Positions 1-64,000 of a stretch of 64,000 bases of DNA are shown piece after piece. Position 1 is the first letter of the stretch; the number at the start of each line of letters is the position of its first letter. The position numbers and the translations under genes are program-made. Below the pieces are notes generated by a model that worked only from the letters and a program-made list of their open reading frames with translations, ran no database searches and was not told the origin of the DNA. Origin of the DNA: Tetrahymena thermophila SB210 (lineage: Eukaryota; Ciliophora; Oligohymenophorea; Hymenostomatida; Tetrahymenidae); the NCBI RefSeq assembly GCF_000189635.1, contig NW_002476534.1, positions 976,924-1,040,923 on the forward strand, in the 5' to 3' direction.

Positions 1-954
1 GACTATCTATTTATGTCAAAGAATTACTTAAAGTCATGCAATTTTTACGATATTTTGAATAAAGAAAATATATGATAGAATCAAAAATAGTAAAGATAAA
101 TATGAGAAGAAAAAATACATTAAAAAATCAATGACTATCATTTAATTTAAAATTTATTGGGATATATGTAAATTATGATGAAATATAAAATATAATTAAT
201 GTGTAATATTTTTCTCATGAATATTAACCTATTAAGAAAATTAGATTGATTTTAATTAAAAATAAATGACGCAAATAGCTACATGAATTATATTTTTCTA
301 TCTTATGAATGTAAATTAATCTGTACCTTTTAAAAAAAAAATAGACATGAAAACTCATACATACATGTAGTTTTAAATGAATTTCTTATTTTTATATATC
401 TAAATATAAATACATGATTAATTTCTAATTTTTACTAATTACATAAGCATAAAATAGTTATTTACCATTACATTATTATTGGTCTAGCGTTTTCAAGCTT
501 GATTATTTTATAAATACTAAGAGTTCTAAGTAATACAAACAATTTTAATAATTTGTTACTTAATTTTGTTACAGTAGCGAATTAAAATCGAAATATTGTT
601 TATAAATACTTTTTTACTTAGAATCGATATTTAATAAATGTTATGTTGTATTTATTATTTAATTATCGATAATCAATGCTTTTTTAAATTATAATTTTGA
701 TATTTTTAATTGAAATTGTTAATAGCTTTGAATAATAAAAGAAAAAATTTATATATCAAACTTCTTTAATAACTGTAAATTAATTTTCTTTTCATTTAAA
801 GTTGAACTTAGAAGACTTATATAACAAGAAACTCTTCTAATTTTTGTTTGATTTTATTCATAAAAAAATATTAATTGTACTTCATTAAAATTAGGTCTCT
901 TTTCATATAATTGTTAATTTGATTAAAAATAGAACAAAAACAAAAGTAGAAGAA
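1..954. other. AT-rich 5' flank of gene A, no gene seen
   Basis: I see no coding pattern (no CxxC rhythm, no long TGA-free frame with balanced composition) and no RNA gene. Unlike the spacers before genes B, C, E and F, it has no obvious similarity to the shared upstream block of the array. Gene A therefore probably has a different promoter region or is the oldest, most diverged copy. The promoter of A must lie here but I cannot point to a motif. Confidence 0.6.
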
Positions 955-3900
955 ATGAAAGCTAATTAAATTTTCCTTTTATATTTAGCTTTAATCTAGT
1001 TTATAATTAAGTAACTGCACGGAAAAGAAGTTGATTTGAACCCAGATGAAGATTATTTGAATTAAGGCTAGGAAAATAACAATTTAAAAGAGATTTAGTA
1101 GTTACTTATCAATCAAAATACATCAAATAATCAGCACCAAATCAAGATATAATCAGAGGAATTATTAAACTACAAAGGCTATTTTTGCTAAGTTGTTATT
1201 GAATTTAATATTTCTTCACATAAGTAAAATTAATATTTAAAAGATAGGCTTAAATTTATTTTTTTAATTTGAATATGGAAAGGAATCTAACACTTAATTT
1301 TTTGGATTAGTCTTAAAGGATATCATAACTTATTCTAAATTAATATAATAATAAGTACATCACATAATCTTTAATTTAGCATTCCTATTTAAATTACACT
1401 TTTTTTACATAAGATGTATTAGATAATTTAAGTATAAGGACTATAAGGTAAATTAATTCTACTTTGCAAATTATTTATTTATTTTTTTGTATTTTATATT
1501 GATTAAATAGGCTATTTATTTAAATAAATAATACTTATGATATGTAAATTAGTACTAGTAAAAGCTTTTTAAGATTGCTATAGTCATGTAGTGCTTAATA
1601 CTACTTCCATCCTATTTATTAAAGTTGCCAAAAATGTCACTAATATTGTAATGGCTGTACATCATATTAAAAGTGTAAAGATTGTTAGAAGAGAAATCTT
1701 ATTTATAGGTATGATTAGCTTGCAGATGGATCTTGTGGAGATTGCCCAAATGGATAAAATTATGATTCTAATAATTAATGTTATGGTTGTTCAACAACTT
1801 GCTCTTGTAATTACTAAGATTAATGTATATCTTGTAAAGATAAAGTAAATAATAAATTAAATACTGAAAAAAACACATGTGAGCCCTGCTAGACAAGTTA
1901 AGGGTATTACATTGAAGGATAAAGATGTCTTAGATGCCATATTTCCTGTTAGACTTGTAAAGGACCTAATGAAACTGATTGTTTAGACTGCATTGATAAA
2001 GCTATAAAATATTAAGATGGAACTTGTAAGTATAACAACTTGAATCCAAACGACTGCATTTCTCCATATAAATTAGACAAAAATAAAAATTGCGTTTTAT
2101 GCGATTAAGATGGTTAATATGTGAAAGGTAAAAATTGTGTTGAATGCTAAGCTGATTTAAAATGCTAAAAATGTTCACCTGAGACATAATGTACTTAATG
2201 CTATGATAACTAGCCTGAAAAATATTTATAAGATAGAAAAAAATGCACTGACTGCAAATAAAATGGTTACTTTATCAATTCAAATATTTGCGATAAATGC
2301 ATATCGAATTGCGATTAATGTGATAATAAATCTTCATGCAAAAAATGTAGTCCTGGTTATTATATCTTAGAAGATAATTAAACTTGCTCTCAATGCAAAT
2401 AAGATGGATATTACATAGATAAATCTAATTAATTTTGCTATAAATGCCCTCAGGAAAAGAATTGTAAAAAATGTAACAGTGATCTGAAATGTACTGAATG
2501 TCAGAGTGGTTTCTTTCTTTTTAACTCAGATAACTGTATTATTTGCTAAGATGGATATTTTAAAAGTGGAAAAAATTGCTTTAAATGCATTGAAAATTGC
2601 TAAACCTGTTCAGATGAAAAAAATTGTTAAAAATGCCTACAAAATTATTATCTTTTTAATAATAGAGCTTAATGCATACCTTGTGAAAGCTAAGGATAAT
2701 TTAAATAAAATGACACATGTTAATTATGTGATAATTCTTGCTCTAAGTGTAAAGAAAAAACGGAAAATGATTGTTTAGAATGTAAAGATCCTAACTAATT
2801 TAATTATAAGGGAAAATGTGAGCCTTGTACACGAGATGGAGTTTTCCAAAGCGGAAAATAGTGCCTTGATTGTGCTTAAAACTGCAAATCTTGTACAGGA
2901 ATAGAAATAGAAAAATGTAATTAATGCAAGGATGGATATAACTTTATGCCTGATAGAAAATGCGGAATTTGCCCAATAAATGATAAATACTACATCGATA
3001 TTAGTCAAAATTGTTAAAAATGCCATGATTCTTGCTAAACCTGCAATGATAGTAAAGATACATCTTGTTAAACATGTATTAGTAATTTAAAAATAGATAA
3101 ATTGGACCGTAAATGCAAAGCTTGCAATACTGACAACGGCTACTTTGTAAATAACCATGACGAATGCGAAAAATGTCATCCTACTTGTAAATAATGTGAT
3201 GGACCTTCTGATTCAAATTGTAAAGTATGTAATCAAGATTTAAGCTTTTTAAACGGTAAATGTCAAAAATGCGAAACAGAAAATTCTTATTATATAGACA
3301 TAAATAATTAATGTTTAGAATGCGATAAATCTTGTAAAACATGTTCAAGCAAAGATATTTGCATAAAATGCAAAGATGGCTTGAGTTTTAATTCTAACTA
3401 GGCTACAAAGTTATGTGCCAAATGTGACTTAGATTCCATGTATGTTAAAGATCCAAATGGTTTAAATATTTGTTAAAACTGCCATATTAATTGTAAAGGA
3501 TGCAATGGACCAAATATTTAAGATTGTATTTAGTGTAAAGATTAGTTTTCTTTCAATCCAAACGATAAATCTTGTGAAACATGTAATATAGCAGATGGAA
3601 AGTATATTGATGAAAATAATTACTGTAATAAGTGTGATGTTACATGCAAAACATGCACAGGACCTGGAAATCGAAATTGCAAACTCTGTGCTGAGGGTTT
3701 GTATTTTAATGATGATAAGGTATGTGAAAAATGCCCTAGGGAGAAATTTTACATAACTGATTTTAATTATTGTAAGAAATGCCATGATTCTTGTCTAACT
3801 TGCAATGGAATATCAGATAATAATTGCTTGAGTTGCACAGAAGATTTTGCTCTTAATGAAGATAACAGATGTTAAAAATGTAAGACAGAAAACGGGTTCT

Positions 3901-6900
3901 TTATTGCAAATCAAAAGGGTATCAAAGTTTGTAAGCGATGTGACTCATCATGCAAAACTTGTCATGAATAGAATAATACTGACTGTGATTCATGTATGAA
4001 TGACAGTTTTTTAATAGACTTTGATACAAAAATTTGTTAAACTTGCATAACTGAAAATAAATATTTCCAAGATGGGTTTTATTGTAAAAAATGTCATGAT
4101 ACTTGCAAAAAATGCAAAAATTAAGATGCCACATAGTGTGTTGAATGTTCATAATCTCCTATTTAATTATACTTTCGAGATGGTCTTTGCTAAAAATGTG
4201 AAGAATCAGAAGGATTTTATATTAAAGATGATAAGTATAGCTGTGGAAAATGTGATTCAAGTTGCAAAACATGCTTTGGAGGATAAAAAAACTAGTGTAA
4301 AACATGCTAAGATGATAAATACTTATTTAGAGATAATACATGCAAGGAATGTGATACAAACAATAAATTCTTCAAAAATGGAAAAGAGTGTTTACCATGC
4401 AATGATGAATGTTAAACTTGTAGTGGATAAGGCTAAGACCAGTGTTTAACTTGCCCAAATAGTAAATTTTTATTATCAGAAAGTGGAAAATAAACATGTA
4501 TTGATTGTTTGCCTTCTTAATCTTTTTATTAAAATGGAAAAATATGTATGAGATGTGATAGTTCTTGCTAAGAGTGTAAGGATTCAAGTAATACTAGCTG
4601 CACTAAATGTAAAGACTCAGATTATTTATTTGAAGATGGGACTTGCAAACCAGAATGTCCATAGGAAGGATATTTTAAAGAAGATAAAATGTGCAAAAAA
4701 TGTGATTCTAGCTGCAAGTAATGTAAAGGATCAGAAAAAAATGACTGTATATTATGTAAAGGCGAATAAAAATTATACCCAGAGGGAAATTGTAGTGATT
4801 GCCTAATAAATGATAAATATTATATCTCAGATAAATATTGCTTACCTTGTCATAGTTCGTGTAAAACTTGTAAAGATAACTCTGAAACTGGTTGCTAAGA
4901 TTGTGAAGCTAATCTTAATAGGCAAGTTGATTAAACATGCAAAATATGCGATTTAAAGAATGGCATGTTTGTAGACAAAACTGATAATACTTGTAAAAAA
5001 TGCCATTAAACTTGCAAAACTTGCTCTGGATCTTCTGAAAATGATTGTTTAAGTTGTATTGGAGACAATAAATTTTATCAAGATAAAACTACTGGCCAGA
5101 AAAAATGCATATCATGCTAAATTGATAATAAGTAATATATAAAGGAAGATATGTGTTTAGATTGTGATGCTACTTGCTAAACTTGCAGCGGTGGTTCTGA
5201 AACAGAATGCATTGATTGTGATAGTAAATATCTTAAACACTAAGACAAAAAATGTAAAATTTGTGATACTTCTAATAGTTTTTATGCCTAAGACAAGAAT
5301 TGCATTAAATGCAGTGATGGTTGTAAGATATGTGATAAAGATGGCTGTAAGGAATGCACAGGTACTTTGAAACTTAAAGAAGGAGTCTGCACTGAATGTA
5401 AGTTATCAGATGGCTATTTTGTTTAAGGCTTAAATTGTATAAAATGCCACTCATCTTGTAAAGAATGCTCAGGACCATCTTAATTTGATTGCATAACCTG
5501 TAAAGATAATTAGTATTTAAAAAAAGTAGATGAAAAAGATATAAATTCTCAAAAATTATGCCAAGAATGTCCTGATGAAGGTTTCTTCGTAAAAGATAAG
5601 GAATGTATTAAATGTCATGATACTTGCTTAAAGTGTCATTCATAAGATGCTATTGATTGCGATGTTTGCAAAGGTAATTTAAAATTTAGAATTGATAAGA
5701 CATGCTAAGAATGCCCTGCTGAAAATTTTTATTTAGACAAAAAAGATACCTGTTTAGAGTGTTTTAAAGACTGCAAAACATGTAATGGTTCCTAATCTAA
5801 CTAATGTCTAACTTGTAAGGATGGTTTGAATATATATTACAAAGATAATATTTGCAGAGACTGCAATTAAGACCATTTCTGGATATCAAAGGATGATAAT
5901 AAATGTTATGATTGCCATAGTTCCTGTTAGACTTGTAATGGAAATGATAAAGAAAATTGTATAAAGTGTCTACCTCCTTTCATGTGGCTTGGAAATATTT
6001 GCGATTCTTGTCCAGAATCTAATTATTACGCTGATTAAGTGACCAAAAAGTGTACTCCTTGTCATTAATCTTGCGAATTATGCAATGGCGATAAAGAAAC
6101 TGACTGTATAAAGTGTAAAAATTAAAATAAATTTCACACAGAACAAGTCACAGAAAATGGAAATACTAAGGAAATAAAATACTGTAGAGAGTGCTAAACA
6201 AGTAATGGATATTTTGTAAAAGGAGACTAGTGTCTAAAGTGTCATAGTAGCTGTTTAACTTGTGTTGACGAATCAGAAAATAAATGTTTGTCTTGTTAAG
6301 AAGGTTTATTTTTATTTGAAGATGGCACTTGTAAAAAATGTCCTGATTAGGAATACTTTAAATAAAAAGTAAACTAAATTAATATGTGTAAATAATGCTC
6401 TCCTAATTGTCTAACATGTTCATAATTTGGAGATGACAAATGTCTAACTTGTAAAAAAGATCTTTACAAAAATGATTCAGACAAGTGCGAAAAATGTGAA
6501 ACTGATTAAAAAGTTTTTATTAAAGGAGATAGATGCCTTCACTGTGATAGCACATGTAAAACATGTAAAGATGAGAGTCCTTAGGGTTGTGATAAATGTG
6601 AAGATAATCTTAGTAAGCTGCCAGATAAGACCTGCTAAAAATGCCCAAAAAAGGGGTATTTCTAAGAAGGAGAATTTTGCAAAGTTTGTCATAACACTTG
6701 TGAAGAGTGTGAAGGGGAAAATTAAAAATAATGCAAAATTTGTGCAACTGGATTAACATTTTGGAAAGATTAAAACGGAGATTAGATTTGTATAAAGTGC
6801 TAAGAAAAGATTGCCCATTACGTTGATGGATCGTATTGCAAACCTTGCCATTCAAGCTGTTTAGAGTGCTCTGGGGGAGACTAATCTCAATGCAAGAAAT

Positions 6901-9900
6901 GTGTAGAAGGAAAATATTTCAAAAGTAAAAATAGTTAAGGTGAAGGCTAATGTCTAGAATGTACAGGATCTTTTTTTACATAACAAGATTTATGCTTACT
7001 TTGCCATTAGAACTGCTAAACTTGTAAAGGATCTTAAGAAACTGATTGTATTTCATGCTCTGGTTCTCTTAAATTCAATAAAGACAAATCAAAATGCATT
7101 AACTGTGCAACTGATAATGGATAATTTTTAAATAATGACATTTGTTATAACTGTGATACGAGTTGTAAAACCTGTAACGGAGAAAGTAATACTAGTTGTT
7201 TATAATGTATAGATGATTTATATTTTTTCTAAGAAGATGATAATACTAAAAACAAATGTAAACAATGTCCCCCTGAACAATATTACATTGAACCTACTGA
7301 GAAAAAGGATTGCTTGAAATGTCATGATTCATGCTAAACTTGCAAACCTGGATTGCCAAAATAATGTTTAAAATGCAAATAAGGAGGAACTTTTATGGAT
7401 GATGGTACATGCTAAGTTTGTCCTGAGTAAGGCTATTATGTAAAAAACGATAAATGTTTGAAATGTGATTCTTCATGCAAAAAGTGCTAAGACAGTGCTT
7501 TGAATTGTACTGAATGCCATGAAAATAATTACTTTGACTTAAATGACAGTAATAAGTGTAAGGAATGTGATACTTTAAATGGTCACTTTATATAGAATAA
7601 CAAAAATTGTTAGAAGTGTAATGATTCTTGCTAGACTTGCAAAGATGATACTGAATTCGGTTGTTTGACCTGCAAGAATAATTTATATTTTAAAGATTAT
7701 GTTGACCCATCTGATACTTCAAAAGTAAAATAAAAGTGTGAGACTTGTGATTAAAATAATGGATGGGTTATTAGTGGAGCAGATTTTGGAAAACAATAAT
7801 GTTAAAAATGTCATGAGTCATGCAAAACATGCTCTGGCACAGATTCAAAGTAATGTACTGAATGTAAGAATGGACTTTATTTTAGAGATGGAATATGTTA
7901 GTAATGTGATATTAGTGATGGCTTTTTTATCAAAGATAAATCTTGCTTAAAATGCTCAGAAAATTGCAAAACTTGTAGTGGTTCAGAAAAAAACGAGTGC
8001 AATACATGTAGAATAGATAAATTTTTTGTTGAAAATACCTAAGAATGCTAGTATTGTGATTAAAATTAAGGATTTTACTTAGATACTAATTCTAGGTGTT
8101 TTAAATGCCATAGTTCTTGTAAAACATGCAATGGTGGTGAAGATAAAAACTGTACTAAATGTGCAGATAAATTAAGTTTTCTTGATGGATTGTGCAAAAT
8201 TTGTGATGTAAAAAACAAATATTATATTGAAGAATCGGAAAATAAATGTTTAAAATGCCATGATACTTGTTAAACCTGCAAGGGAAGCGGGGTAAATTAA
8301 TGCTTGTAATGTAAAGACAAACTTTCATTTGATGAGAATAGCAATTGCATAACCTGCCCATCTGAAGGATATTACGTAGATAACTTTAGATGCATTAAAT
8401 GCCATAATTCTTGTAAGTAGTGTAGCTCCTAATTAGAAACAGGTTGTACTGAATGTCAATCTAATCTTTTTTACTGGCCAACTAGTAAGATTTGTAAGGC
8501 TTGTGATATTTAAGATGGTTATTTTGTGAAAAAACAATCAACAGGTAATTTTAGCTAATTGTGTTTATAATGTCATTAAGATTGTAAAACATGCACAGAT
8601 GAAAAACAAAGTAGTTGCTTAATTTGCAAAGAAGTTTATTCATTTAAAAATGATAAAAATATATGCAGGAAATGCCACAGTGACTGCAAACTGTGTAATG
8701 GAGAATTATAAACTGATTGTATTGAATGCATGTAGCCTGGTTATCACATAAGGTTAGATAAGACTTGTGGTGTGTGTTTATCTAATTAGTATCTCGAAAA
8801 TAATCATTGTTTAAACTGCTCAGATAATTGCATGAAGTGTAACGATTTTAAAACATGCTTAGAATGTGGAAACAACACTCATATAAAATCAAATGGTAAG
8901 TGTGGAGAATGTGATAAAAATGAGTATCTTGACAAATCTACCAATAAATGTATGGCATGTCATGAAACTTGCTTAAGCTGCAAAGGTAGTTAAAATAGTG
9001 ATTGTTTTTAATGTAAAGATGGAGGTTTGAGAATAAGAACAGATACTAAACAATGTGGAAAGTGTGATTCTAATTAATACTATGATAATATTTAGTGCTA
9101 TGATTGTCATAAAGATTGTAAAACATGTTCAGGACCTGGAAATGATATAGATTAATGCACATTATGTGCAGATATAACTAAATATGAATGCAGTTAAAAT
9201 GATTTGAATTATTTTGCTTAAAATTATTAAAAAGTGACATGTGAAAAAAAATGCTTGAAATGTCATGTAAATTGCAGTTAGTGTTTTGGAGAAAAGAGTA
9301 ACTAATGTATGAAATGTAAGAGAATGATCCTTTAAACAGATTTTTCTTGTTAGAGAAAATGTCCAGAAAGAATGTTTTTTGATGAATCTGATCCTAAAGA
9401 AGTAAAATGTACAAATTGCGATAGAAATTGCAAAATCTGTGAAAATTAAAATAAGTGTTTAGCATGTGATGAAGAATTTACTTTATTAGAAGGAAAATGT
9501 TACAAATGCTTGAGCCATTAATATTTAGGTAATTTTAATACTTTTTTACAAAATTATAAAAAAACTTTTAGTATTTTTAGAAATAAATAGAATTTTTTTT
9601 TAATTTTGAACAATAATTTTTTGAGGAAATAAAGAATCTTAATATTTTTGAGAAAAAATTATTTTTTGTTGATTGTTGGGGTAAAAGGAATCAGTAAAAA
9701 TTATTTTTAAAGTTTATTCTTAAAATTAAAAGTATTAATCAATATTCATAAAAGTTAATAAAATTTTAATTATTCCCCCTTTTCTTAATTTTCTTCAGAT
9801 AAAAAAACTTTAAATTTGTTTTAAATTAATAAAAATATGCTAAAATAAGTAAAAGAAATTTTTTAAATTATATTGGCTCTAAGCGAAAATAAACAAAACA

Positions 9901-12235
9901 ATAAATTTATAATTCATACTTCTTTTATAAAAAAAATAAAATCTTTTACAATTTCAACCTCTATCATTTTATTTTAAAATTCAACAAAATTTAATAAAAA
10001 ATAAATCTTAAAATTACAATAAATATTTGTTTTATTTTATTATTATTCAAAAAAATCTATTTTTATTTATTTATTTTTTATCAAAATTTAGATAAAAAAC
10101 TTAAAAAATGTGTTGAATGTGATAATGATTGTAAATCTTGCTTTAATGAAGGGAAATAAAGTTGCTTGGAATGCTTAGATCCTGCAAAATTCTTTGATTA
10201 AGATAACTTTTGTGTAAGTAATTGTGCTCATGGATACATTAAAAATGGCAAAACAAATAGATGTTAAAAGTGCAAGTATATAATAGATTAAAAAAATAAA
10301 TCTACAACATGTGTGGTAGATTGCAAATAAAATTAGTTCTTAGATACTTAAACTGACATTTGCAATGATTGCTAAAATAATTGCTCAGAATGTTTATCTC
10401 TCACAAAATGCACATCTTGTATTTAGGACTATCATTTTGTCAGCGAAAAGTAAGAAGCTTGTAAAATATGCGAGTTAGACGAGTATATAAATAGTAAAAA
10501 TATTTGTAAGAAATGTGATTTTTAAAATTGCTTGATGTGCAATTAAAATAATTGCACAAAATGCTAATATAAATATTTCCTAAATTCAAATAATGTATGT
10601 GAGTACGATAAACGCTACGATTTTTATGAATGCACTGACTTAAATAAACTAGATGATAGTTGTGAAAAAGAGATATAGTTTATAGATAGGTTAGATTTCG
10701 GTATGAAGTAATCTACCATTGCAACATATGCTTTGCAAGCTGTTTCTTTGTTTGTTTTAAGATCGTCTTCTGTAACGTCTTACTCAATGCAAATTTAATA
10801 GTAAATAGGTAATAGTTATTTAATTGAAGACTCTTTAAAAACCTTAAGTTTAGGGTCTACTTTTTATGAATAAAGTTTCTAGTAAAACATCATTAACATG
10901 ATACCAAATCCCTTTAATTATATTCCAGCTTATGAGTAATATTTTCACCCTAAGTAGGATATCAATGATGTTTAATCTTTCCAAGTAGACAAAATCAATG
11001 AAAATAAAGGTCTGAAATATACCACAACACAATATGGATAATAAGAATAAACTTTTTGTGATGGTTAAAACAATTAAAATATGTCTACTAGTTTAGATAA
11101 ATTTAGTTAGACATATAGCAGAAATTTGAATTTGTTATTATAAAAAAGACTGCTTAGTGAAAATGAGCTAATTCAACATAATCTAAGAGAAGTTCATTCT
11201 TAAGCATTGAGTCTTCATTTTGTAGAAGCCATTATAATGTATAGTCTAATATACCTTATCATTATATTTTTCTACTCAATAGTATATTTATTCAGAAATC
11301 AGTACGAGTTGATGGGTCAAATATATAGCAACAGATTCAAGTTTATAATTCAAACACAATTAATATTTTCTAACTTTATTTTTACTAGCATACTCTATTC
11401 TTACACTTTTTTGAATTTCTCCTCTATGAGCTTAATAAATTGGTTAGGGATAGCATTCTAAGTTATTTATTTAATTTTTTACTGTACTTTTGCAATTATC
11501 CTCTTTAGAAAAGTAAGAAACTTCAGTAAAAAAGTGTATGATGAAGATTAGCTAAAGTATTAGCTATTTTTTATAGAAGGAATAGTCACTGAGATACCTT
11601 TAAACAAATACTTTTGGTTTATTTTTGAGTTCAGAAAAGTAATAATCCTGCTCATACAATTTTTTTTACCTTTGATTGAAGTATCTGCTTTACTTATCTT
11701 AGTAATTAACATATCTTTTTTGATCTTTTATTGGTTAAGAAAGCCATTTGAAGTTAAGTATTAGCTTTGGTATTACTTTGTTCTAGAAATTTTGAATTGT
11801 TTTAATAGCTTCTTGCTTTGTTCTTTATTCTTTTATAATTCTAAGATAATAAGCTGGTGTATTTTACTCAATCTGATAATTCTTAACTTGGTAGTGTTAA
11901 TCTAAACTATTTTTAGCTTATGCAGAGGAATCTATATCAGATTTTTTAAAGTGAGATTTATTGTAGCAAGGTCTTAAGAAACTGATATTTCAATAAAATG
12001 GAAGTAAATTAAAAATAGCTTCAAACTAAAAAGGTATAGAATTTCCAAAAAGAACACCTCTTTCCCTATAAATGTGAATGAAATTCTTAATCGTAGCGTT
12101 GATAGTAGTTACTTTAGTAATAGTTCGTCATAATATCTTGAAGAAAAATCTGATGGAATAAATGAATTATCTATCAAATGGCAAATGAATCCTCTGAAAG
12201 TAAGAGAAATAGCTCTTTCATAACTTTAAAAGTGA
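955..12235 (+). CDS. Gene A: giant cysteine-rich, C-terminally multi-pass membrane protein
   Basis: Read with TAA/TAG as Gln and TGA as stop. Exons are 955-1223, 1283-1447, 1511-9528 and 10092-12235, about 3,531 residues in total. The ATG at 955 opens a signal peptide (MKANQIFLLYLALIQF...). Exon 2 aligns with the paralogues (KNLTLNFLDQSQRI against RNISLIIQDQSERI in B), which fixes the first acceptor at 1283. From about residue 170 to 3040 the protein is continuous CxxC repeat with the recurring form CxxCHxSCxTCxG....CxxC, typical of furin-like, growth-factor-receptor and Giardia VSP-like domains. About six or seven hydrophobic segments follow from residue ~3195 to ~3430, then a charged tail. 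The frame is consistent across all junctions (10,596 coding bases). A is the most diverged of the four large copies. A surface receptor or adhesion protein is an inference; ligand and function are unknown. The introns are predicted, not observed. Confidence 0.85.
9529..10091 (+). other. Gene A intron 3, long AT-rich intron
   Basis: It is bounded by TTTAG|GTAATTT and AATTTAG|AT, phase 1, at the same protein position as intron 3 of B, C and F. At 563 bases it is the longest intron in the array. No coding pattern or repeat seen inside. Confidence 0.75.
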
Positions 12236-12723
12236 TTTATTTTCAATTTTGTTATTTTTTTATTTTTATTTACATTTTTGTATTTGCTAATTTAATCTAA
12301 AAAATATAAATAGCATTTATAATTTTTATATTACAAATCTAAAACAACTGTTCTTATTTATCATTTTTTATCAATTAATAATTAATCATAAAAATCATCT
12401 TTAAATATTTTAAAATAAATTATTATTTTAAAGGTGAGATCAACATACTTTAAAATTATAAATATTAGGAAATAGGATTATTTTTTGCATTTAAAATAAT
12501 AAAAATTAAAAATTTGACAATTATGTATTTACTCTCCCTTTTTTTAAATATGGAAATTTGTCATAATGATTGATAAATTATGAGTCTTTTACTGTAAAGT
12601 TATTTGAAAATAGTATCCATATGCTAAGAATTTTATGCTAAAATAAAATAAATTATCAAAAGAAAAAGCAAAAATATCTTTTAAATAAAATAAGAATCCT
12701 TACAGACCTATAGGTTATATAAA
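12236..12723. other. Spacer 3' of gene A, nothing recognised
   Basis: Very AT-rich sequence after the TGA stop at 12233-12235. It presumably contains the 3' UTR and polyadenylation region of A, but I see no specific signal, gene or repeat. Confidence 0.5.
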
Positions 12724-13635
12724 ATACTAATAAAAAAAATATATGAAATGTGGTGCATTAATAATTTAATAGATAAGAATACATTTTTGAGTAATTTTAA
12801 AAATTGTAACATTTTTAAAAATTCAAGCGCTTTTTGTAATTAAAAGACCAATCAAAGTCCTTTTTTTTCATTTTCAAATACTAAAAAAGTAGAAAATAAT
12901 TGTAATAACAATGATTAATTACGTTACAAAAATAACAAGCTATTACTTTTTTAATAAATAGAGTGAAATCCAACTACTATTTTCGTAATAAATTTAATGC
13001 AATAACTTTCTAAGAGACTTTGAAATGTTAAATAAAGAATATTAGATTTTATTAAAGTTATTTATGACGTAATATGCTTCATTAATTTAATTTTTCTACT
13101 TAGAATACAATTTCAGGTAAGCAAATAAACTAATAAGAGTACGATAAATTCTAGTTAAGTTATAAATAAATACTTAACTATCATTCTACTTTTAATTTGT
13201 TCTAGTCGTAAGATTAGTAATCTTCTTTGTTTATTTAGTTATTTTGTTACCTTAACTTAATATTATGTTTATTAATACGGTTTAGAATAACCTATTTGAA
13301 TAAAATGTAAAAATTTAAATACTATTTAAAAATATGATGTACTTAACAACAATTATAATTTTAAAGAAACTACTTTATAAAATGAAAATCCTAGTTCAAT
13401 TACTTGTTACATTTATTGATAAAAGAATTTGTTTTCTATCAAATTATTAATGTTGACTGTAGATTAAGATATAGAATGTAAAGAGAAGATTAATATATTT
13501 CTATATTTTATTACTTATTAATTGAATTTTATCCACAAAAAGATTAATTTTTTGGTAACCTTTTGATAATTTACAATTTCTTTTCGTTCTTATAATCTAA
13601 TTTAAAAATAAAAAAATAATAAAAAAGTAAGAAAA
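12724..13635 (+). promoter_or_regulatory. Gene B upstream block shared with C, E and F
   Basis: This region is similar to the DNA before genes C, E and F, so the duplicated unit includes the 5' spacer. At 12824-12866 it contains the element AAGCGCTTTTTG...GACCAATCAAAG, recurring about 800 bases before the ATG of E and, less exactly, of C. The last ~200 bases are the best conserved part, with a shared TTTTTTGGTAACC stretch and AAAAAGTAAGAA just before the start codon. Promoter activity is inferred from conservation among paralogues, which may only reflect recent duplication. Confidence 0.45.
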
Positions 13636-16600
13636 ATGAAATCCAACAAATATTTCCTTTTCTTTTTAACTATAATCTATTCTATAATTTAAAGAGTACT
13701 TTCTCAAGTTTACTATAACTTTCATGATTAAGGTAGCAATCTAAAAGAACTAAGTCCTTTATTAATCAGTGAAAATATATCAAATTAAACCTATTAGATC
13801 AAATTAGAATCAGAAGTTTTGATAAATCATGTAGGAGCTACATATCAAGCTAAATTTGAACTTAGTATCTCTTCACTTAGGTAAAACTATATTTGAATTA
13901 AAATTTAAGCTAATCTTACGAAATTTAAATATAATTAGGAATATATCTTTAATAATTTAAGACTAATCTGAGAGAATTTTACACTTAACGCTAAGTTAGT
14001 CAATAAATAGCATCACTATATAGTAAGTAGTTGACTAACCTTACTTAATTTACACTATATTTTCTTATGGAAAAGAAGAAAATGTTTTGGATTAGTTTAA
14101 AATCAAAGGATTAAGGTAAATAATTATTATAAATTTAATATCATCCAAATATCTTTTAAACTTATTTAAATTTATTTTATAAATTCTATTTGATTAAAAT
14201 AGGCTATTCATAAATATAAATAATTATTAGCTAAAATAAAATATTTCTTATCAAAATATTAACTCTTCCTTTCTAAGACTGCTATAAGCATGTGATGGAT
14301 AATAATTTTTTCATCCTATTTATTAGCGCTGTGAAAATTGCCACCCTCGTTGCAATGGTTGTACAGAATACAAAAAGTGCAAAGATTGTTAAAAAAAACC
14401 TGATTCAAATGAGAGGTATGACTAATTTGCAGATGGGTTTTGCGATTTTTGTCCCTCAGGATAAACTTGGAGACCTAATAATATATGTAATGGTTGCCCA
14501 GATACTTGTAATTGTGATGATTAAAAGTCATGCATTTCCTGTTAAAGTAGTGGAAATTATATTAATGTTCAAAATAATACATGTGAACCATGTTAGTTAG
14601 ACTAAGGATACTATGTTGATGGATAGTTTTGTAAAAAATGCAATCTTATTTGTAAGACATGCAAAGGACCATCTGGCAGTGATTGTTTATAATGTATTGA
14701 TGGTGCTAAAAAATATTAAGATGGAAGTTGCAAATATAACAATTAAAATCCTAATGATTGTGTTTCTCCTTACAAATAAGATAAATCTTCAAATTGTGTT
14801 TTATGTAATTAAGATGGCTAATATGCTAAGGATAAAAATTGTGTTGAATGTTAAGCTGATTTAAATTGTTAAAATTGTTCACCTGAGACATAGTGTACTT
14901 AATGCTATACAAATAAACCTGAAAAATACCTACAAGATGCAAAAAAATGCACTGATTGTAAATAAAATGGCTATTTTATCAATTAAGGTTAAAACATTTG
15001 CGATAATTGCATTTAGAATTGTGACATATGCAATAACAAATTTGAATGCTAAAAATGCAGTTCTGGTTTTTATGTATTAGAAGATAATAAATATTGTTCT
15101 TAGTGCAAATAAGATGGATACTATATAGATAAATCAAATTAATTTTGCAATAAATGTCCACAGGAGAAGAAGTGCCAAAATTGTAATAATGATTTGAAAT
15201 GTACTGAATGCTAAAGTGGCCTCTATCTTTTTAATTAAGATAACTGTATTTCCTGTGGTGAAGGATATTTTTAAAATGGAAAAAATTGCTTTAAATGCAC
15301 AGAAAATTGCTAAATCTGTGCAGATTAAAATAAATGCAAAAAGTGCTTATAAAATTTTTATCTGTTTAATGACGGAACTTCATGCATACCTTGTACTAGC
15401 TAAGGATAATTTAAATAAAACGATACATGCTAATTATGTGATGCCTCTTGCTCCAAATGTAAAGGAAAAACATAAAACGACTGTTTAGAATGCAAAGATT
15501 CAATGTAATTTAATTATAAAGGAAAGTGTGAAGCCTGTTCTAGAGATGGAGTTTTCCAAAGTGGTAGGTAATGTTTTAATTGCACTTAAAATTGTAAATC
15601 TTGTATTGGAGTAGAAATAGAGAAATGCATATAATGCATGGATACATTTAGCTTTTAGTAAGATAAAAAATGTGTAATATGCCCAACTAAGTAGAAATAT
15701 TTTATTGATGAAAATAATTTCTGTATAAAATGTCATGATACATGTTAAACATGTTCTGATGAAAAAGAAATATCTTGCAAGACTTGTATCGACAATTTAA
15801 AATTAGATAAATATGACCGCAAATGCAAAATTTGTAATACTAGTAATGGTTTCTTCATAAATAGTTAAAATGAATGCGAGAAATGTCATTCTACTTGCAA
15901 ATAATGCAATGGATTGTCTGAAACAAATTGTAAAGAATGTACTGAAGGTTTAAGCTTTTTAAATGGCAAGTGTTAAAAGTGCAATACAGAAAATTCATAT
16001 TATATTGATAAAAACAATAACTGTTTAGAATGCGATAAATCTTGTTAAACATGTTCAAGTAAAGATGTATGCATCAAGTGTAAAGCTGGTTTGAGTTTTC
16101 CTTCTGACTAGACATCAAAGTTATGTATTAACTGTGACTTAGGTAGTATGTATGTAAAAGATCCAAACAGCTTAAATATTTGTTAAAACTGCCATATGAA
16201 TTGCAAAGGATGCAAAGGACCTAACATTTAAGATTGCATTTAGTGTAAAGATTAATTTTATTTCAACCCAAAAGATAATTCTTGTGAAACATGCAATTTA
16301 GAAGCAGATAAGAAGTATATAGATGGCAATAAATACTGTTAAAATTGTGATGTTTCGTGTAAAACCTGCACCGGACCTGGAAACGGAAAGTGTAAACTCT
16401 GTGCGGAGAGCTTATATTTTAATGATTAGAAGGTATGTATAAAATGCCCAAGTGAGAAATTTTATATAACTGATTATAAATATTGTAAGAAATGCGATGA
16501 TTCTTGTTTTACCTGTAATGGTAGTTCAGATAATAATTGCTTGAGTTGCGCAAATGATTTGGCTCTCCAAGAAAATAGCACATGTAAATAATGCTAAACA

Positions 16601-19600
16601 TAAAATGGGTTCTTTGTTGATAACCAGAAAAGTATCAAAGTTTGTAAGCGATGTGACTCTTCGTGCAAAATTTGTCATGGCTAGAACAACACTGATTGTG
16701 ATTCGTGTTTTAATTTAAATTTTTTGATTGACTCTGAAACAAAAATTTGTTAAGCTTGCTAAACTGAAAATAAATATTTCTAAGATGGAGTTTATTGCAA
16801 GAAATGTGATGATTCTTGCAAGAAATGCAAAAATTAAGATGCTAAATCATGTATTGAATGCTCAGAATATCCTTTAAAATTGTATTTTAGAGATGGTCTT
16901 TGCCAAAAGTGTGAGGAGTCTGAAGGATTTTATATCAAAGATGACAAAATTAGCTGTGAAAAATGTGAATCGAGTTGTAAGACTTGTTATGGAGGATAAA
17001 GTAACTAGTGTAAAACTTGCTACGACAATAAATTTTTATTTTCAGATAATACCTGTAAGGAATGTGATATAAACAACAAATTTTTTAAGAATGGAATATT
17101 TTGTTTGTCTTGCAATTAAGAATGCTAAACCTGCTTTGGATATGGTTAAGACCAATGTCTAAGCTGCCCAGTTAATAAATTTTTATTAATTGAGAATGGA
17201 AAACAAACTTGTGTTGATTGTCTATCTACTTAATCATATTATTAAAATGGAAATAATTGTATGAGATGCGATTCATCTTGCTTAGAGTGTAAAGATTCTA
17301 ATAAAACTAGTTGCACTAAATGTAGGGATACTGATTACGAATTCGAAGACGGGTCTTGCTAATTAGAGTGCCCCCAAGATGGTTATTTTAAAGAAGGTAA
17401 AAAGTGTAAAAAATGTCACTCTAGTTGCAAGCAGTGCAAAGGATAAGGTCAAAATGATTGTTTATTATGTAATGGAGGATAAAAACTATATCCTGAATGG
17501 AACTGTAATGACTGTCAAATAAATAATAAATATTTTATTTAAGATAAATTTTGCATATCTTGTCATAATTCGTGTAAAACTTGTAAAGATAGCTCAGAAA
17601 CTGGCTGTTTAGACTGTGACGTTAATTTATACAAACAAGTTGATTAAACTTGCAAAAAATGTGACTTTAACAATGGTATGTTTGTAGATAAAGCTGATAA
17701 TATATGTAAAAAATGCGATTTAACTTGCAAAACTTGTTCTGCATTGTCTGAAAATGATTGTTTAACCTGTTAAGGAAACAGAAAATTCTATCACGATAAA
17801 AATTCTATTTAGAAAAAGTGCATTTTATGTTAAGTTAATAATAAATAATTTGAAAAGGAAGATATGTGTTTGGATTGCGATGCTACATGTTTAACATGTA
17901 GTGGTGCTTCTGAAACAGAATGTATTACTTGTGAAGGATAATATTTAATGCACTAAGATAAAAAGTGTAAAATTTGTGATACATTAAATGGCTTTTATAT
18001 TGAAGATAAAAACTGCATAGCATGCAGTGATGGCTGTCAAATATGTGATAAAGATGGCTGTAAGAAATGCATAGGTAATTTGAAACTAAAAGAAGGAGTA
18101 TGCACTGAATGTAAGTTATCTGATGGTTATTTTATTCAAGACTCTAACTGTATAAAATGCCACTCTTCTTGTAAAGAGTGTTCAGGACCATCTTAATTTG
18201 ATTGTATAACATGCAAAGATAATTAATATCTTAAAAAAGTTGATGAGAAATATTCAAATTCCCAAAAACAATGTTAGGAATGTCCTAATGAAGGCTTTTT
18301 TCTGAAAGACAAAGAATGTGTTAAGTGCCATGATACATGCCTTAAGTGTCATTCTTAAGACTCTACTGGCTGTGATGTATGCATAGGCAATTTAAAATTT
18401 AGAACAGATAAGACTTGCTAAGAATGCCCTTCTGAAAATTTTTTTGCAGATAAAGACAGATGTTTGGAATGCTTTGCGGATTGTAAAACATGTAATGGTC
18501 CTTAATCTAACTAATGTCTATCTTGTAAGGACAGTTTGAATATATATTACAAAGATAATATTTGCAGAGATTGCAACAAAGATAACTTCTGGATATCAAA
18601 AGAAGATAATATTTGCTATGATTGTCACTATTCTTGTTAAACCTGTAATGGAAATAATAAAGAAAATTGCACTAAATGTTAACCTCCTTTCATGTGGCTT
18701 AGTAATTTATGTGATTCATGTCCAAAGTCTAATCATTATGCAGATCTGACAAATAATAAGTGTATAGCTTGTCATTAATCCTGTGAATTATGTAGTGGTG
18801 GCTAAGAAACTGATTGTTTAAAGTGCAAAAATGACTTGAAATTCCATACAGAAAAAATAAATTAAGGTGGAATTATTAAAGAAGTAAAGTATTGCAACAA
18901 TTGCTAAATAAATAATGGTTATTTTGTTAAAGGAGACTAGTGCTTAAAGTGCGCTAGTAGCTGTTTAACTTGCGATGATGAATAAGAAAATAAATGTAAG
19001 TCTTGTCAAGAAGGATTATTTTTATTTGAAGATGGAACATGCAAGAAATGTCCTAATGAAGAGTACTTTTCAGAAAAAAGAAATGAAATTAATATGTGCA
19101 TTTAATGCTCTCATAATTGTCTAACATGCTCATAATTTGGAGATGACAAATGTCTAACTTGTAAAACAGATCTTTATAAAAATGATTCAGACAAGTGCGA
19201 AAAATGTGAAATAGATAAAAAAGTTTTTATTAAAGGAGATAGATGTCTTCACTGTGATAGCACATGTAAAACTTGTAAAGATGAGAGTCCTAAGGATTGT
19301 GATAAATGTGAAGATAACCTTAGTAAATTTCCAGATAATACCTGCTAAAAATGCCCACAAAAGGGGTATTTCTTAGAAGGAGAGTTTTGCAAAGTTTGTC
19401 ATAATACTTGTGAAGAGTGTGAAGGGGGAAATTAAAAAAAATGCAAAATTTGTGCAACTGGATTAACATTTTGGATAGATTAAAACGGAGATTAGATTTG
19501 TGTAAAGTGCTAAGACAAAATTACCCACTATGTTGATGGATTATATTGCAAACCTTGCCACTCTAGCTGTATAGAGTGCTCTGGAGGAGACTAATCACAA

Positions 19601-22600
19601 TGCAAGAAATGTGCAGAAGGGAAATATTTCAAAAATAAAAATAATTAAGGTGAAGGTTAATGTCTAGAATGTACAGGATCTAATTTTGTGTAAGGAGATT
19701 TATGCTTAGCTTGCCATTAGAACTGTTAAACTTGCAAAGGGTCTTAAGAAACAGATTGCATTTAGTGTGCTGGATTACTTAAATTCAACAAAGATTTATC
19801 AAAATGTATAAACTGTAGGACTGATAACGGGTAGTTTTTGAAGAATGATATTTGCTATGATTGTGATAAAAGCTGCAAAATCTGTAACGGAGAAAGTAAT
19901 ACAAACTGTTTATAATGTATAGATGATCTATATTTTTTCTAAGAAGACAATAATACTAAAAATAAATGTAAACAATGTCCCTCAGAATTATACTATATAG
20001 ATCTTAATAATAGAGATTGTTTAAAATGCGATGATTCATGCTAAACTTGCAAACCTGGATTGCCAAAATAATGCTTAAAATGCAAATAAGGGGGAACTTT
20101 TATGGATGATGGTACATGCTAAATTTGCCCAGAGTTTGGCTTTTTTGTAAATGATGGTAAATGTTTGAAATGTGATTCTTCTTGCAAAAAGTGCTAAGAC
20201 AGTGCTTTGAATTGTACTGAATGCCATTAAAATAATTACTTTGACTTAAATGACAGTAATAAGTGTAAGGAATGTGATACTTAAAATGGCCACTTCATAT
20301 AGAATACCAAAAATTGTTAGAAGTGTAACGATTCGTGTTAGACTTGCAAAGATGAAACTGAATTTGGTTGTTTAACTTGTAAGAAAGATTTATTCTTTAA
20401 AGATTATGTTGATTCATCAGACAGATCAAAAATAAAATAAAGATGTGAAAATTGTGATTAAGATAATGGATGGATTATTAATGGTACTGAAGTTGGATAA
20501 TAACAATGTAAAAAATGTCATGATACTTGTAAAACATGCTCTGGTATAGATGCTAAATAATGTACTGGATGCAAGAATGGATTTTATTTTAGAGATGGAA
20601 TATGTTAATAATGTGATGTTAATGATGGCTTTTTTATCAGAGATAAATCTTGTTTAAAATGCTCAGAAAACTGCAAAACTTGTAGTGGTAGTGAAAAAAA
20701 TGAGTGTCTTATCTGTAGGACAAATAAATACTTTATTGAGAATACATAGGAGTGCTAGTCTTGTAATTAGGACTAAGGATTTTATTTAGATATTAATTCC
20801 AGGTGTTTTCAATGCCATAGCTCGTGCAAAACTTGTAATGGTGGTGAAGATAAAAATTGTACTAAATGTGCAGATTAGCTTAGTTTTCTTGATGGATTGT
20901 GCAAAATTTGTGATGTAAAAAATAAATATTATATTTAAGAATCAACAAATAATTGTCTAAAATGCCATGATACTTGCTAAACCTGTAAAGGGAGTGGGGT
21001 AAATTAGTGCTTGTCATGTAAAGATAATCTTTCATTTGATGTGAATAATAACTGCATTACCTGCCCGTCTGAAGGATATTATGTAGATAGCTTTAGGTGC
21101 TTAAAATGTCATGATTCTTGTAAATAATGTAGCTCTTAATTAGCAACAGGTTGCACTAAATGCCAAACTTATCTTTTTTACTTTCCAATTAGTAAACTTT
21201 GTGAGGCTTGCAATATTTAAGATGGTTATTTTATGAAGAACATGCCAGTAGAAATTTCAGTCAGTTATGCTTACCGTGTCATTAAGATTGTAAAACTTGT
21301 ATAAATGAACAACAAAATAATTGCTTAATTTGCAGAGAAGTTTATTCATTTAAAAATGATAAAAACATATGCAAAAATTGCCATATAGACTGTAAAAAAT
21401 GTAATGGAGAATAGCAAACTGATTGTATAGAATGTAAGTAGCCTTGTTATCACATAAGGTTAGATAATACTTGTGGTGTATGTTTATCTAATTAATATCT
21501 AGAAGACAATCATTGTTAAAATTGCTCTGATAACTGCTTAAAGTGTGACGATTATAAAACATGCTAAGAATGTGGAAACAACACTCATATAAAACAAAAT
21601 GGTAAATGTGGAGAATGTGAACAAAATGAGTATGTTGACAAAGATACCAACAAATGCATGCAATGCAATGAAACTTGCTTAAGTTGCAAAGGTAGCTAAA
21701 ATAATGAGTGTTTATAATGTTTAGATGGAGCTTTAAGAATTAGGACAGATACTAAGCAATGTGGGAAATGTGATCCTAATTAATACTATGATAATATCTA
21801 GTGCTATAATTGTCATAGAGATTGTAAAACATGTTCAGGGCCTGGTAATGATATAGATTAATGCATTTCATGTATAGATGTAGATAAATATGAATGCAAT
21901 TAAAATGATTTGAACTATTTTGCTTAGAATTACAAACAAAAAGAATAATGTGAAAAGAAATGCTTGAAATGCCATTAGAATTGTAGTTAATGCTTTGGTG
22001 AATAGATCAACTAATGCATGAAATGCAATAGAATGATACTTTAGAATGATTTTTCTTGTGAAAGGAAATGCCCAGAAAGTATGTTTTTCGATGAATCTGA
22101 TCCTAAAGAAGTTAAATGTACAAATTGTGAAAAAAACTGCAAAATTTGTGAAAACTAACATAAATGCTTACTATGTGATGAAGAATACACTTTATTAGAA
22201 CGACAGTGTTATAGATGCTTGAGTAGCTAATATTTAGGTAATTTTTTTCTTTTTGAAAATTTTTCTTTAAAAAGGTTTTATCACTCAATTATTAAAATTG
22301 TAAATAGTATAATATTTCTAAGTCTTTATATGGCTATTGTAAATTTTAATAAATATGATTAATTCAAATAATTTTTAAATTAAAACCCTCACATCATTTA
22401 TTTTAATTTTTATAAAATATTTTTTTTTCGTATAAAATAGATAAAAATCTTAAAAAATGCATTGAATGCGATAGTGATTGTAAAACTTGCTTTAATCAAG
22501 GCAAATAAGCTTGTATAGAGTGTTCAGATCCTGCCAAATTTTTTGATTAACATAATTTTTGCGTAAGTTAGTGTGCTACTGAATACATTAAGAATGACAA

Positions 22601-24614
22601 AATAAATAGATGCTAAAATTGCATATATATTATAGACTAAAAAAATAAATCTAAGACATGCGTCGTAGATTGCAAAAAAAACTAGTTTTTAGATCCTCAA
22701 ACTTACATTTGCAACGATTGTTAAAATAATTGCGCAGAATGCCAATCTCTCACAAAATGTACATCATGCATTTAAGATTATCATTTTGTAAGCGAAAAGT
22801 AAGAAGCTTGTAGAAAGTGTGAGTAAGATGAATATATTAGCAGCAAAAATATATGTAGGAAATGCGAGTTTTTAAATTGCTTAACTTGCAATGAAAATCA
22901 TTGCACTAAGTGCTCATACAAGTATTTTCTTAATGAAAATAATACATGCAAGTATGATGATCGCTACAATTTCTATGAATGCACAGACTTAAATAAGCTA
23001 GATGATAGCTGTGAAAAAGAGATGCAGTTGATAGACAAAATTGACTTTGGTATGAAATAATCTATAATTGCAACTTATTCTATACAAGTTATTTCTTTTT
23101 TAATCCTAAGATCCACTTCAGCTATGTCCTACTCAATGCAAATTTAATAGTAAATAGGTAATAGCTATTTGCTAAAAGATTCTTTGAAAAGCCTAAGTTT
23201 AGGACCTACTTTTTATGAGCAAAACTTCTAATAAAATTTAATCAACATGATACCAAATCCCTTTAGGTATATTTCAGCCTATGACTCATATTTCTATCCT
23301 AAGTAGAGTATTAACAATTTATAATCTTTCAAATTAGATTAAAGTTTAGAAAGCAAATATTTGGAAAATAAAATCTCAGAAAAAGAATAAACATATTAAT
23401 AAACAAACCAAGGTATTTACAATAGTAGTTAAAATATAACCAGTAATTCAGTGAAGCTTTTAAATCACTAAATAGAAAATGAATAAATTAATTCTAACGT
23501 GCTAAGGAATTTGTTGCAAGAGAAAAGAACGCTTAACGAAAATTCATTAATTTAAAACAATCTAAGAGATATCCGCTCTTAAGAATTGAGTAGTTTATTT
23601 ATAGAAACCATAATAATGTATAGTTTTATTTTCCTTTTGATAGTACTATTCTATATGATAGTATATTTTTTGAGAAATAAATATGAGTTGATGGGTCAAA
23701 TCTACACTAGCAGACTTAAGTTCATTATTTAAATGCAACAAATACTATCCAACTTCATTTTTACTAGTATGCTCTATTCTTATTCATTTATGAATTTTTC
23801 CTCTATGAGCTTAATAAACTGGTTAGGAATAGCTTTTTAGATTGTTTACATAGTATTTTATTGTACTTTTGGATTTATACTATTTAGAAAAGTAAGAAAT
23901 TTCAGTAAAAAAGTGTATGATGAAGACTAACTTAAATATTAACTATTTTTTATAGAAGGAATAGCCACTGATTTGCCTTTCAATAAATATTTTTGGTTCA
24001 TTTTAGAGTTCAGAAAAGTGATTATTTTTTTCTTACAATTTTTGGTTCCTCTGGCTGAAATATCTTCCTTGCTTATTTTGATAATTAACTTTACTTTTTT
24101 GATTTTTTATTGGTTAACAAAGCCATTTGAAGTTAAAAGTTAGCTATGGTACTACTTTGTTCTTGAAATTATGAATTGTATGAATAGTTTATTGCTTTGT
24201 TCTCTGTTTTTTTCAAACTCTAAAATAATAAGTTGGTGGATTTTAGTAAACATTATGCTCATTAATTTAATAGTGTTAATTTATACTATTTATAGCTTAT
24301 GCAGAGGCATATATATCAAATACTTCAAAGTGAGATTTATAGTATCAAAAGTTTAAGAAACTGAAGTTTCAATTAAATGGAAGGAAATAAGAAACACTTT
24401 CAAGTTAAAAAGATATATCCCTTCCAAAAGAAGTACATTAATTCCTCTATCAGTAAATGAAATACTTAATTAAAGTATTTATTCTAGCCAATTTAATAGT
24501 AATTCTTAAAAGTGTTTTGAAGAAAAATCTGATTGTATAAATGAATTATCTATCAAATGGTAAATAAATCCCTTTAAAGTGAGAGAGATAGTTCTTCCAA
24601 AAATTAAAAAATGA
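13636..24614 (+). CDS. Gene B: giant cysteine-rich membrane protein, with a one-base deletion near 21240
   Basis: Exons by comparison with paralogues: 13636-13880, 13939-14115, 14203-22237 and 22441-24614. The signal peptide begins MKSNKYFLFFLTIIYSII and is probably cut near VLS|Q. The cysteine-rich ectodomain, membrane exon (segments from ~23600) and tail match A, C and F. Exon 3 enters in one frame (TGT at 14330) but leaves in another (TTA at 22234). The change lies at 21238-21241, after ATGAAGAA, where B has 18 bases against 19 in C. Read as given, translation leaves the cysteine frame and stops at TGA 21911-21913, giving a protein without membrane segments. Exon 4 itself remains open to TGA 24612-24614. 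Either B is a very recent pseudogene or truncated allele, or the base is missing through sequencing or assembly error. With one base restored the length would be ~3,543 residues. Confidence 0.75.
22238..22440 (+). other. Gene B intron 3
   Basis: Phase-1 intron of 203 bases between TTTAG|GTAATTT and AAATAG|AT. It contains the motif AAAACCCTCA, also found in intron 3 of C and F. Confidence 0.7.
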
Positions 24615-25181
24615 TTTCGTTATTATTTTTAATATAGCTAATTATTTGTATAATTTTCTATTTAATACTTTATAAGTGAAAAGAAAAATTCCTTTTTTTA
24701 ATTTTAACTTTCCTTAAAAATCATCATTTAATATATGATGTTAAAGATAATGAATTTCCAAATTCTTTATTGAATAATCTGCCTTAATCAATTTTTTTTC
24801 ATAAGGACAAAAAATTAACCTTTATTAATGCATTATCGTATAGCAATATATTAATTTCTATTCAATCGATCTTCTACAAAATTTACAAAAAATTTACATG
24901 TTTATGAAGTTAGAAAGTATTATAATAAAAATTAAAACAATTCATATTATTACAGTTTTTTCAAAATAATTAAGAAAAAATAAAAATTTGACTTAATAAA
25001 AAAAATATATTATTTTTTAAAATATTAGAGAATTTATTTAAAAGTTTAATTTGTTAGATAGTAATCAAACAAAAAGGTCAATCAAATATGGAATTAATAA
25101 GAAAAATAAATTTCTTGACATATCAATTTAGTTATCTTCTGTATAAATTTACTAAAATTTTTTGTTATATTATAGCTAAAC
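24615..25181. other. Spacer 3' of gene B, nothing recognised
   Basis: AT-rich DNA after the stop of gene B. No open frame with coding character, no repeat unit and no RNA gene recognised. Confidence 0.5.
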
Positions 25182-25242
25182 GCCTAATTAAAATCTAGTG
25201 GTATGGCAACCTCTAGATGTTAATTAGGCTAGGTTTTTTTTT
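25182..25242 (+). other. Long hairpin followed by nine T residues
   Basis: The 48-base palindrome at 25182-25229 starts GCCTAATTAA and ends TTAATTAGGC. Nineteen of its 21 outer positions pair, leaving two mismatches and a short loop near GCA. A run of nine T residues follows at 25234-25242. It is less AT-rich than its surroundings. The shape suggests the 3' end of a small RNA with a Pol III-type T-run, or a fossil inverted repeat. No A or B box was recognised and I found no second copy in the window. Confidence 0.4.
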
Positions 25243-25384
25243 AAAAAAAATATCTTTTTAAATAATTTTATAATAGAATTTATAAAATGTTAATTAAAAA
25301 ATTATTGATGTTTTCAATAATGCGTAATACAATTTTTTTTTATATTTTACAAACAAAAAATAAAAATTGCATCCTAAATTTAAG

Positions 25385-25412
25385 ATATATATATATATAT
25401 ATATATATATAT
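25385..25412. repeat. (AT)14 microsatellite
   Basis: Uninterrupted alternating AT for 28 bases in the spacer between gene B and the exon-4 pseudogene. Confidence 0.95.
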
Positions 25413-25499
25413 CAAATTAATATTATGGTGCATTTTTTTTCAAACACCCTGTATTTATATAAATGATTTAAGGTTAAAAAAAATTTAAGATCTGCATTC

Positions 25500-26637
25500 T
25501 ATCCCAACCATAGCTATGTGACTTTAGATAAATAATTATAAACATATCATACATTTATATGAGCAACCATTTATTACAGTTCTATTTATTGCACTAAAAA
25601 AATATTTATATTTTATTAATTTATATTATAATATAATGTACAAATAATAAATTTAAATAAAGTATTTTGCTTTAATAAAAATGTTATAATTTCTTCAAAT
25701 TTATTTTTAATTTGAAGATTTTTATTTTAAATTTAAATTTTATTTTGATTAAATTATAATTTTAGAGTTTAGAAATCAAATATTTGAAAAATAATACTTC
25801 AGAAAAAGAATAAACAAATCAAGGTATTAATAGTAGTAGCTAAAATATAACCAGTAATAATTCAGTGGAGCTTTTAAAAAAGAAATATAAAATTAATAGA
25901 TTAATTCTAATCCACGAAGGAATTTGTTGCAAGAGAAAAGAGTGCTTGACGAAAGTTCTTTAATAAAAATTAATCTAAGAGATATCTACTATTAAGAATC
26001 GAGTAGCCTATTTGTAGAAACCGTAATAATGTATCGTTTTATTTTCCTTTTGATAATACTATTCTATGTGATAGTATATTTTTTTAGAAATAAGTATGAG
26101 TTGATGGGTCAAATCTATAGTAATAGATTCAAGTTTATTATTCAAATGCAATAAATATTCTTACTTTCATTTTTACAAGTATGCTCTATTCTTATTCTTT
26201 CATGAATTTCTCTTCTATGAGCTTAGTAAACCTGTTAGGAATAGCTTTTTAGGCTGTTCACATAATATTTTATTATACTTTTGGATTTATACTATTTAGA
26301 AAAGTAAGAAATTTCAGTAAAAAAAGGTATGATGAAGATTAGCTTAAATATTAGCTTTTTTTATAGAAGGAATAGCATCTTATTTGCCTTTCAATAAATA
26401 TTTTTGGTTTATTTTTGAGTTCAAAAAAGTGATTATTTTACTCTTAAAATTTATTGTTCCTCTGACTGAAATATCTGCCTTGCTCATTTTGATAATTAAC
26501 ATTTCTTTTTTTATTTTTTATTTGTTAACGAAGCAGTTTGAAGTAAAAACTTAGTTATGGTATTATTTTCTTCTTGAAATTCTGAATTGCTTGAATAGTT
26601 TGTTGCTTAGTTCACTATTTTTTTTCCAATTCTTACA
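25500..26637 (+). pseudogene. Truncated copy of a large gene's intron 3 and membrane exon
   Basis: From about 25500 to 25765 the sequence resembles intron 3 of gene F (ATTTATTACAGTTCTATTTATTGCACT against the F intron at ~61640, and TATTTTGATTAAATTATAA near the acceptor). It then jumps straight into the middle of exon 4 (GAGTTTAGAAATCAAATATTTGAAAA), skipping the ~900 bases that encode the last cysteine repeats. The membrane part follows, closest to C and F, up to about 26637 where similarity ends inside the last hydrophobic region. A missing base near 26160, where C and F read ATATTCTCCAACTTC, breaks the frame. It has no exons 1-3 and no signal peptide, so it is a decayed fragment of a further array copy. 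Confidence 0.85.
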
Positions 26638-27600
26638 AATGTGATCAGTTCATTATCTTTCCTTTTTAGTATTCTTTTACAATTTACAATACTCTCCTAT
26701 AATTAATTATCTATGTAAGATATTTCTTCTCTTCAATATAATTAATTATCTTTTTTAGAGTCTCTATAAAAAATATATTCATTTTTATTCAATTTCCATT
26801 TAAAAAATTTTATATTCTTCTTTAAAAAAAAATAAAATGCTTATAAATATATATACAGCTATTCACAATAGTTTTTTTTCTTTTAAATTAGGTATATTTC
26901 CTATAGTTTACCATTCACCATTATATATATTATAATGAAGCAATTTATTATTTTAATTATAATTTAATAATTATATAATATTTATGTATTCTTTTTATAA
27001 AGAATTTTAAATTTCTACACACTTTAATTGACAAAATGTTCTAAAAAATTATAATTTCAGATTTTAGACTAAATAAGGATTTTTAAAGTTTAACCTATTA
27101 AAAAATTAATGGCTGATTTTAAAAGAAAATTAATTAATTATGTGATTAATTAGAGTAGCTATTTAGATCGTAAATATTGGTTGATATAGAATTATTTATG
27201 ATTACATTTTTTAATGAGAAAAATAGATTATTTTGACAATAAAATTAGGTTTATATTTTCAAGATTATTAGATAAATTTAAAATATTCATGTCTCATTAA
27301 ACATAATTATTTATTTTTGTGGTAAAAATAAGAATTTTAAATAGCTTTATTTATAATTGTATTTTTAAATTAAGGTAAAAATATATTTTGTATAAATGCG
27401 TAGATATCCTTTATATATGATGTAATATAGCATCAAATATCTAACTCAAAACTTTATAGATTATAAAAATGAATATATTTTAAATTTTTAATTCTAATCT
27501 AAAGATAATAAAAAATCTAAAAATGAAAATGCGGTTTGAGTATTAATTATTTAATATATAAGAAAACATATTTGATTATATTTTGATATTGAAACATTTT
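26638..27600. other. Spacer between the pseudogene and the gene C promoter side
   Basis: AT-rich and without a coding pattern. From about 26935 it resembles the spacer before gene F (TAAAGAATTT...CTACACACTTTAATTGACAAAATG against the F spacer at ~51270). It is therefore part of the duplicated array unit, not new sequence. Confidence 0.5.
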
Positions 27601-27611
27601 ATTATATTTTT

Positions 27612-27654
27612 TCAAGCAATTTTTGTAATTAAAAGTCAATTAAAGTCTTTTTGT
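27612..27654 (+). promoter_or_regulatory. Conserved element ~780 bases before gene C
   Basis: It reads CAAGCAATTTTTGTAATTAAA then AGTCAATTAAAGTCTTTTTG. The counterparts before B (12824-12866) and E (45292-45331) carry GACCAATC and GCCAATT, which look like CCAAT boxes. In F this stretch appears to be deleted. Function is inferred only from retention in an otherwise drifting spacer. Confidence 0.35.
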
Positions 27655-27829
27655 TATTTTTATGTGGATATCAAAAAAAAAGTTGACTATATTTAAATTA
27701 TTGATGATAAAGCATATTAAAAAAATACAAAACTATTTTCTTTTAATTTATAGAGCTAATCCAACTTCTAATTTACTTTTTAGGAATAAATTTAATGTAA
27801 TCTAATTTTTATAGATTTCGAAATGTTAA

Positions 27830-28190
27830 TAAAAAAATGTGTAAGTAATTGAACTATAATTTTTATTTTTTTTACTTTTTAAATTTTATTCAAATAACTT
27901 CTTCTAAAAAGCATTAATTAGTATTCGGTTAAGTGAGGATAGGTAAATGACTAAAAATATAACAAAGAAGATAATTAGCTTATGGCTAGAAGATAATAAA
28001 AAGTTGAATGATAATAAAGTATTTATTAAAAAATTAACTAAAATACATCATACTTTTATTCATTTACTTATTTACATTCTCTTCTCTATTACTTTGTAAA
28101 GGATATAAAACAAATTGCAATCATGTGTAGAAAAAATAAATTAATTAAGGATATTACGTCATAAATAATTTTAATACAATCTAATATGTA
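27830..28190 (-). other. Inverted ~360-bp promoter-side segment before gene C
   Basis: The reverse complement of this stretch matches the forward sequence before gene F (~52095-52515), and also the B and E spacers. Shared blocks include TTATTTATGACGTAATATCCTT, TTTCTACACATGA and CTATCCTCACTTAA. Outside the limits (AAATGTTAAT on the left, TTCTATCAAA on the right) C runs in the same direction as the others. B, E and F agree, so the inversion occurred in the C copy. It lies ~200-560 bases before the ATG. Confidence 0.85.
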
Positions 28191-28393
28191 TTCTATCAAA
28201 TTTTTATTGTTGACTGAAATTTAAGATATCTAATGTAATGTTACAAGATTAATATATTTCTAAACTTGAATTATTATTAATTGATTTTTATCCATCAGAA
28301 TATTAATTTTTTGGTAACCTTTAGATAATATACAATTTCATTTCATGCCTATAATCCAATTAAAGATAAAAGAATTACAAAAAAGTAAGAATA
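28191..28393 (+). promoter_or_regulatory. Gene C proximal upstream block
   Basis: The last ~200 bases before the ATG are conserved with B, E and F (TAAGATATCTAATGTAATG, TTAATTTTTTGGTAACC and AAAAAGTAAGAATAATG). They are probably core promoter and 5' UTR. No TATA box can be distinguished in such AT-rich DNA. Confidence 0.45.
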
Positions 28394-31300
28394 ATGAAAA
28401 CTAACAAATAATTCCTTTTCTTTTTAAATATTATCTATTATATAGTTTAAAGAGTACTTGCTCAAGTTTACTATAACTTTCATGATTAAGGTAGCAATCT
28501 AAAAGAACTAAGTCCTTTACTAATCAGTGAAAATATATCAAATTAAACCTATTCAATAAAAGTAGAGTCAAACGATTTGATAAGTTATGTAGGAGCTAAA
28601 TACCAAGCTAAATTTGAACTTATTATCTCTTCACCTAGGTAAAACTACATTTGAATTAAAATTTAAGTAAATTTAACGAAAATTAAATATAATTAGGAAT
28701 ATATCTTTTATAATATAAGACTAATCTTAAAGAATTTTACTGTTAACTCTAAGTTAATCAATATAAAGCTTCACTATAGAGTAAATACTTGACTAGCCTT
28801 ACTTAATTTACACTATATTTTCTTATATAAATGAAGAAAATGTTTTGAACTAGATTAAAATCAATGGATTAAAGTAAATTTTTTTATAATAGATTATCAT
28901 CAAATATATTTTAAAATTATTTCAATTTTTTATAAATTATATTTTAATTAAAATAGGCTGTTCATAAATATAAATAATTCTTAGCTAAAATAAAATATTT
29001 CTTATTAAAATTTTAATTCTTCATTTCTAAGAATACTATAAACATGTGATTCATCATAATTTTTTCATCCTATTTATTAGCGCTGTGAAAGTTGCCACCC
29101 TAATTGCAAAGGCTGTACAGAATATTAAAAGTGTAAAGATTGTTAAAAATAACCTGGCAAACTTTAGAGGTACGATTAACTTGCAGATGGGTTTTGTAGT
29201 ATTTGTCCATCAGGATAAACTTGGAGACCTAATAATATATGTAACGGCTGTTCAGATACTTGTTACTGTGATAGTAGTAATAAATAATGCATTTTATGTA
29301 AAGATAGTAAAAATTATCTTAATATCTAAAGAAACACATGCGAGCCATGTTAGTTAGATTAAGGATATTATATTGATGGATAATTTTGCAAACGATGTAA
29401 TCTTATTTGTAAGACATGCTAAGGACCATCTGATAGTGATTGTTTATAATGTATTGATGGCGCTAAAAAATACGAAGATGGAAGTTGTAAATATAACAAT
29501 TAAAATTCTAACGATTGCATTTTTCCTTACAAATAAGATAAATCTTCAAATTGCGTATGTAATTAAGATGGCTATTATCTTAAGGATAAAAACTGTGTTG
29601 AATGCTAAGCTGATTTAAAATGTTAAAAGTGTTCACCTGAGACATAATGTACTTAATGCTATGCTAACAAACCTGAAAAATACCTACAAGATGGAAAAAA
29701 ATGCACTAATTGTATATAAAATGGATACTTTATCAATTAAAGTTAAAACATTTGTGATAATTGCATTTCGAACTGTGATACATGCAATAACAAATCTGAA
29801 TGCTAAAAATGTAGTTCTGGCTTTTATATCTTAGAAGATAATAAATCTTGCTCTTAGTGCTTATAAGATGGATACTTTATAGATAAATCAAATTAATTTT
29901 GTAATAAATGCCCACAGGAGAAGAAGTGTCAAAAATGTAATAATGATTTGAAATGTACTGAATGCTAAAGTGGCTTCTACCTTTTTAATTCAGATAATTG
30001 TATTTCCTGTGGCGAAGGTTATTTTTAAAATGGAAAAAATTGCTTTAAATGCACTGAAAATTGTTAAATCTGTGCAGATCAAAATAAATGTAAAAAGTGC
30101 TCATAAAATTTTTATTTGTTTAATGGCGGAGCTTCATGCATACCTTGTAATAGTTAAGGATAATTTTAATAAAGCGATACATGCTAATTATGTGATGCCT
30201 CTTGCTCCAAATGTTAAGGAATGACATAAAATGATTGTTTAGAATGCAAAGACTCAACGTAATTTAGTTATAAGGGAAAATGTGAAGCCTGCTCAAGAGA
30301 TGGAGTTTTCAAAAGTGGTAGATAATGTTTTGATTGTGCTTAAAATTGTAAATCTTGTACTGGAGTAGAAATAGAGAAATGCACATAATGCATAGATACA
30401 TTTAGCTTTTAGTATGATAAAAAATGTTTAATATGCCCAACTTAGTAGAAATATTTTATTGATGGGAATAACTACTGTTTAAAATGCCATGATACATGTT
30501 AAACATGTTCTGATGAAAAGGAAATATCATGCAGTACTTGTATAGACAATTTAATAATAGATAAATATGACCGCAAATGCAAAATTTGTAATACTAGTAA
30601 TGGTTTCTTTGTAAATAGTTTGAATGAATGCGAGAAATGTCATTCTACTTGCAAGTAATGTGATGGACTTTCGGACACAAATTGCAAAGAATGCATTTAA
30701 GGTTTAAGCTTTTTAAACGGTAAATGTTAAAACTGTAATACAGAAAATTCATATTATACTGATAACAATAATAATTGTTTAGAATGCGATAAATCTTGTC
30801 AAACATGTTCAAGTAAAGATGTATGCATCAAGTGTAAAGCTGGTTTGAGTTTTCCTTCTGACTAAACATCAAAGTTATGTATTAACTGTGACTTAGATAA
30901 TATGTATGTAAAAGATCCAAATGGCTTAAATATTTGTTAAAACTGCCATATGAATTGCAAAGGATGCAAAGGACCAAACATTTAAGATTGCATTTAGTGT
31001 AAAGAATAATTTTTTATCAACCCAAAAGATAATTCTTGCGAAACATGTAATTTGGAAGCAGATAAGAAGTACATAGATGACAATAATTATTGCTAAAATT
31101 GTGATGTCTAGTGTAAAACCTGCACCGGACCTGGAAACGGATAATGTAAACTCTGTGCAGAGGGTTTATATTTTAATGACTAGATGGTATGTATAAAATG
31201 TCCAAGTGAAAAATTTTATATAACTGATTATAAATATTGTAAGAAATGTCATGATTCTTGTCTTACCTGTAATGGTAGTTCAGATAATAATTGCTTGAGT

Positions 31301-34300
31301 TGTGCAAATGATTTGGCTCTCCATGAAAATAGCACATGTAAATAATGTTAAACAGAAAATGGGTTCTTTATTGCTTATGAGAACGATATCAAAGTTTGTA
31401 AGAGATGTGACTCATCGTGCAAAACTTGCCATGGATAGAATAACACTGATTGTGATTCCTGTTTAAATTTAAATTTTTTGATTGATTCTGATACAAAAAT
31501 TTGTTAAGCTTGCTAAACTGAAAATAAATATTTCTAAGATGGAGTTTATTGCAAGAAATGTGATGATTCTTGCAAGAAATGCAAAAATTAAGATGCTAAA
31601 TCATGTACTGAATGTGCAGAAAATCCTATAAAATTGTATTTTAGAGATGGTCTTTGCCAAAAGTGCGAGGAGTCTGAAGGATTTTACATTAAAGATGACA
31701 AAATTAGCTGTGAAAAATGTGAATCAAGTTGCAAGACTTGTTATGGAGGATAAAGTAACTAATGTAAAACTTGTTAAGAAAATAAATATTTATTTTCAGA
31801 TAATACCTGTAAGGAATGTGATATAAACAACAAATTTTTCAAGAGTGGAATATTTTGTTTACCTTGTAATTAAGAATGCTAAACCTGCTTTGGATAAGGT
31901 TAAGACTAATGTCTGAGCTGTCCAGTTAACAAATTTTTATTAACTGAGAATGGAAAACAAACTTGTGTTGATTGTCTATCTACTTAATCATTTTATCAAA
32001 ATGGAAATAATTGTATGAGATGTGATTCTTCTTGCTTAGAGTGTAAAGATTCTAATAAAACTAGTTGTACTAAATGCTGGGATACTGATTATGAATTTGA
32101 AGACGGGTCTTGCTAATTAGAGTGCCCCCAAGATGGTTATTTTAAAGAAGGTAAAAAGTGTAAAAAATGTCACTCTAGTTGCAAGCAGTGCAAATAATAA
32201 GGTCAAAATGATTGTTTATTATGTAATGGTGAATAAAAACTATATCCTGAAGGGAACTGTAATGACTGTCAAATAAATAATAAATATTTTATTTAAGATA
32301 AATTGTGCTTACCTTGTCATAATTCGTGTAAAACTTGTAAAGATAGCTCAGAAATTGGTTGCTTAGATTGCGATGCGAATTTATACAAGCAAGTTGATTT
32401 AACTTGTAAAAAATGTGATTTAAACAGTGGCATGTTTGTAGATAAAGCTGATAATATATGTAAAAAATGCGATTTAACTTGCTAAACTTGCTCTACATCA
32501 TCTGAAAATGATTGTTTAACCTGCTCAGGAAACAGAAAATTCTATCACAATAAAGATTCTACTTAGAAAAAGTGCATTTTATGCTAAGTTAATAATAAAT
32601 AATTTGAAAAAGAAGATATGTGTTTGGATTGCGATGCTACGTGCTTAACATGTAGTGGTGCTTCTGAAACAGAATGCATTACTTGTGATGGATAATATCT
32701 GATGCACTAAGATAAAAAATGTAAAATTTGTGATACGTCAAATGGCTTTTATATTTAAGATAAAAACTGCATAGCATGCAGTGATGGCGGCTGTCAAACA
32801 TGTGATAAAGATGGCTGTAAGAAATGCATAGGTAATTTGAAACTCAAAGAAGGAGTATGCACTGAATGTAAGCTATCTGATGGTTATTTTATTTAAGACT
32901 CTAACTGTATAAAATGCCACTCTTCTTGTAGGGAGTGTTCTGGACCATCTTAATTTGATTGTATAACCTGCAAAGATAATTAATATCTTAAAAAAATAGA
33001 TGAAAAAGATTCTATTTCCCAAAAACAATGCTAGGAATGTCCTAATGAAGGCTATTTCGTGAAAGATATGGAATGTGTTAAGTGCCATGATACATGTCTT
33101 AAGTGTCACTCTTAAGACTCCACTGGCTGTGATGTGTGCATAGGCAATTTAAAATTTAGAACAGATAAAATTTGCTAAGAATGCCCTTCTGAAAATTTTT
33201 ATATTGATAAAGACAGATGTTTGGAATGCTTTGCAGATTGTAAAACATGTAAAGGTCCTTAATCTAACTAGTGTTTATCTTGTAAGGACGGTTTAAATAT
33301 ATATTATAAAGATAATATTTGCAGAGATTGCAACAAAGATAATTTCTGGATATCAAAAGAGGATAATATTTGCTATGATTGTCACTATTCTTGCTAAACC
33401 TGTAATGGAAATAATAAAGAAAATTGTACTAAATGTTAAACTCCTTTCATGTGGCTTGGTAATTTATGTGATTCATGCCCAAAGTCTAATTATTATGCAG
33501 ATCTAACAAATAATAAGTGTATTGCTTGTCATTAATCTTGTGAATTGTGTAGTAGTGACTAAGAAACTGATTGTTTAAAGTGCAAAAATGATGCTAAATT
33601 CCATACAGAAAAAATCAATTAAGGTGGAATTATTTAAGAAGTAAAGTATTGCAAGAATTGCTAAATAAATAACGGTTATTTTGTTAAAGGAGACTAGTGC
33701 TTAAAGTGCCATAGTAGCTGTTTAACTTGCGATGATGAATAAGAAAATAAATGTAAGTCTTGTTAAGATGGATTATTTTTATTTGAAGATGGAACCTGTA
33801 AGAAATGTCCTAATGAGGAGTACTATTCAGAAAAAATAAATCAAATTAATATGTGCAAGTAATGCTCTCCTAATTGTCTAACATGCTCATAATTTGGAGA
33901 TGACAAATGCCTAATATGTAAAAAAGATCTTTATAAAAATGATTCAGACAAATGTGAAAAATGTGAAACAGATAAAAAAGTTTTTATTAAAGGAGATAGA
34001 TGCCTTCAATGTGATAGCACGTGTAAAACATGTAAAGATGAGAGTCCTAAGGGTTGTGATAAATGTGAAGATAATCTTAGTAAGCTGCCAGATAAGACCT
34101 GCTAAAAATGCCCACAAAAGGGGTATTTCTTAGAAGGAGAGTTTTGCAAAGTATGTCATAACACTTGTGAAGAGTGTGAAGGCGAAAATTAAAAATAATG
34201 CAAAATTTGTGCAACTGGATTAACATTTTGGAAAGATTAAAACGGAGATTAGATTTGTGTAAAGTGCTAAGAAAAGATTGCGCATTACGTTGATGGATCA

Positions 34301-37300
34301 TATTGCAAACCTTGTCATTCAAGCTGTTTAGAGTGTTCTGGAGGAGATTAATCACAATGCAAAAAATGTGTAGAAGGGAAATATTTCAAAGATAAAAATA
34401 ATTAAAGTGAAGGCTAATGTCTAGAATGTACAGGATCTTATTTTGCATAAGGAGATTTATGCTTAGCTTGCCATTAGAACTGTTAAACTTGCAAAGGGTC
34501 TTAAGAAACAGATTGCATTTAGTGTGCTGGATTACTTAAATTCAACAAAGATAAGTCAAAATGTATAAACTGTAGGACAGATAATGGATAGTTTTTGAAT
34601 AATGACATTTGCTATGATTGTGATAAAAGCTGCAAAATCTGTAACGGAGAAAGTAATACAAACTGTTTATAATGTATAGATGATCTTTATTTTTTCCAAG
34701 AAGACGATAATACTAAAAATAAATGTATGCAATGCCCCTCAGAATTATACTATATAGATCTTAATAAAAAAGATTGTTTAAAATGCGATGGTTCATGCTA
34801 AACTTGTAAACCTGGATTGCCTAAACAATGCTTAAAATGCAAATAAGGAGGAACTTTTATGGACGATGGTACATGCTAAATTTGCCCAGAGTTTGGCTTT
34901 TTTGTAAATGTTGGTAAATGTTTAAAATGTGATCCATCTTGCAAAAAGTGCTAAGGGGATAGTGCTTTGAATTGTACTGAATGCCATGAAAATAATTACT
35001 TTGACTTAAATGACAGTAATAAATGTAAGGAATGTGATACTTAAAATGGTCACTTTATATAAAATAATAAAGATTGTTAGAAGTGTAACTATTCCTGTTA
35101 GACTTGTAAAGATGATACTGAATTCGGTTGTTTGACCTGCAAGAATAATTTATATTTTAAAGATTATGTTGACCCATCTGATACTTCAATAGTAAAATAA
35201 AAGTGTGAGATTTGTGATTAAGATAATGGATGGGTTATTAATGGAGCAGATGTTGGAAAACAAAAATGTTAAAAATGTCATGAGTCATGCAAAAAATGTT
35301 CTGGCATAGATGCTAAATAGTGTACTGAATGCAAGAATGGACTTTATTTTAGAGATGGAATATGTTAATAATGTGATGTTAGTGATGGTTTTTTTATCAA
35401 AGATAAATTTTGTTTAAAATGTTCAGAAAACTGCAAAACTTGTAGTAGCACTGAAAAAAATGAGTGTCTTACCTGTAGAACAAATAAATTCTTTATTGAG
35501 AATACATAGGAGTGCTAGCCTTGTAATTAGGACTAAGGATTTTATTTAGATACTAATTCCAGGTGTTTTAAATGCCATAGTTCATGTAAAACATGCAATG
35601 GTGGTGAAGATATAAATTGTACTAAATGTGCAGATTAACTAAGTTTTCTTGATGGATTATGCAAAATTTGTGATATATAAAACAAATACTATATTGAGTA
35701 ATTAACAAATAAATGCCTAAAATGCCATGATACTTGCTAAACCTGTAAAGGTAGTGGAGTAAATTAATGCTTATCTTGTAGAGATAAGCTAACATTTGAT
35801 GAGGATAACAATTGCATTACATGCCCGTCAGAAGGATATTACGTAGATAACCTTAAATGTATTAAATGTCATGATTCTTGTAAATAGTGTAGCTCTTAAT
35901 TAGCAACAGGTTGCACTGAATGCCAAACTTATCTTTTTTACTATCCAACTAGTAAACTTTGTAAGTCTTGTGATATTTAAGACGGTTATTTTATGAAGAA
36001 AGAACCAACAGGAAATTTCAGTCAATTATGCTTATCGTGTCATTAAGATTGTAAAACTTGTATTGATGAACAACAAAACAATTGCCTAATTTGCAGGGAA
36101 GTTTATTCGTTTAAAAATGATAAAAACATATGCAAGAATTGTCATAAAGACTGCTAAAAATGTAATGGAGAATAATAAACAGATTGTATAGAATGTAAGT
36201 AACCTGGTTATCATATAAGGTTAGATAAGACTTGTGGTTTATGTTTATCTAATTAATATCTAGAAGAAAATCATTGTTAAAATTGCTCAGATAACTGCTT
36301 AAAGTGTGTTGATAATAAAACATGTTAAGAATGTGGAAACAATGCTCATATAAAATAAAATGGTAAATGTGGAGAATGTGAGAAAAATGAATATGCTGAC
36401 AAAGCTACCAACAAATGTATGCCATGTCATGAAACTTGCTTAAGTTGCAAAGGCAGTTAAAATAATGAGTGTTTGTAATGTTAAGATGGAGCTTTAAGAA
36501 TAAGGACAGATACTAAGCAATGTGGTAAATGCGATCCTAATTAATATTATGATAATATATAGTGCTATGATTGTCATAGAGATTGTAAAACATGCTCAGG
36601 GCCTGGTAATGATTTTGATTAATGCACGTCATGTGTAGATGCTACTAAATACGAATGCAATTAAAATGATTTGAACTATTTTGCTAAGAATTATTAATAA
36701 AAAAAATAATGTGAAAAGAAATGCTTGAAATGCCATTAGAATTGTAGTTAGTGCTTTGGAGAATAGAGCAACTAATGCATGAAGTGTAATAAGATGATAC
36801 TTTAGAATGATTTTTCTTGTTAAAGAAAATGTCCAGAAAGAATGTTTTTCGATGAATCTGATCCTAAAGAAGTTAAATGTACAAATTGTGAAAAAAACTG
36901 CAAAGTTTGTGAAAATCAAAATAAATGTATAGCATGTGATGAAGAATATACTTTATTCGAAGGGTAGTGTTATAAATGCTTGAGTCACTAATATTTAGGT
37001 AATTTTTTACTTTTTGCAAATTTTTCTTTTTAAAAATTTCATCTTTTGATTATTAAAATCATAAATAGTATTAAATTTCTAAGTCTATTTTCTCTATTGT
37101 AATTTTAATTAAATAAATAAATAAACTTAATACAAATTACTTTAATTTAAAACCCTCACCTATTTTGATTAAATTATAAATTTATATTTTTTTTAAAAAC
37201 AGATAAAAAACTTAAAAAATGCATTGAATGTGATAGCGATTGTAAAACTTGCTTTAATCAAGGCAGATAAGCTTGTATCGAGTGTTCAGATCCTGCCAAA

Positions 37301-39376
37301 TTTTTTGATTAAGATAATTTTTGTGTAAGTTAATGTGTTTCTGGATACATTAAGAATGACAAAACAAATAGATGCTAAAAGTGCAAATATATTATAAACT
37401 AAATAAGTAAATCTAAAACATGTGTGGTAGATTGCAACAAAAATTAGTTTTTAGATCCTCAAACTTACATTTGCAACGATTGCTAAAATAATTGCTCAGA
37501 ATGCCAATCTCTCACAAAATGTACATCATGCATAAAAGATTATCATTTTGTAAGCGAAAAGTAAGAAGCTTGTAGAAAATGTGAGTAAGATGAGTATATT
37601 AGCAGCAAAAATGTATGTAAGAAGTGCGAGTTTTTAAATTGCTTAACTTGCAATGAAAATCATTGCACTAAGTGCTCTTACAAGTATTTTCTTAATGAAA
37701 ACAATACATGTAAGTATGATGATCGCTACAACTTCTATGAATGCACTGACTTAAATAAACTAGATGATAGCTGTGAAAAAGAGATGTAATTGATAGACAA
37801 AATTGATTTTGGAATGAAATAATCTATAATAGCAACTTATTCTATTCAAGCTATTTCTTTTTTTATCCTAAGATCCACTTCAGTTATGTCTTACTCAATA
37901 CAAATTCAATAATAAATAGGTAATAGTTATTTGCTAAAAGACTCTTTAAAAAGCCTAAGTTTAGGGCCTACTTTTTATTAGTAAAATTTCTAATAAAATT
38001 TAATCAACATGATACCAAATCCCTTTAGGTATATTTCAGCCTATGACTTATATTTTTATCCTAAGTAGAGTATTAATAGTTTATAATCTTTCAAATTAGA
38101 TTAAAATTTAGAAAGCAAATATCTATAAAGTAACACATCATTAAAAGAATAAGCGTATTAATAAACTAATCAAGGTATTTATAACAGTAGTTAAAATATA
38201 ACGAGCAATTCAGTGAAGCTTTTAAAAAATGAAATATAAAATTAATAGATTAATTCTAATCCGCTAAGGAATTTGTTGTAAGAGAAAAGAGAGCTTGAAG
38301 AAAATTCATTAATTTAAAATAATCTAAGAGATATCCGCTCTTAAGAATTGAGTAGCATATTTGTAGAAACCATAATAATGTATAGTTTTATTTTCCTATT
38401 GATAGTACTATTCTATGTAATAGTATATTTTTTTAGAAATAAGTATGAGTTGATGAGTCAAATCTATAGTAATAGATTCAAATTTATTATTCAAATGCAA
38501 CAAATATTCTCCAACTTCATTTTTACAAGCGTGCTCTATTCTTATTCTTTCATTAATTTTTCTTCTATGAGCTTAATAAACTGGTTAGGAATAGCTTTTT
38601 AGGCTGTCTACATAATATTTTATTGTACTTTTGGATTTATACTATTTAGAAAAGTAAGAAATTTCAGTAAAAAAGTGTATGATGAAGACTAACTTAAATA
38701 TTAGCTATTTTTTATAGAAGGAATAGCCACTGATTTGCCTTTCAATAAATATTTTTGGTTTATTTTTGAGTTCAGAAAAGTGATTATTTTACTCTTATAA
38801 TTTTGTGTTCCTCTAACTGAAATATCTACCTTGCTCATTTTGATAATTAACTTTTCTTTTTTGATTTTTTATTGGTTAACAAAGCCATTTGAAGTTAAAA
38901 GTTAGTTATAGTATTACTTTGTTCTTGAAATTCTGAATTGTACGAATAGTTTATTGCTTTGTTCTCTGTTTTTTACCAACTCTAAGATAATAAGTTGGGG
39001 GATTTTAGTAAATCTTATGCTCATTAACTTAATAGTTTTAATTTATACGATTTATAGCTTATGCAGAGTTATATATATCAAATACTTCAAAGTGAGATTT
39101 ATAGTATCAAGAACTTAAGAAACTGATGTTTCAATTAAATGGAAGCAAATAAGAAACAATTTTAAGTTAAAAAGATATATCGTTTCCAAAAAAAATGCAC
39201 CAATCCCTCTATCAGTGAAGGAAATACTTAATTAAAGTGCTGACATTAGTTAATTTAGTAGCATTTCTTCAAAGAATTTTGAAGAAAAATCTGATTGCAT
39301 AAATGAATTATCTATTAAATGGTAAATAAATCCTCTTAAAGTGAGAGAGATAGCTCTACCAAAAATTCAAAAATGA
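28394..39376 (+). CDS. Gene C: giant cysteine-rich, C-terminally multi-pass membrane protein
   Basis: Exons are 28394-28638, 28697-28873, 28957-36998 and 37203-39376, 10,638 coding bases, ~3,545 residues, with a consistent frame at every junction. The ATG at 28394 starts a signal peptide (MKTNKQFLFFLNIIYYIV). Exon 3 is a continuous series of CxxC repeats, with many CHDSCxTCxG units. Exon 4 adds further cysteine repeats to about residue 3050. Hydrophobic segments begin near residue 3204 and are followed by the conserved tail EEKSD.INELSIKWQ.NP.KVREI ending at TGA 39374-39376. It is nearly the same as F in the 3' half. Its upstream DNA carries the inverted segment, which might alter expression compared with its sisters. 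A surface receptor or adhesion role is inferred from architecture only. Confidence 0.88.
36999..37202 (+). other. Gene C intron 3
   Basis: Phase-1 intron of 204 bases between TTTAG|GTAATTT and AACAG|AT. It holds the AAAACCCTCA motif shared with B and F. Confidence 0.7.
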
Positions 39377-39668
39377 TTTCATTATTATTTTTAAAATACC
39401 TAAATATATTTATGTGCAACTTATTAATTACCTTTTTAATCTTTTTTAAGTGAAAAGTAAAAATAGTTCATTTATTTTTAATTTTAACTTTCCTTTTAAA
39501 TAATTTTTTAATTTAGATGTTCATTTTATTTTAGCCTATGAATTTCCAAATTTTTTATTATTTAATCTACCTTATTTAATTTTTTTTAATAAATTCATAG
39601 AAATTGACCTTAATTAATGTATTTTCTTTATTAAAAGAATTCTTTTGAAAAAGTTTTAGGATATCAAT
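39377..39668. other. Spacer 3' of gene C
   Basis: AT-rich sequence resembling the 3' flank of gene B for a short distance (AGTGAAAAG...TTTTAACTTTCCTT), as expected for tandem copies. No gene seen. Confidence 0.5.
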
Positions 39669-40440
39669 GAATTCGTATTAATTAAAAAGAAACCACATTA
39701 ATTATTTGGAGATTAAAAGCTTTAAATTAATAAAATATATTTTAATTATTTATTTAATCGTTTATTTTTTATTTCTTAATTTTAAAAACTCAATCTGAAA
39801 AATTTTTAAATTATTTCTAGTTTGTTTTATGATTAAATTAAATTTATAAAATTTAAATTAATTAATTAATTCTAATAACATTTAAAATGATATCAACTAA
39901 AATATGATAAAGAATAATTGCAATAATTTTAATCAATCATTAAAATAGATTAATTTTATTAATAAAATTGTTTGATTTGAAGCTATGAAATTTTCTTCTT
40001 TTTTTATAGATTAGGTAAATACTTTTAATAAGCTTATTATTTAAAAACATATTTTTTGGAAATTAGATTTTCTATTTATAGCAACATTATACAATTAAGA
40101 TATCTTTTTATCTGAGTATAATAAGCTATACCAAAAGTAATATTTAGTTTTACAAGAAATAAAAAGAATTTAGTAATACTTTCTTTTTTAGATCTTTATA
40201 AAACAAAATCAAATTATTAGAACTAATTACAAATCTATATTTATTCATTTTATTGGGTATTTTAAGGAAAAAAAGCAAAGAGTAATAGAGGCAAGGAAAA
40301 TCTTTAAATTAATGATAATTACATTCAAATATATGTATTTATTTTTTTTCTTTTTTAATAGTTTTTAAATTTAAAGAGCTTATTAATATTTTAGGTTTAT
40401 TAATTTCAGATTCTTTATTTAGTTATTTACCATAAATCCT
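39669..40440. repeat. Non-coding tandem duplication, copy 1
   Basis: It starts GAATTC, then AAAAGAAACCACATTAATTA. It contains GAGTATAATAAGCT and TTTAGTAATACTTTC, and ends near CATAAATCCT. All recur in order in the copy at 40523-41350. No coding frame or terminal inverted repeats were recognised. Confidence 0.8.
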
Positions 40441-40522
40441 CTTTACCAAAATAATGTCTAGAAAAGATAGATAAAAGAATATTATTTAAAAAATGTTTGT
40501 ATAAAATTTAGAGATAATAATT

Positions 40523-41350
40523 GAATTCAATTTTATTTAAAAGAAACCACATTAATTATTTGAAGATTAAAAGCTAAAAATTAATCAAAAAAATATATTT
40601 TAATTTATTTAATTCAATTGTTAATATTTTATTACTTAATTTTAAAACTAAATACGAAAATTTGTTAAATTATTGAGAGCTTGTTTTACAATTAATTTTA
40701 TTAATTTTTAATAAAATAATTAATTCTTATTTATTTAGAAAAAAATATTAGTAAATTTCTAATTATTTCAGTAAGTTTAACGTTTAAATGTTATATACTC
40801 AAAATAATAAATAATAATTGTAATAATTATTAAAATAGATTAATTTTATAAATAAAATTTGTTTGACTTGAAACTGTAAAATTTTATTCTTATTTTTATT
40901 GATAATAATAAAAAAATAATAAGCTTATTATTATTTAATTAAATATTTTTCTTAATGGATAATATATACTTTTATATCTATAACAACATATAAAATTAAA
41001 ATAGATCTCTTACTCTGAGTATAATAAGCTTTATTATTATTAATATTTAATTTTACAGGAAATAAAAATAATTTAGTAATACTTTCTTTCTTAGATCCTA
41101 ATAGAACAAAATCAAATTACAAGAACCAATTACAAATTTATATTAAATCATTTTTTTTGGGTATCTTAAGGAATAAGAGGTAATAGTAATTATGGCAAGT
41201 AAAATTTTTAAGTTAATAATAATTAAATTTAAATATATGTTATTATTTTTTATTCTTTAGATTGTTTTTCAAATTTAAAGAATTTATTAAGTTAATGTTT
41301 TAGGTTTATTAAGTTGAGATTCCGTTTTTTAGTTATAAACTGTAAATCCT
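40523..41350. repeat. Non-coding tandem duplication, copy 2
   Basis: Direct repeat of 39669-40440 at an offset of 854 bases. It has many substitutions and small indels, so the duplication is not recent. Islands such as CTGAGTATAATAAGCT and AGAACAAAATCAAATTA are nevertheless well kept. It could be a simple segmental duplication, a mobile-element remnant or an ncRNA-bearing unit. Confidence 0.8.
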
Positions 41351-41837
41351 CATTAATTAATATTCATCCAAAATAATTTTTAATATTTATCCATAGTTAA
41401 GGTAATTCTCTTTATAAAATTAATTAAATTAAATAAAATTTTATAATTTGAGGAATCACAATAATTACTTATCTTTATTTAAATGATAATTATTTATTTG
41501 ATTTGAATAAATATACCAATTTAAGGTAAATATTGTCTTTCAGCCAGAAAATTTAATAATTAATTTTTTAGAAAATTTACTCATTTTTTGTTTTCTGTTT
41601 AAATGTTAAAAAGAGGAATAAAAATGCTAACTTTTAGATTTAATACTTCAATCTTTTTAATAATCATATTAACTTAAAAGATAGGTAATTCATTTTATAA
41701 TTTTAAATATTTTCTTTATTTTAACATCTATTTATTTTTTCATAAGCATCTAGAACTTTCATATTTCGTGATTAGACCTTTTATAAAGAATAGGAAATAA
41801 TAATAAAATAATAATTGTTCTCTTTTTAAGATACTTT
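41351..41837. other. Spacer upstream of gene D
   Basis: AT-rich. I saw no similarity to the promoter-side block shared by B, C, E and F. The promoter, and possibly an unrecognised first exon of gene D, would lie here. Confidence 0.4.
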
Positions 41838-43661
41838 ATGCTCTATTTAAATATAATTTGCAAGCAAATATTATAACCAATAGTAAATTTAAAGTTTTTT
41901 TTAATAGTTTTGAATTAATATATTAAATAAATAAGGTATAAATTTACAAGTATTTAACCTGAAAATGTTGAAGTTTAAAGAATTATTTTAGAAGAAACTA
42001 AAGTGTAGTTAGATTTTATAAGAATTCAAAAGTACAAAGATATTAAAATTAGAGTCATTTTATCTTACAACAATTAATATTTATAAAATTAATAACCTAT
42101 TCTTCAATACAAGTAAATCTGTTCTTTCTTTTTTTAAATAAATTTAAATTAATAAAAATTTTAAAAATTCAGAACTCAATGCTTAAATTATACAAAGAGC
42201 TAGAATCAAAAAAGATTGTTATAAAAATCTTGTACTGGTAATACTTATTATGAAATTATATACTAAGAATGTATGTAATGTGGATAATATTGTGAAGGTT
42301 GTACAAACTATTACTAGTGTAATGATTGTATCAAAAAAGAAAATATTCGTAGATATGAATATTTATATGACAAAACTTGTGGTACCTGTAATGATGGATT
42401 ATTTGTAAGTTTTTCAATAGTAACTAATAAATGTTAAGGAAAGTCAAATAAATGTAAAGATATTTCAGATGATGGTAGAGTATGTAAGAGTTGCAAAGAT
42501 AGTAGTCTATTTATTAACGAAGAATTGGCAACTTGTTAAAAATGTGACACTAATAACGGGTGGTATATAAGTGATAAGTATTGTAGAAGGTGCCCATATC
42601 AATGTTTATCATGTAAAGGACCAAATCCTAATGATTGCATTACTTGTAGAGATAGATTATTGAAACATGATGATGGAAGATGCGAATTAAAATGTGATTA
42701 AGATGGATTTTATATTGAGGGATCCAAATGTTTACCTTGCAATCCTGAATTAAATTGCTAAAAATGTAATAACAGTATATCTTGCACTAAGTGTAATTCT
42801 GGATTATTTATTTAATCTGATATAAATAATGGATGTGATATTTGTTAGGATGGTTTTTTTATATCAGGTAATTATTGCAAGCGCTGTAAAGAAAATTGTT
42901 ATAAATGCAAAGATTTGAATAATTGTGAAAAGTGTGCTGATGGATTTTTTTCCAAAAATGGAATTTGTACTTTATGTCCTAAGGATCTAAAATGCAAAAC
43001 TTGCTCAGATGAAATAACTTGTACCAGTTGTAATAGTGGTGAATATTTTTACTCTAATAATACTTGTGATACTTGCAAAGAAGAATATTAAATAGATGGT
43101 ATATTATGTAAAAATTGTAAACAAAATTGTTTAAAATGTAGCTCTAAAGATGCTTGTAGTTAATGTACCAATCGATATTTTCTTAAATCTGGTAACTGTG
43201 AAGCTTGCAATCCTTCATTAAATTGCTTAACTTGCTCAGATTAACTTTCTTGTACATCTTGCACTAAAGATAAATATATAAATCCTGATGGTTAATGTGA
43301 TTTTTGTAGAGAAGGGTATTTTATTGAAAATTAATTTTGTAAAAAATGTTCAGATAATTGTTAAAAGTGCTCATCAGTATCTTAATGTATTTAATGCTCT
43401 TAAGGATATTTTTTAAAAGGAAATGTGTGTAAGTAATGTACTCCTTAAATGAACTGCTTAACTTGTATAAATGAAAACTCTTGCGAATCTTGTGAACCAG
43501 GTAAATTTATTTAAAAGGATGGAAAATGCGATAAATGTGAATAAGGATATTACATAGAAAATAAATATTGTAGATAATGTAAAATTGGATGTAGTATCTG
43601 TACTTCATACTTTAAATGTGATTAATGCATGCCCTAGTTTTATAAATTAAAAACTGTATGA
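41838..43661 (+). CDS. Gene D: small cysteine-rich protein without membrane exon
   Basis: The second exon (42173-43661) is firm. It is TGA-free in the cysteine frame, begins with RLLQKSCTGN...CMQCGQYCEGC, homologous to RLLQACDGQ...CENCHPRCNGC of gene B, and ends at TGA 43659-43661. Its repeats are a shorter class than in the large genes, of the type NxxLNCxTCxxxxxCxxC. Upstream, a 60-base intron (42113-42172) joins in frame to 41838-42112, whose ATG at 41838 is the best start I can find (587 residues in all). This first exon lacks a clear signal peptide; LKFFLIVL at residues 18-25 is the only hydrophobic stretch, so an earlier exon may be missing. No membrane segments and no GPI-type tail follow the last repeat. 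It is probably a secreted or lumenal relative of the large proteins. Confidence 0.7.
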
Positions 43662-44520
43662 TTACTAATAAACTAATTCTAATTTAATAATTTTATTTAA
43701 CATTTATTTGTAATATTAATATTTAGAAACATTATATATTTGTTTTTTGGAAATTTTCTAAAATAAATTTTTTAATAAAAATATTTCTAAATTTTATTCC
43801 ATTTTTTTTGTTTAATTTTTGATATTAAGCACCTCTTTGTATAAAATCAAAATCATATTTTAATTTAACACTTAAATGTTAATATCTTAAAAAGTAATTA
43901 AATTTCCTAAAATATTATAAAATATATGCTAACATCTTAAAAATGTTTTCATTAAATATATTTGATAATATTTGTGCTTAATATATCGCTAAATTAATTT
44001 TCAATAAATATATCTATTTTTTAATTACAATTGAGACATAAAATTTAAATTCTTTCTTTTCTAATTTATCTTAATTATTTTTAGTTCTCCATTTTCATTA
44101 AACATTTCTATTGTGTTATCACTAAAAACAATAGAAATATACACAAATGATACCAATTTTTTATATTCATCCATATTTTAGTTAAATATTTATGATATTT
44201 TAATATAATTTTAGTAAAATATTTTGGTTATTTAATAAAGCTTAGATCAACTCAAGTATAAAATAGTCTTAATTTAAGAAAGTTAAATTTCTATAAATAA
44301 ACCAAGATTTATAAAGAATTTAAAATAGAAATTCTAAGCAAAACGAATTAAAATATACATATATTAATGAACTTGGTTATCATATATTTTCGAAATTTTA
44401 ATATTCTTTTAGTTTATATCTACACTATTTATAAAAATGAGTTTAAAGTAAAATAAGTTGTGGTTTGAAATTTATTTTCATAACTTTCAATTAAAATATT
44501 CTGGCTGGTAGGAGTAAAGG
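43662..44520. other. 3' flank of D, duplicated after E
   Basis: Sequence after the stop resembles the 3' flank of gene E at 50201-51030, for example TAATTTTATTTAA then ATTTATTTGTAATATT, AACATCTTAAAAATGTTT, and GTGGTTTGAAATTTA. The duplicated 3' block therefore extends ~850 bases beyond the gene. It also holds a 10-bp hairpin (TTTCTATTGT / ACAATAGAAA) at 44105-44137. Confidence 0.65.
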
Positions 44521-44548
44521 TTTATCTTTCAGAAGATAATATTATTAA

Positions 44549-44890
44549 TCATTTATTAGATTATGAATGTAACCTTTTTTATAATATCTTCATTAATTCA
44601 TATTTATCTTTTTATGTTTATGTTATATCTAAAAATTAAAAAGACTTAAAAGTATCTGTTACTATTAATCTGCCTTCTTTGACCATAACATCGAAGAAAT
44701 TTAAATCCTCTATTAAATATTTCACTTGATTTCTAAAAGAGTCACAATCTAACTATCAGACTATTTCGTTGTAATTAAATGATAATTAAAAAGGCTAAGA
44801 GGGTATGAGGAATAAAGGATATAGCCATAAATTCCATTTACTTAATTAATTATTATTAGTCAAGGTAATTTACTACTTTATATAGAGGCT
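44549..44890 (-). pseudogene. Possible decayed coding fragment on the minus strand
   Basis: Weak call. On the minus strand, 44749-44549 reads as ~66 TGA-free codons with a balanced protein-like composition (includes VMVKEGRLIVTDTF and QKDKYELMKIL), then TGA. Continuing upstream to ~44880 a similar frame (MEFMAISFIPHTLLAF) exists but is offset by one base. The region is less AT-rich than neighbouring spacer and is absent from the matching spacer after gene E. Chance is possible, because a TGA-free run of this length is not rare when only TGA stops. I recognise no family. Confidence 0.25.
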
Positions 44891-45119
44891 GATATAATTA
44901 AAAGGAAAAAGAAAGAATTATTTAAATAATATTTTTGAAAACTATTTTATCTTTAACACATAGATGAATTAAAATTAAAATCCTGTTAAATAATAAAAGA
45001 CTCTATAAATGTGTGACCATTAATTTTTATCCCATTTAATTTTCACTGGTTTAAAAAATGTTTCAAAACATTTTTTTATTTCATATATTAGATTTTTAGA
45101 GACCTGACTCAACATCAAT

Positions 45120-46094
45120 TTTTTTGGAGGAGAATTTTATTTTTTCAATTTCTAAATATAATAAAAAATCTAAAAAAGCAAAAAAAAATGAAATGTGGTT
45201 GGTGTATTAATTATTTAATAAATAAATAAATAAATAAATAAATAAGAATATATTTTTGAGTAAATTTAAATATGGAAGCATTTAAATGCTTTAAGCGCTT
45301 TTTGAAATTAAAAGCCAATTAAAGTCTTTTTGTTTTTTTTTTCATATTTGAATATCAAAAAAAAGAAGACTATATTTAAATTAGTGGTGATATTATTACT
45401 AGTAAAATACCAAGCTATTAAGCTATTGTCTTTTTATTTTTTGAGGAAAATCAAACTACTAATTTTATTTCATTCTTATAAATTTTAAAAAGTTAAGTAA
45501 AGCATAGATTTTATTAAAATTATTTAGATGTAATATCCTTTATTAATTTCTTTTTTCTACACATGAATGCAATTTATTTTATAGGTAAGCAAGTAAATTA
45601 ATAAAAGATCCATAAATCTTAGTTTGTTTAAAAATAAAAACTTGATTATCATTCAACTTTTTATTATGTTCTAACCATAATATAATAATCTACTTTGTTA
45701 TATTTTTTTAGTCATTCAACTATTCTCATTTTAAAATACTACTTAACGCTGTTTAAAATAACTTATTTGAATAAAATTTAAAAACTAAAATATTACATAT
45801 TAATTTAATGTATTTAACAATAATAATAATTTATAAAAAAATAATAATCCTTCAATTATTTTTTACATTTTTTTATAAAAGAAAATTACTTTCTATCAAA
45901 TTATTAGTGTTTACTGTAGTTTAAGATATCTTATGTAATGATAGAAGATTAATATTTTTTTAAACTTTAATAATTATTAATATATTTTTATCCATCAGGA
46001 GATTAATTTTGCTTACCTTTAGATAATTTACAATTATTTCTTTTCTTTCTTATAATCTAATTAAAAATAAAAGAATAACAAAAAAGTAAGAATT
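45120..46094 (+). promoter_or_regulatory. Gene E upstream block shared with B, C and F
   Basis: Similar to the F spacer (AAAAAAATGAAATGTGGTT then AGTGTATTAATTATTTAATA) and to B. It includes the AAGCGCTTTTTG...GCCAATTAAAG element at 45292-45331 and the conserved last 200 bases ending AAAAAGTAAGAATTATG. It is the promoter side of E by position; activity is inferred. Confidence 0.45.
45217..45244. repeat. (AATA)7 microsatellite
   Basis: Seven exact tetranucleotide units in the gene E upstream spacer. The homologous place before gene F has only ordinary AT-rich sequence. Confidence 0.95.
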
Positions 46095-49000
46095 ATGAAA
46101 TCTAAAAAATACTTCCTTTTCTTTTTAACTATAATATATTCTATAATTTAAAGAGTATTTGCTACTTATCAAGTTTACTATAACTTTCATGATTAACGTA
46201 GCTATCTTAAAGAACTAAGTCCTTTACTATAAAGTGAAAATATATCAAATTAAACCTATTCAATCAAAGTAGAATCAAACGATTTGATAAGTTATTTAGG
46301 GGCTACATACCAAGCTAAATTTGAACTTAGTATCACTTCGCCTAGGTAAAACCATATTTAAATTAAAATTTAAGTAAATTTTAAGAAACTAAATATAATT
46401 AGGAATATATCTTTTATAATTTAAGACTAATATTAAAGAGTTTTACACTTAACTCTAAATTAATCAATTTATAGCTTCACTATAGAATAAATACTTGACT
46501 AGCCTTACTTAATTTACACTATATTTTCTTATACAAAAGAAGAAAGTGTTTTGAACTAGCTTAAAATCAAAGGATTAAAGTAAAACATTTTTTATAAATG
46601 GGATATCATCAAATATCTTTTAAACTTATTTAATTTTTATAAATTCTATTTTAATTAAAATAGGCTCTTCATAAATATAAATAATTATTAGCTCAAATAA
46701 AATATTTCTTATTAAAATATTAACTCTTCCTTTTAAGAATGCTATAAACATGTAATTCATCATAATTTTTTCATCCTATTTATTAGCGCTGTGAAAATTG
46801 CCACCCTAATTGCCAAGGTTGCACAGAATACAGGAAGTGCAAAGATTGTTCAAAACAACCTAATTAAATGTCGAGATATGATTAGCTTGCAGATGGATTT
46901 TGTGGTTTTTGTCCATCAGGATAAACTTGGAAACCTAATAATATATGTAATGGTTGTTCAGATACATGCAACTGTGATAATAGTAAAAAATAATGCCTTT
47001 CATGTAAAGATAAAAGTAAAAATTAGCTTAATGTCGAAAGAAACACATGCGAGCCATGTTAGTTAGACTAAGGATATTACATAGATGGATAATTTTGCAA
47101 ATAATGTAATCTTATTTGTAAGACATGCAAAGGACCATCTGATAGTGATTGTTTATAATGTATTGATGGAGTTAAAAAATATGATGATGGAAGTTGCAAA
47201 TATAGCAATTAAAATCCTAATGATTGCGTTTCTCCTTACAAATAAGATAAATCTTCAAATTGCGTTTTATGTAATGAAGATGGCTAGTATGCTAAGGGTA
47301 AAAATTGTGTTGAATGTTAAGCTGATTTAAAATGTTAAAAGTGTTCACCTGAGACATAGTGTACTTAATGCTATACAAATAAACCTGAAAAATACCTACA
47401 AGATGGAAAAAAATGCACTGATTGTAAATAAAATGGCTACTTTATCAATTAAAGTTTAAGCATTTGTGACAATTGCATTTAGAATTGTGACATATGCAAT
47501 AACAAATCTGAATGCTAAAAATGTATTTCTGGCTTTTATGTCTTAGAAGATAATAAAACTTGCTCTTAGTGCAAATAAGATGGATACTACATAGATAAAT
47601 CAAATTAATTTTGCAATAAATGCCCACAGGAGAAGAAGTGCAAAAAATGTAATAATGATTTGAAATGTACTGAATGCTAAAGTGGCCTCTACCTTTATAA
47701 TTCAGATAACTGTATTTCCTGTGGCGAAGGATATTTTTAAAATGGAAAAAATTGCTTTAAATGCACTGAAAATTGCTAAATCTGTGCAGATCAAAATAAA
47801 TGTAAAAAGTGCTCATAAAATTTTTATCTGTTCAATAACGGAGCTTCTTGCATACCTTGTAATAGTTAAGGATAATTTTAATAAAGCGATACATGCTAAT
47901 TATGCGATGCCTCTTGCTCTAAATGTTAAGGAATGACATAAAATGATTGTTTAGAATGCAAAGACTCAACGTAATTTAGTTATTATGGAAAATGTGAAGC
48001 CTGCTCAAGAGATGGAGTTTTCCAAAGTGGTAGATAATGTTTTGATTGTGCTTAAAATTGTAAATCTTGTACTGGAGTAGAAATAGAGAAATGCACGTAA
48101 TGCATAGATACATTTAGCTTTTAGTAAGATAAAAAATGTATAATATGCCCAACCTAGGAGAAATATTTTATTGATGGTAATAACTTCTGTTTAAAGTGTC
48201 ACGATACATGTTAAACATGTTCTGATGAAAAAGAAATATCCTGCAAGAATTGTATTGATAATTTAATTCTAGATAAATATGACCGCAAATGCAAAATATG
48301 TAATACTAATAATGGATTCTTTGTAAATAGTTAGAATGAATGCGAGAAATGTCATTCTACTTGCAAATAATGTGATGGACCTTCTGACACAAATTGCAAA
48401 GAGTGCATTCAAAATTTAATCTTTTTAAACGGTAAATGTAAGTGCTAAACTAAAAATTGTTTGTAATGTGATCCTAAATTTAATTGTAAGACTTGCTCTA
48501 ATGATTTATCATGCAACGAATGTTAAGATTCATTCTTTAAAAATAAAAATAATATTTGTGTTCCTTGTACAGAAAGCGGCTTTTATAAAAAAGAAATGCA
48601 GTGCTTAGAGTGTAAATAAGAATTGAACTGCTTATCATGTGAAGAAGATAAATGCTTAAGTTGCAAATAAACAAATGAATATATTCAAGAAGATGGTAGT
48701 TGTGCTATATGCAAGGAAGATGGATACTTTGTTTAAGATAAATATTGTAAAAAGTGTAACCCTTTAGCAAAATGTAAAACTTGCATAAATAAATCTGAAT
48801 GCTTAACTTGTTATCCTCCTGATAATTTGTAAAAAGATAAAACTTGTGGGTAATGCTTGTAAGGTTAATATTCTGATTTAGGACTTTGTAAACCATGCAA
48901 ACCAGATTTTAATTGCAAAACATGTGAAAATGGAAATAGTTGTTCGTCGTGTCATGAGAATCTTTTTATAGATTTCTAAAATAAATGTTAAGATTGTAAA

Positions 49001-50200
49001 GGAGATGGTATTTTTATTGAAAAAACAACGAATTAATGCATGAAATGTAACGAATTAAAGAATTGTAAAGCATGTGAAAATATAAATGATTGTATTAGTT
49101 GCTCAAGTGGTAGTTTTTTACATGATGATAATTCATGTAAACCATGTGATGATGGATACTTTATTGAAGGTGATAATTGTAAAAAATGTAATTAAACATC
49201 TTTATTTTGTGCTACTTGCTCTAAAATAGACTCTTGTGATAGCTGCTTAGAAGGATATTATTTGGATTAATATAAAACATGTGTCAAATGTGATTAAAAT
49301 GGATAGTATAAAGAAGGAAAATAATGCAAAAACTGTGATCAAAAGTTAAATTGTTTAACATGTTCAAATGGAAATTCTTGTGAAACTTGTAAAGGCGATG
49401 ACAAAATTCAAGAAGATTTAAGATGTTCTCCTTGTATTTAAGGTTATTTTGTCGAAGGTAAATTTTGTAAAAAATGCTAAGAAACTTTTAAATGTTAAAC
49501 TTGCTCTAGTTTTAATGCATGTGACAAATGTTTCCCAGGTGATTTTTTAAAACCTGATAAAAGTTGTGGAAAGTGTTAAGATGGCTTTTTCTAAAATATA
49601 ATCACTAAAAATTGTGATCCATGTTAGTTAGAATAAGGATATTACATTGAAGGATAATTTTGCAAAAGATGTAATAATATTTGTAAGACATGCAAAGGAC
49701 CATCTGATAATGATTGTTTATAGTGTATTGATGGAGCTAAAAAATATGAAGATGGAAGTTGTAAATATAACAATTAAAATCCTAATGATTGCATTTCTCC
49801 TTACAAATAAGATAAATCTTCAAATTGCGTTTTATGTAATTAAGATGGATAATATGCTAAGGATAAAAATTGTGTTGAGTGTTAAGCTGATTTAAAATGT
49901 TAAAAGTGTTCACCTGAGACATAATGTACTTAATGCTCTTAGGGATATTTCTTAAAAGGAAACTTATGTCAGTAATGCCCACCTTAGATGAACTGCTTAA
50001 CTTGCATAAATGAAAACTCTTGTGAATCTTGTGAACCAGGTAAATTTATTTAAAAGGATGGAAAATGCGATAAATGTGAATAAGGATATTACATAGAAAG
50101 TAAATATTGTAGATAATGTAAAATTGGATGTAGTAGCTGTAGATCATACTCTAAATGTGATTAATGCATGCCATAATTTTATAAATAAAAAACGGGATGA
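46095..50200 (+). CDS. Gene E: chimeric cysteine-rich protein, no membrane exon, one-base deletion near 46731
   Basis: Exons are 46095-46345, 46403-46579 and 46664-50200. The signal peptide begins MKSKKYFLFFLTIIYSII. The gene is a mosaic. From the start to ~48439 it follows the large genes (closest to F). From ~48440 to ~49600 it has D-like short repeats. At ~49616-49940 it repeats its own N-terminal segment (47049-47370), and from ~49937 to the stop at 50198-50200 it matches the end of gene D (SCESCEPGKFIQKDGKCDKC). It has no exon 4, so the product should be soluble or secreted, ~1,321 residues. Exon 3 enters in one frame but the cysteine frame (TGT at 46790) is another. A base is missing in CTTCCTTTTAAG at 46728-46734, where B and C have one more. 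As given, translation would end at TGA 47661-47663. It is either a pseudogene or a sequence error; the long cysteine frame downstream is intact. Confidence 0.78.
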
Positions 50201-51030
50201 TAAATAATAAATTAATTCTAATATAATAATTTTATTTAATATTTATTTGTAATATTTAAAATAAAGTTTTTATTTAAGCTAATAACTTAATTTACTTTAA
50301 ATTTTTAAAAACATTACTTTGATTTTTTGAGAGTTTTTAATAATTTTGTTTTAATAAAAATATTTTTAAATTTTCTTCCACTTTATTTGCTTAATACTTG
50401 ATATAAATCACTTATTTGTATAAAAAGTTTAATATTTTAAAAAAATTAATTAAATTTCTTAATGTTTTATAAAATATTTTACTAACATCTTAAAAATGTT
50501 TACTTAATATATATTTGATAATATTTGTGTTAAATAAATCACTGAACTGTTTTTCAATAAAAATCTCTTTAATTCTTTCTTTTCTAATTTATCTTAATAT
50601 TTTTAGATCTCGATTTTCTTTAATATAAATATATTTATTGTGTTAGCACAAAAAATAATAGGGAAGTGATAAATATAAATCATTGATACCTAATTTTTAT
50701 ATTCATACATATTTTAGCAAGATACTTAAAATATTTAAATATTATTTAGAAATATATTTTAGATATTTTATAAAGCTTAGATCAACTTCTTCTCAAATTT
50801 TAAATAGTCTTAATTATAAGCAAATTAAATTTCTATAAAGAAATTAAGATTTATAAAGATTTTATCAGAGATATTCTAAGTTAAACGAATAAAAATATGT
50901 ATTAATTAGCTTGATTATCATATAATTTCCATATTTTAATATTCTTTTAGTTTTTATCTAAACTATTTTTAAAAATGAGTTGAAAGTAAAATAAATTGTG
51001 GTTTGAAATTTACTTTCATTTTCATTCACC
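50201..51030. other. 3' flank of E, copy of the D 3' flank
   Basis: Homologous to 43662-44520 through about AAATTGTGGTTTGAAATTTA near 51010. It shows that the D-derived 3' end of E arrived together with its downstream DNA. No gene seen. Confidence 0.65.
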
Positions 51031-52529
51031 CTGATTAATTAAAAAATAATAATATTTATACAGTGATGTTATCAAGCTATTTTGGCTAAAGGATTATATT
51101 TTTAAAAAATAACTATTTTTATTAGCAAATTTAATATAGGAAACTAACGGTAGATTGTTTAAAAAATAGATTTGTAAATAATAAAAATGGAAATGTTATT
51201 AATGAAGCAATTTTATATTTATAAATTGTAATTTAATTTATTTTTATATAATATTACAATGTTTTTTATAAAGAATTTAAACTTCTACATACTTTATTTG
51301 GCAAAATGCTCTAAAAAATAACGATTTCATATTTTTAATAAATTTTAGTTTAAAATAGGATTTTTAAAGTTAAATCTATTAAAAGGTTAATGGATGAAAT
51401 TATTAATATTAATTGTTTTCTGAAATGGAAATATAATTTTTGAAAGGAAAATTAATTAATTGATTATGAGATTAATTTGAATAGCTATTCAGATTGTAAA
51501 TATTGATTTATTTAGAGTATATTAGGATTACATTTTTTAATGAGAAAAGTGATAAAAATAGATTATTTTGAATAAAATTTAGTTTTTATTTCCAAAATTA
51601 TTAGATAAGTTTAAAATATTCATGTCACTTTATAAAATTTTATTTTTATTTGTGATAGAAATAAGATTTTAAATAGCTTTATTTATAATTTTATTTATAA
51701 ATTTTGGTAATGATATTAATTGTATACATGCATAGGTATAATTGATATATGATGTAATAATGCATCAAATATCTAACTCAAATGAAAACTTTTTAGGTAT
51801 TAGAAATGAGTAAAGATGATAAAAAATCTAAAAAAGCAAATAAAAAAATGAAATGTGGTTAGTGTATTAATTATTTAATAGATAAAAATATATTTTTGTG
51901 TAATTTTAATATGAAGACATTTTTTTTATATTTGAATATCAAAAAAAAAAGAAGACTATATTTAAATTAGTGATGATAATGAATATTAGAAAAATACCAA
52001 ACTATTGTCTTTTAATTTATAGAGCGAAATCCAACTTCTAATTTATTTTGTATTTTTAAATTTAATGTAATGTCATTCTTATATATTTCGAAATGTTAAG
52101 TAAAGTATATTAGATTTTATTAAAATTATTTATGACGTAATATCCTTAATTAATTTATTTTTTCTACACATGAATGCAATTTCTTTTATACTCTTTACAA
52201 AGTAATAGAGGAAAGAAGGTAAGCAAGTAAATTAATAAAAGTATGATAATTTTTAGTTATTTTAAAAATAAATACTTAATTATCATTCAACTTTTTATTA
52301 TGTTCTATCCACAAGATAATAATCTTCTTTTTTATATTTTTATAGTTATTTAGCTATCCTCACTTAATAAAACACTAATTAATGTTGTTTAAAATAACTT
52401 ATTTGAGTAAGATTTAAAAAGTAAAATGCTATTTATGAATGTTATGTATTTAACAATAATTATAAATTTAAAAATGTAATTAATTTAAAAAATAAAAATC
52501 TTACTTCAATTAATTTTTACATTTTTTGA
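51031..52529. other. Gene F upstream spacer, array-derived
   Basis: From ~51200 it resembles the spacer before gene C (AAAGAATTTAAACTTCTACATACTTTATTTGGCAAAATG). From ~51820 it resembles E and B. The AAGCGC...CCAAT element of B, C and E is missing at its expected place near 51915. The stretch ~52095-52515 is the forward version of the segment inverted before C. No coding pattern. Confidence 0.55.
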
Positions 52530-52747
52530 TAAAAGAAAATTGCTTTCTATCAAATTATTAGTGTTGACTGTAGTTTAAGATATCTAATGTGATGATAGAA
52601 GATTAATATATTTCTAAACTTTAATTATTATTAATTGATTTTTATCCATCAGAAGATTAATTTTTTGATAATCTTTAGATAATTTACAATTTCTTTTCAT
52701 GCCTATAATCTAATTAAAAATAAAAGAATAACAAAAAAGTAAGAATA
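52530..52747 (+). promoter_or_regulatory. Gene F proximal upstream block
   Basis: Conserved with B, C and E up to the start codon (GATATCTAATGTGATGATAGAAG, TTTACAATTTCTTTTCATGCC, AAAAAGTAAGAATAATG). Presumably core promoter plus 5' UTR. Confidence 0.45.
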
Positions 52748-55700
52748 ATGAAATCTAACAAATATTTCCTTTTCTTTTTAACTATAATCTATTCTATAAT
52801 TTAAAGAATATTTGCTACTTATCAAGTTTACTATAATTTTCATGATTAAGGTAGCAATCTAAAAGAACTAAATCCTTTACTAATTAGCGAAAATATATCA
52901 AATTATACCTATTCAATCAAAGTAGAGTCAAAAGATTTGATAAGTTATGTAGGAGCTACATACCAAGCTAAATTTGAACTTAATATCTCATCGCCTAGGT
53001 AAAACTATATTTAAATTAAAATTTAATAAATTTTACGATATCTAAATATAATTAGGAATATATCTTTTATAATTTAAGACTAATCTTAAAGAATTTTACA
53101 TTTAACTCTAAGTTAATCAGTATATAGTTTCACTATAGAGTAAATACTTGACTAGCCTTACTTAATTTACACTATATTTTCTTATACAAAAGAAGAAATA
53201 ATCTGGAAATAGCTTAAAATCAAAGGATTAAAGTAAATCATTTTTTATAAATGGAATATCATCCAAATATCTTTTAAACTTATTTCAATTTTTATAAATT
53301 CTATTTTAATTAAAATAGGCTGTTCATAAATATAAAAAATTATTAAATAAAGCAATCTATTTCTTTACAAAATATTAACTCTTCTTTTCTAAGGCTACTA
53401 TCAACATGTGGTGAATAATAATTTTTTCATCCTATTTATTAGAGCTGTGAAAATTGCCACCCTCGTTGCAAAGGTTGTACAGAATATAAAAAGTGTAAAG
53501 ATTGTTAATAATAACCAGGCAAAAATGAGAGATACGATTAACTTGCAGATGGGTTTTGTGATTTTTGTCCCTCAGGATAAACTTGGAAACCTGATAATAA
53601 ATGTAAAGGTTGTTCAGTTACATGCAACTGTGATAGTAGTTATAAATATTGCATTTCCTGTAAAGATAGTATTAATAATTAGCTTAATGTTGAAAGAAAC
53701 ACATGCGAACCATGTTAGTTAGACTAAGGATATTATATTGATGGATAATTTTGCAAAAGATGTAATCTGATTTGTAAGACATGCAAAGGACCATCTGATA
53801 GTGATTGTTTATAGTGTATTGATGGAGCTAAAAAATATGAAGATGGAAGTTGCAAATATAACAATTAAAATCCTAACGATTGTGTTTCTCCTTACAAATA
53901 AGATAAATCTTAAAATTGCGTTTTATGTAATTAAGATGGCTATTATATTAAGGATAAAAATTGTGTTGAATGCTAAGCTGATTTAAAATGTTAAAAGTGT
54001 TCACCTGAGACATAATGTACTTAATGCTATGCAAACAAACCTGAAAAATACCTACAAGATGGAAAAAAATGCACTGATTGCAAATAAAATGGCTATTTTA
54101 TCAATTAAAGTTTAAACATTTGTGACAATTGCATTTAAAATTGTGACATATGCAATAACAAATCTGAATGCTAAAAATGTATTTCTGGCTTTTATGTCTT
54201 AGAAGATAATAAATCTTGCTCTTAGTGCAAATAAGATGGATACTACATAGATAAATCAATTTAATTTTGCAATAAATGCCCACAGGAGAAGAAGTGCCAA
54301 AAATGTAATAATGATTTGAAATGTACTGAATGCTAAAGTGGCCTCTACCTTTTTAATTAAGATAACTGTATTTCCTGTGGCGAAGGATATTTTTAAAATG
54401 GAAAAAATTGCTTTAAATGCACTGAAAATTGCTAAATCTGTGCAGATCAAAATAAATGTAAAAAGTGCTCATAAAATTTTTATCTGTTTAATGGCGGAGC
54501 TTCATGCATACCTTGTAATAGCTAAGGATAATTTTAATAAAGCGATACATGCTAATTATGTGATGTCTCTTGCTCCAAATGTTAAGGAATGACATAAAAT
54601 GATTGTTTAGAATGCAAAGATTCAAAATAATTTAGTTATAAGGGAAAATGTGAAGCCTGCTCAAGAGATGGAGTTTTCCAAAATGGTAGATAATGTTTTG
54701 ATTGTGCTTAAAATTGTAAATCTTGTACTGGAGTAGAAATAGAGAAATGCACGTAATGCATAGATACATTTAGCTTTTAGTAAGATAAAAAATGTATAAT
54801 ATGCCCAACTTAGGATAAATATTTCATTGATGGGAATAACTTCTGTTTAAAATGCCACGATACATGCTAAACATGTTCTGATGAAAAAGAAATATCTTGC
54901 AAGACTTGTATTGACTAGTTAAAAATAGATAAATATGACCGTAAATGCAAAATCTGTAATACTAATAATGGATTCTTTGTAAATAGCTAGAATGAATGCG
55001 AGAAATGTCATTCTACTTGCAAATAATGTGATGGAACCTCAGAATCAAATTGCAAAGAATGTACTCAAGGTTTAAGCTTTTTAAATGGCAAATGTTAAAA
55101 GTGCAATACAGAAAATTCATATTATATTGATAAAAACAATAACTGTTTAGAATGCAATAAATCTTGTTAAACATGTTCAAGTAAAGATGTATGCATCAAA
55201 TGCAAAGCTGGTTTGAGTTTTCCTTCTGACTAGGCATCAAAATTATGTATTAACTGTGACTTAGATAGTATGTATGTAAAAGATCCAGAGGGCTTAAATA
55301 TTTGTTAAAACTGCCATATGAATTGCAAAGGATGCAAAGGACCAAACATTTAAGATTGCATTTAGTGTAAAGATTAATTTTATTTCAACCCAAAAGATAA
55401 TTCTTGTGAAACATGCAATTTGGAAGCAGATAAGAAGTATATTGATGACAATAAATACTGCCAAAATTGTGATGTTTAGTGTAAAACCTGCACCGGACCT
55501 GGAAACGGAAAGTGTAAACTCTGTGCAGAGGGCTTATATTTTAATGATTAGATGGTATGTATAAAATGCCCAAGTGAGAAATTTTATATAACTGATTATA
55601 AATATTGTAAGAAATGTCATGATTCTTGTCTTACCTGTAATGGTAGTTCAGATAATAATTGCTTGAGTTGTGCAAATGATTTGGCTCTCCAAGAAAATAG

Positions 55701-58700
55701 CACATGTAAATAATGCTAAATTGAAAATGGGTTCTTTGTTGCTAATGAGAACGGTGTCAAAGTTTGCAAGCAATGTGACTCGTCGTGCAAAACTTGCCAT
55801 GGATAGAATAACACTGATTGTGATTCCTGTTTAAATTTAAATTTTTTGATTGACTCTGATACAAAAATTTGTCAAGCTTGCTAAACTGAAAATAAATATT
55901 TCTAAGATGGAGTTTATTGCAAGAAATGTGATGATTCTTGCAAGAAATGCAAAAATTAAGATGCTAAATCATGTATTGAATGTGCAGAATATCCTATAAA
56001 ATTGTATTTTAGAGATGGTATTTGCCAAAAGTGTGAGGAGTCTGAAGGATTTTACATCAAAGATGACAAAATAAGCTGTGAAAAATGTGAATCAAGTTGT
56101 AAGACTTGTTATGGAGGATAAAGTAACTAGTGTAAAACTTGTTAAGAAAATAAATATTTATTTTAAGATTATACATGTAAGGAATGTGATATAGACAACA
56201 AATTTTTCAAGAGTGAAATATATTGTTTACCATGCAATTAAGAATGCTAAACCTGCTATGGATAAGGTTAAGACTAATGTCTGAGCTGCCCAGTTAATAA
56301 ATTTTTATTAACTGAGAATGGAAAACAAACTTGTATTGATTGCCTATCTACTTAATCATATTATTAAAATGGAAATAATTGTATCAGATGTGATTCATCT
56401 TGCTTAGAGTGTAAAGATTCTAATAAAACTAGTTGTACTAAATGTAGGGATACTGATTATGAATTCGAAGACGGGACTTGCTAATTAGAGTGCCCCCAAG
56501 ATGGTTATTTTAAAGAAGGTAAAAAGTGTAAAAAATGTCACTCTAGTTGCAAGCAGTGCAAAGGATAAGGTCAAAATGAATGTTTGTTATGTAATGGTGA
56601 ATAAAAAATATATCCTGAAGGGAATTGTAATGAATGTCAGATAAATAATAAATATTTTATTTAAGATAAATTTTGCTTACCTTGTCATAATTCGTGTAAA
56701 ACTTGTAAAGATAGCTCAGAAATTGGCTGCTTAGATTGCAATGCGAATTTATACAAGCAAGTTGATTAAACTTGTAAAAAATGTGATTTAAACAGTGGCA
56801 TGTTTGTTGATAAAGCTGATAATATATGTAAAAAATGTGATTTAACTTGCTAAACTTGCTCTACATCATCTGAAAATGATTGTTTAACCTGTTCAGGAAA
56901 CAGAAAATTCTATCACGAAAAAAATTCTACTTAGAAAAAGTGCATTTTATGTTAAGTTAATAATAAATAATTTGAAAAAGAAGATATGTGTTTGGATTGC
57001 GATGCAACATGCTTAACATGTAGTGGTGCTTCTGAAACAGAATGCATTACTTGCGATGGATAATATCTTATGCACTAAGATAAAAAGTGTAAAATTTGTG
57101 ATACATCAAATGGCTTTTATATTTAAGATAAAAACTGTATAGCATGTAGCGATGGTTGTCAAACATGCGATAAAGATGGCTGTAAGAAATGCATAGGTAA
57201 TTTTAAACTCAAAGAAGGAGTATGTACTGAATGTAAGCTATCTGATGGTTATTTTATATAAGACTCTAACTGTATAAAATGTCATTCTTCTTGTAAGGAG
57301 TGTTCTGGACCATCTTAATTTGATTGTACAACCTGTAAAGATAATTAATATCTTAAAAAAGTGGATGAAAATGATTCAAATTCCCAAAAACAATGCTAGG
57401 AATGTCCTAATGAAGGCTATTTTGTGAAAGATAAGGAATGTGTTAAGTGCCATGATACATGTCTTAAGTGTCACTCTTAAGACTCCACTGGCTGTGATGT
57501 ATGCAAAGACAATTTAAAATTTAGAACAGATAAGACTTGCTAAAAATGCCCTTCTGAAAATTTTTATGTTGATAAAGACAGATGTTTGGAATGCTTTGCA
57601 GATTGTAAAACATGTAGTGGTCCTTAATCTAACTAGTGTTTATCTTGTAAGGAGGGTTTAAATATATATTACAAAGATAACATTTGCAGAGATTGCAACA
57701 AAGATAATTTCTGGATATCAAAAGAGGATAATATTTGCTATGATTGTCACTATTCTTGCTAAACCTGTAATGGAAATAATAAAGAAAATTGTACTAAATG
57801 TTAAACTCCTTTCATGTGGCTTGGTAATTTATGTGATTCATGCCCAAAGTCTAATTATTATGCAGATCTAACAAATAATAAGTGTATTGCTTGTCATTAA
57901 TCTTGTGAATTTTGTAGTAGTGACTAAGAAACTGATTGTTTAAAGTGCAAAAATGATGCGAAATTCCATACAGAAAAAATCAATTAAGGTGGAATTATTT
58001 AAGAAGTAAAGTATTGCAAGAATTGCTAAATAAATAACGGTTATTTTGTTAAAGGAGACTAGTGCTTAAAGTGCCATAGTAGCTGTTTAACTTGCGATGA
58101 TGAATAAGAAAATAAATGTAAGTCTTGTTAAGATGGATTGTTTTTATTTGAAGATGGAACCTGCAAGAAATGTCCTAATGAGGAGTACTATTCAGAAAAA
58201 ATAAATCAAATTAATATGTGCAAGTAATGCTCTCCTAATTGTCTAACATGCTCATAATTTGGAGATGACAAATGCCTAACATGTAAAAAAGATCTTTATA
58301 AAAATGATTCAGACAAATGTGAAAAATGCGAAACAGATAAAAAAGTTTTTATTAAAGGAGATAGATGCCTTCACTGTGATAGCACATGTAAAACATGTAA
58401 AGATGAGAGTCCTAAGGGTTGTGATAAATGTGAAGATAATCTTAGTAAGCTGCCAGATAAGACCTGCTAAAAATGCCCACAAAAGGGGTATTTCTTAGAA
58501 GGAGAGTTTTGCAAATTTTGTCATAACACTTGTGAAGAGTGTGAAGGCGAAAATTAAAAATAATGCAAAATTTGTGCAACTGGATTAAAATTTTGGAAAG
58601 ATGAAAACGGAGATTAGATTTGTGTAAAGTGCTAAGAAAAGATTGCCCATTATGTTGATGGATTATATTGCAAGCCTTGCCATTCAAGCTGTTTAGAGTG

Positions 58701-61700
58701 CTCTGGAGGAGACTAATCACAATGCAAGAAATGTGTAGAAGGGAAATATTTCAAAAATAAAAATAATTAAGGTGAAGGTTAATGTCTAGAATGTGCAGGA
58801 TCTTATTTTGTATAAGGAGATTTATGCTTAGCTTGCCATTAGAACTGTTAAACTTGCAAAGGGTCTTAAGAAACAGATTGTATTTAGTGTGCTGGATAAC
58901 TTAAATTCAACAAAGATAAGTCAAAATGTATAAACTGTAGGACAGATAATGGATAGTTTTTGAATAATGACATTTGCTATGATTGTGATAAAAGCTGCAA
59001 AATCTGTAATGGAGAAAGTAATACAAACTGTTTATAATGTATTGATGATCTTTATTTTTTCCAAGAAGACGATAATACTAAAAATAAATGTAAGCAATGC
59101 CCCTCAGAATTATACTATATAGATCTTAATAAAAGAGATTGTTTAAAATGTGATGATTCATGCTAAACTTGTAAACCTGGGTTGCCTAAACAATGCTTAA
59201 AATGCAAATAAGGAGGAACTTTTATGGACGATGGTACATGCTAAATTTGTCCAGAGTTTGGCTTTTTTGTAAATGATGGTAAATGTTTGAAATGTGATCC
59301 ATCTTGCAAAAAGTGCTAAGGGGACAGTGCTTTAAATTGTACTGAATGCCATGAAAATAATTACTTTGACTTAAATGACAGTAATAAGTGTAAGGAATGT
59401 GATACTTTAAAAGGTCACTTTATATAGAATAACAAAAATTGTTAGAAATGTAACGATTCTTGCTAGACTTGTAAAGATGATACTGAATTCGGTTGTTTGA
59501 CCTGCAAGAATACTTTATATTTTAAAGATTTTGTTGACCCATCTGATACTTCAAAAGTAAAATAAAAGTGTGAGACTTGTGATTAAAATAATGGATGGGT
59601 TATTAATGGAGCAGATGTTGGAAAACAAAAATGTTAAAAATGTCATGAGTCATGCAAAACATGTTCTGGCATAGATGCTAAATAGTGTACTGAATGCAAG
59701 AATGAACTTTATTTTAGAGATGAAATATGTTAATAATGTGATGTTAGTGATGGTTTTTTTATCAAAGATAAATTTTGTTTAAAATGTTCAGAAAACTGCA
59801 AAACTTGTAGTGGTACTGAAAAAAATGAGTGTCTTAACTGTAGAACAAATAAATTCTTTATTGAGAATACATAGGAGTGCTAGTCTTGTAATTAGGACTA
59901 AGGATTTTATTTAGATACTAATTCCAGGTGTTTTAAATGCCATAGTTCGTGTAAAACATGCAATGGTAGTGAAGATAAAAATTGTACTAAATGTGCAGAT
60001 AAATTAAGTTTTCTTGATGGATTATGCAAAATTTGTGATGTATAAAACAAATATTATATTGAAGAATCGACAAATAAATGCCTAAAATGTCATGATACTT
60101 GCTAAACATGTAAAGGAAGTGGGGTAAATTAATGCCTGTCTTGTAAAGATAAACTAACATTTGATGAGGATAACAATTGCATTACATGTCCATCAGAAGG
60201 ATATTACGTAGATAACCATAAATGTATTAAATGTCATGATTCTTGTAAATAGTGTAGCTCTTAATTAGCAACAGGTTGCACTGAATGCCAAACTTATCTT
60301 TTTTACTATCCAACTAGTAAACTTTGTAAGTCTTGTGATATTTAAGACGGTTATTTTGTGAAGAAAGAACCAACAGGAAATTTCAGTCAGTTATGCTTAT
60401 CGTGTCATTAAGATTGTAAAACTTGTATTGATGAACAACAAAACAATTGCCTAATTTGCAGAGAAGTTTATTCGTTTAAAAACGATAAAAACATATGCAA
60501 GAATTGTCATAAAGACTGCTAAAAATGTAATGGAGAATAATAAACAGATTGTATAGAATGTAAGTAACCTGGTTATCACATAAGGTTAGATATGACTTGT
60601 GGTTTATGTTTATCTAATTAATATCTAGAAGACAATCATTGTAAAAATTGCTCAGATAACTGCTTAAAATGTGGTGATATTAAAACATGTTAAGAATGTG
60701 GAAACAATACTCATATAAAATAAAATGGTAAATGTGGAGAATGTGAGAAAAATGAATATGCTGACAAAGCTACCAACAAATGTATGCCATGTCATGAAAC
60801 TTGCTTAAGTTGCAAAGGTAGTTAAAATAATGAGTGTTTGTAATGTTAAGATGGAGCTTTAAGAATAAGGACAGATACTAAGCAATGCGGTAAATGCGAT
60901 TCTAATTAATATTATGATAATATCTAGTGCTATGATTGTCATAGAGATTGTAAAACATGCTCAGGACCTGGTAATGATATAGATTAATGCACGTCATGTG
61001 TAGATGTAACTAAATACGAATGTAATTAAAATGATTTGAACTATTTTGCTTAGAATTACTAACAAAAAAAACAATGTGAAAAGAAATGCTTGAAATGCCA
61101 TTAGAATTGTAATTAATGCTTTGGAGAATAGAGCAACTAATGCATGAAATGCGATAGAATGATCCTTTAGAATGATTTTTCTTGTTAAAGAAAATGTCCA
61201 GAAAGAATGTTTTTCGATGAATCTGATCCTAAAGAAGTTAAATGTACAAATTGTGAAAAAAATTGTAAAGTTTGTGAAAATCAAAATAAATGTTTAGCAT
61301 GTGATGAAGAATATACTTTATTAGAAGGTTAGTGTTATAAATGCTTGAGTCACTAATATTTAGGTAATTTTTGATTTTTTGCAAATTTTTCATTTTAAAA
61401 ATTTCATCATTCGATTATTAAAATCATAAATAGTATTAAATTTCTAAGTCTTTTTTAGCTATTGTAACTTTAATTAAGTAAATAAATAAATATACTTAAT
61501 ACAAATCATTTTAATTTAAAACCCTCATATTTTTTTAATGATTTTACCTTACAGAATTAGATAATGAGCAAAAAAAATATTTTCATTACAATTTTTTTTA
61601 AACAATAATCTGCAAAATCCACACTCTAACCCAAGTATTTATTATAGTTGTATTTATTACATTAAAAAATATTTATTCAATTAATAAATTTAAATAAAGT

Positions 61701-63978
61701 GCTTTTTTTTGAGAAAAATTGAATCAATTTTTTTTAATTTTAAATTTAAATTTTAAAATCTATTTTGATTAAATTATAAATTTATTTTTTTTTGTATAAA
61801 ATAGATTAAAAACTTAAAAAATGCATTGAATGCGATAGCGATTGTAAAACTTGCTTTAATCAAGGCAGATAAGCTTGTATCGAGTGTTCAGATCCTGCCA
61901 AATTTTTTGATTAAGATAATTTTTGTGTAAGCTAATGTGTTTATGGGTACATTAAGAATGACAAAACAAATAGATGCTAAAAGTGCAAATATATTATAGA
62001 CTAAAAAACTAAATCTAAAACATGCGTGGTAGATTGCAACAAAAATTAATTTTTAGATCCTCAAACTTAAATTTGCAATGATTGTTAAAATAATTGCTCA
62101 GAATGCGAATCCCTCACAAAATGTACATCATGCATCTAAAATTATCATTTTGTAAGCGAAAAGTAAGAAGCTTGCAGAAAATGCGAGTAAGATGAGTATA
62201 TTAGCAGCAAAAATGTATGTAAGAAGTGCGAGTTTTTAAATTGCTTAACTTGCAATGAAAATCATTGCACTAAGTGCTCTTACAAGTATCTTCTTAATGA
62301 AAGTAATACATGTAAGTATGATGATCGCTACAATTACTATGAGTGCACTGACTTAAATAAATTAGATGATAGCTGTGAAAAAGAGATGTAATTGATAGAC
62401 AAAATTGATTTTGGTATGAAATAATCTATAATAGCAACATATTCTATACAAGCTATTTCTTTTTTTATCCTAAGATCCACTTCAGTTATGTCTTACTCAA
62501 TACAAATTCAATAATAAATAGGTAATAGTTATTTGCTAAAAGACTCTTTAAAAAGCCTAAGTTTAGGACCTACTTTTTATTAGTAAAATTTCTAATAAAA
62601 TTTAATCAACATGATACCAAATCCCTTTAGGTATATTTCAGCCTATGACTCATATTTTTATCCTAAGTAGAGTATTAATAGTTTATAATCTTTCAAATTA
62701 GATTAAAGTTTAGAAAGCAAATATCTATAAAATAACACTTCATTAAAAGAATAAGCATATTAATAAGCGAATCAAGGTATTTATAACAGTAGTTAAAATA
62801 TAACCAGCAATTCAGTGAAGCATTTAAAAAATGAAATATAAAATTAATAGATTAATTCTAATCCTCTAAGGAATTTGTTGTAAGAGAAAAGAGAGCTAGA
62901 AGAAAATTCATTAATTTAAAATAATCTAAGAGATATCCGCTCTTAAGAATTGAGTAGCATATTTGTAGAAACCATAATAATGTATAGTTTTATTTTCCTT
63001 TTGATAATACTATTCTATGTGATAGTATATTTTTTTAGAAATAAGTATGAGCTGATGAGTCAAATCTATAGTAATAGATTCAAATTTATTATTCAAATGC
63101 AACAAATATTCTCCAACTTCATTTTTACAAGCATGCTCTATTCTTATTCTTTCATGAATTTTTCTTCTATGAGCTTAATAAACTGGTTAGGAATAGCTTT
63201 TTAGGTTGTTTACATAATATTTTATTGTACTTTTGGATTTATACTATTTAGAAAAGTAAGAAATTTCAGTAAAAAAGTGTATGATGAAGACTAACTTAAA
63301 TATTAGCTATTTTTTATAGAAGGAATAGCCACTGATTTGCCTTTCAATAAATATTTTTGGTTTATTTTTGAGTTCAGAAAAGTGATTATTTTACTTTTAC
63401 AATTTTGTGTTCCTCTAACTGAAATATCTGTCTTGCTCATTTTGATAATTAACTTTTCTTTTTTGATTTTTTATTGGTTAACAAAGCCATTTGAAGTTAA
63501 AAGTTAGCTATGGTATTACTTTATTCTTGAAATTCTGAATTTTATGAATAGTTTATTGCTTTGTTCTCTGTTCTTTTCCAACTCTAAGATAATAAGTTGG
63601 TGGATTTTAGTAAATCTTATGCTCATTAACTTTATAGTTTTAATTTATACGATTTATAGCTTATGCAGAGGTATATATATCAAATACTTCAAAGTGAGAT
63701 TTATAGTATCAAAAGTTTAAGAAACTGAGGTTTCAATTAAATGGAAGCAAATAAGAAACAATTTTAAGTTAAAAAGATATATCATTTCCAAAAAAAATGC
63801 ACCAATCCCTCTATCAGTGAATGAAATACTTAATTAAAGTGCTGATATTAGTTAATTTAGTAGCTATTCTTCAAAGAATTTTGAAGAAAAATCTGATTGC
63901 ATAAATGAATTATCTATTAAATGGTAAATAAATCCTCTTAAAGTGAGAGAGATAGCTCTTCCAAAAATTCAAAAATGA
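52748..63978 (+). CDS. Gene F: giant cysteine-rich, C-terminally multi-pass membrane protein
   Basis: Exons are 52748-52998, 53056-53232, 53319-61363 and 61805-63978, 10,647 coding bases, ~3,548 residues, with a consistent frame at all junctions. The signal peptide begins MKSNKYFLFFLTIIYSII. The exon-1 insertion GCTACTTATCAA (ATYQ) is shared with E but not with B or C. The ectodomain has the same order of CxxC repeats as C, including RLLSTCGEQ...CENCHPRCKGC at its start. Exon 4 carries the final repeats, hydrophobic segments from about residue 3207 and the tail EEKSDCINELSIKWQ ending at TGA 63976-63978. It is the longest and apparently intact copy, and closest to C in the 3' half. A cell-surface location is inferred from the signal peptide and membrane segments. 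Confidence 0.88.
61364..61804 (+). other. Gene F intron 3, expanded form
   Basis: 441 bases, against 203-204 in B and C. The first ~170 bases, including AAAACCCTCA, match B and C. The extra middle part (CTGCAAAATCCACACTCTAACCC through AATAAATTTAAATAAAG) is found again in front of the exon-4 pseudogene at ~25490-25680. The phase-1 acceptor AAATAG|AT is conserved. Confidence 0.7.
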
Positions 63979-64000
63979 TTTCATTATAAATTTTTAAAAT
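63979..64000. other. Start of the gene F 3' flank
   Basis: Only 22 bases follow the stop. They match the sequence after gene C, so the array unit probably continues past the window. Confidence 0.6.

Follow-up and report, generated by a model that had tools for sequence, protein, structure and literature searches.

Gene E in a tandem array of cysteine-rich genes of Tetrahymena thermophila is a mosaic of at least four pieces

Introduction

The stretch of DNA analysed here (the window; 64,000 nucleotides in full) carries a row of Cys-rich genes in which one member, gene E, resembles different neighbours at different points along its length. How was this gene put together, from how many sources, and does it still encode a protein? 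The earlier note on this DNA described E as a chimera of two classes of array member, with a 5′ half of the large-gene type and a 3′ half of the type of the short gene D, and as a new secreted form. Nothing on this array was found in titles or abstracts among the matches listed from open-access papers.

Results

Organization of the array

The window could be read only under genetic code 6 (ciliate; TGA as the sole stop), under which the + strand has frames that run from stop to stop over 3010, 2696, 2777 and 2740 aa. A table 11 scan of the window for open reading frames of at least 200 aa was empty, as were a tRNA scan and an Rfam scan (gathering cut-offs) of the same stretch. The GC content, taken in 2-kb steps, was 0.16–0.31 across the window. 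Six genes, all on the + strand, are arranged head to tail: the large genes A, B, C and F, the short gene D, and E. The array is one of tandem ciliate Cys-rich genes that are growth-factor-receptor (GFR)/VSP-like. Introns inferred in B, C, E and F were 57–58 nt and 83–87 nt long, in agreement with the Tetrahymena lengths given in excerpts of PMC5014332. Two neighbours of E serve as its main points of comparison:

41772..43661, + strand, Cys-rich frame of gene D (stop to stop)
52748..63978, + strand, gene F, the nearest large relative of E (from its ATG to the terminal-exon stop)

Each large gene has, besides its long Cys-rich frame, a terminal exon that stands apart and carries both Cys repeats and six hydropathy peaks (61801–63975 in F, with like counterparts in A, B and C). 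The terminal exon of F matched no Pfam family (E ≤ 1) and no NCBIfam family (E ≤ 0.01), and the five rows returned from the PDB (E 0.08–0.87) were taken as chance; an AlphaFold model of a large-gene terminal exon had a mean pLDDT of 31.8. The N-terminal part of D (42213–42794) is colinear with the N-terminus of the large genes at 35% amino acid identity, which marks D as an old short relative and not a fragment.

Two irregularities were seen around C. About 320 bp upstream of the gene (27870–28187) are inverted relative to the flanks of B (13039–13319), E (45505–45790) and F (52107–52426), and the spacer on its 3′ side seems to be tandemly duplicated (39477–40445 and 40338–41355; 74%, over 39477–41355).

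The large-type front end of E

The limits assigned to E in the earlier note were correct: the gene starts with the ATG at 46095 and its TGA ends at 50200. The front end and its flank comprise:

45226..46094, + strand, 5′ flank of large-family type (HSPs from 45226 to B and from 45336 to F)
46095..46345, + strand, exon 1, large-type N-terminus with a signal-peptide-like start (signal by eye)
46787..48439, + strand, large-type 5′ Cys-rich part (identity 0.929 to F; omega 0.22–0.26 to F, C and B)

Identities were read against a background of 0.50–0.55 (two control pairs at 0.502 and 0.548, the latter from unrelated repeat stretches). The large-type match starts 0.76–0.87 kb ahead of the ATG, and since it begins 5′ of the gene, the upstream region of E is of large type; from 45500 to 46094 the identity was 0.885 to F versus 0.519 to the D flank. 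A 19-residue hydropathy rule flagged no signal in exons 1 and 2.

E follows the large family to 48439, as had been described, with a weak extension to 48458–48461. The identity to F dropped there from 0.929 (1653 columns) to 0.527 in the colinear continuation (1052 columns). The abrupt switch reported at this point is therefore sound, but the D-like repeats reported after it are not, the sequence that follows being at background when compared with D. This first junction falls at a Cys codon, and weak similarity persists for about 20 bases beyond it. The 70 sites that the 5′ part shares with the large genes are divided among C (26), B (23) and F (21), and a donor tree of this part (FastTree) had supports of only 0.22–0.25.

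A middle piece of a third class

48440..49612, + strand, middle, of a short-repeat class, mostly CxxC-x5-CxxC-x5-CxxC (starts at junction 1)

The identity of the middle to D was 0.553 over 994 columns, about that of the unrelated control pair (0.548); a copy of D was thereby ruled out. The best nucleotide match between the two (69% over 154 nt, E 6.7e-8) lies directly upstream of the D tail and is a hint of old kinship. As protein, the middle matched D (243 bits) and the N-terminal part of A (241 bits) at 32% identity each, followed by the N-terminal part of F (216), the 5′ part of E itself (213) and the rest of F (186). All five scores exceeded the top of 200 shuffles per target in which Cys was held fixed (134–159). 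After correction for composition the scores were 151 bits for D versus 145 for A.

Cys spacing was counted as (a,b) in cores of the form CxxC-x(a)-CxxC-x(b)-CxxC, and it separates the pieces. The middle has (5,5) in six of eight cores, with (5,4) and (6,5) in the remaining two. D has (3,5) in five, (5,5) in four and (3,7) in one of ten. Beyond residue 551 of F, 36 of 41 cores are (3,7); the first 551 residues of F and the 5′ part of E are alike, each with three cores of (3,5), five of (3,7) and two of (5,5) in ten. Judged by its sequence, the middle represents a short-repeat class of its own; none of the genes of the window is its parent, and it had no match at 0.001 in the PDB.

The second block, the tail and the 3′ flank

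49613..49936, + strand, second copy of the large-type N-terminal block (starts at junction 2)
49923..49937, + strand, junction 3, a 15-nt stretch common to both parents (F 15/15, D 14/15)
49937..50200, + strand, D-type tail with the TGA stop (0.917 to D; omega 0.14, 87 codons)
50201..51019, + strand, D-type 3′ flank (HSP 49895–51019 to 43356–44481)

The second block had been overlooked, as had the parental flanks and the frame break described below. It is 93.8% identical to F, 93.2% to the 5′ copy of E itself, 92.0% to C, 91.7% to B and 80.3% to A; set against D, the figures are 0.938 to F versus 0.613 to D. In a small tree the block grouped with A (support 0.76), though its raw identity peaks at F.

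The terminus of E is a near copy of that of D, as had been noted, with an identity of 0.917 over 264 nt (0.506 to F) and an HSP at 49895–50256 of 90%. The likeness continues into the 3′ flank, where 50201–50700 is 0.812 identical to the D flank. No fewer than three junctions can thus be counted in the gene, and all of them fall at Cys codons and keep the frame.

The absence of the membrane exon from E was borne out: there is no hydropathy peak in its Cys part, and none at the C-terminus of E or D. A tblastn search with the helix part of the terminal exon of F (E ≤ 1e-3) found only A, B, C, F and a relic at 25.9–26.6 kb. E is without a membrane part because its tail resembles that of its small neighbour D.

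The relic is a terminal membrane exon of large-gene type (25762–26633), lying between B and C without a gene body upstream. It shares 85–88% identity with B, C and F and 78% with A, the tblastn search hit it in pieces in three frames, and it is the trace of a deleted large gene.

E is accordingly a mosaic of at least four pieces, which are nearest to different array members and are separated by sharp switches. The two-parent chimera is ruled out by the middle and the second block: two parents cannot account for three or more junctions and for a source that the window does not contain.

Exchange across the array

A comparison of A, B, C and F gave 233 informative sites (C with F 132, B with F 54, B with C 47), and they are clustered by partner. 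The label changed 108 times along these sites, versus 136.3 times when permuted (P = 0.0002 of 5000). In bins of 500 bases the identity of F to A was 0.938 and 0.916 in two bins and 0.70–0.89 in the other 14; in those two (58386–58885 and 59386–59885, respectively) F is nearer to A than expected, as by gene conversion. Exchange is general in the array, and E is its strongest case. Recombination among the array members, proposed earlier together with the two-parent picture, is thus well supported even without that picture, since the switches are sharp, junction 3 lies in a shared stretch, the 5′ and 3′ flanks are of different types and the ancestry is patchy.

Age and constraint of the pieces

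The dS of the 5′ Cys part of E was 0.19 to F, 0.24 to C and 0.33 to B; that of the second block to the 5′ copy in E, F, C and B was 0.15–0.28, and that of the tail to D was 0.33, the last from 87 codons only. Among F, C and B themselves dS was 0.22–0.37. From this similarity the pieces of E are about as old as the duplications of the large genes.

The large-type and D-type pieces of E are under coding constraint, with the omega values listed above (0.22–0.26 to F, C and B; 0.14 for the tail to D). The changes specific to E in the 5′ part are 15 synonymous and 24 nonsynonymous, for a neutral expectation of 8.9 synonymous, 28.6 nonsynonymous and 1.4 stops. All Cys columns of this part are kept (89/89), where 4.9 losses were expected when the 39 changes specific to E were placed neutrally (P = 0.001, 2000 simulations). 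The same test gave P = 0.0185 for F, 0.009 for C and below 0.0005 for B. The absence of stops in E (P = 0.21) is not telling alone.

The frame break and the splicing of E

46346..46402, + strand, intron 1, 57 nt, inferred (57–58 nt equivalents in F, C and B)
46403..46579, + strand, exon 2, inferred
46580..46663, + strand, intron 2, 84 nt, inferred (acceptor as in the working model for B, C and F)
46733..46736, + strand, place where E goes one base out of frame with B, C and F (alignment)

In B, C and F the reading passes cleanly across two short introns and on into the Cys frame. When applied to E, the same splice model stops after 475 aa because of the one-base difference near 46733; a tblastn search with the N-terminus of F is split at this place (46095–46733 and 46736–47443). 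The new secreted form announced earlier is therefore unproven, and an intact secreted product requires either another splice choice or a sequence error. A second one-base length difference was seen in B, where it breaks the Cys frame at 21251 relative to C and F. Either break may be real or a sequence error.

One such splice choice is an acceptor at 46737, which would give an intron 2 of 158 nt and an in-frame product of 1296 aa. In F, C and B the corresponding acceptor also keeps the frame, and the introns there would measure 158–162 nt. The two intron 2 acceptors are 74 bases apart, and gene A keeps a similar protein stretch there. That A keeps the skipped stretch favours its being coding, which argues against 46737 as the usual acceptor. 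Altogether 48 rows of frame-keeping GT-AG choices were counted in E (13 with an extra intron, 21 with a changed intron 2 and 14 with a changed intron 1); three of the 21 are the 46752 introns over again, listed with intron 2 left unspliced. With 48 so easily found, the existence of an in-frame escape proves nothing. Rescue by a 35-nt intron (46752–46786) was judged unlikely, introns of 24–45 nt in Tetrahymena being probable annotation artefacts according to excerpts of PMC5014332, which place the length classes near 55 and 64 nt.

It is possible, if not the reading that we favour, that E is the same mosaic in a dead or dying state, in which the break near 46733 is genuine, every splice form runs into it and no secreted protein is made; such a state is compatible with a mosaic origin. 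In favour of this, the splice model that reads cleanly in B, C and F gives 475 aa in E, and decay does occur in this array, given the break in B and the relic exon. The complete set of cysteines and the balance of synonymous and nonsynonymous changes argue the other way, as do the in-frame acceptor at 46737 and a Cys frame free of other breaks down to 50200. Conversion from intact relatives could, in turn, give a dead E the semblance of constraint.

Discussion

E is a true mosaic, more complex than was claimed earlier and of a known kind. Its pieces, junctions and flanks, the absent membrane exon and the patchwork among A, B, C and F are best accommodated if E is an old mosaic member of the tandem array that arose in the germline through ectopic recombination or gene conversion, and we regard this origin as probable. 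Four parts would have been joined: a promoter region and 5′ end of large type, CxxC repeats of a third class, the second block, and a 3′ end of D type. The joins would have been made in frame at Cys codons, through exchanges that may have been unequal crossing-over or conversion. If translated intact, the product should be secreted and soluble; it would be an anchorless relative of the large membrane proteins, presumably a rod of repeats stabilised by disulfides and expressed from a large-gene promoter. A more specific proposal, which we consider doubtful, is that recombination in the array put a receptor-type promoter and recognition end ahead of a soluble tail and so created a secreted decoy of the cell's own large membrane proteins, the break being bypassed by the 46737 acceptor that is in frame also in B, C and F.

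Because the array is repetitive, with the three junctions sitting within repeats, an assembly error joining parts of different genes had to be weighed. A mis-join of genes of the window would give near-identity to its sources, but the 5′ part, the block and the tail are 7.1%, 6.2% and 8.3% off their nearest relatives in the window, and the dS of the pieces (0.15–0.33) is about that of the large genes (0.22–0.37). Such an error, at least between genes of the window, is very unlikely. Nor is it at all probable that E preserves the old arrangement, with the large genes and D derived and the switches reflecting losses or gains in the others. The colinearity of D with the large N-terminus does imply that the long and short types share ancestry, but E holds two N-terminal blocks, one in the usual place and one directly ahead of the tail; the second is as young as the divergence of the large genes (dS 0.15–0.28), and the 5′ and 3′ flanks are of different type. 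That E is a germline segment to which a membrane exon is added as the macronucleus develops, as with the mating-type genes, whose germline form consists of tandem incomplete segments without the membrane exon (excerpts of PMC3608545), is scarcely credible for a gene with its own stop, a tail and 3′ flank in common with D, and no terminal-exon fragment adjoining it.

The old mosaic that we favour may be set beside several known systems. In layout, A, B, C and F are like the Tetrahymena mating-type proteins MTA/MTB and MRC1 as outlined in parts of PMC3608545 and PMC10901506, with a terminal exon in which Cys repeats are followed by several hydrophobic segments. The array differs from the head-to-head MTA/MTB pair in running head to tail with six genes on the + strand, the large genes have six hydropathy peaks where five helices are described for MTA/MTB and MRC1, and most of their Cys-rich part lies outside the terminal exon, unlike in those genes. 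E itself, consisting of a Cys part without a hydropathy peak, does not have the terminal exon with GFR repeats and membrane helices that characterizes MTA/MTB in the same excerpts. The Ser immobilization antigens, to judge from excerpts of PMC4136848, likewise have Cys-periodic ectodomains encoded in tandem arrays. E and D are without a hydrophobic GPI-type tail by hydropathy, which makes an identity with the Ser antigens unlikely.

With PF03302, the Pfam model VSP for the variant-specific surface protein of Giardia (gathering cut-off 31.4 bits), the E frame scored 55 bits, D 45.1 and F 111.6. Taken by piece, the 5′ part of E scored 48.6 bits and the block plus tail 35.5, whereas the middle, at 18.7, fell below the cut-off. 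VSPs proper, in Giardia, have a C-terminal membrane helix with a short conserved tail, and E differs from them in having no membrane helix.

The event is most likely of a well-known kind, an ordinary outcome of exchange inside gene arrays. A close parallel is offered by the Tetrahymena LRR genes built of 90-bp exons, for which excerpts of PMC6564038 describe ectopic recombination or gene conversion between paralogues. In both cases ciliate paralogues made of repeat units swap modules; the domain is a different one, and the modules of E meet at Cys codons within a single long exon instead of being joined exon by exon. E offers a piece-by-piece case of module exchange, yielding an anchorless gene that carries the promoter region of a giant membrane-protein gene. 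Since the same excerpts (PMC6564038) count GFR Cys-rich domains in the top seven for the species-specific genes of Tetrahymena, mosaics of this sort bear on how such divergence arises.
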